DNA of 56,589 nt from a virus: the IMG/VR virus record IMGVR_UViG_3300049893_000970, positions 1 to 56,589 of that record; one strand, 5' to 3'. A program made the translations under genes and the position numbers. Shown here one piece after another: positions 1-56,589 of this stretch. Under the pieces are notes generated by a model that searched no databases, was not told the origin of the DNA, and saw only the letters and a list, made by a program, of their open reading frames with translations. Each line of letters begins with the position of its first letter. The first letter of the stretch is position 1.

Positions 1-967
1 TGGGCCCATCGGGCAGGTTGGGTTGGAACCGACACCAGCCGAATACGTGGAGCGGCTCGTCGCGATCTTCGCGGAGGTCCGTCGCGTGCTCACCGCCGGC
101 GGAACGCTCTGGCTCAACCTCGGGGATTCCTACGCTCAGGGAAGCAAGGGCAACTCTGGCGCGATCCGACCAGGGGACAAGCAGGGCACGAATATTGGAT
201 CACTCGCTACCCGTCGCGGCAGCGGGCTGGGACCGAATCGCACCGGAGGCACCAAGGGCTTCTGCAAGCCGAAGGACCTCGTCGGCATCCCGTGGCGAGT
301 CGCGTTCGCTCTACAAGACGACGGGTGGTGGCTTCGCTCGGATGTCATCTGGGCCAAGCCGAATCCCATGCCCGAGTCTGTCACTGATCGTCCTACGAAG
401 GCGCACGAGTACGTATTCCTATTCGCCAAGAACGAGCGGTACTACTTCGGGCAGGACGATCTACGTGAGCCCGCAGCATGGGAACGTTGGGGCGATCAGA
501 CGACGCCGAAATACAACGGCACGGATACGGGCGCTGGTTGGATCAAGCCTCGCACGAAGGCTGAACTCACGCCCGCGCGTCGCAAGCCCCTGATCCCCGA
601 GCAGACGAAGGCAGGGGTCGGGACGCAAGGCTTCGGGTCGGAGACGTTCGGCCACTGGGCAGACGAACGCGGGCGAAACGTGCGGACGGTGTGGACGATC
701 GCCACGGAGTCGTACCCCGAGGCGCACTTCGCCGTTTTTCCGCAAGAACTCGCTCGTCGCATGATCCTTGGAGGCTGTCCATCAGGCGGCACGGTTCTCG
801 ACCCCTTCGGCGGGTCAGGGACAACGGCGCTGATGGCAAGGAAACTCCACCGTCGAGCGGTCCTAATCGAACTGAACGAGGACTACTGCAAGCTCGCCGC
901 TGACCGCCTGAGTCAGCAGAGCTTGTTTGCAGATGTGGCCTCTAACCAAGAGCGTGAACCGTCGTGA
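1..967 (+). CDS. DNA methyltransferase, beta class (3' part; 5' part at 56335-56589)
   Basis: This is the main part of an N4-cytosine/N6-adenine-type DNA methyltransferase whose first 43 codons lie at the other end of the window. Codons begin at base 2. Joined, the protein is 364 aa. The SPPYW catalytic motif (S34-P-P-Y-W) is in the N-terminal part, and the SAM-binding motif DPFGGSGTT (from D310) is near the C-terminus. That order (motif IV before motif I) is the beta-class arrangement of SPPY methyltransferases. The enzyme probably protects phage DNA from host restriction or marks it. No partner endonuclease is adjacent. Its stop overlaps the next gene by GTGA. The class is secure; the target sequence cannot be read. 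Confidence 0.9.
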   Translation, partial: GPIGQVGLEPTPAEYVERLVAIFAEVRRVLTAGGTLWLNLGDSYAQGSKGNSGAIRPGDKQGTNIGSLATRRGSGLGPNRTGGTKGFCKPKDLVGIPWRVAFALQDDGWWLRSDVIWAKPNPMPESVTDRPTKAHEYVFLFAKNERYYFGQDDLREPAAWERWGDQTTPKYNGTDTGAGWIKPRTKAELTPARRKPLIPEQTKAGVGTQGFGSETFGHWADERGRNVRTVWTIATESYPEAHFAVFPQELARRMILGGCPSGGTVLDPFGGSGTTALMARKLHRRAVLIELNEDYCKLAADRLSQQSLFADVASNQEREPS

Positions 968-1179
968 TGCGCCGTCTGATTGGAGGAGCTAAGCAACTAG
1001 CCGCGCGGCTCGGGGCGGGTGGGTCCCGCAGAGCGAGGGAGGCTGCGGCCGTTACTACCTCGCTCACCACCGGCTCCTCCAATGAGACGATCAGCGTGTC
1101 TATCCAAGATAGGAGCTCTCCGAGGCCATCCCACCCGCCTATACCAAGTTCATCGGAGAAGCCCTCATGGCTCACCTGA
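964..1179 (+). CDS. Small hypothetical protein
   Basis: This 71-aa frame starts at a GTG overlapping the methyltransferase stop, the usual coupling pattern in this genome. The first 30 residues are basic and Ala/Arg-rich; the rest is Ser/Thr/Pro-rich and probably disordered. I recognise no family. Another frame overlaps from 1019, but that extension reads like a shadow, so this is the better-supported gene here. Confidence 0.45.
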   Translation: MMRRLIGGAKQLAARLGAGGSRRAREAAAVTTSLTTGSSNETISVSIQDRSSPRPSHPPIPSSSEKPSWLT

Positions 1180-1195
1180 AGGCGACGGTGGTGGC

Positions 1196-1822
1196 GTGAC
1201 GCGCGAGGAGCTTGCAGCGCTGAAGGAGGACTCGGAGACATGGTGGCGCGTCGAAGCCGTACTCCACGACTACTGGTTCGCCCAGGAGAACATGCGGCCT
1301 GAGGAGGCCGTGCGGCGTCTCTTAGAGCAGTTCGATACTGAGCGCAGGTGGATCGAGGCAGCCCGCGACTGGTACCGCGATCACCGAAGCTCGAAGGGTG
1401 GCATCTATGACGAGGGGACGTGGGGCGATCCCTTCGCAGTACCGGGGGAGGCCGAGATGCCAGTCTCGTCGGCTGATCTGTCGGAGTCGAGCGGAGCGAC
1501 CGCTACATCGCCCGTGTCCTCCCCCGTCACGCTACCGCTGTTCGCGTGTCGGCATTGCGGCGTGTTCGTCTACTCGCCGCCGATCCCGCACCGTGGAGGC
1601 GAGCCGGGGCCATCGTGCGCCGAGGAGAGCTGCGACTCGCAGCAGTTCGTGGATGCGTTCGTCGCTGCTCGGCTTGCCGCTGCGGAAGAGGCGCTGCTGA
1701 CCTGCCGTCACTACCTGCTTGAAGACGCCAACGGCGAGACGAGCGAGGGCGATTACTACGAGGCGCTGAACGCCACGGAGATCGCTACCTCGAATCCAGC
1801 GATCAGTCAGGACACGCCATGA
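1196..1822 (+). CDS. Hypothetical protein with Cys-rich region
   Basis: I chose the GTG at 1196 (MTREELAALKEDSE) because the upstream in-frame sequence is low-quality and overlaps another gene. The 208-aa protein starts with an acidic helical part rich in Trp (residues ~1-70). A later segment carries a CRHC pair followed by two further Cys (CAEESC), which may be a zinc ribbon. Function is unknown; it sits just upstream of the packaging genes. Confidence 0.6.
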   Translation: MTREELAALKEDSETWWRVEAVLHDYWFAQENMRPEEAVRRLLEQFDTERRWIEAARDWYRDHRSSKGGIYDEGTWGDPFAVPGEAEMPVSSADLSESSGATATSPVSSPVTLPLFACRHCGVFVYSPPIPHRGGEPGPSCAEESCDSQQFVDAFVAARLAAAEEALLTCRHYLLEDANGETSEGDYYEALNATEIATSNPAISQDTP

Positions 1823-1880
1823 GACTCGTGGAGACACCGCTCGTCGCGCTACGCTAACTCACGCGCGCGCGCGACCCACC

Positions 1881-2408
1881 ATGCCGAGAGCATCCCTCCA
1901 GAACCCCGCCCGCTCACCCGTCCCGCTGTTCGGCGAGGAGCACTCCGAGGAGCAGTGGCAGGAGTACCTGGACGAACGGCGCAGGGGCATCACGCCAGAC
2001 CTGGCTGCCCGCGCCATCGGCCTGACGGGATCGCGGATGCGGGCGTTCCTGCACCGCGAGCCTGAGCGCGCACGGCAGGCGGAGGAGGCTTCCGCCGAGG
2101 GTGCGACGCACTACCAGGAGCGGCTGAAGGCGACGGCACGCGTGCTCGCGCTCGACACGCAGAACCCGAACCCGCGCGTGCTGGAGGTCGAACTCGCCAC
2201 GCACGTCCCGGGCTACGAGCACCTGCGCCGCGACCGGGTGAAGCACGAGGGCCACGTCACGCACGGCATCGTCATCGACCTGGACCCGGAGAAGCTAGAC
2301 GCGCTCCCCGTCGAGCGGCTGCAGATGCTGCGCGACGTGCTGGCGGAACTCGACGGCGACGTGATCGACGCCGAGGCCGCCGAGATCCGCGAGCTACCTG
2401 CGGCGTGA
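1881..2408 (+). CDS. terS: Putative terminase small subunit
   Basis: This 175-aa protein has a helix-turn-helix-like N-terminal region (residues ~25-60, with LAARAIGLTGSRMRAFL) followed by charged helices. It ends just before the repeat array and the terminase large subunit, which is the usual place for the small subunit. In the family, the small subunit recognises the packaging site and feeds DNA to the large subunit. There is no clear Shine-Dalgarno before the ATG; a (CG)n run lies just upstream. The call rests on position and the HTH-like segment, not on a diagnostic motif. Confidence 0.65.
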   Translation: MPRASLQNPARSPVPLFGEEHSEEQWQEYLDERRRGITPDLAARAIGLTGSRMRAFLHREPERARQAEEASAEGATHYQERLKATARVLALDTQNPNPRVLEVELATHVPGYEHLRRDRVKHEGHVTHGIVIDLDPEKLDALPVERLQMLRDVLAELDGDVIDAEAAEIRELPAA

Positions 2409-2665
2409 CGACGTTCACCTCTCGGAACCTCTCGAATCCGAGAGGTATGACGGTTCACCTCTCGCTACCTCTCGCATTCGCAGAGGTACGCCGAGGTACC
2501 TCGCGCACGACGGAGGTACCTCTTCGAACCTCGGCGAATCGGAGAGGTTCGCGTAGGTACCTCGCACCACCTCTCGACTTCCGCGAGGTACGCCGAGGTA
2601 CCTCCCGAACGTCGGTGGGTACCTCTCGCTACCTCTCGAAAGTCGGGAGGTTCGCCGAGGTATGA
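2405..2665 (+). CDS. Doubtful small ORF through the repeat array
   Basis: An 86-codon frame opens at a GTG overlapping the terS stop and closes at a TGA overlapping the terL ATG, so the coupling geometry is right for a gene. Its product is only the translation of the inverted repeats (repeated EVRRGTSRT and SRYL strings) with no recognisable fold. It may be translated just to carry ribosomes to terL, or it may be non-coding. Confidence 0.25.
   Translation: MTTFTSRNLSNPRGMTVHLSLPLAFAEVRRGTSRTTEVPLRTSANRRGSRRYLAPPLDFREVRRGTSRTSVGTSRYLSKVGRFAEV
2417..2660 (+). repeat. Dense GAGGT/ACCTC inverted-repeat array between terS and terL
   Basis: About twenty copies of GAGGT or its complement ACCTC crowd into ~245 bp. 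The unit is ACCTCTCG, a 4-5 base loop, CGNGAGGT, a short spacer, then the palindrome GAGGTACCTC. Stem-loop heads begin near 2427, 2467, 2528, 2569 and 2631, with spacings alternating about 40 and 61 bp. The first hairpin (ACCTCTCG-AATC-CGAGAGGT) is perfect. Full GAGGTACCTC palindromes lie at about 2493, 2513 and 2594. Position suggests a packaging (pac/cos) or terminase-binding site; a regulator- or replication-binding array is the alternative. Confidence 0.85.
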
Positions 2666-4341
2666 CGAGCCTGGCCGAGGTACGCGCGGAGATCGACGCC
2701 GCCCTGCTGCGCCGCGAGACGGGCGAGCAGCTAGCGGAGGAGGCTGCTCGGCTGGCCGGGAACTTCCGTGAGTTCATCTACGCCGCGTGGCCGTCGCTCG
2801 GGTACCGCCCGCTCGTCCCGTCCTGGCACATCGACGCGCTCGCCGATCACTACCAGGCTGCCATCGACCGCTGGCTGACGCGGCTCATCATCACGATCCC
2901 TCCTGGCTACCTGAAGTCCACGATCTTCAGCGTGCTCGGCCCGGCGTGGGCGTGGACGCACCGGCCGTCGGAGCAGATCGTGAGCGCATCCCACTCCGAC
3001 GACCTCGCCACGCGCGACACGCGCCGCTCGCGCGCGGTGATGCAGACCGCGTGGTATCAGGCGCGGTGGGGGTCGCTGTGGACGTTCTCCGGCGACGAGA
3101 ACCTCAAGACGCGCTACTCGAACGACCAGGGCGGGCATCGCGTCAGGACGCACGTGGGCGGCGGCACGGGCGACCGCGGCTCGATCCTGCAACTCGACGA
3201 CCCGCACAACGCGCAGGAGGCGCACTCGGAGGTGCAGATGCAGGCCGCGCTCGACTGGTGGGGCGAGACGTGGGCGTCGCGCCTCGACGACTCGGTCGGC
3301 GATCTCGGCGTGAAGATGGTCATCGGGCAGCGCATCTCCGAGAAGGATCTGATCGGCCACCTGCTCTCGAACGACGAGGACGCCGGGCGCTGGACGCACC
3401 TGTGCCTGCCTGTGCGCTACGAGCGGAAGCACCCGTTCGTCTACCCGGCGAAGCGCGTCGTCGGTGGACGCACGCTGAAGGGCGATCCGCGCAAGCGCGA
3501 CGGCGAACTGCTCGCGCCCGAGTACATGGACGAGGAGCGGCTCGCCGACCGCACGGCGGAGATAAGCGAGCACACCATCGCCGCGCAGTACCAGCAGCGG
3601 CCCGCCCCGCGCGAGGGGCTGATGCTGCGACGTGCGAACTGGCGCTACTACGACCCGGACCTGAGCTACTACGCGCCGCGCGGGTCGTTCGGACCGGCGC
3701 AGGTGCTGGAGCTTGCCTCGCGCATCGGAGCGTTCCACCTGATCGTCCACTCCTGGGACACGTCGGTGAAGGACCGCGCGCACTCCGACTTCGTGAGCGG
3801 GCAGACGTGGGGCTGCGTCCGTGCGCATCGCTACCTGCTGCGGCTGGTGCATGAGCGCATGGCGCTGAACGCGACCATCGAGGCGATGGTGAACCTCGCG
3901 CAGTGGGCGGCTCCGCTGTGGCCCGGCTGCCCGCACTACACGGTGATCGAGAACTCGGCGAACGGCCCGGACGCAGCAGCGGAGATCCGCTCGCGCGTGC
4001 AGGGCGTGACCCTCAGCGACGCGAAGGGGTCGAAGGAGGTTCGCGCCGACACCGCCTCGCCCGCGCTCGACGGCTTCAACTGCTTCCTGCCGGGGTACGC
4101 GAGGGCGGACGGCTCCAGCTACGACGAGCGCACGCCAGCGGCAGTGCAGCGCTTCGTGGAGGAACTCAGCGTGTTCAACGGCGGGCAGCACGATGACCAG
4201 GTGGACGCCTGGTCGAGCATGGTGATCTGGACGCGCGACCGGACCGGCAGCGTGACGATGAGCGTGCCGAGCGGGCGCGCGGAGTCACCGCGCTTCCGTA
4301 CGTCGGAGCAGTCCACGGCGCTCAGGCCGTCGCTGCGATGA
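2662..4341 (+). CDS. terL: Terminase large subunit
   Basis: This 559-aa packaging motor and nuclease has the expected two parts. The ATPase has a Walker A-like PPGYLKST (residues 80-87) and a Walker B-like ILQLDDP with acidic D179-D180. The C-terminal RNase H-like nuclease shows SWDTSVKD (D366), a conserved NSANGPDAAAEI segment, and HDDQVDAWS (D511-D515). Length is normal for a phage terminase. The ATG overlaps the last GAGGT of the upstream array; GGGAGG about 11 bases upstream is a possible ribosome-binding site. It pumps concatemeric DNA through the portal and cuts it. Confidence 0.93.
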   Translation: MTSLAEVRAEIDAALLRRETGEQLAEEAARLAGNFREFIYAAWPSLGYRPLVPSWHIDALADHYQAAIDRWLTRLIITIPPGYLKSTIFSVLGPAWAWTHRPSEQIVSASHSDDLATRDTRRSRAVMQTAWYQARWGSLWTFSGDENLKTRYSNDQGGHRVRTHVGGGTGDRGSILQLDDPHNAQEAHSEVQMQAALDWWGETWASRLDDSVGDLGVKMVIGQRISEKDLIGHLLSNDEDAGRWTHLCLPVRYERKHPFVYPAKRVVGGRTLKGDPRKRDGELLAPEYMDEERLADRTAEISEHTIAAQYQQRPAPREGLMLRRANWRYYDPDLSYYAPRGSFGPAQVLELASRIGAFHLIVHSWDTSVKDRAHSDFVSGQTWGCVRAHRYLLRLVHERMALNATIEAMVNLAQWAAPLWPGCPHYTVIENSANGPDAAAEIRSRVQGVTLSDAKGSKEVRADTASPALDGFNCFLPGYARADGSSYDERTPAAVQRFVEELSVFNGGQHDDQVDAWSSMVIWTRDRTGSVTMSVPSGRAESPRFRTSEQSTALRPSLR

Positions 4342-4378
4342 CCGCCGCGTCCGTCGCTAGCCTCGGTGGTCGTGCCTG

Positions 4379-4669
4379 ATGAAGCGGAAGCGGTGGCTGG
4401 TGGAGCCTCGCCGGACGTTCAAGCAGTCGTCCGACCCGCTGTACGACGAGCACGTCCGAGAGATGTGCGCGGCGTGGGATATCCGTCGACGGGCAATGCG
4501 GAGTTCGGAGGGCGCACCCTCAACGCCCTCAGCCGCAAGGTCGAGGTCCCGTTCCCCGGCACCCACGACGGCGTCCACCCGCCGATCACGCAAGCCGAGC
4601 GGCGGCGAGTCGAGCAGTTCATCGGCTGCACCATCGAGCAGTCCTACTCCGAGTTCACCGTCGAGTTGA
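4379..4669 (+). CDS. Hypothetical protein, likely 5' part of a frameshifted gene
   Basis: The first ~33 codons (MKRKRWLVEPRRTFKQSSDP and on to MCAAW) look like real phage protein, but the rest of this frame becomes Ser/Arg/Pro-rich, typical of an off-frame translation of GC-rich DNA. A convincing frame begins at the same point in the -1 register (see 4474-4782). The two probably form one protein of roughly 135 aa, by ribosomal -1 slippage, a mutation, or an assembly indel near 4475. Function is unknown. Confidence 0.4.
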   Translation: MKRKRWLVEPRRTFKQSSDPLYDEHVREMCAAWDIRRRAMRSSEGAPSTPSAARSRSRSPAPTTASTRRSRKPSGGESSSSSAAPSSSPTPSSPSS

Positions 4670-4782
4670 AGAATGCCCTGCACCGGATGCTCGCCGACAT
4701 CGCCAACGTCGATCACTCCCGGCCTGCTCGCCACCGTGGGCATCGCAGCCGCGAGCGGTACAGCAAGTGGAAGGTGAGTTGA
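4474..4782 (+). CDS. Hypothetical protein, likely 3' part of the frameshifted gene
   Basis: From about GTG 4474 this frame reads as a normal globular protein, with a PITQAERRRVEQFIGCTIEQ segment and an amphipathic helix near the C-terminus. Upstream of 4474 the same frame is Arg/Ala/Val-rich and looks non-coding. It may start independently at GTG 4474, although the ribosome site there is poor, or continue the 4379 frame after a -1 shift. It lies between terL and the first glycosyltransferase. I recognise no family. Confidence 0.5.
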   Translation: MGYPSTGNAEFGGRTLNALSRKVEVPFPGTHDGVHPPITQAERRRVEQFIGCTIEQSYSEFTVELKNALHRMLADIANVDHSRPARHRGHRSRERYSKWKVS

Positions 4783-4783
4783 C

Positions 4784-5467
4784 GTGATCGCGGTCATCGT
4801 CCCGGCGCTCGGACGCCCGGAGCGCGTGGCACCCCTGCGGGCTTCGCTGGACGCGGCTGCGACGGTCCCGACGACACTGCTCTACGTCATCAGCCCAGAC
4901 GACGACGCGACGAGGGACGCGTGTGACGCCGCTGGCGTGGCGCACGCCACGACTCCGTTCCCGCTCGCAGGCGGCGACTACGCGAGGAAGATCAACCTGG
5001 GCATCGACCTCACCCGCGACGCGTGGATATTCCAGGCGGGCGACGACATCAAGTTCCACCGCGGGTGGGACACGACCGCACTGGCCGTGGCCGAGCGCTC
5101 CGACGCGGCTGGCGTGATCGGGACGAACGACCTCGGAAACCCGCTGGTGAAGTCCGGCCGCCACTCGACGCACTCGCTCATCTCGCGGGAGTACGTGGAG
5201 GTCTGGGGCACCATCGACGAGCCGGGCAAGGCGCTGCACGAGGGCTACTGGCACTGCTGGGTGGACAACGAACTGATCGAGACCGCGAAGTCGCGCGGCG
5301 CGTACTTCGCCGCCCGCCGATCCATCGTCGAGCACATGCACTGGGTCTGGCACAAGGGCGCGAAGGACGCCACGTACCAGCGCGGGCAGGAGCGCTACCA
5401 CGAGGACCACCTGCTGTTCATGCAGCGCAGAGCCTTGTGGCGTGGTGGCAGAGTGGTATCGTCTTGA
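4784..5467 (+). CDS. GT-A-fold glycosyltransferase-like protein
   Basis: This 227-aa protein begins MIAVIVPALGRPERVAPLRA, the first beta-strand and nucleotide-binding loop of GT2-type glycosyltransferases. An acidic metal-site equivalent of the DXD motif follows in FQAGDDIKFH. A C-terminal region rich in His and Trp follows. Such enzymes transfer a sugar from a nucleotide-sugar to an acceptor in the cytoplasm. It starts the sugar-modification cassette between terminase and portal. Donor and acceptor cannot be told. Confidence 0.75.
   Translation: MIAVIVPALGRPERVAPLRASLDAAATVPTTLLYVISPDDDATRDACDAAGVAHATTPFPLAGGDYARKINLGIDLTRDAWIFQAGDDIKFHRGWDTTALAVAERSDAAGVIGTNDLGNPLVKSGRHSTHSLISREYVEVWGTIDEPGKALHEGYWHCWVDNELIETAKSRGAYFAARRSIVEHMHWVWHKGAKDATYQRGQERYHEDHLLFMQRRALWRGGRVVSS
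5435..5462 (+). promoter_or_regulatory. Putative promoter upstream of the RHH gene
   Basis: TTGTGG (5435-5440) and TATCGT (5457-5462) are separated by exactly 16 bases whose end is GAGTGG, giving an extended -10 (TGG before the hexamer). This matches the geometry of the phage's TTGACT-type promoters. The ATG at 5471 lies 8 bases after the -10, so a transcript from here would be leaderless or nearly so. It lies inside the end of the preceding gene. Confidence 0.45.
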
Positions 5468-5470
5468 CAC

Positions 5471-5707
5471 ATGCCTGGCTTCACGCTCCGGCTTACCGAC
5501 GAGCAGCACGCCGCGCTCACCGCTGACGCGAAGCGGAACAGTCGCTCGCTCCAGGGCGAGGTCATCCATCGGCTGTTCCCTCCAGCAGACACCCCGGAGA
5601 GCGTGGCTGAGAAGCTGCAGGCAGCCCGGTCTGTGCTCGACGCCGCAGAGCGGCACTTCCGCCCGGACCCGAAGCCGCAGAAGGTCGAGAAACCGAGGCG
5701 TCGGTGA
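5471..5707 (+). CDS. Ribbon-helix-helix (Arc/CopG-like) protein
   Basis: The 78-aa product opens with a beta-strand followed by two helices (FTLRLTDEQHAALTADAKRN...LQGEVIHRLF), the RHH DNA-binding pattern, and ends in a basic Pro/Lys tail. RHH proteins bind DNA as dimers and usually repress. A promoter-like element lies directly upstream, so it may control its own transcription or the sugar cassette it sits in. Its target is unknown. Confidence 0.6.
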   Translation: MPGFTLRLTDEQHAALTADAKRNSRSLQGEVIHRLFPPADTPESVAEKLQAARSVLDAAERHFRPDPKPQKVEKPRRR

Positions 5708-5988
5708 GCGCGTCCGAGAAGCCGAAGGTAACGCCCTGGGTCGAGCCGGAGCTTCTGAATGGATGGACGACTCCGGAGGGCTTCCAGCCGCCTCGCTATC
5801 GGCTCGCCTACGACGGAGAGGCACTCGACCTCTCCGGGATCGCCGAGCCAGGAGATGCGGGCCTTCCGATCTTTCGACTTCCTCCGGACCTCTCCAGGTT
5901 CTTCGGGGTCGAGGCCCCGGGGTGGTTCGGCGGAAGCTTCGCCATCGACGAGGAGGGCTATGTCTACGTGAAGGCGCTGCCGTCGTGA
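5704..5988 (+). CDS. Hypothetical protein
   Basis: This 94-aa acidic protein starts at a GTG overlapping the RHH stop. It contains several Pro-Gly turns and aromatic residues (FRLPPDLSRFFGVEAPGWF), suggesting a small beta-rich fold. I recognise no family. It is translationally coupled to the deacetylase that follows. Confidence 0.6.
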   Translation: MSASEKPKVTPWVEPELLNGWTTPEGFQPPRYRLAYDGEALDLSGIAEPGDAGLPIFRLPPDLSRFFGVEAPGWFGGSFAIDEEGYVYVKALPS

Positions 5989-6506
5989 GGACGCTGCTCA
6001 TCGCTCCACACGCCGACGACGAGACGCTGTTCGCCAGCTTCCTCGCGCAGCGCCATGCCGCCCACATCCACGTCGTCTACGACGAGGGGCGCGAGGACGA
6101 ACTGCGGGCGGCGACCGCGTGGCTCGGCTGCACCTGCTCGCAGGGCAACGTCCCGAAGGGGGCGAGCGAGGACGTGGTCGAGGCGGCGCTGATCGGGCTG
6201 CGCGACCCGAGCGGCGCGGACGACTGGGACCTGGTGATCGCTCCGTCTGAGGACGTCGCCGGACACGAGGAGCACAACATCGTGGCGCGGCGTGCCTGGG
6301 AGACGTTCGGCGACCTGGAGATCATTCAGTACCGGACCTATGCCCCGCGAGGCTCGCGCTCGGTCGGCGTGCCCCTGGAGCCGGACCGCCCCTCGTTCAT
6401 CGCGCGCAAGCTCGCCGCGCTCTCCTGCTACCGCTCGCAGATCGAGGACCCGGCGACCCGGCCCTGGTTCTACGATCTGCTCGACCTCAGGGAGTGGATC
6501 GCATGA
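5985..6506 (+). CDS. PIG-L/LmbE family deacetylase
   Basis: The 173-aa protein carries the zinc-binding signature at its N-terminus as PHADDE (residues 8-13), the family's P-H-P/A-D-D-E motif, and a second His-rich segment GHEEHN. Members remove N-acetyl groups from GlcNAc-type sugars on lipids, mycothiol precursors or nucleotide-linked sugars. It lies in an unbroken coupled run with glycosyltransferases and methyltransferases, so its substrate is probably a sugar used or made by this cassette. The GTG start overlaps the preceding stop. It is shorter than many family members. Confidence 0.85.
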   Translation: MRTLLIAPHADDETLFASFLAQRHAAHIHVVYDEGREDELRAATAWLGCTCSQGNVPKGASEDVVEAALIGLRDPSGADDWDLVIAPSEDVAGHEEHNIVARRAWETFGDLEIIQYRTYAPRGSRSVGVPLEPDRPSFIARKLAALSCYRSQIEDPATRPWFYDLLDLREWIA

Positions 6507-6955
6507 AGGTTCTCGCAGCAGCATTCGGCACCGCCGCGCTCGCCGTGAGCGGCTTCCTCGTGGCCGACCGGGCAGGCGTGGTCTCGCTCACCGGGAGCAC
6601 CGCGACGACCGTGTCCGTCCCGGCTCCGCAGAACCTGCGCGTGGTCGAGGCCGGGGAGACGACCGTGAAGGTGAGCTACGGCCCGAGCGTGGTCGGCCCG
6701 CTCCGCATCGCCCCGTTCGACAACGGCAAGGGCGCGAAGATCACGTGGGCGGGATCGACGGACGCGCTCTACCCGCTCGGCATCACCTACATGGCGAGCA
6801 AGAACGGGAAGGACCTGTGGGCGGCGAACAAGGCGCAGACGTACGCGAACGTCGGCTTCACGCTGGCGGTGCGGAAGTTCACGACATGCGTGGTGCCGCA
6901 CTCAACCTCAGGCTTCGGACCCAAGCGGTGCGTGACCTGGACGGCACCGCCGTGA
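6503..6955 (+). CDS. Exported or membrane-anchored protein with FnIII-like domain
   Basis: The ATG at 6503 overlaps the previous stop (ATGA). The N-terminus MKVLAAAFGTAALAVSGFLV is a signal peptide or anchor. Residues ~35-60 (PAPQNLRVVEAGETTVKVSY) match the first strands of a fibronectin type III-like domain. The 150-aa product ends with two Cys that could form a disulphide, consistent with export. Its role among sugar-modifying enzymes is unclear. Confidence 0.6.
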   Translation: MKVLAAAFGTAALAVSGFLVADRAGVVSLTGSTATTVSVPAPQNLRVVEAGETTVKVSYGPSVVGPLRIAPFDNGKGAKITWAGSTDALYPLGITYMASKNGKDLWAANKAQTYANVGFTLAVRKFTTCVVPHSTSGFGPKRCVTWTAPP

Positions 6956-7065
6956 GCCTCGGAGGCGGTCGCTGGTTCCTCTGGATCGGCCGCACGGGCT
7001 TCGGCTTCCGCGTGCGCTGGATCGAGTTCCAGTTCTACTGGTACGGCGTGAAGGGTCGGCGATGA
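6952..7065 (+). CDS. 37-aa aromatic mini-protein
   Basis: A GTG overlapping the preceding stop opens a 37-codon frame that closes at a TGA overlapping the next gene's ATG. The product is strikingly aromatic and basic (RWFLWIGRTGFGFRVRW, then FQFYWYG), resembling a beta-hairpin or membrane-active peptide. Coupling on both sides supports translation. Function is unknown. Confidence 0.55.
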   Translation: MSLGGGRWFLWIGRTGFGFRVRWIEFQFYWYGVKGRR

Positions 7066-7616
7066 CGCTCCACGAGTTGGAGCGCGAGTCGATCCGCGCC
7101 TTCGTCCGCTCGGCAGCAGACGAGGGCTACCTCTCCGGGCGCGTGCTCGACTACGGCTGCGGGAAGCAGCCCTACCGACCCATCGTCGAGGCGGCGGCTG
7201 GCGAGTACATCGGCTTCGACAGTGCCAGCTTCCCCGGCTCCGTCGTGTCCGAGGAGATCGGCCCGGAGGAGGACCGCGTGCTGTACCCGTTCGAGGAGTA
7301 CGACGCGATTCTCTGCACGCAGGTCGTCCAGTACCTCCCGCTCGCCCGCAACTCGGGCTACACGCACCACTGGCCGCTGATCCTGTGGGAGTGGAAGGCC
7401 TCGCTCGCTATCGACGGGCTGCTCGTGATGACATACCCGACGAACTGGCCCGAGGTCGAACCCGAGGACCTCCACCGCTTCACGAAGGCGGGCATGGCGC
7501 GGCTGCTGACCGAAGCAGGCTTCACCATCGTGCGCCATGAGGTGCGCGGATATCACGACACCAAGTTGAGTTACGCCAGCCTGGCGCTGGGCTACGGGGT
7601 GGTGGCCCGGGCATGA
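7062..7616 (+). CDS. SAM-dependent methyltransferase (class I)
   Basis: The SAM-binding motif I appears as RVLDYGCGKQPYRP (from residue ~27), followed by an acidic strand end (YIGFDSA) and a DAILCTQVVQYLP post-motif. The 184-aa length fits a small class I methyltransferase. Motif and context suggest a small-molecule or sugar methyltransferase, but the substrate cannot be determined. Confidence 0.8.
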   Translation: MTLHELERESIRAFVRSAADEGYLSGRVLDYGCGKQPYRPIVEAAAGEYIGFDSASFPGSVVSEEIGPEEDRVLYPFEEYDAILCTQVVQYLPLARNSGYTHHWPLILWEWKASLAIDGLLVMTYPTNWPEVEPEDLHRFTKAGMARLLTEAGFTIVRHEVRGYHDTKLSYASLALGYGVVARA

Positions 7617-8101
7617 CCGTCGTCATCGACGTGGGCTGCGCGCGGCACGGCGGCGACTACTCCATCGAGCGGCTCATCGAGGAATACGACCCGCATGAGT
7701 TGTACGGCTTCGACCCGACCCTCGATGTCTCGACGTGGCCGACACCGATGCCTGACCGCCCAGTGATGTGCCTGCGAACAGTCGCCGCCTGGACCTACGA
7801 CGGCGAGGTCGGCTTCCGCGCGGATGGCCTCAACTCTTGGGTCACAGAACTGCGAGGCGCTCCGAAGGTGCCGTGCGTGGACCTCGCCCGCGTGGTGCGC
7901 GAGGTGGCGATACCCGACCACCTCGACGTGATCCTCAAGCTCGACGCCGAGGGCAGCGAGTACGACCTGCTCCGGCACCTGATGGCGACCGAGACGGACA
8001 GGCTTCTGACGCTCGCCGTGGTCGAGTGGCACGAGCCGGACCGAGGCCGCGCGCTGATCGAGGAGCAGTTCGCCGCGCCGATCAAGGAGTGGCCGTACTG
8101 A
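7613..8101 (+). CDS. FkbM-like methyltransferase
   Basis: The 162-aa protein starts with MTVVIDVGCARHGGDYSIE (motif I) and contains VILKLDAEGSEYDLLRHL, a segment typical of FkbM-family methyltransferases. Family members O-methylate sugars and polyketides. It directly follows another methyltransferase with ATGA overlap and precedes a glycosyltransferase-like gene, which favours sugar O-methylation. Confidence 0.78.
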   Translation: MTVVIDVGCARHGGDYSIERLIEEYDPHELYGFDPTLDVSTWPTPMPDRPVMCLRTVAAWTYDGEVGFRADGLNSWVTELRGAPKVPCVDLARVVREVAIPDHLDVILKLDAEGSEYDLLRHLMATETDRLLTLAVVEWHEPDRGRALIEEQFAAPIKEWPY

Positions 8102-8694
8102 ACGTCGCGGCGATCATCGTCACGCGCGGAGACCAGGACCTCGCCATCCGCGAGCGCATCCTGCCGTCGCTGCCCGAGGAGTGGGAGTGGCACGTGTGGG
8201 ACAACGAGGTCGAGGAGGACCTCGCCGTGTACGGGCGCTACGCCGCCATCCAGTGGACGGACGCCGAGTTGATCTACGTCCAGGACGACGACTGCGTGGT
8301 GAGCGATCCGAGGGCCATCGTGGACGCGTGGCGCGAGTGGCATGGGCGCGGCATCCCGAACGGCCACGTCGTCTGCAACATGCCGCAGGAGTTCCGGCAC
8401 GACTTCTACGAGGACCACGCGCTCGTCGGCTTCGGAGCAGCGTTCCACCGGGACGCGCCGCAGCGGGCGTTCGCTCGCTTCTTCGGCTCCGACACGGGCA
8501 ACCTGATCACGCGCGACCTCCAGCACTACTACCGCTGCTGCGACGTGGTGTTCACCGGCCTCACGCCGCGCGTGCTCGTCGACGTGCCATACGAGAACCT
8601 CCCGCACGCGTTCTATGAGACGCGGATGTGGAAGCAGCCCGAGCACCAGGCCGAGCGCGCGCGGATGCTGGACCTGGTCAGGCAACTCGCGTGA
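8089..8694 (+). CDS. Glycosyltransferase-like protein
   Basis: The likely start is GTG 8089 (MAVLNVAAIIVTRGDQ), overlapping the FkbM gene by 13 bases; upstream sequence in this frame is a shadow of that gene. The N-terminal strand leads to IYVQDDDCVVSD, an acidic motif resembling the GT-A metal site. A His-rich middle (FYEDHALVGFGAAFHRD) may form the acceptor region. Length is 201 aa. Distant from standard GT2 enzymes, so the specific family is uncertain. Confidence 0.65.
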   Translation: MAVLNVAAIIVTRGDQDLAIRERILPSLPEEWEWHVWDNEVEEDLAVYGRYAAIQWTDAELIYVQDDDCVVSDPRAIVDAWREWHGRGIPNGHVVCNMPQEFRHDFYEDHALVGFGAAFHRDAPQRAFARFFGSDTGNLITRDLQHYYRCCDVVFTGLTPRVLVDVPYENLPHAFYETRMWKQPEHQAERARMLDLVRQLA

Positions 8695-8912
8695 CCGCAG
8701 AGATCGACTACGTGGGCGTACGCGAGTTCGTGGCGCTGATCCTCGCGCAGCGGTGGGAGCCGCGCGGCGCGAACGAGTACATCCGCCTGTCGATGATGCC
8801 GGGACTGTTGCCGCCCCTTCCCGCCGGGATCCTGCTCGACAGGACGTACGGGTTCGACCCCGACGGGATGATGGATGTGCGGCTCAAGCGGCTGCGTGGC
8901 TGGCGGCTGTGA
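8691..8912 (+). CDS. Hypothetical protein
   Basis: The GTG at 8691 overlaps the preceding stop and gives a 73-aa protein (MTAEIDYVGVREFVALILAQ). It has one amphipathic helix and a Leu/Pro-rich middle. It lies between two glycosyltransferase genes; function is unknown. Confidence 0.55.
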   Translation: MTAEIDYVGVREFVALILAQRWEPRGANEYIRLSMMPGLLPPLPAGILLDRTYGFDPDGMMDVRLKRLRGWRL

Positions 8913-9664
8913 ACGTCGAGATCATCTTCACCGCCTGGAACCGGCTCGCCTTCACCGAGGCGAGCTTCCGGCTGCTCGGCGAGAACACCGATTGGGAGCG
9001 GGTGGACAGGCTGGTCGTCTACGACGATGGCTCCGAGGACGGCACGCGCGAGTTCCTGGAGGTCGCTGGCGCTGACGTGGGCGTGCCGGGATACGAGATC
9101 CGGGACGGCGGCTGGCGCTCGCTCGGCGCGACGATGAACGACGCCATCGCGCTCACCGAGGCGGACGCGATCATCAAGATCGACAACGACATCGCGCTGC
9201 CTCCGGGCTGGCTGGAACGCCTGCTCGCCGTGGCCGAGCGCCACCCGAAGTACGCCCTGATCGGCATGGAGGCGGGCTGGACCGGGAGCTACGTGGGTCT
9301 GCGCCGACCGCGCGAGTACGCGATCACGAAGGCTCGGCACATCGGCGGCATCGGCCTCATGCGCGTACGCGCCTTCGAGACGCGCCGTCCGCTGCCGCTC
9401 TCGCTCGGCAAGAACGGCCGGGCCGGATTTACGATCTGGCAGCACCGCTACCACGTCCCGGCGGGATGGGTGACACCCGATCTGCCGGTGGTGCAGTTCG
9501 ACCGCATCCCGGTCGAGCCGTGGGCCAGCCTCTCGCATCACTACGTCGAGGCGGGGTGGGCGCGCCCGTGGCCGCCGTACGAGCACGACATGGCTCCGTG
9601 GTGGGACTGGATCCCGAGCGAGGTGCAGCAGCAGGCAGAGCACGCGGTGAAGGCGCTGGCATGA
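8909..9664 (+). CDS. Glycosyltransferase family 2-like protein
   Basis: This 251-aa protein has the core GT2 pattern: an N-terminal strand (VEIIFTAWNR), the nucleotide-binding VVYDDGSEDGT, and the metal-binding AIIKIDNDIALPPGW (DND). The C-terminal third is Trp- and Pro-rich. I chose GTG 8909, which overlaps the preceding stop. It probably acts in the cytoplasm on a phage or host acceptor. Donor sugar unknown. Confidence 0.88.
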   Translation: MNVEIIFTAWNRLAFTEASFRLLGENTDWERVDRLVVYDDGSEDGTREFLEVAGADVGVPGYEIRDGGWRSLGATMNDAIALTEADAIIKIDNDIALPPGWLERLLAVAERHPKYALIGMEAGWTGSYVGLRRPREYAITKARHIGGIGLMRVRAFETRRPLPLSLGKNGRAGFTIWQHRYHVPAGWVTPDLPVVQFDRIPVEPWASLSHHYVEAGWARPWPPYEHDMAPWWDWIPSEVQQQAEHAVKALA

Positions 9665-10398
9665 AGGTCGTGGCCTCGGCCATCGTGCGCAACGAGGCTG
9701 GCCGCTACCTCGACCTCTGGCTCGACCACCTGCTCGCGTTCTGCGACGAGGTCCGGTTGCTCGATGACGGCTCGACCGACGACACCTGGGAGATCGCATC
9801 GCGCGAGGGCGTGGCGATCACGGCGAACGAGGGTCCGGCGTTCTTCGAGTACGAGTCCGAGGCGCGGAACGCACTCCTGCGCTGGACGATGGAGGGCCAG
9901 CCCGACTACGTCCTCGCCATCGACGCCGACGAGTTCATCGGCGACACCGAGGAGCTTCGCAAGGCGGTGCTCGACGGCCACCCGGTCTACTCGCTCACCA
10001 TGCGCGAGGCGTGGAAGGTGGACGGCACCCGACTCGGCCTGCGCATCGACGGACTGTGGGGCGACCGCCGCTGCCCGATCCTCTGGCAGGCACCACGCGC
10101 GTTGCGCGGTAGCCGCTGGCAGATCCCACGCCGGAAGCTTGCGTGCGGGCGCGAGCCGATAGCAGTGCGCGGGCAGCGCGGCGTGCAGACGGGCATCGGC
10201 ATCTACCACTTCGGCTGGACGCGGGAGCGCGAGCGCGTCGCCCGAGCCGAGCGCTATTTCGAGCACGACCGTGGGCGCTTCCACGCCGATAAGCACCTCC
10301 AGTCCATCCTCTGGACGGACGAGCAGGTGAAGCTCCGGTGGGTGCGCTGGCCGACTTCGATCCCGGCGGCGGTCGGTGGACGAGCGACGGATTCCTGA
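9661..10398 (+). CDS. Glycosyltransferase family 2-like protein
   Basis: The 245-aa product shows a second, clear GT2 fold: MKVVASAIVRNEAGRYLDLW at the start, LLDDGSTDDTWE, and the metal motif VLAIDADEF. The ...RNEA...L..WL.H.. opening resembles the GT2 group that modifies surface polysaccharides. It is the last enzyme in the 4.8-10.4 kb cassette. Confidence 0.88.
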   Translation: MKVVASAIVRNEAGRYLDLWLDHLLAFCDEVRLLDDGSTDDTWEIASREGVAITANEGPAFFEYESEARNALLRWTMEGQPDYVLAIDADEFIGDTEELRKAVLDGHPVYSLTMREAWKVDGTRLGLRIDGLWGDRRCPILWQAPRALRGSRWQIPRRKLACGREPIAVRGQRGVQTGIGIYHFGWTRERERVARAERYFEHDRGRFHADKHLQSILWTDEQVKLRWVRWPTSIPAAVGGRATDS

Positions 10399-10489
10399 AG
10401 GCAGTGGCTGCGCGCTGGCGGTGCTGGTCTCGCTCGCGCTGTACGCGATCCTCGCGGCCGTCATACTGCTGGTCGTGAAGTGGGCATGA
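10376..10489 (+). CDS. 37-aa single-pass membrane peptide
   Basis: A GTG at 10376 inside the end of the preceding gene opens a frame ending at a TGA that overlaps the next ATG. The product has a short charged head (MDERRIPEGS), then an uninterrupted hydrophobic run (LAVLVSLALYAILAAVILLV) and KWA. That is one transmembrane helix with a tiny tail. Function is unknown; the ATGA junction supports it. Confidence 0.5.
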   Translation: MDERRIPEGSGCALAVLVSLALYAILAAVILLVVKWA

Positions 10490-10869
10490 GCATGGACGCG
10501 GTGAAGGCGTCGGCTGCCGACAAGCGAGCGCAGCACGAGGCGAAGCTCCAACGGCAGATGCTCGACTGGATCGAGGTCGTGAAGCCGCAGCGCGGGAACA
10601 TCCTGGTGCTGCGCCTGCCCGAGGACCGGTTCCTGACGCCTGGCACGCCGCCCGAGGAGGCGACCCCGGAGAAGGTCGGCTCGATGAACGCGGGGATGCG
10701 GATGCTCCAGACGCTCGCGGACAACCTCGACACGCTCGGCGTGCGCGTGGCCGGGGCGGTCATCCTCGGCGAGGGCATGACGCTGGAGGCGATGATGCCG
10801 CCGCCAGCGCCCGGTCAGGAGACGCGCCGCCAGTCGGGGCTGGTGCTACCGCCCGGGACGAGGGTGTGA
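10486..10869 (+). CDS. Hypothetical protein
   Basis: This 127-aa protein starts at the ATG overlapping the preceding stop. The first 45 residues are a charged helix (KASAADKRAQHEAKLQRQML). A later part has repeated Met residues and a helical segment (MRMLQTLADNLDTLGVRVAG). I recognise no family. Confidence 0.6.
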   Translation: MSMDAVKASAADKRAQHEAKLQRQMLDWIEVVKPQRGNILVLRLPEDRFLTPGTPPEEATPEKVGSMNAGMRMLQTLADNLDTLGVRVAGAVILGEGMTLEAMMPPPAPGQETRRQSGLVLPPGTRV

Positions 10870-11051
10870 TGACGCGACCCTGGAACGACCGACTGCTGAA
10901 CGACGACCACACGGAGATTCCGGTCGTCCGTCCATCAAGCTACGGGTACGCACAGCCGCTCGCAGGCCCGCCGTCGCGCAAGCGCAAGCGGCCGCTCGGC
11001 TTCGTTGCCCATCAGACGAAGAAGCCGCGGCGAATCCGCAAGCCGAAGTGA
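10866..11051 (+). CDS. Small basic protein
   Basis: The 61-aa product starts at GTG 10866 (or ATG 10869) and becomes strongly basic at the C-terminus (SRKRKRPLGF, then KKPRRIRKPK). It may bind nucleic acid or be disordered. It is coupled to genes on both sides; no family was recognised. Confidence 0.5.
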   Translation: MMTRPWNDRLLNDDHTEIPVVRPSSYGYAQPLAGPPSRKRKRPLGFVAHQTKKPRRIRKPK

Positions 11052-11350
11052 TCCCGGACGTCTGGGAGTTCGCGCTGCTCGCGCTCGCCGCCTTCCGCGT
11101 GTGGAAGCTCGTCGGCGACGACGCGGTGCTCGACCGCCCGCGCGACTGGGCGCTCGCCAGGTTGGAGGAGCGCGCGGGCTGGCTCGACTACTTCATCACC
11201 TGCCCGTGGTGCGCAGGATTCTGGATCGCGCTCGCGTGGTGGCTGGCGTGGCTGGCGCTCCCATACGCCGCGGTCGTCGCGGCGGTGCCGTTCGCGCTGT
11301 CCGCCGCCGTTGGCTACCTCGGCGTGGGCATCGACCGCCTGGAGGAGTAG
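11048..11350 (+). CDS. DUF1360-like membrane protein
   Basis: The 100-aa protein resembles small phage and bacterial DUF1360 proteins: an N-terminal helix with AAFRVWKLVGDDAVLDRPRD, then a C-x-x-C pair in FITCPWCAGFW and two hydrophobic helices. It should lie in the membrane. The biochemical role of the family is not known to me. Confidence 0.7.
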   Translation: MIPDVWEFALLALAAFRVWKLVGDDAVLDRPRDWALARLEERAGWLDYFITCPWCAGFWIALAWWLAWLALPYAAVVAAVPFALSAAVGYLGVGIDRLEE

Positions 11351-11360
11351 CGGCAGGGAC

Positions 11361-11388
11361 TTGACTTCCCCGTGGCAAGTGGCGGGAT
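11361..11388 (+). promoter_or_regulatory. Degenerate copy of the TTGACT promoter
   Basis: TTGACT (11361-11366) is followed by a 16-base spacer ending AAGTGG, as in the strong promoters of this phage. The -10 position is CGGGAT instead of TAGAGT, and no GCC-ATG follows at the usual distance. It may be a decayed or weak promoter. Confidence 0.3.
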
Positions 11389-11560
11389 CGCTGGCACGCC
11401 CCGCGTCACCACCGGCTACCACGGCAATCCCAACGGCATCCGCTTCCGCGTCCTGAGCCTCGACGGCGAGCGCGACTGGTACGAGGGCACCGAGTTCGTG
11501 GTGCTCGCCTCCGCAGTGGATTGGGAGCACTGGAGCACGCGAGAGGAGGTCAATGCATGA
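11372..11560 (+). CDS. Hypothetical protein
   Basis: A 62-aa frame from GTG 11372 contains plausible beta-strand residues (GIRFRVLSLDGERDWYEGTEF). The start lies inside the degenerate promoter element, so the true start is uncertain. It is the last gene before a terminator hairpin. Confidence 0.5.
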   Translation: MASGGIAGTPRVTTGYHGNPNGIRFRVLSLDGERDWYEGTEFVVLASAVDWEHWSTREEVNA

Positions 11561-11585
11561 CGCGCAGACGCCATAGCCAAGCACC

Positions 11586-11610
11586 AGCGACCGCCCGCGT
11601 GGCGGTCGCT
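11586..11610 (+). terminator. Hairpin terminator before the head operon
   Basis: A perfect 10-bp stem, AGCGACCGCC / GGCGGTCGCT, encloses a 5-base loop. No T-run follows, as is common in high-GC bacteria. It separates the sugar-modification cassette from the portal operon. Confidence 0.6.
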
Positions 11611-11624
11611 GCACTGTCGGGGGC

Positions 11625-11654
11625 TAGGCAACCGACCGCCGCGCGCTCTACGAT
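11625..11654 (+). promoter_or_regulatory. Possible head-operon promoter
   Basis: TAGGCA (11625-11630) and TACGAT (11649-11654) are 18 bases apart, directly after a terminator hairpin and before the 49-aa gene and portal. The same TACGATGC string recurs at 17287 ahead of the capsid gene. The match to a sigma-70-type consensus is moderate. Confidence 0.4.
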
Positions 11655-11690
11655 GCCTGCGCTGACACCGGGCGTCGGAGGAGGTTCATC

Positions 11691-11840
11691 GTGGGTTGTG
11701 GCTGTGGGAAGACGAGGGAGGAACGGAACGCAGAGCGCGAGGCGCGTGCTCAACGCATCCGCGTAGCACGCGAGGAGGCATCGGCTCGTCGAGCAGAGCG
11801 GATAGCCGCGGCGAAGGCCGCTCAGACGAAGGCGGCGTAG
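11691..11840 (+). CDS. Small Cys-containing charged protein (49 aa)
   Basis: The GTG start has an excellent ribosome site (GGAGGAGG, 6 bases upstream). The product begins MGCGCGKTREERNAEREA and continues as a charged Arg/Ala/Glu helix to the end, likely a coiled coil. The two Cys at the N-terminus could bind metal. It lies just before the portal; function is unknown. Confidence 0.65.
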   Translation: MGCGCGKTREERNAEREARAQRIRVAREEASARRAERIAAAKAAQTKAA

Positions 11841-11843
11841 CTG

Positions 11844-13745
11844 ATGGCCACTCGCGCCGCCCGCAAACCACGCGAGCGCGGCATCACCATGATGGTGCCG
11901 AAGGCGATCACCGCGTCCGCTGCTCGCGCGACGTCGCTGCCGAAGGCGAACTCATCGTCCCGCACGCCGCAGTGGCAGATGGACGCGCTCGCCTACTACG
12001 ACCAGATCGGCGCGGTCCGCTACGCCGCTCAGTTCGCCGCCCGCACGCTTGCCAAGCTCCGCTGGTACCCCGCCGTCCGCGACGAGAACGGCGAGGTCAC
12101 CGAGTCCGACGACGACACGCTCACCAGCCTGTTCGAGCGCGTGCAGGATCCGGGTGGTGGGCGGTCGATGATGTTCGCCACCTTCGGACAACTCGACTTC
12201 CTCTGCGGCGAGTGCTACCTGCTCTGGTCGCAGGCGGATCCCGAGGAGCCGGACTCCGAGGAGACGTGGGAGATCGTCTCCACGCTGGAGATGCGCAAGC
12301 AGGGCAAGAAGGGCGGGCAGCCGCTCTGGCACCGCATCACCGCCCCCGGGCTGACGCCCCAGGAACTCGTGGAGGCGGACGACGAGGACTTCGAACCGGT
12401 GGGCGACAACGTGCTCGTCTACCGCTGGTGGCGTCGGCATCCGGCGTACTCGCAGATGGCCGACTCGCCCATGCGCTCCGTGCTCGCCGAGTGCGAGGAG
12501 ATCGTTCGCTCGACGCACTCGATCAACGCCCGTCTGATCTCGCGCCTCGCCGGGCCGGGCATCCTGGCCATCCCCGCCTCCTGGTCGCTGAAGCCGCTGC
12601 AGCAGGTCGTCGGCGAGGAGAACCCGGAGGAGGATCCGTTCCAGGCGCGGCTGACCACGGCGATGATCACGGCCATCTCGAAGCCGGGCAGCGCGGAGTC
12701 CGTCGCTCCCATCGTGATCCGCGTCCCCGACGAGCAGACAGACCGCGCGCACCTCTACAAGATTTGGGAGCCGAGCGAGGTCATCCGCGAGCTAGAGCTT
12801 CGGGAGAAGGCGCTCCAGCGCTTCGCAGTCGGCGTGGACATGCCGCCCGAGAAGGTGATGGGCCTCTCCACGTCCGGCACGCAGCACTGGAACGCGTGGA
12901 TGGTCGATGAGGACGCGTGGGCGCACATCGACCCGGTGGCGCAGGCGCTCGCCGACAACCTGGCGTCGAGCTACCTACGCCCGGCGGCGAAGGACGAGGG
13001 CTTCGCCGACTGGCAGTCCGTCACGGTCGGCTACGACCCGGCAGCGGTACTCGCCAACCCGGACGGGTTCGCCGACGCACTCAAGATGTACGAGGCGCGG
13101 GCAGTCGGGAAGGCGTACCTGCGGGCAGCCGGGAACGCGCAGGACAAGGACGCCATGACCGACGAGGAACTGGAGGAGTCGCTGTTCGTCGCCACGCACA
13201 TCCAGGTCGACGTCTCGAACGGCGCGATGGGGGAGCCGCAGGCCCGTCCGACGATCACGCCCGTGCCCGCGACCGAGCAGCAGCCGCCGACTCCGAACGG
13301 TCGCCCGCCGACCGGCGAGGACACGCCTCGCGCGGCCCCGGCTCCACCCGATGGGATGAACGCCTCCGCGTACCTCATCCTCGGTGCAGCCACGGCCACC
13401 CTGGAGGAGATCCGCTCGCGCGTCGGCACGCGGTTGCGGAACCACCTGCAAGGCCGTTGCCAGGAGTGCCTCGCCGCCGTGGACGGCGTCCGCTCAGGGC
13501 TGGTGGCAGCCACGCTTGGTCCCGAGCGGGTACTGGAACACGGCCCCGACCTCGTCGGCCTCGTCATCGACGGCGGGCGCAACTTCGTGGAGGCGGCGAC
13601 TCGCATGGGCGTCAGCTACACGCAGGCGCAGGCGCTAGCCGAGGTGCTGGAGATGCACGCGATCTCGACCATCTACGAGCGCACGCCGGACCTCCCGGCT
13701 GGCTTCCTGGGTCGGGTGAAGGCACTCAGCGGAGTGGCTGCATGA
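11844..13745 (+). CDS. Portal protein
   Basis: The 633-aa protein is in the portal position, following the terminase region and preceding a MuF-like protein. It has the typical SPP1/HK97-type composition: an N-terminal region with WQMDALAYYDQIGAVRYAAQF, a clip/stem part with GVDMPPEKVMGLSTSGTQHW, and a long Pro/Thr-rich stretch near residues 470-500. The portal dodecamer forms the DNA entry pore at one capsid vertex and the base for the tail. Its stop overlaps the MuF start by ATGA. Confidence 0.85.
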   Translation: MATRAARKPRERGITMMVPKAITASAARATSLPKANSSSRTPQWQMDALAYYDQIGAVRYAAQFAARTLAKLRWYPAVRDENGEVTESDDDTLTSLFERVQDPGGGRSMMFATFGQLDFLCGECYLLWSQADPEEPDSEETWEIVSTLEMRKQGKKGGQPLWHRITAPGLTPQELVEADDEDFEPVGDNVLVYRWWRRHPAYSQMADSPMRSVLAECEEIVRSTHSINARLISRLAGPGILAIPASWSLKPLQQVVGEENPEEDPFQARLTTAMITAISKPGSAESVAPIVIRVPDEQTDRAHLYKIWEPSEVIRELELREKALQRFAVGVDMPPEKVMGLSTSGTQHWNAWMVDEDAWAHIDPVAQALADNLASSYLRPAAKDEGFADWQSVTVGYDPAAVLANPDGFADALKMYEARAVGKAYLRAAGNAQDKDAMTDEELEESLFVATHIQVDVSNGAMGEPQARPTITPVPATEQQPPTPNGRPPTGEDTPRAAPAPPDGMNASAYLILGAATATLEEIRSRVGTRLRNHLQGRCQECLAAVDGVRSGLVAATLGPERVLEHGPDLVGLVIDGGRNFVEAATRMGVSYTQAQALAEVLEMHAISTIYERTPDLPAGFLGRVKALSGVAA

Positions 13746-16159
13746 CGCCAGCGCAACTGAACGCGATCACGGCGCAGGTCGCAGAGGACCTCGCCGACGC
13801 CCACGAGCCGCTGGCGGCCGCGTACGAGCGCATCCTGCGCGGCGCAGGGCGGAGGATGGCCAGACGACTGCGCGCGCGCGCGGTGGCGCTCACGGCGGCT
13901 CTGGTGCCGCCTGACGAGGACGAGGTCGTCCCTGACCTGCAGACACAGATCGACAGGCAGACGCGGCGCGAGCGCGACGCGCTGATCCGGATGCTGGCGG
14001 CGGCGTACGAGGCGCACGAGATCGCCTGGGACATCCACGGCAACTTCACGGCGGAGCTTCTGGAGAAGGTAGGAGCGCACGCGAGCTTCGCCGTCGACGC
14101 CGAACTGCGTGCCGTCTACCGCGACGTGATCCAGGCGGCAGCAGAGGAGGGACTCAGCATCCCGCACACCGCCCGTGAGATCGTCAGCGCCGTGGACGGG
14201 CTGGCCGGATACCGGGCGACCGCCCTGGCGCGCACGGACATGATCGGGCTGGCGAACGGCGCGAGCCAGACGGCGGCGACCGAGGCCTTCGCCGGACGCG
14301 AGGACGTGACGAAGGTGTGGCTGGCGACCGACGACGAGCGGACACGCGAGACGCACGTCGAGGCGAACGGCCAGGAGGTCTCGCTCAACGAGTTCTTCGA
14401 CGTGGGCGGCTACGAGATGCTCTACCCGGGCGACCCGGACGGGCCGGACGAGGAGGTCATCAACTGCCGCTGCACGGTCATCTACTCGGGCGGCGGCGGT
14501 GCGCAGGAGGAGGAGGCAGCGACTGCAACGGCCTCTGCCGTCCGTCCTGATGCCTACGCTGCCGAGACGGTGCCCTGGCACATCGAGGAGAACCACACCG
14601 GCTGTCCAGACGGGCGGCCGTTCGCTGTCGTCAAGGATGACGACGGCGAGGTCGAAGGCTGCCACGCAACCCGAGCGGAGGCCGCCATCTGGTCGTTCGA
14701 GGCGCTGTACGCACAGGAGGCTGACATGAGCACAACTGCGGCAGAACCCCTGGCGGTCACGATCACCGTCGAGGACGACTCACACCCGAACCTGACGGAG
14801 GCGCGACGGCGCACCCCGTGGGAGGGCATCCTTGCCATCGCCGGATCGCCTACCAGCGATGGCCGCTACCTGATCCCTGGGGAGATCGGCCAGCGCGACC
14901 TGCCGCTGCCGCTCGCTGCCAGCCACGAGGACCAGCACGCCACCGAGACGGTCGGTCGCATCGAGGTCATCGAGCACATCTCGCTGGCGGACTTCGAGAA
15001 GGAGGGCTGGACGCTTCCGGACGACCTGCCCGCTCAGGCGGTCGTGATCTGGGGCGAGGGCACCTTCGACGGGTCGCCCGCAGCAGACGACGCGCTGCGC
15101 GCGCTGGAGAACGGTGTCGGCGTCAGCCTCGACCTGCCGATGGACAGGCAGGCGCTCATCGACGCGACCACCTTCGAGGAGGTGGATCCGCGCACGCTGG
15201 ACGACGAGGTCATGCTCGGGCTGATGTTCGGGATGGTGCCCGAGGGCTACCTGCGCGGGATCGCGGGGAAGATTGGCGGGCTGTCGCTGGCGAGCATCTC
15301 AGCGTTCGAGGAGACGACGATCCGCATCACGGACTCGACGGCGGTCGTCGCGTCCGGTTTCGCTCTGAGAACGCGCGACCTCGGCACGAGCATCGGCGGT
15401 CTGGAGTACGCGGAGGATTCGATCCAGCTACCGCTCGTCGCCAGCGCCGCTCCCCTGGAGCCGCCGCGCGAGTGGTTCTTCATGGACGAGCCGGACGAGC
15501 CGACGCCCATCACGATCACTGCGGACGGCAGGGTCTACGGGCACCTCGCGCTCTGGAACACGTGCCACGCCGGGCGCGCGAACGGGGCGTACTCGTCCTG
15601 CATGTTCGCGCCGCACTCGCCCTCGGGCTACAAGCAGTTTCACCTCGGCGCGATCCTCTGCGACGACGGATCCGAGGTCGCCATCGGCCGCATGACCATC
15701 GGCACCGGGCACGCCCCGCTGCACCTGAACGCGGCGGCTGCTCGTCGCCACTACGACCACTCCGGCACCTGCGTCGCGTTCGTGCGGGCGAAGGACGGGG
15801 TGTTCGGGATCTGGATCTGCGGCACGCTGAAGTCCGACGCCACCGCCGAGGCGATTCGGGACCTGCGGGCCTGCCCGCCCTCGGGCGACTGGCGCGCGGT
15901 GGACGGCACGCTGGAGCTACAGGCGGCGCTCGCCGTCAACGTGCCCGGCTACGCAGTCCCGCGCTCGCAACTCGCGCTCGCTGCGAGCGGCGACGTGCTG
16001 GACATCGCCACGCTGATCCTGAGCGCTCCGGACGAGAAGGACATGCACGAGGCGATGCGCGCAGAACACGCACTGCTCGACGTGGACATGCTCGTCGAGA
16101 TGGGCGCTGCAGGCGGCCCGTTCGTGACGAAGATCGCTCGCTCGCTCGCCGCCAAGTAG
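13742..16159 (+). CDS. MuF-like minor capsid protein fused to capsid maturation protease-like domain
   Basis: The ATG at 13742 overlaps the portal stop; upstream sequence in this frame is a shadow of the portal gene. The 805-aa product has a MuF-type N-terminal domain ending at the family signature NCRC (N241-C244) after a DVGGYEMLYPGDPDGPDEE segment. The remainder (from about residue 330) has the beta-rich character expected of the protease/scaffold part of actinophage MuF-protease fusions, including GHLALWNTCHAG and SPSGYKQFHLGAI. An in-frame ATG at 14726 (M329) is preceded by AGGAGG, so the C-terminal part may also be made separately. Catalytic residues of the protease could not be assigned. 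Confidence 0.75.
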   Translation: MTPAQLNAITAQVAEDLADAHEPLAAAYERILRGAGRRMARRLRARAVALTAALVPPDEDEVVPDLQTQIDRQTRRERDALIRMLAAAYEAHEIAWDIHGNFTAELLEKVGAHASFAVDAELRAVYRDVIQAAAEEGLSIPHTAREIVSAVDGLAGYRATALARTDMIGLANGASQTAATEAFAGREDVTKVWLATDDERTRETHVEANGQEVSLNEFFDVGGYEMLYPGDPDGPDEEVINCRCTVIYSGGGGAQEEEAATATASAVRPDAYAAETVPWHIEENHTGCPDGRPFAVVKDDDGEVEGCHATRAEAAIWSFEALYAQEADMSTTAAEPLAVTITVEDDSHPNLTEARRRTPWEGILAIAGSPTSDGRYLIPGEIGQRDLPLPLAASHEDQHATETVGRIEVIEHISLADFEKEGWTLPDDLPAQAVVIWGEGTFDGSPAADDALRALENGVGVSLDLPMDRQALIDATTFEEVDPRTLDDEVMLGLMFGMVPEGYLRGIAGKIGGLSLASISAFEETTIRITDSTAVVASGFALRTRDLGTSIGGLEYAEDSIQLPLVASAAPLEPPREWFFMDEPDEPTPITITADGRVYGHLALWNTCHAGRANGAYSSCMFAPHSPSGYKQFHLGAILCDDGSEVAIGRMTIGTGHAPLHLNAAAARRHYDHSGTCVAFVRAKDGVFGIWICGTLKSDATAEAIRDLRACPPSGDWRAVDGTLELQAALAVNVPGYAVPRSQLALAASGDVLDIATLILSAPDEKDMHEAMRAEHALLDVDMLVEMGAAGGPFVTKIARSLAAK

Positions 16160-16217
16160 CCGGGCGACCGTTCCCCTGGTGCGGCTCCCCCGCCGCCCCT
16201 CCCCAGCGGTCGCCCGG
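16160..16217 (+). terminator. Long-stem terminator after the MuF fusion
   Basis: CCGGGCGACCG (16160-16170) pairs perfectly with CGGTCGCCCGG (16207-16217), an 11-bp stem. The loop holds a smaller GCGGC/GCCGC hairpin. It begins directly at the end of the preceding gene and is followed at once by a promoter, so it marks a transcription boundary. Confidence 0.65.
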
Positions 16218-16223
16218 TCCCAC

Positions 16224-16251
16224 TTGACTTCCTCCGCACGAGTGGTAGATT
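16224..16251 (+). promoter_or_regulatory. TTGACT-class promoter, copy 1
   Basis: TTGACT (16224-16229), a 16-base spacer ending GAGTGG, and TAGATT (16246-16251) form a strong promoter with an extended -10 (TGG). Ten bases ending GTGCC separate it from an ATG at 16262. Two nearly identical copies lie at 41069 and 51450. Confidence 0.75.
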
Positions 16252-16261
16252 ACGGAGTGCC

Positions 16262-16342
16262 ATGACGGACACGACCACAGAGGAGACGACGATGAAGGTG
16301 AGCTCCACCGGACGAACGCGAAGCCCGAGCGCACCAGCGTGA
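16262..16342 (+). CDS. Leader peptide ORF
   Basis: A 26-codon frame (MTDTTTEETTMKVSSTGR...) begins 10 bases after the -10 hexamer, so its first ATG would be at or near the 5' end of the mRNA. A second in-frame ATG at 16292 has its own ribosome site (AGAGGAG, 6-base spacing). The stop overlaps the GTG of the next gene. It probably serves as a short leader that couples translation to 16339. Confidence 0.4.
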   Translation: MTDTTTEETTMKVSSTGRTRSPSAPA

Positions 16343-16557
16343 TCGGCAAGCCCATCGACCTCCCGCGCTACGACGTGATGATCGACGGCGAGAAGGTCGG
16401 CGAGGTCTACGCCGCCCTCAGCCGCGAGAGCAGGCACTACAGCAGCGGAAGCGTGAAGCTCTGGTACGGACGGATCGGGGGCAGGAGCCTCGGAGCCGGG
16501 TACAACTCGAAGAACGACGCACGCGACGCCTTGGTCGAGAGGGTGGTGGCCGCCTGA
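16339..16557 (+). CDS. Hypothetical protein
   Basis: The 72-aa product starts at GTG 16339, coupled to the leader stop. It reads as a compact alpha/beta protein (RYDVMIDGEKVGEVYAALSR, then VKLWYGRIGG). I recognise no family. It lies between the MuF fusion and another glycosyltransferase-like gene. Confidence 0.6.
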   Translation: MIGKPIDLPRYDVMIDGEKVGEVYAALSRESRHYSSGSVKLWYGRIGGRSLGAGYNSKNDARDALVERVVAA

Positions 16558-17174
16558 GAATCAGCACAGCCATCCAGCACCATCCGACGCGCCTCCTCCC
16601 GGAGGCGCTTCGACGGTACGAGGTCGTGGACGATCCCGATCCCGATGGGCAGCCGAGTGCGATCCGCACGTACGTCGAGTGCCTGCGGCGCACGCCAGCG
16701 GACGCGACGCACCGGATCGTGCTGCAGGACGACGTGGAGCTTGTCGCAGGGTTCGACGAGCGCGCGCAGGCGGCGCTGGCGGAGCACCCGTCCTCGCTGG
16801 TCGCGTTCTTCGTTCCCGGCATGGGCCTCGTTGGCAGGTGGGTTCGGGAGGCGGCGAAGGCGGGTAAGCGGTGGTGCCAACTTCCGAGCAGCATGAACTG
16901 GACGCCCGTGGTGGCTCTTTCGTGGCCTCGGGAGTTGGCCCAGGAGTTCGTCCCGTTCGCCGAGGCGCACGTCGCGGCGCGAGCACGTCGGCGCGTCGGG
17001 ACGGTCGGTGACGATCCGGTGGTGGGCGCGTTCGTGCGCGCGCACAAGCTGCCCGTGTGGGCGACCGTGCCCTGCCTCGTCCAGCACCCGGACTTGGTGC
17101 CGAGCCTGGTCAAGCGGCGCTCATACGGCGGCACGAACCCGGCCCGACGCGCAGCCGTGTTCGTGGACGACTAG
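16554..17174 (+). CDS. Glycosyltransferase-like protein, probable CTG start
   Basis: The frame has no ATG, GTG or TTG before GTG 16626, but the region from CTG 16554 reads as a convincing N-terminal strand (RISTAIQHHPTRLLPEALRR), and that CTG overlaps the previous stop just as ATGA/GTGA do elsewhere. Starting there gives 206 aa. The motif HRIVLQDDVELVAGF supplies a GT-A-like DXD site, and conserved Trp and Pro segments follow. Starting at 16626 would delete the first strand of the fold. It adds a sugar transferase within the head operon region. Confidence 0.7.
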   Translation: MRISTAIQHHPTRLLPEALRRYEVVDDPDPDGQPSAIRTYVECLRRTPADATHRIVLQDDVELVAGFDERAQAALAEHPSSLVAFFVPGMGLVGRWVREAAKAGKRWCQLPSSMNWTPVVALSWPRELAQEFVPFAEAHVAARARRRVGTVGDDPVVGAFVRAHKLPVWATVPCLVQHPDLVPSLVKRRSYGGTNPARRAAVFVDD

Positions 17175-17184
17175 CCTTCGTGCT

Positions 17185-17256
17185 CGCGGGGTAGTGCAGC
17201 GGCCAGCACGCCGGTCTCATGCGCCGGAAGCGCGGGTTCGAGTCCCGCCCCCGCTA
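17185..17256 (+). tRNA. tRNA with CAT anticodon (tRNA-Met type)
   Basis: The cloverleaf folds cleanly: D-stem GTGC/GCAC, anticodon stem CCGGT/GCCGG with loop CTCATGC (anticodon CAT), a 4-base variable loop, and T-stem GCGGG/CCCGC with loop TTCGAGT. The acceptor is CGCGGGG paired with CCCCGCT except for a C1-U72 mismatch. The 3' CCA is not encoded. A CAT anticodon means Met, unless C34 is modified for Ile. The 1-72 mismatch and CGCGGGG acceptor resemble initiator tRNA, but the T11-A24 pair and the lack of three G-C pairs in the anticodon stem look elongator-like. Confidence 0.9.
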
Positions 17257-17263
17257 CTTCGGA

Positions 17264-17292
17264 TTGCATCCGTCTGCCGCGTGGCCTACGAT
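17264..17292 (+). promoter_or_regulatory. Putative promoter of the capsid operon
   Basis: TTGCAT (17264-17269) and TACGAT (17287-17292) are 17 bases apart. The element lies between the tRNA and the major capsid gene, leaving a leader of about 100 bases that can fold locally before the GGGAGG ribosome site. High-level capsid expression would suit a dedicated promoter here. Confidence 0.45.
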
Positions 17293-17395
17293 GCTGGCAA
17301 CACGGGCAGATCCGAGCGGGTCTCCTGAGCCAGCGGTACGTCCAAGCGGGCACCGCGAAGTCGTGTAAGCCAACTGCTTCGTGGGAGGACCAAGC

Positions 17396-19138
17396 ATGGA
17401 TCCGCTGTTCCCCGTGGTCGATCTGGAGCAGATCACCTCGATGTCCGACGAGGACATCCAGGCGCTCATCGACCAATACAACGCTGCCTTCGGTGCCATC
17501 GCCAGCGGCGCGGCATTCGAGGGCATGGAGGACCCGCCCGATCTGAACGAGCGCAAGGCGCTGGCGCAGGCCGGAGCCGAGACGCTGAAGGCGCTCAAGA
17601 CCGCGCTCGCCGAGCGCATCGAGGAGCGCGAGCGGTTCGCCGCCGAGATGGCGGAGATCGCCGCGGACGCAGGAGTGGTCGTCACGGCCGAGGCCGAGGG
17701 CGACGACGAGGGCGACGAGGAGGAGGGCGAAGGCGACGCAGAAGAGGCGGCCGCCGAGTCCGTCGAGGACGAGTCCGCAGAAGCCTCGCCCGAGGCTGCG
17801 GCGGAACTGACCGTAGAGGAGCCGGAGGCAGTCGTGGTGTCGAGCGCGCCCGCTCTCTTCCGGCACAAGCCCCCGGCCGTGCCTCGGAGGCACCAGCCGA
17901 TCGTGATCGAGGACGGCGACCGCAAGGCCGCGCTCGTCGCGTCGGCTGGCATTGAGGGACTCACGCCCGGCGAGCACCTCGACAGGGACGCCCTCTCGCA
18001 CGCGCTCATGACCTCGCTGCGCGGATTCGTCTCGACGCCTCCTGGCTTCGTCCAGAAGGTCGTCGTGGCCTCCGCACGGTGGGAGTACCCCGAGGAGCGC
18101 ACGCTCTACGGCGACTCCATCCAGGCCGACGACGCGAAGATCCGCGCGGTGCGCGGTCCCGACGCGCTCGTCGCGGCGGGCGGCTGGTGCGCACCGAGCA
18201 CCATTCGCTACGACATCGAGGCGATGGGTTCGACGGCCCGTCCCGTCAGGGACGCGTTCGTCGGCTTCAACGCCACGCGCGGTGGCCTCCGCTACTACCC
18301 GGACATCTCCATCGCCACGACCGACGTGACGGACGGCATCACGCACCTCACCGAGGCCGAGGATGAGGGCGGCACCATGACGAAGGACTGCGTCGTCGTG
18401 GACTGCCCGGTGGACTCCGAGGTCCGGGCCGACATCATCGCGGCGTGCCTCCAGGCAGGGAACCTGGCGGGCATCGCGTTCCCGGAACTGATCTCCGCGT
18501 ACCAGGACCTCCTGGGCGTGCAGGCAGCCCGGACGCGTGACTCGCTCCTGCTGGACGCGGTCGCCGCCGACACGCAGACCACGACCGTCACCGAGACGGC
18601 GCAGGAGTACGGGGCATACGACGCCCTCGTCTACAACCTGCTCCGGCTCGCGGCGGGCTACCGCTCGCGGCACCGGCTCGACGCCTCCGCCGTCCTGCGG
18701 TCGCTCGCACCCGCCTGGCTCGCAGACCTGATCGTGGCCGACCTGGTCGCGCGTCAGTTCCCGCTGCCGGGCGGAGTCACGCGAGCAGGCGTGGCGGCAC
18801 TCATCCAGTCGCAGACGCAGGTCGCTGTGGACTGGTACCTCGACAGCCGCACGGGTGGCGGCCAGATCATCGGCGCGCAGGGAGCCGGGGACATCGTGGA
18901 CTTCCCCGACATCGCCGAGGTCCTGCTCTGGCCGGAGGGCGGCATCCTGTTCATCGACCAGGGCGAACTGAACATCGGTCTCGTCCGCGACTCGCTGCTC
19001 AACGAGACGAACGACGTGAAGTTCTTCTCCGAGACGTTCGAGAACGCGGCCGTGATCGCAGCCGAGGCCTTCCTCGGCCAGTTCACGCTCTGCCCGACGG
19101 GTGAGGTCGCTCCCACGGCGACGGCCCGGACCTGCTGA
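17396..19138 (+). CDS. Major capsid protein with N-terminal scaffold-like extension
   Basis: The ATG at 17396 follows a good GGGAGG site. The first ~195 residues are helical and very acidic (a Glu/Asp-rich run near residues 100-120) and resemble a delta/scaffold domain. The rest has HK97-type character: RPVRDAFVGFNATRGG, several beta segments, and VEVLLWPEGGILFIDQG-like strands near the end. The 580-aa length matches fused scaffold plus coat domain. It probably forms the procapsid shell, with the N-terminal part removed by the upstream protease during maturation. Confidence 0.82.
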   Translation: MDPLFPVVDLEQITSMSDEDIQALIDQYNAAFGAIASGAAFEGMEDPPDLNERKALAQAGAETLKALKTALAERIEERERFAAEMAEIAADAGVVVTAEAEGDDEGDEEEGEGDAEEAAAESVEDESAEASPEAAAELTVEEPEAVVVSSAPALFRHKPPAVPRRHQPIVIEDGDRKAALVASAGIEGLTPGEHLDRDALSHALMTSLRGFVSTPPGFVQKVVVASARWEYPEERTLYGDSIQADDAKIRAVRGPDALVAAGGWCAPSTIRYDIEAMGSTARPVRDAFVGFNATRGGLRYYPDISIATTDVTDGITHLTEAEDEGGTMTKDCVVVDCPVDSEVRADIIAACLQAGNLAGIAFPELISAYQDLLGVQAARTRDSLLLDAVAADTQTTTVTETAQEYGAYDALVYNLLRLAAGYRSRHRLDASAVLRSLAPAWLADLIVADLVARQFPLPGGVTRAGVAALIQSQTQVAVDWYLDSRTGGGQIIGAQGAGDIVDFPDIAEVLLWPEGGILFIDQGELNIGLVRDSLLNETNDVKFFSETFENAAVIAAEAFLGQFTLCPTGEVAPTATARTC

Positions 19139-19184
19139 TCGGAAGCTGAGTGAGGAGTCGGAGACGAGTCGGAGGAGGTAGCGA

Positions 19185-20033
19185 ATGGCCGCTCTAGCAC
19201 CACTGCGGATCGATGGTCCTCCTCCGGCTCCCCGGCCCTACGGGATCGTGACCACGCCGGGCACGATCATCGCCGAAGGCGACCCGCACTGGAGGTCGGG
19301 AGTCGTAGTGGACTCCTACCCGGAAGACCTCCCCGAGTCGCACAACCCCTGTGCGGCCGGAACCATGCGGGTGAAGGCAACGGGGACCGATCCGCCACAG
19401 CCGGAGTTCAGTTCCTTCACCGTGGTCTACCCCTTTACGTGCTCGGGCATCGGCCTGGGCAACGAGGCGGGAGCCGACCTCGCGCGCTCGCGCGTGCGAC
19501 AGGTGTTCGCCGCGACGGAGGGGTGGGAGGTGGAGAGGGAACTGGCCATCGGCGTCAGCGACGCGACTCGACCGCACTTCACGCTGCCGGGGCTTGCCAC
19601 ATACCCGGCAGGAGGCGTGAACACTGCGGTCGGGCCACGAGAGTCCATCGGACTGCTGGAGAACGCCATCGGCGCGACCGCCAGGGCGGGACTCATCCAC
19701 GCCGACCCTGCGACCTTCATGGCCTGGGCGGCGTTCGACCTTGTGGACACAGACGGCACGCGCGCGTACACGAAGCGTGGGACGACCGTCATCGTCGGGG
19801 ACGGCTACATCGGTGCGGCACCAGGGTCGGCTCTCACGGCCGACGAGGCATACGCCTGGGCCACCGGACCGGTGCGGGTGCTCCGCGACGAGATCGAAGT
19901 CCTGGGGCCGACTGCTCAGGTCCTGGACACGCAGACCAACGAAGTGACGTTCCGAGCCGAGCGCAACTACGTCGTGTACTGGGACACGGCTCTGCTCGCG
20001 GGCGTCCGAGTGGACAGGAGCGCCACACCATGA
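19185..20033 (+). CDS. Virion structural protein, probable head accessory
   Basis: The 282-aa product follows the capsid gene with a good ribosome site (GGAGG). It is mostly beta-strand and turn, with a Cys pair in the first half and a helical segment (LLENAIGATARAGLIHADP). Position suggests a capsid decoration, vertex or head-completion protein. No exact family was recognised. Confidence 0.55.
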   Translation: MAALAPLRIDGPPPAPRPYGIVTTPGTIIAEGDPHWRSGVVVDSYPEDLPESHNPCAAGTMRVKATGTDPPQPEFSSFTVVYPFTCSGIGLGNEAGADLARSRVRQVFAATEGWEVERELAIGVSDATRPHFTLPGLATYPAGGVNTAVGPRESIGLLENAIGATARAGLIHADPATFMAWAAFDLVDTDGTRAYTKRGTTVIVGDGYIGAAPGSALTADEAYAWATGPVRVLRDEIEVLGPTAQVLDTQTNEVTFRAERNYVVYWDTALLAGVRVDRSATP

Positions 20034-20058
20034 CCCTCGCTGGAGAGGAGGTAGCAAG

Positions 20059-20709
20059 ATGAACTGTGGAGTGCCGTACGGCCTCTGCGCGATCCGCGTG
20101 ACGCGCCTCGACAGCGACGGGAACGCGGACGACGACAACGTGGTCAGCCGTCACCCTGTGACGGTCGGCTTCAACCCGAACATCGACCAGGGCACCGACG
20201 TCATCGCACGCGATGGCTGCGGCTGCTCGGTGGCCTCGATCAAGGGCCGCCCGGTCTTCAACTGGGTCGAGTTCACGTTCGGCAAGGACGTGCTCGAACC
20301 GGCGATGGAGGCCATGATGACCGGCGACACGCCGATCACCTGGGGCGGTCTGACCATCGGCGTCAACGGTGCTTCGGCGCTCGACTGCGACGAGGAGCCG
20401 GTCTACGTCGGCTTCGAGTTCTGGGCGAAGCACTACGTCGGGAACTCTCCCGACGCCACCTACCGGTTCGTCCACTGGGTCTTCCCGAGGACGCGCTGGT
20501 GGTGGGGTGACAACACCCAGGAGGAAGGCGTCGGCCGGACCGTGCTCAACGGCGTCTCCGCGTCCAACCCGCTCTGGGGCGGTGGACCCTACGGCGACGG
20601 TCCTCCGGACGGGCAGGACGTGGTCGAGTGGGCACGCTGGTTCACCGACGATCCGCTGCCGACCGCGACCGCTTGCGGCACGCTCGACACGGGAGCCATC
20701 GGGAGCTAG
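20059..20709 (+). CDS. Possible major tail protein or head-tail structural protein
   Basis: The 216-aa protein has a ribosome site (GAGGAGG) and ends just before a terminator hairpin. Its N-terminal half (TVGFNPNIDQGTDVIARDG...FNWVEFTFGKDVLEPAMEAM) resembles tail-tube-type beta sandwiches. A Trp-rich stretch follows (HWVFPRTRWWWG). A terminator after it suggests it is made in large amounts with the capsid. It is separated from the other tail genes by a fibre gene, which makes the tail-tube call tentative. Confidence 0.5.
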   Translation: MNCGVPYGLCAIRVTRLDSDGNADDDNVVSRHPVTVGFNPNIDQGTDVIARDGCGCSVASIKGRPVFNWVEFTFGKDVLEPAMEAMMTGDTPITWGGLTIGVNGASALDCDEEPVYVGFEFWAKHYVGNSPDATYRFVHWVFPRTRWWWGDNTQEEGVGRTVLNGVSASNPLWGGGPYGDGPPDGQDVVEWARWFTDDPLPTATACGTLDTGAIGS

Positions 20710-20728
20710 GCGACCGGAATAGGCGTGC

Positions 20729-20758
20729 GAGGGGCGGGGCCAACCGGCTCCGCCCCTC
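20729..20758 (+). terminator. Terminator after the capsid operon
   Basis: GAGGGGCGGGGCC (20729-20741) and GGCTCCGCCCCTC (20746-20758) form a 13-bp stem with one G-U pair and an AACC loop. There is no T-run. It ends the capsid transcription unit. Confidence 0.65.
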
Positions 20759-20787
20759 AGCCTGATACGCCACTCCCGTCCACCGTC

Positions 20788-23223
20788 ATGGGTGCCGCCA
20801 AGATCATCCGCCATCTGCGTCGCCTGTTCGACGTGGACGACACGAACTACGCGCCTGGCCGCGTCGTCGCGGTCAAGGGCGACGGCTCCGAGCACGAGTA
20901 TGTCGACCAGACGGGCGGCGGTGCTCCTGGGGCCACGGGGGCCACGGGAGCCACGGGAGCGGCTGGTGCGACCGGTAGCACCGGTTCCGGCTCGACTGGC
21001 GCTACGGGCGCACAGGGCGCGACTGGAGCGCAAGGAGCGACCGGCTCCATGGGTGCCACGGGTGCCACGGGTTCCGGAGCGACCGGAGCGACTGGAGTCG
21101 GCTCCACGGGTGCGACCGGGCCTGCTGGTGCGGACGGCGGACTAGGCGCAACCGGGGCGACCGGACCTCCTGGCGGGGCGTCATCTCAGGGCGCGACCGG
21201 CAACACGGGAGCGACTGGCGCAACCGGGGCGACCGGAGCGGGCACGACCGGAGCCACGGGACCGGCTGGCGGCCAGGGAGCGACCGGCGCGACAGGAGTC
21301 GAGGGCCTCGCTGGCGACCCCGGCGCGACTGGAGCCACGGGCACCACGGGCGCAACGGGTCCGCAAGGTACGACCGGGGCGACTGGACCCGTCGGCTCGA
21401 CTGGAGCGACTGGCGTCCAGGGCACGACAGGCCCGACCGGGACGCAAGGTGCGACCGGGGCGACGGGCACGGCGGGCACGGCGGGTGCGACCGGGAACAC
21501 GGGCAGCACTGGGGCGACGGGCTCTCAGGGCAGCACCGGGGCGACTGGCGCGGTCGGAGCGACCGGCGTCGAGGGTCTCCCCGGAGATCAGGGCTACACG
21601 GGCGCGACTGGAGCGACCGGCGGGCAAGGGGCCACCGGAGCGACCGGCACCCAGGGAACCCAGGGTTCGACCGGCGCGACCGGAACGCAAGGCGTCCAGG
21701 GGGCGACCGGGGCGACCGGCACGCAGGGCGGCCAGGGAGCGACCGGCGCGACCGGAACGCAAGGCGTCCAGGGGGCGACCGGGGCGACCGGCACGCAGGG
21801 CGGCCAGGGAGCGACCGGCGCGACCGGAACGCAAGGCACGCAGGGCGCAACGGGAGCCACCGGAGCCGACGGCTCGCAGGGTGCGACAGGAGCGACCGGA
21901 GTCGGCAACACCGGGAACACGGGCGCGACCGGAACGCAGGGAGCGACTGGCTCCACCGGAACACAGGGCGCGACCGGGATCGAAGGGCTGCCGGGAGATC
22001 GCGGCTACACCGGGGCGACTGGCGCTCAGGGCACCACGGGGCCGACCGGAGCCGATGGGGCGACGGGCGCGACGGGAGCAGCCGGCGGAGATTCCACGAC
22101 CTACACATATGCCAGTGGTTCCACTGCTCACGCTGATCCCGGCAGTGGGAAGTTCCGTTTCAACAACGGGACCATCTCTTCCGTCACCGCTATCTACGCT
22201 AGTGAGTTCAACGACGGGGCCGTAGATGTGAAGCCGTGGTGGCTTGGAATGGAGGCTGGTGGCCGACTACGCATCTTCGACCCCTTCGACGCAGTGGGCA
22301 CATGGGTCGTCTTTGAGTTGAATAGTGCCCCAAGCTACGACACGGATCACATCGACGCGAGTGTCACCTTCATCGACCAAGGTTCATGGACGACTGGTGG
22401 TGACATACCGGGGTACGTCGTTACTTATGCGCCTCCAGGTGGGCAGGGAGCGACTGGGACGCAGGGGAACACAGGCAATACGGGCGTCCAGGGAGCCACC
22501 GGACCGACCGGCGTCGGCAACACGGGCGCGACGGGAGCCACCGGAGCCACGGGTGTCGAGGGCCTGCCTGGCGACCGGGGCTACACCGGGGCCACGGGAG
22601 CGACCGGGGCGCAGGGCGCGACGGGCAACACGGGCACGGGTGGCGCTCAGGGCGCGACGGGGAACACTGGCGTCGGAGCGACGGGCGCGACCGGGAGCCA
22701 GGGCAACACGGGCGCGACCGGCGCGAAGGCGAACGGAACGCTCTACCTCTCGGCGCAGGGAATGGTCCCGGCGACCACGAACGGAGCGCAACTCGTCAAG
22801 AACGTCGAGGCCACGAACGTCATCAACTACTACACGCTCGACTTCGACACGACCACGCAGGAGATCGCGTGGGCCATGTTCGCCATGCCCTCGGACTGGG
22901 ACGGCGGCACCGTCACCTTCGAAGCCGAGTGGACGGCAACCGGCACATCGACCAACAACGTGCAGTGGGAGTTCGCTGGCCGCTCGTATGGCGACTCGGA
23001 GACGCTGGATCAGGCGATGGGCACGGTCCAGGTCATCTCGGACGCGCACACCGCGACCGCGCTCCAGGCGCAGAGGTCGGGTGCGACCCCGGCGCTTACC
23101 TTCGGGGGCACGCCAGCCGCTGGCGAACTGGTGGCGGTCCGCATCCGCCGCGACGTGGCGAACGACAACCTGGCCGTTGACGCGAAGCTCATCGGCATCG
23201 TGATGAACTACACCCGGACGTAG
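20788..23223 (+). CDS. Collagen-like fibre protein 1
   Basis: I chose the ATG at 20788 because the longer frame starts inside the terminator. The 811-aa protein has a globular head (residues 1-47), a long Gly-X-Thr collagen block (~48-434), a globular module (~435-550), a second collagen block (~551-648), and a C-terminal beta-rich domain (~648-811). Triplets are mostly GAT and GQ/GP/GV-type with Thr in the third position. Such fibres form trimers and usually carry receptor-binding domains. The first block contains a 72-base tandem repeat. Confidence 0.88.
21668..21837 (+). repeat. 72-bp tandem repeat in collagen fibre 1
   Basis: A 72-base unit (24 codons of Gly-X-Y) is repeated exactly at 21668 and 21740, with a partial third copy from 21812 to about 21837. 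It is in frame. Such exact repeats allow the fibre to lengthen or shorten by recombination, and they also threaten assembly accuracy. Confidence 0.85.
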
Positions 23224-23227
23224 CGCG

Positions 23228-23983
23228 ATGGCCGAGATCACGTCCGCTGGCAACACCTGGAACACGAACGCTGGCGACAAGACGGTGACCGCGACCCCGG
23301 TCGACAACGACCTCATCGTGATCGTGGCGGCGTGCTCGGGCCTCGCTGGCGGGACGACCGCCTGCTCGGACAACGACGGCGGCACGTACACGCTGGTCGA
23401 CACCGACCGGACAGGCTTCTCGACGACCGGCGTGCTCAACGTCTTCGTCCGGGACGCGCTCATCACGACGGCTGGCTCGACGATCTTCACCGCCTCGCAG
23501 TCGGGATCGAGCGGCGGCGGCCTGGTCGTGCTCCGCGTGGCTGGCATGACGCTGACCGGGGCGAGCGCCGTGCGCTCGAACGGAGGACAGAGCACGGTCG
23601 CCTCGGGCACCCCGGCTCCGGTGCTGAGCCTGGCTCCGCACGAGCGGAACCCGATCATCACGGCGGTCGCCAGCGGGACGAACGGCGGCGGGACGACCGT
23701 CCGCACGGGCTACACGGACGTGGCGGTGACGGGCTACAACACCCCGGCGACGGGCCTCGACGTGTGCTTCTTCGCACGCGGCGAACTCTCCACGACGATC
23801 ACCTGGGGCGGTGCCGCCCCGAGCCAGTTCGCCAGCGTGGCCATCGAACTTGAGACGCAGGAGCGGAACTACCACGGTCTGCACCACGCCGCGACGGCGG
23901 TCATGGCGGTCAGGGATGCCTGGGAGCGGAAGCGGGGCATCCTCGTCCCGAGGCTCTGGCTTCCGGAAGGCGCAGTACTCTAG
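23228..23983 (+). CDS. Beta-rich virion/receptor-binding-type protein
   Basis: The 251-aa protein is strongly beta-rich and Thr/Gly-rich, with a motif-like stretch VDNDLIVIVAACSGLAGGTT and later LVVLRVAGMTLTGA. A related pattern occurs twice in the protein at 33502, so both likely share a repeated beta-domain. Its place immediately after a fibre gene suggests a role in the fibre tip or tail decoration. Confidence 0.55.
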   Translation: MAEITSAGNTWNTNAGDKTVTATPVDNDLIVIVAACSGLAGGTTACSDNDGGTYTLVDTDRTGFSTTGVLNVFVRDALITTAGSTIFTASQSGSSGGGLVVLRVAGMTLTGASAVRSNGGQSTVASGTPAPVLSLAPHERNPIITAVASGTNGGGTTVRTGYTDVAVTGYNTPATGLDVCFFARGELSTTITWGGAAPSQFASVAIELETQERNYHGLHHAATAVMAVRDAWERKRGILVPRLWLPEGAVL

Positions 23984-24005
23984 TCGGCAACGAGAGGAGG
24001 GTCAG

Positions 24006-24308
24006 ATGCACCTGCACCACTACGACGGCTTCGACATCGACGGGCCGCTCGATCTCTACTTCGTCAACTACACCGTGATCAACGGCAGCGACCAGCAGCT
24101 AGCGAACATCAACGCTGGTGGGACCGATGTCGAGGCGTACTCGTACAAGGACGGCATCACGCTCACGAACGGTGAGCTTGCGACGCTGCTCGACGGCTCC
24201 AGCTTCGGGCAGAAGAACGTCGCTGTGTTCGCCGACCAGACGGGCGATGCCGCCGCGGTGCAGAAGAAGCGGAGCGCCGCGCTCGCATCCCTGTATCCGA
24301 GCGCCTAG
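24006..24308 (+). CDS. Hypothetical structural protein
   Basis: The ATG at 24006 has a strong GAGGAGGG ribosome site 5 bases upstream; upstream sequence in this frame belongs to the previous gene. The 100-aa product has an N-terminal beta region (HHYDGFDIDGPLDLYFVNY) and a C-terminal helix. No family was recognised. Confidence 0.6.
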   Translation: MHLHHYDGFDIDGPLDLYFVNYTVINGSDQQLANINAGGTDVEAYSYKDGITLTNGELATLLDGSSFGQKNVAVFADQTGDAAAVQKKRSAALASLYPSA

Positions 24309-24317
24309 GATCAGCCG

Positions 24318-25466
24318 GTGACGCAGGAGCCGAGCGCCAGCTTCGAGGCGACTTACGACGCCGGAACATCCGGACTCGCAGGGACGCTGGCGGTCGCCAT
24401 CCACGACAACCTCGGCTCCGTCGTCAGCGGACCGACGACGGTGGATATCTCCGAGATCGTCGTCTCCGGACAGGCGACCGCCATCTACTCGGCGGTGCTC
24501 ACGGCTCCGGCCACCGAGGGCCAGTACCTCATCGTCTGGTCGAACGATGGGAGCTTCGACCCGAACACCGGGGCGTCCGAGGACCTCACGGTCTCGGCGT
24601 CGATCCTCGGCCTGTCACCACTGCCGCCGCTCACGAGCGATCCGTCCGCGCTCGGGCCTCCGTGCTCGGCGTGGACAAGCAGGGCTGCGGTCGCCGCCTG
24701 CTGCGAGGGCTTCTCCGACGACACGACCGAGGCTCAGGACGCGGCCATCCGTGCCGCCACCGAGATCCTGTACGCGGTCTCGAACGGCCTCTACTCGGGT
24801 GAGTGCGGGCCTGTCACCGTCCGCCCATGCAACCAGGGCTGCGGATGCTGGGGGCCATGGGCGCTCGGCATGGACTACTCCTGGGATCCGACACGGGGTC
24901 GTTGGGCGTGCGACACGCACGTCTGTGGCTGCGCACCGACCAGCGATGTCGTGCTGGCTGGCGTACCGATCCGCGAGATCACCGAGGTCCTCATCGACGG
25001 CGTGCCACTCGACCCGGACGAGTACGCGCTCATGGAGCCGAACAGGCTGGTGCGGATGCGCGACATCGCCGAGCCGCATCGCAGGCTGGTGTGGCCGGGC
25101 TGCCAGATCATGGATCTGCCCGAGACGGAGGAGGGCACGTTCGCCATCTCGTACACGTACGGGGCAGACCCGCCGCAGGCTGGTCGAACGGCGGCGGCCT
25201 ACCTCGCGTGCGAGATCTGGCGCGGTTGCGGCGGCGGCTCAGGTGAGTGCGCGCTGCCCGACGATGTGACGCGGGTCATCCGCCAGGGAATCACCATCGA
25301 GACGACGCCCATCGTCGCTGCTGCGCTGCGTTCGGGATCGACGGGCGTGCAGGCCATCGACTCCTTCGTCGGCGGCTTCGCTACCGAGAAGGTCGTCGGG
25401 CGGTCGAGCGTGTGGTCGCCTGACCTCGACTACCCGCGGAGGTATCGACCGGACTCGGGGACCTAG
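24318..25466 (+). CDS. Head-tail connector with Ig-like N-terminal domain
   Basis: The 382-aa protein starts at GTG 24318. Residues ~1-95 look like an Ig-type beta sandwich (SASFEATYDAGTSGLAG, LTAPATEGQYLIVW). The C-terminal part has the helix and beta character of head-tail adaptor proteins (AQDAAIRAATEILYAVSNGL, then LVRMRDIAEPHRRLVWPGC). It contains many Cys, including the CGCWGPW segment. In the operon it precedes the neck and tail-completion genes, which supports the connector assignment. The fusion of an Ig-like domain is unusual. Confidence 0.6.
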   Translation: MTQEPSASFEATYDAGTSGLAGTLAVAIHDNLGSVVSGPTTVDISEIVVSGQATAIYSAVLTAPATEGQYLIVWSNDGSFDPNTGASEDLTVSASILGLSPLPPLTSDPSALGPPCSAWTSRAAVAACCEGFSDDTTEAQDAAIRAATEILYAVSNGLYSGECGPVTVRPCNQGCGCWGPWALGMDYSWDPTRGRWACDTHVCGCAPTSDVVLAGVPIREITEVLIDGVPLDPDEYALMEPNRLVRMRDIAEPHRRLVWPGCQIMDLPETEEGTFAISYTYGADPPQAGRTAAAYLACEIWRGCGGGSGECALPDDVTRVIRQGITIETTPIVAAALRSGSTGVQAIDSFVGGFATEKVVGRSSVWSPDLDYPRRYRPDSGT

Positions 25467-25468
25467 CC

Positions 25469-26002
25469 GTGGCCGGACCCGGCGACCTCTTCGAGACCGC
25501 GAACGACCTGCTGCTGGCTGCTGCGGAGGCGCTCGACACCGTGCCCGACCTCCTGGGCACCGGCTTCCTGGGAGCGCCTACCAGGCAGTTCGTTGCACCC
25601 GGCAATCCCGTCCACGACTGCTGCGAGCAACTCGCGGTCTGGGTCAACCCGGTCGGTGCAGGCGCACGCTCGCCAGGCACGCTCGCGCCCGACTTCATGC
25701 TCGCGCGTCCGACCTTCCGGGTCGAGGCGACGCGCTGTATCCCGCAGGGCAAGATCGTCGCCAAGCAGTACGTCCCGCCGCTTGCATCTGCGCTGACGGC
25801 ATCCGCAGAGCAGCATCTCGCCGACGGATGGGCGCTCTGGAACCACATCTTCAACCTGGTCAACGCCGACCTGCTGTTCCAGAAGTGCCTCGACATGGTG
25901 CAGTGGAACATGACCGTCATCACGCCCTCGGGCGGCTGCGTCGGTTGGGCGCTGACCTTCGTCGTGGGCGTGGACGGCTACCGGGAGGTCCTCACGACGT
26001 GA
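25469..26002 (+). CDS. Probable head-tail joining/neck protein
   Basis: This 177-aa protein from GTG 25469 combines an N-terminal helix (FETANDLLLAAAEALDTVPDLL) with a beta-rich C-terminus ending in a hydrophobic strand (WALTFVVGVDGYREV). Position between connector and a gp10-like protein suggests a neck or tail-terminator role. No diagnostic motif. Confidence 0.5.
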   Translation: MAGPGDLFETANDLLLAAAEALDTVPDLLGTGFLGAPTRQFVAPGNPVHDCCEQLAVWVNPVGAGARSPGTLAPDFMLARPTFRVEATRCIPQGKIVAKQYVPPLASALTASAEQHLADGWALWNHIFNLVNADLLFQKCLDMVQWNMTVITPSGGCVGWALTFVVGVDGYREVLTT

Positions 26003-26331
26003 TCCGCTTGATCTTGAACGAGCACGCTATCCACGAACTCCTGACCGACCCGGAGGGCATGGTCGCCAACGACCTCAAGCGGCGTGCGATCAACGTGGAG
26101 AGCCAGGCGAAGCTGAACGCCTCCGGCAGGCCTGGTCCGAACGTGGACACCGGTCGTCTGCGATCCTCGATCACCTGGGAGTTGGCGCACCGCAGCGACG
26201 GGCAACTTGTAGCCCGGATCGGGAGCAACGTAGAGTACGCACGCTATGTCGAGGAAGGCGGCGACCCCCCGAGGAGCCGCGGTCCCGGCTACCCATACCT
26301 CGTACCGGCGTTGTCGGCGGGGCGGAACTGA
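25999..26331 (+). CDS. HK97 gp10-like tail-completion protein
   Basis: GTG 25999 overlaps the previous stop. The 110-aa product has the family pattern: N-terminal helix with VESQAKLNASGRPGPNVDTGRLRSSI and a C-terminal ARIGSNVEYARYVEEGG segment with GPGYPYLVPAL. HK97 gp10-like proteins join head and tail. It precedes the chaperone genes in the standard order. Confidence 0.78.
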   Translation: MIRLILNEHAIHELLTDPEGMVANDLKRRAINVESQAKLNASGRPGPNVDTGRLRSSITWELAHRSDGQLVARIGSNVEYARYVEEGGDPPRSRGPGYPYLVPALSAGRN

Positions 26332-26346
26332 GAGGAGCACGGCCGC

Positions 26347-26775
26347 ATGACCACTTCAAACGGCAGCATCGACTTCACGCACACGCTCGGCAGCTTCGTG
26401 CTGGAGGGCCACACGTTCCAGCGCCGCAAGGTGCCCGCCAAGCTCTGGGCGGAGACGCTCGCGCGCGTGGGGGCGCAGGAGACCGCCGAGATGAAGAAGA
26501 AGGAAGGCAGCGTGCTGTTCGGTGTGAGCGCGGACGGGCTGGCGGAACTGATCGCGCTCGCCGTGCGCGACGAGGACCGGCCGACGTTCCAGAAGCTGTA
26601 CGAGGACGGCCTCATCGAGTTCGGCGAACTGACCGCCCTCCGCGACTGGGTATGGGAGCAGATGACCGAGCGCCCTTTCACACGGGGTCAGTCCTCTTCC
26701 GATGGGCCTGGGAGCAGCACCGAAGCCTCATCGAAGGACGAGTCACCCTCTCCGGCGGAAGTGCGGACAGCCTAG
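26347..26775 (+). CDS. Tail assembly chaperone (upstream frame)
   Basis: The 142-aa protein is in the tail chaperone position immediately before the tape measure. It has a GSFVLEGHTFQRRKVPAK start and a helical C-terminal part. Ribosomes that do not slip end here with a Ser/Pro-rich tail; ribosomes that slip at 26673 continue into the next frame. Family chaperones coat the tape measure during tail assembly. Confidence 0.7.
   Translation: MTTSNGSIDFTHTLGSFVLEGHTFQRRKVPAKLWAETLARVGAQETAEMKKKEGSVLFGVSADGLAELIALAVRDEDRPTFQKLYEDGLIEFGELTALRDWVWEQMTERPFTRGQSSSDGPGSSTEASSKDESPSPAEVRTA
26673..26679 (+). promoter_or_regulatory. -1 ribosomal frameshift site
   Basis: The heptamer C CCT TTC is in the zero frame as X_XXY_YYZ, the classic slippery form. 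Slipping back one base gives CCC TTT, so translation continues as HTGSVLFRW in the -1 frame. It lies within the tail chaperone pair, where siphophages commonly use this mechanism. Confidence 0.75.
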
Positions 26776-27017
26776 AGGTCAAGGCCTACTGCGATGCCGC
26801 CTACGCCATCCTCATCGACGAGTTCCAGAGGCGAGGCGTCACCCTGGACGACGCGCTCATCAGCCTCCGTGAATGGACGACAGGTGTCGTCGCCGAGGAG
26901 GAGGAGGTCATGCACGAGTACTACCAGCACCGTCAGGTCGCCTATGACGAGGATCTGGTGGCGCGGCAGAACACGCAGGCCATGGGTGCCATCGACGCAG
27001 CACTCGGGATCGGATAG
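26679..27017 (+). CDS. Tail assembly chaperone extension (frameshifted frame)
   Basis: After the slip site the -1 frame continues to 27017 with clear protein character (RWAWEQHRSLIEGRVTLSG, then DAAYAILIDEFQRRGVTLDD). The fusion product would be 223 aa. The region has no good independent start near the junction. Its stop is separated from the tape measure start by no spare bases, supporting the usual chaperone-tape measure order. Confidence 0.65.
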   Translation, partial: HTGSVLFRWAWEQHRSLIEGRVTLSGGSADSLEVKAYCDAAYAILIDEFQRRGVTLDDALISLREWTTGVVAEEEEVMHEYYQHRQVAYDEDLVARQNTQAMGAIDAALGIG

Positions 27018-30000
27018 ATGGCAGAGCCGCTAGGCGTAGCGTTCGTCGAGATCGAGCCGGTCGCCGTCGGCTTCCGGGCGAAGTCGGAGGCGCTCCTGCG
27101 GTCGCAGCTTGCCGGTGCGTCGGCGTCCACTGCGGCGAGCGCGCGAGCCGCGGTCGGGCACCGGACGGAGGCGGCGGCGCTGGAGCAGAAGGCGGTCGCG
27201 GCGAACGGTGCGGCCGTCGCCGAGGAGCGAGCCGCAGCCGCCACGCTCGCGCATGGGAACGCATCGCTCGTCGCTGCGCGGCACGTCGGTGTCGAGGCCG
27301 CGTCGATGGCGGGCCTCGGACGGATTGCGACCGCATCGACGGGCGCGCTGGCCGCTGCCGCTGCGACGGGGTTCGTTCTCTTCCAGTCTGCGGAGGCAGC
27401 CGACCACTTCGCTCACTCCCTGCACGAGTTGGAGAACGCGACCGGCGCGACAGAGGTGGAGTTGCGTGCGGCTGCGGATGCAGCGAAGGACCTCGGGCAT
27501 GACATGGACTTGCCGCTGACGACCGCGAACGACGCGGCAGAAGCGATCAGCCTCCTCGCCAGGTCCGGCTTCGACCTTCAGGACTCCATGACCGCCGCCC
27601 GTGGGTCGCTGCTGCTCGCTGCCGCGTCGGGCCAGACCATCGAGAACTCGGTGAGGGAAGTAGACCGAGTGCTCGATGCCTTCAACCTCACCGCTGCCGA
27701 CTCCGAGCGGGTGGCAGATGCGGTCGCCACCGGACTCAAGTACACGCAGGGCAACGCGGAGGAGTTCGCCCAGGCGCTTGCCACCATCGCGCCCGCTGCC
27801 GACTCGCTCGGCCTCAGCCTGGAGGACACGAACACCCTCGTGCTCCAGCTTGCAGAGTCCGGCCTCTCGACCACGGCTGCGGCAGGGTCGCTGCGGCAGG
27901 CGTTCCTGAAGCTCGCCGCTGGCGGCAAGGGCGTGGATGACGGACTCGCCAGGATCGGCCTGAAGATGGCAGACCTCCGCGACGAGTTGGGGCGGCTGCG
28001 CCCGGATGCGTTCGTGATCCTCGCCGACGCCCTCAGGGGTGTTAGCCGCGAGCAGCAACTCCTGATCCTCACGCAGATCTTCTCCCGCCGAGCGGCGCTC
28101 GGGGTCATCCGGATCATCGAGCAGCAGCGCGTGGGCTACGAACTCATGGCCGAGAAGGCTCGACAGAGCGGGACGGCTCAGGAAGAGGCGGGCGTGAAGG
28201 CGGCGAACCTCTCGGGGCAGTTTCAGGAGTTGAAGGAGAACCTCCAGGACATCGCCCTCGTCATCGGCGAGCGCGTGCTGCCGCCGATCCTCGCGCTGAC
28301 GGAGGCGCTCAACAAAGGCATCGGGCCACTGGCTGACTGGATCGGAAAGATCCAGGACCTCACCGGGGGCAGCCTCTTCGATCAGATCGGCAGGGCGGTA
28401 GAGGGAGCCGAGAACACCGTCAACTTCTTCGACAAGATCTTCGGCGGCGAGGGCACGGTGTTCATCACTCCGCAGGTCGAGACGGTCGCCCTCCACAACC
28501 AGGTCACGAAGGCCCGCAAGGACATCCAGGACCTCACCAACGAGTTCGCCAAGTCGAAGGGCGTGTTCGGCCAGACCAGCCTCACCGCGACCAACGAGTT
28601 CGTGGTCGGACTCCAGAAGGTGCGGGACTCGATCCGCGACACCACGCCCGAGGGAAAGAAGGCCCGCGAGGAGATCCAGAAGCTCATCCGTGCCGTGCAG
28701 GAGGGCAAGGACCTGCCGCCGATCCAACTCGGTCTGATGGTGGACTTCGACGCGGGGCAGACCGGACTCACCGGGAAGCAGGCCGCGCAACAGACCCGAC
28801 AAGCCTGGGACGAGGTGTTCGAGGCCGCGTTCCCGGCGATCACCTTGCAGGGCGAGCGGATGGTCGATGCGCTGCTCGCCGGGGTGGACAACAAGAAGGG
28901 CGACGTACACGACGCTGGCGAGAACACCGTGCGGCAGTTCTCGCTCGGTGCCCAGGTCGCCATCGCGCAGGCCGCTGGAGACGAGGCAGCAGAACTCGCC
29001 GCCCTGCAACAGCAACTCGCCAACGCCATCGCGCATCAGCGGCGGATGGAGCGGCTGTTCAAGACGCACGATGTGAACGAGCAGGCCGTCATCAACGCAG
29101 CGAACCGAGTCGCGGCCATCCGTGGTCAGATCGCGTCGATCCGGGCGAGCCAACAGGCGGACGCGGCAGCGGCGGCATCGGACGCATCGGCGCGTGCGGC
29201 CGAGATTGCGGCGGCGGCGGACAAGCGTGACCAGGACTTCATCAAGAAGCAACAGCGACGGCTCCAGCAGCGTCAGACGGCCGTCTCGACAGCGTCGCAG
29301 ACCGAGCCGCTGGCCGACGACATCCGCGCTGACATCAAACTGCGGAACGCGCTGCGCGTGATGATCGCAGCGACGCGCGCGCGCATCCGGCAGGCCCGGG
29401 CGGCTGGCAGGGACACCGAGGCACTGGCCGACCAGCTTGCGAACCTCCGGATGTCACGGAACCAGGTCCGCCGCGAGATCGCACGCCTCCAGGCTGACGC
29501 GAAGGCGCAGGCTGCGGAGACGCGGGTCGAGAACGCGCAACTCGACCTCCAGATCGCCGAGGCCCGCTTCGGCGACGACCCGACCGCGGCACAGACGAAC
29601 CGACTGATCGCTCTGCACCAGCGGATCATCCGCGCACTCAAGAAGCAGCAGTCACTCGTCAAGCGCAGGTCGGTCGAGTGGAAGCGGCTCCAGTTGGAGA
29701 TCGAGCAGGAGCGGGCTGCGATCCGCGACGCCAGGAACGCGACGAGCGCGAGTGGCAGCGAGGGCGCATCCTTCAGCCAGCAGGCGTTCTCGTTCCTGAC
29801 CACGCAGCAGGGGTTCTTCGCCAACGTGTCGAGCAACGTGTTCCCTGGCGGGACGGCAGGCGGCGCGGTCGGTGGCAGCAGCACTACCGGCGGCGGCATC
29901 GGCCGTATCCCACAGTCCGCCCTCAAGGTCTCGTCGCCGTTCCGTCCGAAGACGGCGCTGGCCGAGGCGGAACTGGATCGCAAGACGGGCATGACACAGG

Positions 30001-30131
30001 CACAGGCTTCGGTCCTGATCCACCTCCAGCGGCAGACGCTGAAGGCGCTGCAAGACCTCCATCGCGGAGCCGGACACCCGGAGCTTCGCAAGGCGACGGC
30101 GCGTGGAGGCGCGTCGATGGACACCCAGTAG
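27018..30131 (+). CDS. Tape measure protein
   Basis: At 1037 aa it is the longest protein here and sits at the end of the chaperone genes. The N-terminal ~90 residues form an Ala-rich coiled coil. A hydrophobic region follows (IATASTGALAAAAATGFVLF), then a TP901-type core (ATEVELRAAADAAKDLGHDM through the SLLLAAASGQTIENSVREVD segment). The latter half is highly charged and helical. It sets tail length and may be part of the injection apparatus. Confidence 0.9.
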   Translation: MAEPLGVAFVEIEPVAVGFRAKSEALLRSQLAGASASTAASARAAVGHRTEAAALEQKAVAANGAAVAEERAAAATLAHGNASLVAARHVGVEAASMAGLGRIATASTGALAAAAATGFVLFQSAEAADHFAHSLHELENATGATEVELRAAADAAKDLGHDMDLPLTTANDAAEAISLLARSGFDLQDSMTAARGSLLLAAASGQTIENSVREVDRVLDAFNLTAADSERVADAVATGLKYTQGNAEEFAQALATIAPAADSLGLSLEDTNTLVLQLAESGLSTTAAAGSLRQAFLKLAAGGKGVDDGLARIGLKMADLRDELGRLRPDAFVILADALRGVSREQQLLILTQIFSRRAALGVIRIIEQQRVGYELMAEKARQSGTAQEEAGVKAANLSGQFQELKENLQDIALVIGERVLPPILALTEALNKGIGPLADWIGKIQDLTGGSLFDQIGRAVEGAENTVNFFDKIFGGEGTVFITPQVETVALHNQVTKARKDIQDLTNEFAKSKGVFGQTSLTATNEFVVGLQKVRDSIRDTTPEGKKAREEIQKLIRAVQEGKDLPPIQLGLMVDFDAGQTGLTGKQAAQQTRQAWDEVFEAAFPAITLQGERMVDALLAGVDNKKGDVHDAGENTVRQFSLGAQVAIAQAAGDEAAELAALQQQLANAIAHQRRMERLFKTHDVNEQAVINAANRVAAIRGQIASIRASQQADAAAAASDASARAAEIAAAADKRDQDFIKKQQRRLQQRQTAVSTASQTEPLADDIRADIKLRNALRVMIAATRARIRQARAAGRDTEALADQLANLRMSRNQVRREIARLQADAKAQAAETRVENAQLDLQIAEARFGDDPTAAQTNRLIALHQRIIRALKKQQSLVKRRSVEWKRLQLEIEQERAAIRDARNATSASGSEGASFSQQAFSFLTTQQGFFANVSSNVFPGGTAGGAVGGSSTTGGGIGRIPQSALKVSSPFRPKTALAEAELDRKTGMTQAQASVLIHLQRQTLKALQDLHRGAGHPELRKATARGGASMDTQ

Positions 30132-30605
30132 ATGCCGGACATCGCCGCCGCATACACGCTCGACGTGCCGACCGCGACCACCATCGTGTTCAACAACGGC
30201 GGTCGGCTGCGCGACGGCCAGGACTACTACTGGCTGACGAACCTGGAGGGGTTGGACGGCCCGCCGATCCGAGCGCCCATCGACGACCGCCCGCAGACTG
30301 ACGGCGGGCTGGTGCACGACTTCTACCTCGGGCCGCGCCACATCCTCGTCGAGGGCTTCTTCCTGATCCAGTCCACCGAGGTCTACTCGCAGATCGTCAC
30401 GATCCGGAACGACATGGAGGCGGCACTGCTCGCGGCGCACATGGACATCCTGCGAGCGGACGGCACCTGGTCATGGACGCCGCTCGGCGAGTCGGCGCGC
30501 TCGCTCACCGTGCGCGGCGACGTGCCGGTGAATTTCCGCCACATCGACAACTACCGGACGCTGGCCTTCTCTTTCGGCCTCGTCGCGGCAGACCCGACCT
30601 GGTGA
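30132..30605 (+). CDS. Distal tail-type protein
   Basis: The 157-aa protein directly follows the tape measure. Beta-rich character with GGLVHDFYLGPRHILVEGFF and QIVTIRNDMEAALLAAH fits a distal tail (Dit-like) protein, which forms the hub below the tube. The sequence signature is weak, so the call rests mostly on synteny. Confidence 0.6.
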   Translation: MPDIAAAYTLDVPTATTIVFNNGGRLRDGQDYYWLTNLEGLDGPPIRAPIDDRPQTDGGLVHDFYLGPRHILVEGFFLIQSTEVYSQIVTIRNDMEAALLAAHMDILRADGTWSWTPLGESARSLTVRGDVPVNFRHIDNYRTLAFSFGLVAADPTW

Positions 30606-30608
30606 GCG

Positions 30609-31844
30609 ATGGCGGCGAGCCTCGACCTCCGTTTCCGTGACGGCACGCTCATCAACGACATCGCCTCAGTCGCCAGTGACAAGAAGGTCACTCGGCGGCT
30701 GAACCGTCCGGCCAAGCTGGAGTTCGTCGTCCCGAGCGACCACGCGCTCATCAACACGGTCGAAGCGGACGGGCACCCGTCTCTCGCGGCGGGCTACCGA
30801 CAGATCAGCGTCGAGCTTGACGGACCCGGCCTCTACTTCCACGGCATCGTGTGGCTGCTGGAGGACGAGGGCGACGAGAACATCTCGCGCACGAAGGTCA
30901 CGTGCTACGACCCGATGGTCGTCTGGAACCATCGTCCCGCCCGCGACGGCGAGGCGAGCGGCGACGCGGGCGACTTCTCCGACCCGACCTTCATCCAGCG
31001 CAACCAGAGCGGGCCTCAGATCATGGAGGAGATCCTCACGCAGTCGGAGAACACGCCCGACCCGATCACGACGCCAGCCGACGCCGAGGGACCGCTGTTC
31101 ATCGACCTCGCCGCGAGCACGTTCGCTGTCGGCGGCGCAGACCTGTCAGGCGCTCCGATGAACTTCCCCATGAGCATCGGCGAGGTCGCCACGCTGCTGA
31201 CGAACACGGGCGAACTGGACATCTACATCGAGCCGATCATCCACGTCCCGGGCGGCGGCACGCTCTCGAACATGGCCGAGGTCCACTGCTACAACGGCGA
31301 CTTCGGGACCGACCTGACGGCGACCGTCAACTTCGACTACGCGACCGGCGACTTCAACGCCCGCCACTTCAAGCGGTCGGACTCGATGGAGCAGATCTGC
31401 ACGAAGCTCGTGTACTACCTCGGGCCGCGCCTCGACATCCAGCACTGGCGGTCGAGCGTGACTGGCTCGCTCCTGCTCCCGGCGAACCCGGCGCTTGAGG
31501 CTCTCGTCCACGCGGCGCGCTCGGAGCTAGGCGTGTTCATGGATCTGGAGTTCTACGACAACGCAGGCAACGAGGCGAGCGCCCGCCCGCTGTACGTCAC
31601 GCTCTGGCTGCTGGAGTCGCTCCTGCGGACGAAGCCGAGGGAGATGCTGTACGTCACGCCGGTCCGTGGGATCGCGCCGGGGTCGTTCAACATCGGCGAT
31701 GTGATCACGGTCAACATCGGGTCGAAGGCGCGGCGGGCGACGGCGGGCGAGCAGCGCATCTATGGCTTCACCGTCACCATCGACGACGACGGCGTCGAGG
31801 AGCTTGACGAGTTCATGTGTTCCCCCGACCAGGACTCGATCTGA
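30609..31844 (+). CDS. Tail protein, probable baseplate hub (Tal-like)
   Basis: The 411-aa protein has an N-terminal domain resembling the gp27/Tal beta-barrel start ([20 protein letters not shown]) and a middle with [17 protein letters not shown]. It is next after the Dit-like gene and before a fibre gene, as in many siphophages. Function is inferred from position and composition. Confidence 0.6.
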
Positions 31845-33502
31845 TGAGCCGCCCCATCTACGAGGACACCGACCAGACGCAGATCTCGAAGGCACGCTGG
31901 CGCGGCACCGACCTCCAGCGCCGCCCGCTCGCTGGCCGCTGGATCCAGCCGCAGGGCACGTTCGCCGACACACCGCCCGCTGATCGCCCTGCACCGCCCG
32001 ACCTCCAGAACGGATGGGAGCAGCCCGACGACGGCGATACCGATCAGGAGGACCTGGCGAAGCACGAGTTCCGCTGGCACGCGGACGGCTCGCTGGAGTT
32101 CAAGGGCTACCTGATCCCGGGCACCTGGGACGCGCTCGCGTACACGCTGCCGAGCGCCATCGACGTCGAGCCGGACTACGTCCCGACGAAGAACGTCTCG
32201 TTCCTCATCGACGTGTTCGACCCCGGCACCAACGAGTTCCAGGTCGGGCGGCTGCTGGTGTACGGCGTGAACCACGCGAACGCCGGACAGGTCTGGATCT
32301 TCCAGGAGGCGGCTGCGGGGTCAGTCGGCGCGACAGGAGCCGCTGGCGGACAGGGAGCTACCGGAGCCACTGGATCGCAGGGAGCTACCGGCACGCCCGC
32401 AGGGGCGACGGGGAACACTGGGGCGACCGGAGCGAATGGAGCGACAGGTGCGACCGGAGCGACCGGGGCTGGCGCGACAGGCGCGACGGGTCCGCAGGGT
32501 GCTACGGGAAGCCCTGGCGGCGCGACGGGCGCGACGGGTCCGGCGGGAAGCCCTGGCGGCGCGACAGGTGCGACGGGCGCGACGGGCGCGACGGGCGACG
32601 CGGGCGAGACGGGAGCCACCGGAGCCGACGGTGTTCCCGGTCCGTTCGGCGGCGGCGTGGCGATCAGCTACGCGTTCTCGACCACCACCACCGATAGCGA
32701 TCCCGGCAACGGCGTCCTGCGCCTCAACAACGCGACCCAGTCGAGCGCGACCGTCATCCGCGCCGATCTGCTCGATGCCATCGGGAACGACTGGACGGCG
32801 GTGCTTGACTCGTTCGACGACTCATCGAGCACGGTCAAGGGCCACATCCGCCTCGCCACCAACGACCTCCTCAACTGGATCGTGTTCACGGTCTCGGCGG
32901 TGGCAAGCCCGAGCGGCTACCGGAACATCACCGTCGCCGTCGTGGACTCGTCTGCGACCAACCCGTTCACCGATGGTGAGGACATCACCCTCCTCTTCAC
33001 GCGCACGGGCGACTCTGGCGTCGGCGCGACGGGCGCGACCGGGGCGCAGGGTGCGACCGGGGCGCAGGGCAGCACCGGGGCGACTGGCGCAGGCGCGACC
33101 GGGGCGACCGGAGCGACGGGAGCCGTCGGCAACCCGCAGGTGCAGTGCAAGGTCATCGCGGACGCTACGACCGTCACGACCGGAGACGGCAAGGGGTCGT
33201 TCCTGATCGACGACAGCCTGAACGGGAAGAACCTGGTGGACGCCGACGCAGCCGTGGTCACGGCTTCATCGAGCGGGACGCCGACGGTGCAGCTTCGGCG
33301 GGTACGGAGCGGCTCTCCGGTTGACATGCTCTCGACCGCAATCACTATCGACGCGAACGAGTTGGACTCGTACTCGGCCGCGACGCAGCCGGTTATCAAC
33401 GGCTCCAACGACGACGTGCAGACGGGTGATCGCATCTTCTTCGACGTGGACGTGGCGGGCACGGGCACGAAGGGGCTGGACGTGCAGATGGAGTTCCAGT
33501 AG
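31844..33502 (+). CDS. Collagen-like fibre protein 2
   Basis: The ATG at 31844 overlaps the preceding stop. The 552-aa protein has a globular head (residues ~1-160), a collagen-like Gly-X-Thr block, a globular module with the same character as in fibre 1 ([20 protein letters not shown]), a second short collagen block, and a C-terminal domain. Module order matches fibre 1, so the two are likely related or exchange parts. It is probably a tail fibre or side fibre. Confidence 0.82.
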
Positions 33503-35055
33503 TGGCGATTGTCGATGAAGGGTCACTAGGCAGCGCGAACGAAAAGACCAGCGACAACGCCATCGCGATGACCACGACGCAGGATGCCAACGTGGGGGAT
33601 GCGATCATCGTCGTCACCGCCTGGGACAACAACAACGGGACCACCATTGCGGGGCCAGCCAACAGCGCCTGGACGATCAGCGATGATGGCGGCAACTCGT
33701 ACTCCATTCTCTTCGGAGGAGAGGATGCGAGTTCGAATGGCCGCTCCGCGCTCGGCGTCTACATAGCCATCGTTGCTGGATCGACACTCTCCTCCGGGGC
33801 GACGATCACGGCAACGTACAACTCCAGCCGCACGGCCAAATCGATCACGGCCCACCGCTTCTCGATGGACGGGACGGGATTGCGTATCGCCTTCCGCGAC
33901 CTATGGTTCCGGCGCGCCGCTGACCCGACTGCCTTCTGGGTTCAGTACGAGGACCTGTCAGCCGAGATGGGCACGAGCGAGATTCTCGCGATCTATGCCA
34001 TGTCCGCTGAAGGGCCGAACACGGACGCCTACACATTCACGGACACTGAGAACGGCGACACTTGGACGACGCTCGGAGCCGACGATGGTACGACCGGCTC
34101 GACCGACGACACGAACATGCACCACCGGGCACGGTTCATCATTCGCTCGGGGGGAGATGCGGTTGCGGAGGAGTTCCAGTGCGACAGCGACACCGCCGAC
34201 CGCGACTACACGCAGGGCGGCGTTCTGTTGACGGAGATCGCTTCCTCGCCTCCGACTATCCCCCCCGTACCGGACATCTATGACGGCACGGTGGCACAAC
34301 ACGACCGCCGCATCGGGGCCAACAGCATCGGCAAGGGGGTCCAGCCAACGTCGGTGAGCATCACCGCTGGCCGGACGTTCTACCTCCCGCTCGCGGGAGC
34401 GCCGGTCGGTGCGTTTCTCATCGTCACGGCGGCTTCGGACAACAACGCCACGGTCACGGAGACTGGCCCCACGGACACCGCAACCGAGATCACGGACTCA
34501 GCCGGGAACACATGGACGGAGTTATCCGGAGCACAGCACGCGCAGGCGAGCGAGAGCGGAAGTGCCGTGTGGCAATACGTCTGCATCGTGCAGAACGAGA
34601 TACCTCGGGGCGGCTACATCACCCTGCGATTGCCGAACGCGACCGGCCTTTATGCGTGGGCGGCTGAGGCGCATCTGTGGTCGCTGGAGGGCGGCACCTA
34701 CACCGTCGAGCAGCGGGCGATGGCGAAGGGCACGAACGCCGATCCCACGGACGCCGCTCTCTCCGCCATGACGAGCCGCAAGTACCTCATCATCGGGACT
34801 GTCGCGGCAGAATGGGGCACAAACCAGACCTACACCCTTGATGGCGACTACACGACCTTCACGCCTGTCGGATTCGACGGCGGGAACGAATCTTCGATGA
34901 CCGAGATCATGGTGTACCGCATCGCCACGCTTACCGCTGACACCTTCTCGTTCTCGATGGCTAACGCTACCGACTCCACCGTGATGCTCACGGCGGTCTA
35001 CAACGATGTCGTGGCTACCCCATTCACGCAGCAGACCCGACGCTGGGCGGCTTGA
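33502..35055 (+). CDS. Beta-rich tail/receptor-binding-type protein with two repeats
   Basis: The 517-aa protein from GTG 33502 has two similar beta domains, the first with VGDAIIVVTAWDNNNGTTIAG and the second with VGAFLIVTAASDNN, each followed by a D-x-G-N segment. The same pattern appears in the protein at 23228. It lies among tail fibre genes. Carbohydrate or receptor binding is plausible but not shown. Confidence 0.55.
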   Translation: MAIVDEGSLGSANEKTSDNAIAMTTTQDANVGDAIIVVTAWDNNNGTTIAGPANSAWTISDDGGNSYSILFGGEDASSNGRSALGVYIAIVAGSTLSSGATITATYNSSRTAKSITAHRFSMDGTGLRIAFRDLWFRRAADPTAFWVQYEDLSAEMGTSEILAIYAMSAEGPNTDAYTFTDTENGDTWTTLGADDGTTGSTDDTNMHHRARFIIRSGGDAVAEEFQCDSDTADRDYTQGGVLLTEIASSPPTIPPVPDIYDGTVAQHDRRIGANSIGKGVQPTSVSITAGRTFYLPLAGAPVGAFLIVTAASDNNATVTETGPTDTATEITDSAGNTWTELSGAQHAQASESGSAVWQYVCIVQNEIPRGGYITLRLPNATGLYAWAAEAHLWSLEGGTYTVEQRAMAKGTNADPTDAALSAMTSRKYLIIGTVAAEWGTNQTYTLDGDYTTFTPVGFDGGNESSMTEIMVYRIATLTADTFSFSMANATDSTVMLTAVYNDVVATPFTQQTRRWAA

Positions 35056-36444
35056 GTGCCGGGGTCCTTCACGTACCGCTCGCTGCCCGATCCCTCGGCC
35101 GCGCTCGTGGACAAGAGCCAGCGCCTGTGGCTCGTGATGAACTCGACCGACCAGGCGGTCGGCACGCTCACCCTGAGCGGCACTGGGACCGTCTCCGTGC
35201 CCGGCCTCGGCTTCCAGCCCGATGTGATCGTGCTGACTTCCGCGCGCAAGGCGGGCGCGTCCTCTCACTGCCAGTACGCAGTCGGCTGCGCGGACGCGAA
35301 CGCCCAGTGGTCCTACGGGATCAACGTCCGCCACGCGACCAGCCCTGAGAACTTCACCCGTTGGCGCGAGGACGCCTGCTTCACCTTCATCACCTCGGGC
35401 GGCTTCGGCGTCATCAGCGAGCGCATCCGAGCGGTGCTCGACTCTCTCGACGCTGACGGGTTCACGCTCGACGTGGAGCAGCACGATCTCGGCGTGGGCC
35501 TGACGGTCGGCTACCTGGCGCTCGCGGGCAACTTCAAGGTCGGCATGGCGTCGATCCCGACTTCGACCGGCACGCAGGAGTTGAGCGGCATCGGCTTCGC
35601 CCCGAAAGGTGTGTGGCTCGCCTCGGCTCCCGGTCACGACGATCTCAGCATCGCGGCTCCCGTCTACGACCGGAAGGGATGGGACGTATGCAACGGCTTC
35701 GCCTCGGACATGGCGGGGATCAGCCAGGAGGCGATGTGGGGCGGCGCTAGGCACTCGGGCGTCCCGAACCGGAGCGCATCGCGGTGGGAGCACGTCGCGC
35801 TTCTCCTCGGACTCGGACCCTCGGGGTCGACCACGTGGACGATCCGCTGCCGCGCCGAGGCGGACGCGTTCCTCTCGGACTCCTTCCGCCTCGACTGGAC
35901 GACCGTGGACGGAGTGGCGAACAGGCGCTTCGCATATCTCGCCTGCGATGAGGCCGAGGCGGGCAGCTTCCAGATCACCTCCGACCCGTCGGGTGGTGCC
36001 GACCTCGACGTGGTGGTGCCGACCGAGATCGAGCCGCGCTCCATGATCTCGACCTCGACCGGCTACAACGGTCTGAGTGGAGCCACGATGGATGTCGTTC
36101 CAGACGAGTTCATGCAGTGCGGGCACGGCTACCTCGGCTTCGGCGCGAGCGAGCCGTGGGCACTCTTCTCGGGCGACGAGTTGTGCAGCGGACTCGGCCA
36201 GTCGAGCGGCGGACCATCGGGCGGCGGCTACCCGACCTGCAAGTGCTTCCTGCGGACCGGCTACCAGGGCTTCTCGTACTGGCACGACAACGCTTCCGGG
36301 TCCATCGACTCCACGCTCGTCGGGCAGGCGTTCGACGTGTGGGAGGCGCGTGCACCACTACGCATCCCGAGCCTCAACGCTAGGATCGACGCGAAGCGGA
36401 TGGGCAGCGCGACCCGAGCACTTCTGAACCCGAGCGACACGTGA
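35056..36444 (+). CDS. Virion protein with internal duplication
   Basis: The 462-aa product begins at GTG 35056. GLGFQPDVIVLTSA and GIGFAPKGVWLAS mark two similar halves, so it arose by duplication. Cys pairs are frequent in the C-terminal part (CKCFLRTGY). It ends the tail-fibre block and overlaps the glycosyltransferase by 4 bases. Probably structural; the family is unknown. Confidence 0.5.
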   Translation: MPGSFTYRSLPDPSAALVDKSQRLWLVMNSTDQAVGTLTLSGTGTVSVPGLGFQPDVIVLTSARKAGASSHCQYAVGCADANAQWSYGINVRHATSPENFTRWREDACFTFITSGGFGVISERIRAVLDSLDADGFTLDVEQHDLGVGLTVGYLALAGNFKVGMASIPTSTGTQELSGIGFAPKGVWLASAPGHDDLSIAAPVYDRKGWDVCNGFASDMAGISQEAMWGGARHSGVPNRSASRWEHVALLLGLGPSGSTTWTIRCRAEADAFLSDSFRLDWTTVDGVANRRFAYLACDEAEAGSFQITSDPSGGADLDVVVPTEIEPRSMISTSTGYNGLSGATMDVVPDEFMQCGHGYLGFGASEPWALFSGDELCSGLGQSSGGPSGGGYPTCKCFLRTGYQGFSYWHDNASGSIDSTLVGQAFDVWEARAPLRIPSLNARIDAKRMGSATRALLNPSDT

Positions 36445-37571
36445 CCCGCACGCTTCACGTCGTCGCCCTCCCGCACACGACGCTGACCGAGAAGGACGCG
36501 CAGTGCGCGTACTCGATGAAGCTGCTCAAGGCGGTGCCGATGTGGCGGGCGCAGGGCTGTCGGGTCATCCTCTACGGCCCGGACGAGATCGACTGCGAGC
36601 CGGACGAGCACGTGGTCATCACGACGGAGGCGGACCGGCTGCGCTGGGGCTACGGCGGACCGAAGGGCTACGACACGACCGCGCCGTTCGAGTGGGACGC
36701 GGGGCAGCCGTACTGGTTCGAGGCGAACGTGCGAGCCATCGACGCGCTCCGCGAGCGCCTCCCGGCCGACCGACGCGAGCACTACCTCTGCTTGGCGACG
36801 AGCGTGCAGGCGAAGATCGCAGACGAGGTCGCCGGTCCGAAGTGGAACAACCCGATCACCGTCGAGTGGGGCGTCGGCTACATCGGCATCGACAAGCGCG
36901 GCTGGTCGGCGTTCGAGTCGTACGCCTGGATGCACCACGTCTACGGCATCCGCGACATCGGCGACGGGCGGGCCTTCGACCAGGTCATCCCTAACTTCTT
37001 CGACGCGAGCCAGTTCAGCGTGACGCGCAAGCCTCGCTGCGACTACGTCCTGTTCATCGGGCGGATCATCAAGCGCAAGGGTCCGGACGTGGCTGCGGAG
37101 ATCGCCAAGCGGATCGGCGTGAAGCTGCTCGTCGCCGGTCCCGGCGCGAAGGAGGTCACGAAGGGCCGGATCGTCGGAGCCGATGACGTCGTCATCGAGG
37201 GCGACGTGGAACACGTCGGGTCCGTCGGGTTCGCCGAGCGGAACGAGTTGATGTCGAACGCCGCCGCGACCATCGTGCCCACGGTCTACATCGAGCCGTT
37301 CGGAGGCGTGGCCGTCGAGGCGATGCTGGCTGGCTGTCCAGTCGTCGCGTCCGACTGGGGCAGCTTCACCGAGATCGTGACGCCGGACGTCGGCGCTCGG
37401 TTCCGGACGCCGAAGCAGGGAGCCGAGGCGTTCGCCCGGGTCCAGTCGCTCAAGCGCAAGGACATCCGCCAGGCGGCGAAGGACCGCTACTCGCAGGCGG
37501 CGGTCGGCCCGATGTTCATGCGCTGGTTCGACCAACTCGACACGCTCTGGGGCAAGGGCTGGTACGAGTGA
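36441..37571 (+). CDS. GT4-type glycosyltransferase
   Basis: The 376-aa protein has the GT-B fold of GT4/GT1 enzymes. The C-terminal half shows YVLFIGRIIKRKGPDVAAEI, then the E-x7-E-type segment PTVYIEPFGGVAVEAMLAGCPVVAS (broken here: VYIEPFGG...VEAMLAGCPVV), with E residues that bind the nucleotide-sugar donor. It is translationally coupled to the preceding virion gene and the following methyltransferase. It is therefore made late, with the tail fibre genes. Confidence 0.9.
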   Translation: MTRTLHVVALPHTTLTEKDAQCAYSMKLLKAVPMWRAQGCRVILYGPDEIDCEPDEHVVITTEADRLRWGYGGPKGYDTTAPFEWDAGQPYWFEANVRAIDALRERLPADRREHYLCLATSVQAKIADEVAGPKWNNPITVEWGVGYIGIDKRGWSAFESYAWMHHVYGIRDIGDGRAFDQVIPNFFDASQFSVTRKPRCDYVLFIGRIIKRKGPDVAAEIAKRIGVKLLVAGPGAKEVTKGRIVGADDVVIEGDVEHVGSVGFAERNELMSNAAATIVPTVYIEPFGGVAVEAMLAGCPVVASDWGSFTEIVTPDVGARFRTPKQGAEAFARVQSLKRKDIRQAAKDRYSQAAVGPMFMRWFDQLDTLWGKGWYE

Positions 37572-38143
37572 GCGCCTTCGACGAGGCGGCGTGGTGGGGT
37601 GACTGCGGCAACACGTTCCACGAGGAGCAGAAGCAACTCGTCGCTGCCGAGCGTATGGGCCTGGTCGCGGAGTACGGTGGCGCTCATCCGCCGACCTTCG
37701 ATCTGGCCGGACGCTCGGTGCTCGACATCGGTGGCGGGCCAGTCTCGCTCCTGCTCAAGTGCAGGAACCGAGGGCGCTGCGTCGTGGTCGACCCCGCCGA
37801 CTTCCCGCCTTGGGTGTTCGCCCGCTACGAGCACTGCGGCATCGGCTTCTGGCACGGCCCGGCGGAGGCGCTCGACGGCCAGCCGCAGTTCGACGAGGCG
37901 TGGCTCTACAACGTCCTCCAGCACGTCGAGGATCCCGGACAGGTCATCGGCCAGGCCAGGGCATACGTGGGCGTCCTGCGCGTGTTCGAGTGGCTTCACG
38001 TCGATCCCTACCCAGGCCACCCTCACCGCCTGGAGCGCGAGCAGATGGACGAGTGGCTGGAGGGCTACGGCTACGTCGCCAAGCTCGACGACCGTGGCTG
38101 CGTCGGCACCGCCTACTACGGTGTCTTCCGAGGATCCTCCTAG
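37568..38143 (+). CDS. SAM-dependent methyltransferase
   Basis: The 191-aa protein has motif I in GRSVLDIGGGPVSLLLK, an acidic post-motif in CVVVDPADFP, and a EAWLYNVLQHVEDP segment. It overlaps the GT4 gene by ATGA. The pairing mirrors the glycosyltransferase plus methyltransferase grouping at 5-10 kb and supports sugar methylation as a possible role. Confidence 0.82.
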   Translation: MSAFDEAAWWGDCGNTFHEEQKQLVAAERMGLVAEYGGAHPPTFDLAGRSVLDIGGGPVSLLLKCRNRGRCVVVDPADFPPWVFARYEHCGIGFWHGPAEALDGQPQFDEAWLYNVLQHVEDPGQVIGQARAYVGVLRVFEWLHVDPYPGHPHRLEREQMDEWLEGYGYVAKLDDRGCVGTAYYGVFRGSS

Positions 38144-38169
38144 ACTGCGAGCGCATGGAGCAGCGATGA

Positions 38170-38409
38170 GTGAACGGGCACTTCCCCGCCCTCTTCCGCC
38201 TCGCACGAGACACGGCGATGGTTCTGCTGGGTCTGTTCATGCTGCTTCACGAGACCCTGGTCCGGACGCCACGCTTGGCGGTGATGGCGGTGGGGGTCCT
38301 GCTCCTCCTGGGACCGGCGGCGATCCGCACCATCATCGAGGCGTATCTCACGCGTGGGTCGGTAGCGTCATCGAGTTCGCGGACACCCGGCGATTCTGGG
38401 TCGTCGTAG
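38170..38409 (+). CDS. Small membrane protein, possibly frameshifted
   Basis: The 79-aa product from GTG 38170 (GGAG 8 bases upstream) has two hydrophobic helices (TAMVLLGLFMLLHETLV and LAVMAVGVLLLLGPAAI). Its last ~16 residues become Ser-rich. The next membrane-like frame begins in the -1 register without a normal start, so these could be one protein joined by a shift near 38350. Position near the lysis genes is suggestive of holin function. Confidence 0.5.
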   Translation: MNGHFPALFRLARDTAMVLLGLFMLLHETLVRTPRLAVMAVGVLLLLGPAAIRTIIEAYLTRGSVASSSSRTPGDSGSS

Positions 38410-38435
38410 GGGCGCTCGCCTTCGTCATCAGCCTC

Positions 38436-38720
38436 ATGGTCGCCTTCGGCGTGAACCGGGCGGCGATCAACCGGAACCAGGCGACCATCCAGGTCCACCA
38501 GCGGATCGTGCGCCAGCAGCGGACCGTGCTGACCTACCTGTGCCGGACCGTTCACCTCCTCGACACCGGCTACCTCCAGCAAGCGGACATCGCTCGCCAG
38601 TCCCTGCGCGACCCGAGTCTGCCGCCGTCCGCACGTGCTCGCTGGAGGAGCAGGCTCCAGGTCTACCTGACCATCCACCAGGAACTCTCCGACACGAGGG
38701 CGTGCCGCCAGATCGAGTGA
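38436..38720 (+). CDS. Membrane-associated coiled-coil protein (start uncertain)
   Basis: The first in-frame ATG is 38436, but a clear transmembrane helix (FWVVVGALAFVISLMVAFGV) begins ~12 codons earlier, where there is no ATG, GTG or TTG. After it comes a charged, Gln-rich helix (RNQATIQVHQRIVRQQ) and a Cys-containing tail. It resembles a spanin or other lysis accessory protein in shape only. It may be the frameshifted continuation of 38170. Confidence 0.5.
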   Translation: MVAFGVNRAAINRNQATIQVHQRIVRQQRTVLTYLCRTVHLLDTGYLQQADIARQSLRDPSLPPSARARWRSRLQVYLTIHQELSDTRACRQIE

Positions 38721-39163
38721 TGCGAGTCGCCGCCGTCGTCCTCGTCGCCATCGCAGCCCTCGTCCTCCCGACCAGGGCTGCGCCTGCGAACGCCTACGTC
38801 CGCATCTACGGGACGACGACCGGCATCTCCTACGTGGACCTCGGCAACCCCGGACCCGGAGCAGGAGACGAGTCTATCCGGGGGCTGCGTCTGAGTGACC
38901 GACGCGGGCGCACCATCGGCAACGGCAGCATCATCTGCATCTCGCTCGGTCGGGCGCTTCCCGGCACGTCGCTCTGCAGCGGGGTCTACTCGCTGCCGAA
39001 GGGGAAGCTCGTCGTGTCCGGCACCCGCCGCTCGCCCGACTACTACGTGCTCCCGGTGACGGGCGGCACCGGCATCTTCCAGCGGGCCGCCGGAGTGCTG
39101 ATCGGCGACACCGTGAGCCGCAACCCGCGCAAGGACCGGCTCGTGTTCAACCTCGACCTGTGA
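38720..39163 (+). CDS. Secreted dirigent/allene-oxide-cyclase-barrel-like protein
   Basis: The ATG at 38720 overlaps the previous stop. The 147-aa product has a textbook signal peptide (MRVAAVVLVAIAALVLPTRA, cleavage after APANA). The mature part has the beta-barrel pattern of AOC-like/dirigent-type proteins: paired beta strands and the GGTGIFQRAAGVLIGDT segment. I know such secreted barrels from actinobacteria and plants, but not as a usual phage gene. Role unknown; may act on the host surface. Confidence 0.55.
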   Translation: MRVAAVVLVAIAALVLPTRAAPANAYVRIYGTTTGISYVDLGNPGPGAGDESIRGLRLSDRRGRTIGNGSIICISLGRALPGTSLCSGVYSLPKGKLVVSGTRRSPDYYVLPVTGGTGIFQRAAGVLIGDTVSRNPRKDRLVFNLDL

Positions 39164-40629
39164 CCGACCTCTTCCGCACCGGCACCTACCTGCGCTGCCC
39201 AGGCGGGAACGTCGAGAACGTGCCAGAGCAGATCGCCGCTGGCATGACCTGGGCGCTCCTCAACATCGGCGACGACCCATGCGTGCGGAGAGACCCGGCC
39301 GTGTGGGACCACCAGCGGTTCCTGTATCGGGCGACGAGCCTGCCGCACGGACCGTGGCTGCACGTTCGCTCGCTGGCCGACCTCGACTTCCTGATCCGTG
39401 TCGGCGTCGAGTGGCAGGCGGATGTGATCGGCTGCAACATCGAGGACGTGGTGGAGGACGGCCTCTCGCTGCGCGAGGTCGGCCGTAGGCTCCTCGGCGG
39501 ATGGGTGCAGCCATTCGGCAAGCCAGTCCACATGGCGACGCTGCCGTGGGTTCAGAACGGGCAGGGCTGGCAGCACGTCGCCTTCGCGTATCTCGCGCTG
39601 GAGATGTTTCCGCTGGAGGGCGGGCAGCCGTACCTCGACGAGTGGGAGCGGTGCGTCGACCACGCCTTCGCCGAGGGTGCAGAGCGGGTCACGCTCCTCT
39701 ACTCCACGACCTCGCCGCGCTCCGTCTATCCGAACGTCGCGCACTGCCTCTACACCGCCGACAACGTCACCGACTGGCGGACGTGGAAGGATGCAGTACC
39801 GCAGCCGGTTCCCCGACCGCCTGCACCGCCAACACCACCGGAGGTTCCGATGCTCACCGTCAAGCAGTTCCCGTACACCGGACCGTGCTTCGGACCCGGC
39901 CCGAAGCAGACACTGAACTACTCGACGGTGAAGGGGATCAAGCGGGCGATGATCCGGCTCGGCCTGCTCGACCAGAAGCTCGGCGAGGAGACCGACGACT
40001 TCGGGAGCGGCCTGCGGCAGGCGCTGAAGGAGTATCAGCGCGCCTCGCACCTGACCGTGACCGGCGACTACCGGAAGGGCACGTGGCTCGCCCTCCGCTC
40101 CGAGCGCCTGGAGACCGGACCGCACGCGGGCGAGTACGCCATCGACCGCCTCGGGCGGCGCTACGTCCAGGAGGACGTGCTGACGATGTGCTACCCGCAT
40201 CCAGAATGGGCGCTCTCGCAGGTCTGCCAGGGGCCGCATCAGACGGACGGCCTGCCGTGGACGAACTGGGCCATCGACTTCTGCGCTCCCGGCGGCACGC
40301 CCGTGCTCGCTGTCGAGCGGGCGACGATCACCCGCCTCTCCGGGCACGACCCGAACTACCCGCCGAACAACGCCATCGGAATCTGGGGCTGGTCGATCTA
40401 CTACGAGACGGCCGACGGTGGCACCTACTTCTCGACGCACTATGGCTCGCGCTCGGTGAAGCTCGGGCAGGTCGTCGAGGTCGGAACGCCCATCGGACTC
40501 GTCGGCTCCTGGCCCGGGAACCCTTCGCGCTCGCACACGCACCTCGGCTACTCGCACCCGAAGGGCAGCGCCTACGCGAAGGCGCACATCCTCGAAGTGG
40601 CGAACGCTCCCCGCTTCCCACTGCTCTAG
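39160..40629 (+). CDS. Endolysin: N-terminal domain + peptidoglycan-binding + M23-like domain
   Basis: The 489-aa protein has three parts. Residues ~1-205 are a putative catalytic domain of TIM-barrel-like composition, a Pro-rich hinge follows (PVPRPPAPPTPP), a PG-binding helical domain lies at ~245-318, and an M23-like domain is at ~350-475 with RSHTHLGY (H459, H461) and APGGTPVLAV. The usual first metal ligand His of the HxxxD motif is Asn (N369-WAID373), so metallopeptidase activity is doubtful. It is followed closely by the holin, and it cuts the wall at the end of infection. Confidence 0.82.
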   Translation: MTDLFRTGTYLRCPGGNVENVPEQIAAGMTWALLNIGDDPCVRRDPAVWDHQRFLYRATSLPHGPWLHVRSLADLDFLIRVGVEWQADVIGCNIEDVVEDGLSLREVGRRLLGGWVQPFGKPVHMATLPWVQNGQGWQHVAFAYLALEMFPLEGGQPYLDEWERCVDHAFAEGAERVTLLYSTTSPRSVYPNVAHCLYTADNVTDWRTWKDAVPQPVPRPPAPPTPPEVPMLTVKQFPYTGPCFGPGPKQTLNYSTVKGIKRAMIRLGLLDQKLGEETDDFGSGLRQALKEYQRASHLTVTGDYRKGTWLALRSERLETGPHAGEYAIDRLGRRYVQEDVLTMCYPHPEWALSQVCQGPHQTDGLPWTNWAIDFCAPGGTPVLAVERATITRLSGHDPNYPPNNAIGIWGWSIYYETADGGTYFSTHYGSRSVKLGQVVEVGTPIGLVGSWPGNPSRSHTHLGYSHPKGSAYAKAHILEVANAPRFPLL

Positions 40630-40673
40630 CCGACGCGCGCCTCAGACTTCGACCGTCAACCCAGGAGGCATGC

Positions 40674-40973
40674 ATGAGCAACCTCGCCCAGTGGTCACTC
40701 GTCGTCGCATTCTTCGTTCCGCTCGCGGTGTCGGTCCTGAACCAGGCGCACTGGCCTGCGCAGTTGAAGGCGGCGGTGTTCTTCGTCGTCTCGCTGCTGG
40801 CCGCTGCCGGGACCGCCTACTTCCAGGGCGACCTCACCGGCAAGCGGTTCGTGGACTCGGCGCTCCTGATCGTGGCCGCCGCCGCCGCCTTCTACAGAGG
40901 CTGGTGGAAGCCGGTCGGCGTCGCCGATCCGCTGGAGAGCAAGACGACGGTCACCAAGCCGCCGCCGCCGTAA
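40674..40973 (+). CDS. Holin-like membrane protein
   Basis: The ATG at 40674 has a strong AGGAGG ribosome site. The 99-aa product has two to three hydrophobic helices (WSLVVAFFVPLAVSVL, AAVFFVVSLLAAAGTAYF, DSALLIVAAAAAFY) and a Pro/Lys-rich tail. It directly follows the endolysin and precedes a terminator. Size, topology and position fit a phage holin that permeabilises the membrane for endolysin access. Confidence 0.75.
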   Translation: MSNLAQWSLVVAFFVPLAVSVLNQAHWPAQLKAAVFFVVSLLAAAGTAYFQGDLTGKRFVDSALLIVAAAAAFYRGWWKPVGVADPLESKTTVTKPPPP

Positions 40974-40997
40974 GCGCTGCCGCCTGATGCACGACCC

Positions 40998-41021
40998 GGA
41001 GCCGCCCATCGAGGCGGCTCC
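40998..41021 (+). terminator. Terminator at the end of the late region
   Basis: GGAGCCGCC and GGCGGCTCC pair perfectly (9 bp) around a CATCGA loop, just after the holin gene and before a TTGACT promoter. It probably ends the late structural and lysis transcript. Confidence 0.7.
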
Positions 41022-41068
41022 GTCGCTCTGGCGCGCTCTAGCCCGCGCTGTTGAGCGAGAACTTCGAC

Positions 41069-41096
41069 TTGACTTCCTCCGCCCGAGTGGTAGAGT
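41069..41096 (+). promoter_or_regulatory. TTGACT-class promoter, copy 2 (early region)
   Basis: TTGACT (41069-41074), 16-base spacer ending GAGTGG, TAGAGT (41091-41096), then ten bases ending GTGCC and ATG 41107. It is nearly identical to copy 1 at 16224. It opens the early region directly after a terminator. Confidence 0.8.
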
Positions 41097-41106
41097 TCCG
41101 AGTGCC

Positions 41107-41355
41107 ATGAAGCAGCCGACTACGAAGGAGACGGCGATGCAGCCCGCCAGCCTGCTCGACCAACTCGACATCACCCCGCTGCACATCGAGCGCGGACGCC
41201 AGATGCGCTCAGTGGTGCAGCACGACATCGCGCACCGCGGACTCAGCGCGGAGAGCGCAGTCGAGTCGCTCGCCAGCTACCTCGGAGTCGAGGTGGAGAC
41301 GGTGAGACTCGCCATCGCCATCGCCAACGAGGCCGACGCGGCGGAGAGGGCGTGA
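41107..41355 (+). CDS. Hypothetical early protein
   Basis: Two in-frame starts are possible: ATG 41107, 10 bases after the -10 and therefore near-leaderless, and ATG 41137 with AAGGAG at 6-base spacing. The second fits better with a ribosome site; the first 10 codons (MKQPTTKETA) repeat a leader seen at two other promoters. The mature part (LLDQLDITPLHIERGRQM...) is a short helical protein with a possible DNA-binding helix. Unknown family. Confidence 0.6.
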   Translation: MKQPTTKETAMQPASLLDQLDITPLHIERGRQMRSVVQHDIAHRGLSAESAVESLASYLGVEVETVRLAIAIANEADAAERA

Positions 41356-41582
41356 GGACGATGACGCAGACCGTCACAGAGAAGTGGACGGGCACGAAGG
41401 CCGAGGTCGAGAGCGCCTGGATCACGGAGCGCATCGACCTCAGCTTCGTGACCGTGATTGACCGCGAGTCCTTCTCGAAGCCAGTGCGCGAGGAGTGGCC
41501 GCTGGAGAACATCGAGGGCGCGCTCGACGCCTACTGGCAGCACGGACTGGACTGCATGAATCACATCGGGACGCGAGCATGA
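41352..41582 (+). CDS. Hypothetical early protein
   Basis: The 76-aa product starts at GTG 41352 (or ATG 41361). It is acidic with a Trp-containing core (AWITERIDLSFVTVIDRESF and ALDAYWQHGLDCMN). No family was recognised. Confidence 0.6.
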   Translation: MRTMTQTVTEKWTGTKAEVESAWITERIDLSFVTVIDRESFSKPVREEWPLENIEGALDAYWQHGLDCMNHIGTRA

Positions 41583-41806
41583 GCGAGCGCTGGATTCCCG
41601 AGCCGCCGCCCGCAGCGCCCCGCTACGTCGAGCGCCTGCTGACGATCTGCCCCGACTGCCACGGGCTGGTGCGCAGGGTGCGGCTCGACATCACCGCAGA
41701 GGGCCAGCAGTACGGACCCTGGCGCTGCGCCATCCACGGCGAGGTCGCCGAGCCGCTGCACGAGTGGTATGAGATCCCGACTGGAGACGAGGAGGACGAC
41801 GCATGA
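41579..41806 (+). CDS. Small zinc-binding-type protein
   Basis: The ATG at 41579 overlaps the previous stop. The 75-aa protein carries CPDCH and a later C-A-I-H pair in WRCAIHGEV, consistent with a single zinc site. A DNA- or protein-binding role is plausible. It leads into DUF932. Confidence 0.6.
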   Translation: MSERWIPEPPPAAPRYVERLLTICPDCHGLVRRVRLDITAEGQQYGPWRCAIHGEVAEPLHEWYEIPTGDEEDDA

Positions 41807-42990
41807 CCGAGATGCTGCAGAGCAGCAGCGTGCAGGCGATCCGCCGGGAGGAGCACTCGACGCTGCAGGACCTGAGCGCCGAGCTACTCCGGCTCGCGGA
41901 ATCGAAGGCCGACTTCATCGTTGACACGCGCCGCATGAGCTTCGCCAGCGAGTCGCTCGGCGTCGGGCACGTGCTCACCGAAGGCGGCTCGCAGGAGACG
42001 CGGCAGGAGAGCTACCTGACCTTCGACAGCGACCGCCACGACGACATCGGCGGCGGCCCGGTGAACGAGTACGCGCACGGACAGATCCGGACGCGCCTCG
42101 GGATCCCGGCCAAGTACTACGACCGGATGCGCAGCGACGCTCCGGCGCTGCTCGATACCAACGTGAACCACTGGTTCCACAACGCACCGGAGACGCGGAT
42201 GGTGCGGATGCAGGAAGGGCGCGTGCGCGCGTTCCTGTCTAACCGCTACCGCCGCCTCGACAACGACGAGTTGCTCGCGCACGCGGTGGTGCCCGTGTTC
42301 GCCGAGTACGGAGACCGGCTGGTGTTCCACATCTCCGCGCTCACGGACAAGCGGCTCTACATCCGGGCGATCCTGCCCGAGCTTCAAGACGACATCACGC
42401 TCGACCCGAGGAACCACGTCATCCGCCGCGACGATGGAGGCGACGTGGTGCAGGCGGGGATCGAGATCCGCAACAGCGAGGTCGGAGCCGGGGCACTCTC
42501 GGTGACGCCGTTCATCTGGCGGCTGAAGTGTCTGAACGGACTCGTCATGAGCGACCGCTCGCTGCGCCGGTACCACATCGGACGCGAGCAGGAGGAGACG
42601 GCGTACGAGATCTTCCGCGACGACACGCTCGCCGCAGACGACCGGGCCTTCTACCTCAAGGTGCGCGACGCAGTCGCCGCCGCTCTCAGCGACGTGACCT
42701 TCGGGCAGATCGTCCAGCAGCTACGGGCTGCGGCGACCGGCGCGACCATCCTCGACCTGCCGCTCGCAACCGAGCGGCTGGCCAAGCGGATCGACCTGAG
42801 CGAGGACGAGTCGTCGTCGGTGCTCCGCTACCTCGCCATGGGCGGGGACCTCACGCAGTGGGGTGCGGTCAACGCGATCACGCGTGCTGCGAAGGACGCG
42901 GAGGGGTTCGACAGGCAGGCGGAGATGGAGACGCTCGGCGCAGCCGTCGTCGCCATGCCTGCGCAGGAGTGGGCGCAGATCGCCCGCTAG
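41803..42990 (+). CDS. DUF932 family protein
   Basis: The 395-aa protein matches the DUF932/phage-plasmid family by its length and conserved parts: a Y-H-x-I-G-R-like segment (RRYHIGREQEE), RFHNAPETRMVRMQ and the RAFLSNRYRRLDNDELL stretch. Members are common on phages and plasmids and have no settled function, though DNA metabolism is assumed. It ends before two hairpins. Confidence 0.8.
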   Translation: MTEMLQSSSVQAIRREEHSTLQDLSAELLRLAESKADFIVDTRRMSFASESLGVGHVLTEGGSQETRQESYLTFDSDRHDDIGGGPVNEYAHGQIRTRLGIPAKYYDRMRSDAPALLDTNVNHWFHNAPETRMVRMQEGRVRAFLSNRYRRLDNDELLAHAVVPVFAEYGDRLVFHISALTDKRLYIRAILPELQDDITLDPRNHVIRRDDGGDVVQAGIEIRNSEVGAGALSVTPFIWRLKCLNGLVMSDRSLRRYHIGREQEETAYEIFRDDTLAADDRAFYLKVRDAVAAALSDVTFGQIVQQLRAAATGATILDLPLATERLAKRIDLSEDESSSVLRYLAMGGDLTQWGAVNAITRAAKDAEGFDRQAEMETLGAAVVAMPAQEWAQIAR

Positions 42991-42992
42991 CT

Positions 42993-43050
42993 ACCGGCGC
43001 TGCATCGCCGGTCAACCAGGGGGCGGGAGCCTGAGCGGGGTCCCGCCCCC
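42993..43050 (+). terminator. Double hairpin after DUF932
   Basis: ACCGGCG/CGCCGGT (7 bp, loop CTGCAT, 42993-43012) is followed by GGGGGCGGGA/TCCCGCCCCC (10 bp, 43019-43050). The pair lies directly between DUF932 and the recombinase. They may attenuate rather than fully stop transcription because no promoter is evident before 43071. Confidence 0.6.
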
Positions 43051-43070
43051 GACCAACCGAGGAGGACAGC

Positions 43071-44030
43071 ATGACAGCAATCGAGGCAGCAGAGAGACCC
43101 GGATACGCGGTGGGTCCCACGGATGACCCGTGGCCGATCCTGCCCGCGCCGACGACGGAGGATCGCCGCACGGTCTACGAGCGCATGGTCGCCGTGATCG
43201 CGGAGCTACCGGCCATCGGCAAGACGCAGAAGAACACGCAGCAGAACTTCATGTTCCGTGGGCACGACGACGTGATGAACGCGCTCAACCCGCTGCTGGC
43301 GAAGCACGGTGTGTTCATCGTGCCCGACGTGCTGGAGCGGATCACGGGCGAGCGGGTGACCGGGAACCAGAAGACGATGTACGAGGTCAACCTCCACGTC
43401 CGCTTCACCTTCTACGGACTGCTCGGCGACAGCTTCCGCGCGAGCGGGTGGGGCGAGGGCACGGACATGGGTGACAAGGGGACGAACAAAGCGATGACGA
43501 TGGCGTTCAAGTACGTCGTCGCACAGGCCTTCGCGCTGGCGACGGCGGAGATCTCGGACGCTGACCAGACCTCGCCGGAGGAGACGACACGCGGCGCGGC
43601 AGCCGCGGCGGCGGCGAGCGGGCGCAGGGAGTTCGACCCGGCGATCCACCTGCTCGACGGAGCCATCGTGGTCAGGACCGAGGAGGACGCGACCGCGCTG
43701 CGGATGGCACAGCGCGACCTCGACCCGAGCCAGGACTGGGCGGCCATCGAGGACTTCGTGGTGCTCTCGACCTTCGGCAAGCAGTACGACGCGCTGGAGG
43801 GCAGCGAGAAGCGCGAGTTCTACACGCGGCTGGCGAACGCAGTGGCGAAGGTGGATCAGATCGCCGGGCCGGGCGACTTCCCGCCCCCGAGCACGGAGCA
43901 GATCAAGGAGGCTTACGCCTGGGCCTTCAAGGGCGTCGTCCTGGCGCTCAGTGGCCCCGTGTCGCCCTCGGAGACTTCGGGCGACCAGCCAGCCGCGGAG
44001 GCCTCGGATGCGCCTGAGAACGCGTCCTGA
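43071..44030 (+). CDS. ERF-family single-strand annealing protein
   Basis: The 319-aa product has the clear ERF signature: NFMFRGHDDVMNALNPLLAK, then GEGTDMGDKGTNKAMTMAFK and YVVAQAFAL. ERF proteins anneal complementary strands in phage recombination and support circularisation and concatemer formation. The C-terminal third is variable and helical. A GAGGAGG site precedes the ATG. Confidence 0.92.
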   Translation: MTAIEAAERPGYAVGPTDDPWPILPAPTTEDRRTVYERMVAVIAELPAIGKTQKNTQQNFMFRGHDDVMNALNPLLAKHGVFIVPDVLERITGERVTGNQKTMYEVNLHVRFTFYGLLGDSFRASGWGEGTDMGDKGTNKAMTMAFKYVVAQAFALATAEISDADQTSPEETTRGAAAAAAASGRREFDPAIHLLDGAIVVRTEEDATALRMAQRDLDPSQDWAAIEDFVVLSTFGKQYDALEGSEKREFYTRLANAVAKVDQIAGPGDFPPPSTEQIKEAYAWAFKGVVLALSGPVSPSETSGDQPAAEASDAPENAS

Positions 44031-44043
44031 GCGAAGAAGCAGC

Positions 44044-44065
44044 GAGGCCCGGTTTCCCGGGCCTC
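44044..44065 (+). terminator. Terminator after the ERF gene
   Basis: GAGGCCCGG and CCGGGCCTC form a perfect 9-bp stem with a TTTC loop. It lies 14 bases after the ERF stop. A weak promoter follows for the replication genes. Confidence 0.65.
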
Positions 44066-44129
44066 AAGGCTGCGCCATGAAGGACCGCCACGTTCGGTTC
44101 CGAACCCACCGGGTCCGGCCCGCGAAAGA

Positions 44130-44157
44130 GGAGACCATTCGAGGATCAGTGTACACT
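44130..44157 (+). promoter_or_regulatory. Promoter-like element, -10 TACACT
   Basis: TACACT (44152-44157) follows AGTG, and ten bases ending in CTGCC lead to ATG 44168. This is the same -10-to-ATG geometry as in the other class members, but the -35 (about 44130) is poor. The ATG at 44168 opens a short unrelated frame; the real gene starts at 44208. Confidence 0.45.
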
Positions 44158-44207
44158 CGGGTCTGCCATGAAGGGGGTTACGGACAGCGAAAGAAAGCAG
44201 GAGATGC

Positions 44208-44972
44208 ATGTCAGTTCACGTGATGAGTTGGGTCCTCCAGCACTCGGAGGAGACGCTCGGTCGCAGGCTTGTCCTGCTCTGCCTCGCTGACCGAGCGAAC
44301 GACGACGGGACGGACGCATGGCCGAGCGTGGAGACGCTCGCACGCGATGCACGTATGTCGCGTCGGCAGGTGCAGCGAAGCCTCCGCGACCTAGAGACAA
44401 GCGGCGCGATCACGCAGTCGGGCACGAGCCGGAAGGGGACGCACATCTACAGCGTCAATATGACGCCCCCTAGGGGCGACATCCACGACGCCGCGGGGGC
44501 GACATTTGCGCCTGAGGGGGGCGACATCCTGCCGCCCGAACCGTCCTTAGTGCAACCACCCATAGAACCATCCGAAGGTCTTGCGCCGCTGGCGCGCGAG
44601 TACGACCCGCTCAAGGGCGAGAAGATCGACGGGCGCAACCTGCCGTGGGACGAACTCGTCCGGGTCACGAACGCGGACGAGCGCCTGGAGAAGGGCAAGA
44701 TCGCCCGGGCGCTGAAGGTCATCCGCGCGGTCGTGGTCGCAGACCATCACGCTCGCACCTTCGTTGACCCCGCCCACGGCGAGGCGTTCATCGCTCGGGA
44801 GATACGCTCGCGCGGCGCTCACTACCGGCGTCGCTGGCCGACCATCGAACTCACGCCGACCGCGCTCGCTGCGAACTGGAGCCGGGTCGTGACCGACCAA
44901 CCCGGCCAGGACCTCGCCGGGACCCTGGACGCCGCGCAGCGCGGCATCGACGCAGCGAGGAGGACCGCATGA
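44208..44972 (+). CDS. Replication initiator-like winged-helix protein
   Basis: The 254-aa protein has an N-terminal winged-helix domain (SVETLARDARMSRRQVQRSLRDLETSGAI, split here as ARDARMSRRQVQRSL) typical of phage replisome organisers. A Pro-rich linker and a charged helical C-terminal region follow. A weak GGAG site precedes the ATG. It probably binds the origin and recruits helicase loading, in concert with the G39P-like protein at 45154. Confidence 0.7.
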   Translation: MSVHVMSWVLQHSEETLGRRLVLLCLADRANDDGTDAWPSVETLARDARMSRRQVQRSLRDLETSGAITQSGTSRKGTHIYSVNMTPPRGDIHDAAGATFAPEGGDILPPEPSLVQPPIEPSEGLAPLAREYDPLKGEKIDGRNLPWDELVRVTNADERLEKGKIARALKVIRAVVVADHHARTFVDPAHGEAFIAREIRSRGAHYRRRWPTIELTPTALAANWSRVVTDQPGQDLAGTLDAAQRGIDAARRTA

Positions 44973-45157
44973 CCGAGTTCCAGGCACTCATCACGGGTGC
45001 GGTTACCGGCGCGCTCTTGAAGGCTGACGCCGAGGGACCGTTCCTGATCGACGTGACGCCGCAGATCGACGCCGACGGCAACTACCTACCGGAGATCTCG
45101 GTGGTCGGGCGCGAGTCCGGCGAGAAGCTCCGCGTTCGAATCGAGGTGGAGGCATGA
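44969..45157 (+). CDS. Small hypothetical protein
   Basis: The 62-aa product overlaps both neighbours by 4 bases. It has a GAVTGALLKADAEGPFLIDVTP start and a beta-rich end (SGEKLRVRIEVEA). No family recognised; it is probably part of the replication cluster. Confidence 0.6.
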   Translation: MTEFQALITGAVTGALLKADAEGPFLIDVTPQIDADGNYLPEISVVGRESGEKLRVRIEVEA

Positions 45158-45819
45158 CCAAGACGTGCGCGCCTGCCATCGCCGCGATCAGCGTGGCGTT
45201 CCCTGGCAAGGCGTTCCCCGACAAGACGGCCGAGTTGTACGGACGGATGCTCGGCGACCTGGATCCCGCAGCCGTCTCGCGCGCGGTCGAGCGCCTGCTC
45301 AAGGGCGACGACTTCGTTCCGACGATCCACCGCATCCGAACCGAGGTGGCAGAGGAGGCGCTGGCGTTGCCGACGCCGGAGGAGGCGTGGGACATGGCGA
45401 CGCGAGGACGACTGCGTGGCGCTCCGCGCGAGGTCGCTGACGCTGTGGTCTCGGTCGGAGGGCGATGGGCGCTCCTGCACTCCGACCAGCCGACCATCGT
45501 TCGCTCGCAGTTCATGAAGTCGTACGGCGAGCGACGGCGGAACGCCATCGCCGAGTTCACGGGCGCGAAGCTGCCGCAGTTGACCGCGCACGACGGCGAG
45601 GTCATGGGGCAGACGATGGCGGCGCCGCCGGAGACGACGAGCGGCGCATACCTGCCGGTGCATGCGCGCTGGCTGCGGCGGATGCAGGGCCAGCAGCTGG
45701 CCGAGCCGACTGAGGCCGAGAAGGCACACGCCATCGAGGTGCTGCGCATCGGGCCGCCCGAGCACGGGGAGCCGGACGGCATCTACGGCGAGGCCGAGCG
45801 GATCCTGACGGGGGCGTGA
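45154..45819 (+). CDS. G39P-like replication protein, possible helicase loader
   Basis: The 221-aa protein resembles phage G39P/helicase-loader inhibitor-type proteins in its first 70 residues: ISVAFPGKAFPDKTAELYGRM and RLLKGDDFVPTIHRIRTEV. The C-terminal region is more divergent with a Pro-rich tail. It follows the initiator-like gene, which suits delivery of host helicase. Confidence 0.65.
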   Translation: MTKTCAPAIAAISVAFPGKAFPDKTAELYGRMLGDLDPAAVSRAVERLLKGDDFVPTIHRIRTEVAEEALALPTPEEAWDMATRGRLRGAPREVADAVVSVGGRWALLHSDQPTIVRSQFMKSYGERRRNAIAEFTGAKLPQLTAHDGEVMGQTMAAPPETTSGAYLPVHARWLRRMQGQQLAEPTEAEKAHAIEVLRIGPPEHGEPDGIYGEAERILTGA

Positions 45820-45820
45820 A

Positions 45821-46375
45821 ATGGACATGAGCGCTGCTCTGCGGCTCTACAACCCGGAGGACCTGGGAGTAGACGGATACCCGAGCGCATGGCACCCCGA
45901 CTCCTGGCAGGACAATCTGCGCTGCGATCCCGTGAAGGACATCGTGCGCGAGATCGCGGGTCACCGCTGCGAGCGATGCAACCACCCGTACCTCACGCGC
46001 CGCCGCGAGCCGCGCATCTCGCAGGGAGGGCAGTGGTCACCCTGCGACATGCTGTGCGCGCACGGAGGGCCGACGCGCCGACGCGCTGGAGGCGAGAACG
46101 AAGCACAGTGGCGCATCCTCACCGTCCATCACCTGAACGGCGTCAAGTGGGACTGCCGCTGGTGGAATCTTGCCGCGCTCTGCCAGCGGTGCCACCTGGC
46201 GATCCAGGCGAAGGTGCTCATGGAGCGCGTCTGCCCGCTGGAGCACTCGGAGTGGTTCAAGCCGCACGCCGCGGGCTGGTACGCGGCGGCCTACCTGGGC
46301 GAGGACCTGACCCGCCGCGAGACGCTCGCACGCTTGGACGAGTTGCTCGCACTGGAGCGAGTGGAAGGAGCGTGA
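45821..46375 (+). CDS. HNH endonuclease-like protein
   Basis: The 184-aa protein has the HNH pattern: CERC in the middle, then TVHHLNGVKWDCRWWNLAAL and CQRCH. The His-His-Asn arrangement and the zinc-binding Cys pairs are in the expected order. It may be a homing endonuclease or a packaging/maturation nuclease. Confidence 0.82.
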   Translation: MDMSAALRLYNPEDLGVDGYPSAWHPDSWQDNLRCDPVKDIVREIAGHRCERCNHPYLTRRREPRISQGGQWSPCDMLCAHGGPTRRRAGGENEAQWRILTVHHLNGVKWDCRWWNLAALCQRCHLAIQAKVLMERVCPLEHSEWFKPHAAGWYAAAYLGEDLTRRETLARLDELLALERVEGA

Positions 46376-46400
46376 CAATGACGACTGAAGCCGGTAGAGT
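46372..46400 (+). promoter_or_regulatory. Promoter overlapping the start of the RHH/HTH gene
   Basis: GTGACA (46372-46377) and TAGAGT (46395-46400) are 17 bases apart. Ten bases ending GGTGCC lead to ATG 46411, as in the TTGACT class. An earlier ATG (46378), with its own GAAGGAG ribosome site, lies inside the promoter. Confidence 0.6.
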
Positions 46401-46881
46401 GAGTGGTGCCATGAGTGAGAGAGTCGGACTGCTGATCGAGGACGTGCCGACCGCTGTGATGGACGCGGTGAAGCGCGATGCGGCAGAACACGACATGAGC
46501 AGGAACGACGTGGTGTGCGAGATCCTGGCGACCCGCTTCCGGGTGCCGTGGTCGCCCACCGGGTACTCGTCCAAGTGGGAGGGCACGGACGAGTGGAACC
46601 TGCGGCTCACTCCGGAACTACAGAAGGCGATCAGCCGGTACGCGAAGGAGAACTCGTCGCCCGGCCGTCGCATCACTCAGCGAGGCGTCGTGATCACGAC
46701 GCTGCAACTGCACTACGACCTGCCGGTGTCATCGCCGCGCAGACGCCCGAGCCGTCCACCGCTGGATCCCGACCTGGTGCGCGAGGCGCGCGCTCGCAAG
46801 GAGGCCGGAGAATCCATCCGCTCCCTGTCGAGGCGCTACGGCATCAAGCGCGAGACCATCGCAAAGGCGATCTCGGAGTGA
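46378..46881 (+). CDS. DNA-binding regulator with RHH- and HTH-like parts
   Basis: The protein may start at ATG 46378 (167 aa, read from upstream with a GAAGGAG site) or at ATG 46411 (156 aa, read leaderlessly from the overlapping promoter). The first part (GLLIEDVPTAVMDAVKRDAA, then SRNDVVCEILATRF) looks like a ribbon-helix-helix. The last part (RKEAGESIRSLSRRYGIKRE) is a Hin/resolvase-type HTH. Two DNA-binding elements and a promoter inside the start suggest an autoregulator. Confidence 0.65.
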   Translation: MTTEAGRVSGAMSERVGLLIEDVPTAVMDAVKRDAAEHDMSRNDVVCEILATRFRVPWSPTGYSSKWEGTDEWNLRLTPELQKAISRYAKENSSPGRRITQRGVVITTLQLHYDLPVSSPRRRPSRPPLDPDLVREARARKEAGESIRSLSRRYGIKRETIAKAISE

Positions 46882-46895
46882 AGGAGGCTCGTCGC

Positions 46896-47201
46896 ATGAC
46901 CACGTACATCGTGATGCGGAAAGACACGGCGCGCGACCTGCGCGTGCTCGGAGTCAAGGTCGCGCACGGCCCGAAGCAGGCCATCCGCGAACTCGCGCTC
47001 GGCGACGACGCGCCCGGCTCGCTGGAGGGAACCTACGTCGCCGTGCCCATGAGGAACTGGACCGAGATGGCGCTGGCGCTGGAGACGCCTGCACCCATCG
47101 TCCGTCTGACCGAGATGGGCGCCATCGGCGTCATCGACGGGCAGGAGTCCATGCTCGACGAGCCGGAGCCGGAGCCTGCGACAGCAGCGCCGGTCGCATG
47201 A
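46896..47201 (+). CDS. Hypothetical protein
   Basis: The 101-aa product has an excellent AAGGAGG site. It has a YIVMRKDTARDLRVLGVKVA start and a KQAIRELALGDDAPGSLEGT segment. The fold is probably alpha/beta; function unknown. Confidence 0.6.
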   Translation: MTTYIVMRKDTARDLRVLGVKVAHGPKQAIRELALGDDAPGSLEGTYVAVPMRNWTEMALALETPAPIVRLTEMGAIGVIDGQESMLDEPEPEPATAAPVA

Positions 47202-47548
47202 CGGTTCCTGCGCTCGTAGACGACCTGCTCCCCGAGGCTCCGTCGCACGCGCTCGCGGAGCGGCCGGAGGTGATCGCGAGCACACGCTCATCAACCGGAC
47301 GTGGGTGTGCAGGAACATCCCACCGAGCAGACGCCGCCCGGAGTTGTCGTTCTCGTCGCACGCGCTCGTCGCCGCCATGCCAGCGCGCGAGCAGCGTCAG
47401 TGGCTGGCTCTCGCGGTCGATTCGGGATGGACGCGGGCGGAACTCGACGCGCAGATCAAGGCTGCTCGGCGGGGTGCGCGGGCGGAGGAGGGCGCGGAGT
47501 CCGAGATCCCCCTGGGGGGACCGTCCACAGTATCCACAGGGCTGTTAG
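47198..47548 (+). CDS. Hypothetical protein 5' frame, possible frameshift partner of 47305
   Basis: Residues 1-24 (MTVPALVDDLLPEAPSHALA) look like a real N-terminus, coupled by ATGA to the previous gene. Thereafter this frame becomes Arg/Ser-rich and shadow-like. The plausible sequence continues in the -1 frame from about 47275. Confidence 0.3.
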   Translation: MTVPALVDDLLPEAPSHALAERPEVIASTRSSTGRGCAGTSHRADAARSCRSRRTRSSPPCQRASSVSGWLSRSIRDGRGRNSTRRSRLLGGVRGRRRARSPRSPWGDRPQYPQGC

Positions 47549-47655
47549 TGGACGCCGTCCAGTCGCTTCTTCGGAACGCTCAAGACGCGGGCGAGAACGT
47601 CATCTGCCGACGCGAGGATGTTCAGCGGGTCCGAGCAGCACTAGGCGATGAGTGA
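47305..47655 (+). CDS. Hypothetical phage protein (3' frame)
   Basis: This frame has genuine protein character from about 47278 (EHTLINRTWVCRN) to its stop, including LVAAMPAREQRQWLALAVDS and QIKAARRGARAEEG. A normal start (GTG 47305) is weak and would delete the first residues, so the protein may be joined to the 47198 frame. Its composition resembles small phage helical proteins that carry a W-x-L segment. Function unknown. Confidence 0.55.
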   Translation: MCRNIPPSRRRPELSFSSHALVAAMPAREQRQWLALAVDSGWTRAELDAQIKAARRGARAEEGAESEIPLGGPSTVSTGLLVDAVQSLLRNAQDAGENVICRREDVQRVRAALGDE

Positions 47656-47983
47656 GATGCTCGCCTGGACCGCAGGATTCCTAGAGGGAGAGGGCAGCTT
47701 CTACTTGAATCGCGGCAATCCGGTCGTGAAGGCCAAGCAGGTTCAGCAGGAGCCGCTGGCCAGGCTCCAAGCAGCGCATGGTGGCAGCATGAATCGCTAC
47801 CAGCGCACAGACACGGATGGATACCTGCGACAGCCGATCCATGAGTGGGTGCTCACAGGTCGCCGGGCGCTCCTTCTCATGGAGCGGCTGCGCCCACTTA
47901 TGTCGCCGCGGAGAAGGCTGCAAATAGACGATTGCTTAGTTGCCGCGCATAGACAACTGGCACTGATCGGAGAGGAGGAGTGA
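47648..47983 (+). CDS. LAGLIDADG-type homing endonuclease-like protein
   Basis: The 111-aa protein opens with a single LAGLIDADG-type motif, WTAGFLEGEGSFYL, near residue 7. It may be a homodimeric homing endonuclease or a degenerate relative. It has no separate promoter and is coupled to its neighbours. Short length argues for a small or reduced form. Confidence 0.65.
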   Translation: MSEMLAWTAGFLEGEGSFYLNRGNPVVKAKQVQQEPLARLQAAHGGSMNRYQRTDTDGYLRQPIHEWVLTGRRALLLMERLRPLMSPRRRLQIDDCLVAAHRQLALIGEEE

Positions 47984-48306
47984 TGCCGAACATCGAACCC
48001 GTCAACCTGACCGATGCCGAGCGCGAGACGCTCGCCGCGGCCGCCTCACTGGCAGGCGTCATGGACAACTCCGACCTGGCGAAGGCATGGCACGGGATCA
48101 TCGCCGACGTGGCGCGCTACGAGGCGCGCCAGGAGATCGCGAGCCTCGCCGCGCTCGTCCTGCGCCGGAGCCAGGACATGGAGTTGAGTCGCGTGCCCGA
48201 GCGGAACGAGATGCAGGAGACGGTGCGCGGGATCCTGGCAGAGATCTTCGGCGAGGCGCTCGCGGACTTCTCCGGCCACACGAAGGGCGACCAACCGGGC
48301 GCGTGA
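47983..48306 (+). CDS. Hypothetical protein
   Basis: The ATG at 47983 overlaps the previous stop and follows GAGGAGGAG. The 107-aa product is a mostly helical acidic protein (DAERETLAAAASLAGVMDNS and YEARQEIASLAALVLRR). No family was recognised. Confidence 0.6.
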   Translation: MPNIEPVNLTDAERETLAAAASLAGVMDNSDLAKAWHGIIADVARYEARQEIASLAALVLRRSQDMELSRVPERNEMQETVRGILAEIFGEALADFSGHTKGDQPGA

Positions 48307-49040
48307 GCGAGAACCCGCACGCAAGACACCAGGAAGCAGCCGTTGCGCACGGCTCAGGCCTGGGTGAGCGCGCGATAGGCGAGGACGGGGGGCCGCGCAA
48401 CCCTGTCCTCGCTGCTCTAGAGGCTTACCGACGAACGCACCTGCATCGCTCCGACGAGATCGACGCAGCGTTCGCGGAGTACTCGGAACCGGACGGAGGT
48501 GTACGACCTGCCGAACCTCCGGCCCAACATGAGGGCACCGGCTCCGAGCACCAACTCGAAGGCTCGACCGGCTTCCCGATGAGCGTTCGGCTCTCGCAGA
48601 CGGAGATCCAGAACTGCGACGAGATCGGACGACGACGGCAGGCGGCGACCGGGCACCTGCCCGACGCGCACGGGCTGGAGCCAGCGCAGCGCCTGCTGCG
48701 ACACCAGCAGGGAGCGCGCGCGGAGAAGGCGGTGTCGGTTGCGCTCGGCCTGCCGTGGGTCCCGGAGGTCGATGACTACCGCGAGATCGGCGGCAATGAC
48801 GTGGGGCCGTACGGCGTGCGCGCGACCGAGTACACGACGGGCGGCCTCATCCTGCATCCGAAGGACGAGGACGAGCGCGTGTTCATCCTGGTCGTGGCGC
48901 GCGCGCCTGACTTCACGCTGGTCGGCTGGCTGCGCGGGGCGGATGGCAAGCGACAGGAGTTCTGGAACGACACGAAGCTGCGACGCTCACCTGCCTACCT
49001 GGTCGAGCAGCGCCTGCTGCACACCGAGCCGCTGCCGTGA
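48303..49040 (+). CDS. Hypothetical protein, possibly nuclease-like
   Basis: The 245-aa protein from GTG 48303 has a disordered N-terminal ~95 residues and a C-terminal alpha/beta part with VDDYREIGGNDVGPYGVRAT, FILVVARAPDFTLVGWLRG and SPAYLVEQRLL. The spaced D/E residues and strand pattern resemble a PD-(D/E)XK-type fold, but no motif is clear. It overlaps the VRR-NUC gene, which supports a DNA-processing role. Confidence 0.45.
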   Translation: MSENPHARHQEAAVAHGSGLGERAIGEDGGPRNPVLAALEAYRRTHLHRSDEIDAAFAEYSEPDGGVRPAEPPAQHEGTGSEHQLEGSTGFPMSVRLSQTEIQNCDEIGRRRQAATGHLPDAHGLEPAQRLLRHQQGARAEKAVSVALGLPWVPEVDDYREIGGNDVGPYGVRATEYTTGGLILHPKDEDERVFILVVARAPDFTLVGWLRGADGKRQEFWNDTKLRRSPAYLVEQRLLHTEPLP

Positions 49041-49423
49041 CACAGCCGCCGCTCACGGGGCGCGAGCTACAGGACGCGGTGATCGACCTCGCCCGCAGGC
49101 TCGGGTGGATGGTCGCGCACACGCCGCCGGTCAAGAGCGAGCACGGCTGGCGTACTCCGGTGCGCGCGGACGGCAAGGGCTTCCCCGATCTGCTGCTGGT
49201 GCGGGATCGCGTCATCGTCGCCGAGATCAAGGGCACCGACAGACTGAGCGCCGACCAGCAGCGGTGGCTGTCTGCGTTTCGGATGGCGGGCATCGCTGCG
49301 CACGTGTGGACGCCGCAGAGTTGGAGGAGCGGTGAGGTCGAGCGCATCCTGCGGGCGCGCAGCCAGGAGCCGTACAAGGTGATGGACGGGACGGGGCAGG
49401 TGATCGGCTATCTCGAATCCTGA
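49037..49423 (+). CDS. VRR-NUC domain nuclease
   Basis: The 128-aa protein is a compact PD-(D/E)XK nuclease of VRR-NUC type: GKGFPDLLLV (D51), then VIVAEIKG (E63, K65) and a helix with QQRWLSAFRMAGIAAHVW. VRR-NUC proteins resolve or cut branched DNA. It lies in a cluster with HNH and methylase genes. Confidence 0.85.
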   Translation: MTQPPLTGRELQDAVIDLARRLGWMVAHTPPVKSEHGWRTPVRADGKGFPDLLLVRDRVIVAEIKGTDRLSADQQRWLSAFRMAGIAAHVWTPQSWRSGEVERILRARSQEPYKVMDGTGQVIGYLES

Positions 49424-49442
49424 TCCCAAGCCGCGCAAGCGC

Positions 49443-49775
49443 GTGCGCGACCCGGAGCTACTTCGCACGCTGCACGTTCTCTGGCGCGGCGAGTGCGTGC
49501 TGGAGACCATCAGCGACTGCTACCGGCAGCGCTACTCGCTCCACCACATCCACCGGCATCCGCGCGATGACGTTCGCGGCAACCTGGTCATGCTCTGCGG
49601 CGACGGTGTGCAGGGGCACCACGGCCAGATCACCGCGGAGTCCTCGACTGCGAAGGCCGCGCTCGGTCAATACATCCTCGCCCACCGTCTCGACACGCTT
49701 CGGTACCTCGCTGACAAGCTCGGCGACGAGCAGGCGCGCGCGTGGCTCCGCGCGCGGCTATACGCTCCGGTCTGA
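49443..49775 (+). CDS. HNH endonuclease-like protein
   Basis: The 110-aa protein has an HNH core, YSLHHIHRHPRDDVRGNL followed by VMLCGDGVQGHHGQ. It follows the VRR-NUC gene after 19 bases and overlaps the methylase start by 1 base. GTG 49443 is the only usable start in this frame, though sequence just upstream (PKPRKR) looks coding. Confidence 0.75.
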   Translation: MRDPELLRTLHVLWRGECVLETISDCYRQRYSLHHIHRHPRDDVRGNLVMLCGDGVQGHHGQITAESSTAKAALGQYILAHRLDTLRYLADKLGDEQARAWLRARLYAPV

Positions 49776-51052
49776 TGCCGACCCGAGCGAAGGTCTGGAA
49801 CGGGAACGACTCGCTGCGACGGCTGCTCGTCCGCACCGAGGACCTGCACGCACACCCGAGCAACCCGCGGCGTGGGAACGTCGAGGTCATCCAGCGCTCG
49901 CTCGAACGCTTCGGCCAGCAGCGCCCGCTGCTCGCGCTGCCGGACGGCACCATCGTCGCCGGGAACCACACCTACCGGGCCGCCGTGGAGTCGGGCTGGA
50001 CGCACATCGCGGTCGTGCGCTCGGACCTCACCGACGCGGAGGTGGACGCCTACCTCGTCGCGGACAACCGCACCAGCGACCTCGGCGTGTACGACGACAC
50101 GCAACTCGCGGCGCTGCTCAAGAGGCAGTACGACGACGACACGCTGCTCGGGACCGGCTACGAGCGCGACGACGTGGAGGAGCTACTCACGCGGTTGGCG
50201 TGGGACGGACTCGGCCCGCGCGAAGGAGCGGACGACCCTGCGCCCGAGCCTCCGGAGGAGCCTCGCTCCGAGCGGGGCGTCGTGTACGAACTCGGATCGC
50301 ACCGGCTGATGTGCGGAGACTCCTGCGACCCCGACGACGTGGCAACGCTGCTCGACGGCGCGACGCCGATTCTCATGCTCACCGATCCTCCGTACGGGAT
50401 CGAACTCGATATGGAGTGGCGCGACCGCGCGGGCCACAACGAACTGAACCCGGCGGAGCCGTCGTACATGCAGCGGATGGACGGGCTCCACAACACGACC
50501 ATCTCCGGCGACACGCGCGCGGACTGGAGCGAGGCGTTCGCGCTCGTCCCATCGCTGAAGATCGCGTACGTGTGGCATGCCTCCCATCACGCCTGCGAGG
50601 TGAAGGCGGGACTGGAGCGGATCGGCTTCGTCGTCGCGCAGACGATCATTTGGGACAAGACCCGCTTCGCCATGTCGCGCTCGCACTACCACTGGCAGCA
50701 CGAGCCGTGCTACTACGCTCGTAAGCAGGGATCGCGGAAGTGGCGTGGCTCGATGAATCAGTCCACGATCTGGAGCGCGCCCTCGCCGAAGATGATCATG
50801 GCGGGCACGACCGAGACGAAGGTCGATCACCCGACGCAGAAGCCAGTGATGGTCTACACGCGGCCCATCGAGAACCACCTGCGCGCGGGCGAGCCGTTCT
50901 ACGAACCGTTCGGAGGCAGCGGCACCGGGTTCATCGCGGCGGAGCAGACCGGGCGCGTGTGCCTGGCGATGGAGATCGACCCGAAGTACGTGGACGTGAT
51001 CCGCCAGCGGTACGCAGCCTTCACGGGCCAGCCCGAGTACGCACCGCAGTAG
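49775..51052 (+). CDS. ParB-like domain fused to DNA methyltransferase
   Basis: The 425-aa protein has an N-terminal ParB/Sulfiredoxin-like domain (DLHAHPSNPRRGNVEVIQRS and IVAGNHTYRAAVE). A methyltransferase domain follows with TDPPYG (D204-P205-P206-Y207) before the SAM motif YEPFGGSGT (from Y376), again beta-class order. ParB-methylase fusions are common on phages. It probably methylates adenine or cytosine and could protect phage DNA. Confidence 0.88.
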   Translation: MPTRAKVWNGNDSLRRLLVRTEDLHAHPSNPRRGNVEVIQRSLERFGQQRPLLALPDGTIVAGNHTYRAAVESGWTHIAVVRSDLTDAEVDAYLVADNRTSDLGVYDDTQLAALLKRQYDDDTLLGTGYERDDVEELLTRLAWDGLGPREGADDPAPEPPEEPRSERGVVYELGSHRLMCGDSCDPDDVATLLDGATPILMLTDPPYGIELDMEWRDRAGHNELNPAEPSYMQRMDGLHNTTISGDTRADWSEAFALVPSLKIAYVWHASHHACEVKAGLERIGFVVAQTIIWDKTRFAMSRSHYHWQHEPCYYARKQGSRKWRGSMNQSTIWSAPSPKMIMAGTTETKVDHPTQKPVMVYTRPIENHLRAGEPFYEPFGGSGTGFIAAEQTGRVCLAMEIDPKYVDVIRQRYAAFTGQPEYAPQ

Positions 51053-51097
51053 CGCGCACGCCGTTCCGGCTGGCACCATTCCGGGTAGTGATGCGCT

Positions 51098-51424
51098 ATG
51101 GACAGGCCGGATCTGCACACCCGTGAGTGGCGTGAGCTACCCCGCGACGGTGACTGCGTCGCCGAGTTCATCTTCGGCGAGGCCGCTGGCCCGTGCCACG
51201 GCGTCATGCACCGGCACCACGTCCGGCCGGGCGATCCCGCGGCGTCGCGCACGTACCTGGCCTGCGCCGGACACCACCCGCTGATCGAGTCGTTCCTGCG
51301 TCGCCTACAGCGGCGCGCCGACCGCGTGCTCGGCTACCGACGCTGCCCGCACCGTCCGGGCGTGCATCGCTATCCCGGCGCGCGAGAGGCGTGCGAGCGG
51401 CAACTGAACGCGCGCGCTGCGTAG
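51098..51424 (+). CDS. HNH-like protein
   Basis: The 108-aa protein contains HRHHVRPGDPAASRTYLA and CAGHH, fitting a divergent HNH core. It is the third such nuclease-like gene in 6 kb. It is followed by a promoter, so it ends a unit. Confidence 0.6.
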   Translation: MDRPDLHTREWRELPRDGDCVAEFIFGEAAGPCHGVMHRHHVRPGDPAASRTYLACAGHHPLIESFLRRLQRRADRVLGYRRCPHRPGVHRYPGAREACERQLNARAA

Positions 51425-51449
51425 CACTCGCAGGCGTCCATCTTTCGAC

Positions 51450-51477
51450 TTGACTAACCACGCGGAAGTGGTAGAGT
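51450..51477 (+). promoter_or_regulatory. TTGACT-class promoter, copy 3
   Basis: TTGACT (51450-51455), 16-base spacer ending AAGTGG, TAGAGT (51472-51477), ten bases ending GTGCC, then ATG 51488. It matches copies 1 and 2. It drives the downstream small-gene block. Confidence 0.8.
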
Positions 51478-51487
51478 AGCGAGTGCC

Positions 51488-51877
51488 ATGAAGTCCACGA
51501 CCACACAGGAGGCACAGACGATGCCCGCAACCTTCGAGTACAGCACGCGCCAGATGATGGCCGAGTACGACGAGATGGAAGCCGCGAAGGCGGAGCACGA
51601 GGGCGACCCGGTCGCGCAGCTACTGATCGAGCAGGAGGGTGGCGCGCGGATGGCACTCGGTGATGATCTGCGGAGACTGCGCGAAGAGGCAGAGAGGCTC
51701 GCCCGCCGCGCCCTGCGGATCGTCAGCATGATCGACGAGCGCGGACTCAGCTACACGCCCAACTCGCTCGGCGAGATCCAGAGCCACCAGGTCGATGTGC
51801 AGTGCGCGAAGGTCTACGCCGCCTCGACCCGCCTGGAGTCGGTGCAGCGCGAACTGCGCAAGCACCTGGAGTCCTGA
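51488..51877 (+). CDS. Hypothetical early protein, coiled-coil-like
   Basis: As at 41107, there are two in-frame starts: ATG 51488 (10 bases after the -10) and ATG 51521 with AGGAGG at 8-base spacing. The leader codons MKSTTTQEAQT resemble those of the other copies. The body is helical and charged (QMMAEYDEMEAAKAEHEGDP and DLRRLREEAERLARRALRI). No family was recognised. Confidence 0.6.
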   Translation: MKSTTTQEAQTMPATFEYSTRQMMAEYDEMEAAKAEHEGDPVAQLLIEQEGGARMALGDDLRRLREEAERLARRALRIVSMIDERGLSYTPNSLGEIQSHQVDVQCAKVYAASTRLESVQRELRKHLES

Positions 51878-51975
51878 TGACCACGACAGAACTCGCAGAC
51901 TCGACGGAGCGCACGATGAGCGCCGTCGATACCGCCGGGACCCTGGTCGGCTGCATGGAGGAGGGTGGGCGATGA
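51877..51975 (+). CDS. 32-aa hypothetical peptide
   Basis: ATG 51877 overlaps the preceding stop and the frame ends at a TGA overlapping the next ATG. The product (MTTTELADSTERTMSAVDTA...) is short and Thr-rich, like the leader repeat at the TTGACT promoters. Coupling on both sides is the main support. Confidence 0.4.
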   Translation: MTTTELADSTERTMSAVDTAGTLVGCMEEGGR

Positions 51976-52235
51976 CCGCCGACACCGGCAAGGTCGAGAC
52001 CGACCGCTGGCAGGTCTATTGGGACCACACCGGGCCGGGGCAGTTGACCTGGAACGTGCGCGACCGCGACGAGGGCTACGAGTACGTCGCTCGCCGCGAC
52101 GACGGCTGGCGCATCGCTCCGCGAGGGCACACGACCGTGGACAACGAAGTTCTGCTGGAGTACCTCGCCCGGACGGAGTTGGTGCCGGAGGAGGGCTGGC
52201 GCGACCTGCTCGCCCTGCTGGAGGGCGTGGCGTGA
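51972..52235 (+). CDS. Hypothetical protein
   Basis: The 87-aa protein (ATG 51972) is Trp-rich and beta-like (RWQVYWDHTGPGQLTWNVRD), with an acidic helical end. No family was recognised. Confidence 0.6.
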   Translation: MTADTGKVETDRWQVYWDHTGPGQLTWNVRDRDEGYEYVARRDDGWRIAPRGHTTVDNEVLLEYLARTELVPEEGWRDLLALLEGVA

Positions 52236-52549
52236 GGACCGGATACGAGATACGCGAGGGCGCGGCGATGATCGCCGCCCGGATAGGAGAGACCGTGACG
52301 ACGGAGGAACTGACGAAGCTGTGCCCGCGCTGCGAGCGCAACTACTTCACGGTGCGCGATGCGTTCCGGAAGCAGCCCGCCCTCAGCCGGGAGCACCTGG
52401 TGGAGTACCCATACCCGGCGCTGTCGCGGGTCGCCAGGATCGACATCTGCTCGGCCTGCGGTCAGGATGAGGCGATGCGCGACTTCACGGGCGCGTCCCC
52501 GATCCCGCCCTACGAGTGGCCGATCAGGACGGACCCGGTGGCGGCGTGA
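52232..52549 (+). CDS. Zinc-ribbon-like protein
   Basis: The 105-aa protein from GTG 52232 (ATG 52268 is an alternative) has CPRCERNYFTVRDAF and ICSACGQDEAMRDFTG, two CxxC pairs. This is common for small phage proteins that bind zinc and perhaps nucleic acid. Confidence 0.7.
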   Translation: MRTGYEIREGAAMIAARIGETVTTEELTKLCPRCERNYFTVRDAFRKQPALSREHLVEYPYPALSRVARIDICSACGQDEAMRDFTGASPIPPYEWPIRTDPVAA

Positions 52550-52728
52550 GCAGCGTCGGCTACGTGCGCATCCGGGCCGAGAACACGCGCTACGCACTCG
52601 ACGCCCGCGACCGGCACATCGCGCTGGCCGCACGCGAGGGCGTAGCGGCGGAGGTCATCGCAGAGTACGCGGGACTCTCCGTCGAGGAGGTCAAGGACAT
52701 CATCGAGGCACAGCAGGAGGAGGCATGA
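52546..52728 (+). CDS. Small HTH-like protein
   Basis: The 60-aa product from GTG 52546 overlaps the preceding stop. It has an AREGVAAEVIAEYAGLSVEE segment resembling a helix-turn-helix. Possible regulator; no family match is certain. Confidence 0.5.
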   Translation: MSSVGYVRIRAENTRYALDARDRHIALAAREGVAAEVIAEYAGLSVEEVKDIIEAQQEEA

Positions 52729-53183
52729 GCGAAGTCGACATCCGCGAGCGCGAGGAACTGGCGCTGCCGCACTCGGGCGAACTGATCGACCTGAGCGACG
52801 AGACTGCATGCGGCGTCGCGCTCGACGAGGTGCGGAGGATGCAGGCGCATCTCGCCGAGGCCGTGCGCACCCTCAGCGCTGCCATCGCGGCGCGCGGAGC
52901 GGTGCTCGGCACCAAGACGATCAAGCTCTCAGGCGGTCGCAAGGCCGAGATCAAGGGCGGGCCGGAGAAGCACTACGACGCGCAGGAGATCGAGCGCGGG
53001 CTGCGGCTGCTCGGGATGCCGGAGGAGCGACTCCGCGAGATCGTGCGTGAGGAGATCACGTACTCCGTGGTCGCTCGCGAGGCCAAGCGCGCTGCCGGGG
53101 CGAACCCCGAGTACGCGCGTGTCATCGAGAACGCGACCAGCGAGGTCGAGCGCCCCTGGTCCGTCACCATCCGCCGTCGATGA
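52725..53183 (+). CDS. Hypothetical protein
   Basis: The 152-aa protein starts at ATG 52725 after a GGAGG site. Helical N-terminal half (VRRMQAHLAEAVRTLSAAIA), then a Lys/Gly-rich turn (KLSGGRKAEIKGG) and a second helical region. Unknown family; likely DNA metabolism by context. Confidence 0.6.
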   Translation: MSEVDIREREELALPHSGELIDLSDETACGVALDEVRRMQAHLAEAVRTLSAAIAARGAVLGTKTIKLSGGRKAEIKGGPEKHYDAQEIERGLRLLGMPEERLREIVREEITYSVVAREAKRAAGANPEYARVIENATSEVERPWSVTIRRR

Positions 53184-53229
53184 CCGCCGAGCCTGTTACG
53201 GTCCGCCGACGCGCTGAGAGGAGGGGCAC

Positions 53230-53421
53230 GTGATCTACGACCCCATCACCACGTTCGTTATCTACATGGTCGGAATCATCTTCCTCCTGACGCTCGTTGC
53301 CGCCGTGGCCGACTGGTCGCTGGCGAGGACGGAGCGCAAGCTTCGTGACCAGGCTCGCGCCGAAGCGCGGGCGAAGCTCCGAGAGGAGATGGAGGCATCA
53401 CCCGCCGAATGGCTCTCCTAG
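53230..53421 (+). CDS. Small membrane protein
   Basis: The 63-aa product has one transmembrane helix (TFVIYMVGIIFLLTLVAAVA) and a charged Arg/Glu-rich tail. It overlaps the start of the transglycosylase-like gene. It may be an accessory lysis or membrane protein. Confidence 0.6.
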   Translation: MIYDPITTFVIYMVGIIFLLTLVAAVADWSLARTERKLRDQARAEARAKLREEMEASPAEWLS

Positions 53422-54023
53422 TCCTGATCTCGTACCTCGTCGTCCTCACCGCCGTCACGGCGTGGGGAACGACTCGCAGTTCGGGCGCTGCGGTGGTCAC
53501 CCCCTCGACCACAGACAAGCAGCGCCCGAAGATCTGTCCCGACGCTCGCCGAGCAGTGCGCTACTACCAGCGCCACTACGCCGAGTGGCGGGCCAAGATG
53601 GGGGCAGAAGTCTCGGTTGCTGGCCGAACGCCTGGCTCCTGCCCCCGCTACCTTGCTGCCGTCTGGAAGCGCAAGGCGTATGCCGCCCGAGTCGCCTACC
53701 AGCGGTGGCACGAGTACCACTACGCCTGGTGGAAGTGGATGCCCGCGAAGCACCAGCGGGTCGCCCGCTGCGAGACGGGCTACCAGGGCGGGACCGGACC
53801 CGGCGGCTCACGATGGGACTGGGACTCGGGCCGCTACGTCAGCGCGTTCGGCATCTACCGACCCGCCTATGACGACGACGCCCATCGCGCCGGGAACCTC
53901 GGATGGGACGAGACGCTCCGGAGGCTCAGGCGCTACCCGACGCCGAGGGAGCAGATGCAGGCCGTGGACGCGCACCGGGATGCGCACGGCGGCTGGAGCG
54001 GGTGGGGGTGCCGAGGAGCATGA
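53409..54023 (+). CDS. Membrane-anchored transglycosylase-like (Rpf-like) protein
   Basis: The 204-aa protein has an N-terminal hydrophobic anchor (ALLVLISYLVVLTAVTAW). Its C-terminal region is lysozyme-like with RVARCETGYQG (catalytic-type E122) and AFGIYRPAYDDDAHRAG, plus TPREQMQAVDAHRDAH. Such folds are typical of actinobacterial resuscitation-promoting-factor transglycosylases. It is a second peptidoglycan-cutting protein, far from the main lysis genes. It may help DNA entry, exclude superinfection or aid lysis. Confidence 0.65.
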   Translation: MALLVLISYLVVLTAVTAWGTTRSSGAAVVTPSTTDKQRPKICPDARRAVRYYQRHYAEWRAKMGAEVSVAGRTPGSCPRYLAAVWKRKAYAARVAYQRWHEYHYAWWKWMPAKHQRVARCETGYQGGTGPGGSRWDWDSGRYVSAFGIYRPAYDDDAHRAGNLGWDETLRRLRRYPTPREQMQAVDAHRDAHGGWSGWGCRGA

Positions 54024-54280
54024 GCTACATCGCTGGTGCCATCCTCGCGCTGCTCCTGCTCGCCGGAGTCGTCATCGTTGTGCTCGCGTTCCTCGACCGC
54101 CTGCCGTTCCCGAAGCAGCCGCTTGAGCCGACCCCGCTTCAACGCGAGATGGCCGAGTTCAACCGGGCGATGACGGACGTTCAGCGGACCGTCGGTGAGG
54201 CGATGCTCCCCGCCGTGCTGAAGATGAACGAGGCGATCAACCGCATGGGCGCTGCCTTCAGGAAGGAGCGCGAGCCGTGA
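54020..54280 (+). CDS. Small membrane protein
   Basis: The 86-aa product has one transmembrane helix (IAGAILALLLLAGVVIVVLA) and a helical tail (EFNRAMTDVQRTVGEAMLPA). It is coupled to the preceding gene, so it may cooperate with the transglycosylase. Confidence 0.6.
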   Translation: MSYIAGAILALLLLAGVVIVVLAFLDRLPFPKQPLEPTPLQREMAEFNRAMTDVQRTVGEAMLPAVLKMNEAINRMGAAFRKEREP

Positions 54281-54576
54281 CCCCCGACCTACAAGCCGCG
54301 CCACAGAAGGCTAAGATGGCGTTCTGGATCGATGGCGGCTACGACTTCGACCTCGTTGCTGCCTGTCGGTATCACCCGCATCACAAGTGGTGGACATTCA
54401 GGCTCGGGGACGTGGTCGAGAACTGCGGCAACCCAGACGAGCGCATGACGATCTGTGCGGCCTGCTACGTCCCTCGCTGTAGCACGACCTCCGATCCTGA
54501 TCGCTGCACACTCTGGCGGCACCACGAGACTGAGCACGTCACGGAGAGCGGTCGCAAGATCGCGGTGGGCGCATGA
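54277..54576 (+). CDS. Cys/His-rich hypothetical protein
   Basis: The 99-aa protein starts with MTPDLQAAPQKAK, part of the start-associated repeat. It has several Cys and His (CRYHPHHKWW, CAACYVPRC, DRCTLWRHH), so a zinc-binding fold is likely. Function unknown. Confidence 0.55.
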   Translation: MTPDLQAAPQKAKMAFWIDGGYDFDLVAACRYHPHHKWWTFRLGDVVENCGNPDERMTICAACYVPRCSTTSDPDRCTLWRHHETEHVTESGRKIAVGA

Positions 54577-54830
54577 GTGCCGACCTACAAGCCGCGCCAC
54601 GCCGCCGTGTCGTTATCGCATGGCTCGTGGCTGTCGCGCTGACCTATGGCTTCGGAACATTCGCGTTCGCGTCGAGCAAGTGGGTGCGCGGCGACATCGC
54701 ACCCTGGCTCGACGGTGTTCTGTCAGTCACGTTCCTGCTGTTCTTCTTCATGACCGCGATGGCCTGGGTCGTTGCTGGTTGGCTCACCGTTCGTTGGTGG
54801 GATGCCTCTACCGCTGGCGGTACCCCGTGA
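54573..54830 (+). CDS. Two-pass membrane protein
   Basis: The 85-aa product begins MSADLQAAPRRR and then has two hydrophobic helices (VVIAWLVAVALTYGFGTFAF and VLSVTFLLFFFMTAMAWVVA). It shares the start-associated repeat. Possibly holin-like, but no role is shown. Confidence 0.6.
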   Translation: MSADLQAAPRRRVVIAWLVAVALTYGFGTFAFASSKWVRGDIAPWLDGVLSVTFLLFFFMTAMAWVVAGWLTVRWWDASTAGGTP

Positions 54831-54907
54831 CCCCCGACCTACAAGCCGCGCTGACGACGGTGCGGGATCGCTCGTCACGCCCTCGACGGGAAGGAGGAGG
54901 GACGTGA
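54827..54907 (+). CDS. 26-aa peptide carrying the start-associated repeat
   Basis: GTG 54827 opens a short frame beginning MTPDLQAALTTVR, coupled to neighbours at both ends. It may be a remnant of a larger gene whose start repeat remains. A strong GGAGGAGG lies just before the next gene. Confidence 0.4.
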   Translation: MTPDLQAALTTVRDRSSRPRREGGGT

Positions 54908-55179
54908 GCAACATTAGCCCCGACGTGGCCGAGACTCGCGCACGCCGCAAGATCCGCGAAGCCGTCGAAGCGAAGGGCTGGACACTCCTTCGGCTGGTCT
55001 GGGAGCCGATCAGCCCCGGCGGTGAGAAGGAAGGGCTGTGTGGCGGATGGTACGGCGTGTGTCGCGCTCCTTCAGGCGGCGAGGACTGGGTGATGGGCTA
55101 CAACTGGCGGGAAACCGTGGAGTGGGCGGAGAAGTATCTGGCCGATGACAAGACGAGCCACCTGGGGAGGTACCCATGA
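54904..55179 (+). CDS. Hypothetical protein
   Basis: The 91-aa protein from GTG 54904 follows a strong repeated ribosome site. It has ARRKIREAVEAKGWTLLRLV and an aromatic turn (GGWYGVCRAPSGGEDWVMGY). No family recognised. Confidence 0.6.
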   Translation: MSNISPDVAETRARRKIREAVEAKGWTLLRLVWEPISPGGEKEGLCGGWYGVCRAPSGGEDWVMGYNWRETVEWAEKYLADDKTSHLGRYP

Positions 55180-55466
55180 CCCCCGACCTACAAGCCGCGC
55201 GGCGCTGCCCCGTCTGCGGTCAGCCGGTGGGTTCTCCTGCCTGTCGGGCCAACCATCCCTACGGCGGTGCCCCCGACCTGCACGCCGCGCTGGTCGCCAA
55301 GGCGCAGAAGTTCAAGCGCACGGTCTACAAGACACAGGACGGTATCGTACTCGATGCCACGCGCACTCTCGTCCGCTCTGACCTCGACGAGATGTGCGAC
55401 GGCGTGATCACTCTCGCGGCCAGGATCGCCGAGTTGGAGCGGGTAGTGGAGGCGGCGCGGCGGTGA
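55176..55466 (+). CDS. Cys-containing protein with start-associated repeat
   Basis: The 96-aa protein has the repeat start MTPDLQAARR, then CPVCGQPVGSPAC, a short zinc-ribbon, and a helical end (ITLAARIAELERVVEAARR). A small regulator is possible but unproven. Confidence 0.6.
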   Translation: MTPDLQAARRCPVCGQPVGSPACRANHPYGGAPDLHAALVAKAQKFKRTVYKTQDGIVLDATRTLVRSDLDEMCDGVITLAARIAELERVVEAARR

Positions 55467-55738
55467 CGCCAAATCCTAACTGCCCCTCCTGCGCTGGTGA
55501 TGGTTGGTACATCGACCACGAGGACTCGTGCTACGAGGAGGGTGACTGTAGTTGCTCGGGAGTGCAGGTGGCGTGCGAATGCACCTACGAGGGGGTGCGC
55601 AAGTACGTCTACGCCGCCGCTCATGGTGAGGAGCGTTCTTTCAACGACATCGCGCAGGACATCATCGACGCCGCGCCGCAGGTCGAGCCGCTCGTGGCTG
55701 ACGCCCTCACCGCCCTCGACGGGAAGGAGGAGGGGTGA
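55463..55738 (+). CDS. Cys-rich small protein
   Basis: The 91-aa product from GTG 55463 begins MTPNPNCPSCAGDGWY and continues with CYEEGDCSCSGVQVACEC. Many Cys pairs suggest two zinc sites or a DnaJ-zinc-ribbon-like fold. The C-terminal half is helical and acidic. Confidence 0.6.
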   Translation: MTPNPNCPSCAGDGWYIDHEDSCYEEGDCSCSGVQVACECTYEGVRKYVYAAAHGEERSFNDIAQDIIDAAPQVEPLVADALTALDGKEEG

Positions 55739-56130
55739 GCGGCGAGCGAATAGAGGAGTTCGAGGAGATCGCTGAGATCGCCCGCGTGCTGGAAGCCATG
55801 TGGCCGGACGACCATCGCTCTGCGTCCTACCGCAAGGCGCTGACCGACAAGCTCTCGCGCATCGAAGAGCAGTTGGAGGCCATGCGAGAGGCTCTCCTGA
55901 TCCTCCGTGAGTCTCACGACGAGCATGACCCGAGGTGCGCGAGTCTTTTCGCGCCGCCGATGGAGTGCGACTGCGAGTACGGGATCATCGAGGACGCGCT
56001 CCGGGCCATGCGCGAGAAGCCGCTCGAGGCCGAGCAGCAGCGCATCCGGGCCGAGTCCATGAGCGCCGAGTACCACCCGACGTTCGCGGCGACCTTCGTC
56101 GCCTGCGGGGCGGCGAGTACCGGGTCGTGA
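55735..56130 (+). CDS. Hypothetical protein
   Basis: The 131-aa product from GTG 55735 is helical and acidic at first (EEFEEIAEIARVLEAMW) with a coiled-coil-like middle and CDCEYG near residue 90. No family was recognised. Confidence 0.55.
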   Translation: MSGERIEEFEEIAEIARVLEAMWPDDHRSASYRKALTDKLSRIEEQLEAMREALLILRESHDEHDPRCASLFAPPMECDCEYGIIEDALRAMREKPLEAEQQRIRAESMSAEYHPTFAATFVACGAASTGS

Positions 56131-56174
56131 TGACCCCGGAGCAGTGGGCGGCGCTGTGGCGGGAGGCGATGTGA
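56130..56174 (+). CDS. 14-aa peptide
   Basis: ATG 56130 overlaps the previous stop, and the frame MTPEQWAALWREAM ends at a TGA overlapping the next start. It could simply bridge two genes for coupling. Confidence 0.3.
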   Translation: MTPEQWAALWREAM

Positions 56175-56338
56175 GCCTCTCGAAACCACATTCGATGCGC
56201 TGGCTGGCGATGCTTGAACGATGGGCGGCAGAGCAGAACGCCGGTAATGCCTTTGCGGATCAGGTGCGCCAGTGGGCGATGGCTCACAGCGAGCGCCTGA
56301 ACGCTGCTTCGAGTCCAGCTTCGAGGCGGGACTTATGA
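56171..56338 (+). CDS. Small hypothetical protein
   Basis: The 55-aa product from GTG 56171 is helical with Trp residues (SMRWLAMLERWAAEQNAGNA). Its stop overlaps the methyltransferase ATG at 56335. No family recognised. Confidence 0.5.
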   Translation: MSLSKPHSMRWLAMLERWAAEQNAGNAFADQVRQWAMAHSERLNAASSPASRRDL

Positions 56339-56589
56339 TCTACCTCGCTGACCCCGACGTGGCGCTCTACCACGGGGACGCCTTGGTGGTCCTGCGGCAA
56401 CTACCGGATGAGTCAGTGGACTGCTGTGCGACAAGCCCGCCCTACTGGGGGCTTCGTGACTATGGGCCCATCGGGCAGGTTGGGTTGGAACCGACACCAG
56501 CCGAATACGTGGAGCGGCTCGTCGCGATCTTCGCGGAGGTCCGTCGCGTGCTCACCGCCGGCGGAACGCTCTGGCTCAACCTCGGGGAT
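56335..56589 (+). CDS. DNA methyltransferase, beta class (5' part)
   Basis: ATG 56335 overlaps the preceding stop. The frame reads MIYLADPDVALYHGDALVV and then the catalytic TSPPYWGLRD (SPPY at residues 34-37). It runs off the end of the window and continues at base 2 after the circle join; bases 56463-56589 repeat 1-127. The full enzyme is described at 1-967. Confidence 0.9.
   Translation, partial: MIYLADPDVALYHGDALVVLRQLPDESVDCCATSPPYWGLRDYGPIGQVGLEPTPAEYVERLVAIFAEVRRVLTAGGTLWLNLGD
56463..56589. repeat. 127-base terminal redundancy (circular join)
   Basis: The last 127 bases are identical to bases 1-127. The methyltransferase frame continues across the join, so this is a circular contig overlap. 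The length of 127 is a common assembler k-mer size, which makes it more likely an assembly overlap than a biological terminal repeat. Confidence 0.9.

Follow-up and report, generated by a model that had tools for sequence, protein, structure and literature searches.

A glycosyltransferase family linked to Gly-X-Thr collagen-like genes, and a separate sugar-enzyme cassette, in an uncultivated phage

Two separate sets of sugar-attaching enzymes are present in the phage analyzed here, a cassette at positions 4784-10398 and the gene pair g43 and g44, and it is the family of g43, not the cassette, that is linked to Gly-X-Thr (GXT) collagen-like genes. Judging from its recurrent adjacency to such genes in unrelated viruses and bacteria, the g43 family appears to offer the strongest candidate for a glycosyltransferase of GXT fibers. 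The window, meaning the whole 56,589-nucleotide stretch that was analyzed (IMG/VR record IMGVR_UViG_3300049893_000970), is a complete circular contig with a 127-bp direct end repeat and 68% GC. A nucleotide search with the window gave no match to any named relative.

Table 1. Genes of the window considered in this analysis
Gene	Assignment	Position	Strand	Basis
g6	GT-A glycosyltransferase, adjoins terminase	4784..5467	+	PHROG glycosyltransferase 9e-6; Pfam only 0.018; predicted structure
g9	PIG-L-type zinc N-deacetylase	5985..6506	+	Pfam PIG-L 4.4e-6, just below Pfam cut-off; motifs
g12	SAM methyltransferase	7062..7616	+	Pfam Methyltransf_23 6.4e-7; syntenic in relatives
g13	FkbM-like SAM methyltransferase	7613..8101	+	Pfam FkbM 2.8e-4, just below cut-off; syntenic in relatives
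g14	Small GT-A glycosyltransferase, undescribed family	8098..8694	+	Predicted structure; invariant QDDD
g16	GT2 glycosyltransferase	8909..9664	+	Pfam Glycos_transf_2 3.8e-12
g17	GT2 glycosyltransferase, candidate first-sugar enzyme on protein	9661..10398	+	Pfam Glyco_tranf_2_4 2.2e-11
g25	Small glycosyltransferase, flanked by Mu-F and capsid genes	16554..17174	+	PHROG 854 glucosyltransferase 5.6e-11
g29	Large Gly-X-Thr collagen-like fiber, candidate substrate	20788..23223	+	Pfam Collagen 1.5e-54
g40	Second Gly-X-Thr collagen-like fiber, candidate substrate	31844..33502	+	Pfam Collagen 1.2e-11
g43	GT4 glycosyltransferase, family linked to GXT collagen genes	36441..37571	+	Pfam Glycos_transf_1 1.6e-17; PHROG 3408 4.7e-52
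g44	SAM methyltransferase, overlaps g43 end	37568..38143	+	PHROG 3603 1.2e-44; Pfam Methyltransf_23 4.4e-6

The gene content that an earlier note had described for this DNA is borne out. Between the terminase and portal genes lies a run of mostly overlapping genes on the plus strand that includes four GT-A glycosyltransferases (g6, g14, g16 and g17), a PIG-L deacetylase (g9) and two SAM methyltransferases, one of them FkbM-like (g12 and g13), together with small genes that have no sugar function (g7, g8, g10, g11 and g15). Also present, as the note had listed them, are a further glycosyltransferase (g25), a GT4 enzyme with an adjoining methyltransferase (g43 and g44, recognized by both Pfam and PHROG), and two collagen-like fibers. 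The start of g25 is uncertain, either CTG at 16554 or GTG at 16626, and the upstream frame resembles the N-termini of homologues. Collagen-like GXT fibers are common in phage tails; those encoded here comprise 156 triplets with Thr in 57% of Y positions (g29) and 41 triplets with Thr in 56% (g40).

Structure prediction, which the note had recommended, places both g6 and g14 closest to GT-A folds in the PDB. The AlphaFold model of g6 (pLDDT 95.6) best matches SpsA (1.2e-8), and the g14 model (pLDDT 94.5) matches EXTL2 and other GT-A enzymes. No Pfam or PHROG family matches g14, whose QDDD motif is invariant in a 24-sequence alignment. The two metal-binding motifs expected of PIG-L zinc N-deacetylases (PHxDDE and an HxxH type) are retained in g9 as PHADDE and GHEEH, with the His and Asp residues invariant in relatives down to ∼40% identity. 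When the g17 profile is compared with the PDB, the nearest chain is the flagellin glycosyltransferase GmaR (6.5e-10), followed by SunS-type peptide glycosyltransferases, over ∼90-110 aligned residues. GmaR and SunS-type enzymes act on protein or peptide. Homologues of g6 and of g25 occur in 21/21 compared contigs, and g6 is conserved in 77 IMG/VR loci. A ‘PTATA’ motif in the C-termini of the capsid and tail-tube proteins was considered as a glycosylation site and rejected, as conservation of these C-termini does not follow the presence of the cassette.

The g43 protein combines a Glycos_transf_1 domain with the EPFG...E signature of GT4 enzymes, in which EPFG and the following E are invariant in the alignment. 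Within the window, 2.9 kb separate its gene from g40 and 13 kb separate it from g29. GXT collagen is found in all eight related contigs that carry g43 and in 2 of the 11 that do not (Fisher p = 0.0007); this set holds three phylogenetically independent contrasts, which all agree but are too few for significance. IMG/VR contains more than 572 g43 homologues. A T-rich GXY gene lies within 300 bp of a g43 homologue in 24/80 viral loci and 24/56 bacterial loci, where random placement would give 4.2 and 4.1, respectively. For comparison, control loci with any collagen number 1/76 for g6, 0/28 for TerL and 8/38 for g17. An independent draw of genomes yielded three new g43-family matches, each of which adjoins GXT collagen, and the family keeps its collagen partner across a deep tree. 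Bare two-gene units of collagen and GT4 occur in Bacillota and Chitinophaga chromosomes, the paired genes being ∼100 bp or less apart with no visible phage genes. Among cyanophages, ACG-2014f has a g44-g43 pair behind a collagen gene, and S-CAM7, a cultured phage with g43, has a glycosyltransferase behind two GXT genes.

This link runs in one direction, as the presence of collagen rarely predicts g43. None of 61 GXT loci drawn by motif, which are short, holds g43. When Pfam domains of genes near and far from such motif-drawn collagens were compared, few glycosyltransferases were near (GT25/PLOD 2 and GT2 2 of 144); thus, an adjacent glycosyltransferase is not a general feature of phage GXT collagens. 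For members of the g43 family in Nocardia and Mycobacterium, the retrieved locus contains no collagen gene, and only 18/137 loci place g44 near g43. In the two related contigs with collagen and without g43, an unrelated GT2 (G018) or a GT2-FkbM fusion (G008) sits beside the fiber gene.

From the gene content, folds, motifs, conservation and collagen linkage computed here, we infer protein glycosylation, as well as its residues, sugars and order of steps. The best joint explanation, which we hold to be slightly favored by the data, is that two modules operate, with g43 and g44 acting on the GXT fibers and the cassette on another virion protein. In the first module, g43 would attach a sugar to g29 and g40, probably at Thr hydroxyls in Y positions, and g44 would then methylate the added sugar. 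Both steps would presumably occur in the host cytoplasm, ahead of fiber assembly. In the second module, g6, g9, g12, g13, g14, g16, g17 and perhaps g25 would build a different short O-glycan that includes a de-N-acetylated, O-methylated sugar; glycans of such composition, proposed in the earlier note, are plausible. Its putative target would be a virion protein common to the phage group, most likely the capsid and/or tail tube. Because its profile is nearest to protein and peptide glycosyltransferases, the enzyme most likely to place the first sugar is g17.

The earlier note had instead proposed fiber decoration by the cassette, which might build the GXT-fiber glycan alone or extend what g43 starts. 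A methylated O-glycan would be in keeping with the enzyme types, and cassette and GXT fibers do coexist in the window phage and in G002, G006, G008, G009, G011 and G014. Nonetheless, GXT fibers are present in 7/13 contigs with the cassette and 3/6 without it (Fisher p = 1.0), and each occurs without the other. In five relatives that retain the cassette, the tail region is readable and encodes no GXT protein (G005, G010, G012, G013 and G016), an outcome that the note itself had named as refuting its proposal, and three have GXT fibers without the full cassette (G001, G018 and G023). The cassette moreover sits in the head gene region, at least 10 kb from the fiber genes. We therefore find it very unlikely that the cassette glycosylates the fibers; the broader proposal of GXT fibers decorated by the phage's own enzymes gains independent support for the g43/g44 pair and none for the cassette. 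The same ordered gene set recurs in independent contigs at ∼40-70% protein identity, and so reflects more than chance: related uncultivated phages share the cassette as an old module, syntenic and independent of collagen. Modification of the host surface, a common role proposed for phage glycosyltransferases, is a somewhat less remote but still distinctly unlikely function for it, as no membrane-bound polyprenyl-phosphate glycosyltransferase or flippase was recognized, the enzymes read as soluble, and the position between terminase and portal is fixed in many phages. The note had also raised DNA glycosylation, which would here protect against restriction. Some phage glycosyltransferases do glycosylate DNA, and this phage has two DNA methylase genes. 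However, a Pfam search of nearly all window genes revealed no pyrimidine hydroxymethylase, thymidylate-synthase-like or comparable enzyme that would modify bases upstream of a glycosyltransferase, and we reject this function as highly improbable for that reason. The cassette genes also sit in a late head operon, and we know of no DNA glycosylation system that includes PIG-L or FkbM enzymes.

For g43, the adjacency to collagen might simply reflect the collection of glycosyltransferases in fiber regions and surface loci, with the enzyme acting elsewhere, for example on the host envelope in superinfection exclusion. Phage fiber regions often contain glycosyltransferases, which others have read as LPS-modifying (PMC7029224), and the one-way nature of the link is consistent with this possibility. 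Against it stand the closely spaced pairs in bacterial chromosomes devoid of visible phage genes, the constancy of the collagen partner within a single family across a deep tree, and the tracking of collagen by g43 within one phage group. We thus consider a target other than the fibers unlikely.

In phages as well as in Bacillota, Bacteroidota and Patescibacteria, the g43 family is a marker of GXT collagen genes, and a vague annotation (‘group 1 glycosyltransferase’ or ‘auxiliary metabolic gene’) can be replaced by a testable enzyme-substrate pair. The two-gene system of collagen and glycosyltransferase is small enough for testing in E. coli. Glycosyltransferases near phage fiber genes should not by default be given host LPS or DNA roles. 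The terminase-portal cassette constitutes a second, widespread module with little-described families of small glycosyltransferases (g14 and g6).

Among known systems, the cassette most resembles that of cluster O mycobacteriophages, in which, according to PMC11600133, capsid and tail tube are modified by tandem glycosyltransferases and an O-methyltransferase. Capsid or tail-tube glycosylation of this kind, by analogy, fits the cassette better than fiber decoration. The work of Freeman et al. 2023, as conveyed by the citing papers PMC11600133 and PMC12619734, indicates soluble enzymes in the same tandem arrangement, which the four GT-A enzymes and two methyltransferases of the window also show, and both are siphoviruses with an actinophage-like portal. 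Relative to that description, the window cassette adds the PIG-L deacetylase and FkbM enzyme, and its target is putative. A tblastn search of g14, g17 and g25 against 50,697 phage records gave no mycobacteriophage match, and homology to cluster O is thus not apparent for these three proteins.

For g43, the nearest solved structure to its profile is TeGSS glucosylsucrose synthase (7fg9; 4.5e-35), which uses UDP-glucose as donor and whose acceptor is sucrose, not protein (PMC9909042). BclA of the Bacillus exosporium (PMC8968730) bears its glycans on Gly-X-Thr repeats. The Thr-rich Y positions of g29 and g40 match this arrangement, as does the linkage of a glycosyltransferase gene to a collagen gene, which is seen for the g43 family (its Bacillota members adjoin GXT collagen genes) and not for the cassette; unlike BclA, the collagen-like protein in the window is a phage fiber. 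Mimivirus L230 (PMC9614988) offers a virus-encoded glycosyltransferase that modifies the virus's own collagen-like protein, as proposed for g43. L230, however, is a GLT25D1-like enzyme fused to a lysyl hydroxylase and acts on Lys, whereas g43 is a GT4 enzyme with Thr as its proposed target, and Pfam, applied to nearly all window genes, finds no 2OG oxygenase to accompany a GT25/PLOD-type system. With about even confidence, we suggest that g43 represents a dedicated GT4 family of GXT-collagen glycosyltransferases that moves together with collagen-like genes among bacteria from several phyla and phages whose hosts differ greatly. Partners of the g44 or FkbM type would add a methyl cap, and in some phages an unrelated GT2 would take the place of g43. 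Such a family would give phages and prokaryotes a parallel to the collagen glycosylation of animals and mimivirus.

From terminase to portal, the cassette (window 4784-10398) encodes a glycosyltransferase (GT), g6, a PIG-L N-deacetylase, g9, two methyltransferases, g12 and g13, and three further GTs, g14, g16 and g17, bearing out the sugar-modification cassette described in an earlier note. Two of the four GTs are clear by Pfam; g6 yields weak family matches only, and g14 none. The structures of g14 and g6 are predicted with high confidence (pLDDT 94.5 and 95.6), and their top PDB matches are GT-A enzymes (EXTL2 and SpsA, respectively). The metal motifs of g9 are intact. Within the cassette, g10 reads as an exported protein with a hydrophobic N-terminus; it has no Pfam match, and none of the compared cassettes was found to encode a relative.

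Scanning IMG/VR with TerL (terminase), g6, g14 and g17 revealed that the gene order TerL-g6-(g9)-g12-g13-g14-g16-g17-(g20)-portal recurs, in full or nearly so, in many contigs, with cassette proteins ∼40-70% identical to those of the window. Sequence comparison indicates that the cassette is real and old. Both g6 and g25, a small GT gene between the Mu-F and capsid genes, are present in 21/21 compared contigs, for g6 partly owing to selection. The first standard start codon of g25 is GTG 16626, upstream of which the frame reads LRISTAIQHHPTRLLPEAL from CTG 16554, overlapping the stop of g24. Because g25 homologues begin with a similar sequence (MNISVCIQHHPARAHLLEPL in contig G001), the true start may be CTG 16554, where the earlier note had placed it.

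The phage contig that makes up the window is circular and complete, with a 127-bp direct end repeat and a GC content of 68%. The best matches of its TerL and portal among named phages reach only ∼25-31% identity, and an actinobacterial host is likely given that the portal matches are mostly actinophages. Throughout the group, the capsid protein g26 and the major tail protein g28 carry conserved short C-terminal tails (CPxG...TAxTC-like and ...PPxAxCG...PGS-like, respectively), which are kept in phages with and without the cassette and are possible modification or disulphide sites.

Coordinates of genes in the window
Feature	Gene	Position	Strand
Terminase		2662-4341	
Putative exported protein	g10	6503-6955	
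Portal		11844-13745	
Mu-F		13742-16159	
Major capsid protein	g26	17396-19138	
Major tail protein	g28	20059-20709	
Tape measure		27018-30131	
GT4 glycosyltransferase	g43	36441-37571	+
SAM methyltransferase	g44	37568-38143	+
M23 peptidase		39160-40629	

It had been proposed that the cassette decorates threonines of the phage's own Gly-X-Thr (GXT) collagen-like fibres. Twenty related contigs, taken whole or almost whole, were scored for the cassette, g43 and GXT collagen, and association counts cover the 19 contigs, window included, that have the major tail gene. GXT fibres are found in 7/13 contigs with the cassette and 3/6 without it (Fisher p = 1.0), where G015 is counted as negative despite 27 triplets with 41% Thr, and G022 and G025, which end 2.1 and 3.4 kb past the major tail gene, are weak negatives. 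G005, covered from TerL through the tail genes, has the entire cassette and no collagen repeat, and G001 and G023 encode large GXT proteins with g6 as their sole cassette gene. Cassette presence does not track GXT fibres. The proposal was right in spirit and wrong about the genes, as the fibres are tracked by g43.

GXT collagen is present in all eight contigs with g43 versus 2/11 without it (p = 0.0007; 19 contigs), or 2/9 when G022 and G025 are omitted (p ∼0.002, calculated by hand), although phylogenetic independence is limited to three supported contrasts, all agreeing and too few for significance. The two exceptions, which have collagen and lack g43, bear an unrelated GT2 near the fibre gene, located 39 bp behind it in G018 (9.9e-8) and 2.2 kb behind it in G008, where it is fused to FkbM (6.2e-12). 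This G008 gene near the GXT collagen gene (G008:C1 47399-48904, L182) places a GT2 domain and an FkbM methyltransferase in a single protein, which would give one polypeptide both glycosyl and methyl transfer activity. In G011 (G011:C1 44643-51369, L213), the stretch separating the giant GXT fibre from g43/g44 holds additional genes that read as sugar-type, comprising a GT-like protein and FkbM-like and other methyltransferases; two of these were searched with Pfam, and neither had a match.

A g43 profile built from nine sequences retrieved 57 bacterial loci and at least 572 viral relatives, of which 80 were kept. Of these loci, 59/80 from viruses and 28/56 from bacteria contain a T-rich GXY gene, which lies within 300 bp in 24 of each, compared with 4.2 and 4.1 expected from random placement in the same loci. 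Collagen accompanies the control genes g6, TerL and g17 in 1/76, 0/28 and 8/38 loci; as these are head-region genes, more weight falls on the bacterial loci and the within-group comparison. Collagen and g43-family genes are also paired amid ordinary chromosomal genes in Bacillota and Chitinophaga. In an independent genome draw the family is rare (3/391 and 2/299), and all three new members (L484, L486 and L487) adjoin a GXT collagen gene. In marine cyanophage ACG-2014f, homologues of g44 and g43 (44% and 34% identity) are adjacent and sit between a collagen gene (Pfam Collagen 3.4e-41), which they directly follow, and a 2OG-Fe(II) oxygenase; in S-CAM7 the GT follows two GXT genes. A g44-like gene is within 3 kb of g43 in 18/137 loci.

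The collagen label is scattered across the g43-family tree (134 members), with Nocardia and Mycobacterium clades as the main collagen-less groups. Nocardia and one relative carry family genes (L315, L316, L323, L326-L328, L330, L332, L338, L347 and L361), some genomes having more than one, with no collagen gene within ∼10 kb, and these members may have a different substrate. The relation between g43 and collagen is one-way, since 0/61 GXT loci drawn by DNA motif, which are short, contain g43. Co-location is not proof of substrate. The closest relative of g43 with a solved structure uses UDP-glucose. In some GATGATG loci (among L364-L443), genes no more than 2.5 kb from phage GXT collagens yielded two matches each to the PLOD GT domain (a procollagen glycosyltransferase type), GT25 and 2OG-Fe(II) oxygenases, families absent from those listed for genes far from GXT collagens.

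The cassette genes are located in the head gene region and their enzymes read as soluble. For g17, the nearest solved structures belong to GmaR and SunS-type enzymes, whose acceptors are proteins or peptides. Pfam scans of nearly all genes in the window turned up no base-hypermodification gene. The best precedent for the cassette is found in cluster O mycobacteriophages, where three GTs in tandem, encoded downstream of an O-methyltransferase, modify the capsid and tail tube (PMC11600133) and the glycans sit at C-termini (PMC12619734). Because no homology to these phages was detected for g14, g17 or g25, the cassette would work like the cluster O system rather than be a member of it. In the literature searched (titles, abstracts and selected passages), we found no paper that ties a phage GT to phage collagen; existing reports name both phage GTs and collagen-like genes without drawing a connection, attributing the GTs to LPS, cell wall or DNA (PMC7029224, PMC10202952). 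Mimivirus L230 (PMC9614988) provides a known case of virus-encoded collagen glycosylation, and BclA (PMC8968730) one of glycosylated bacterial collagen.
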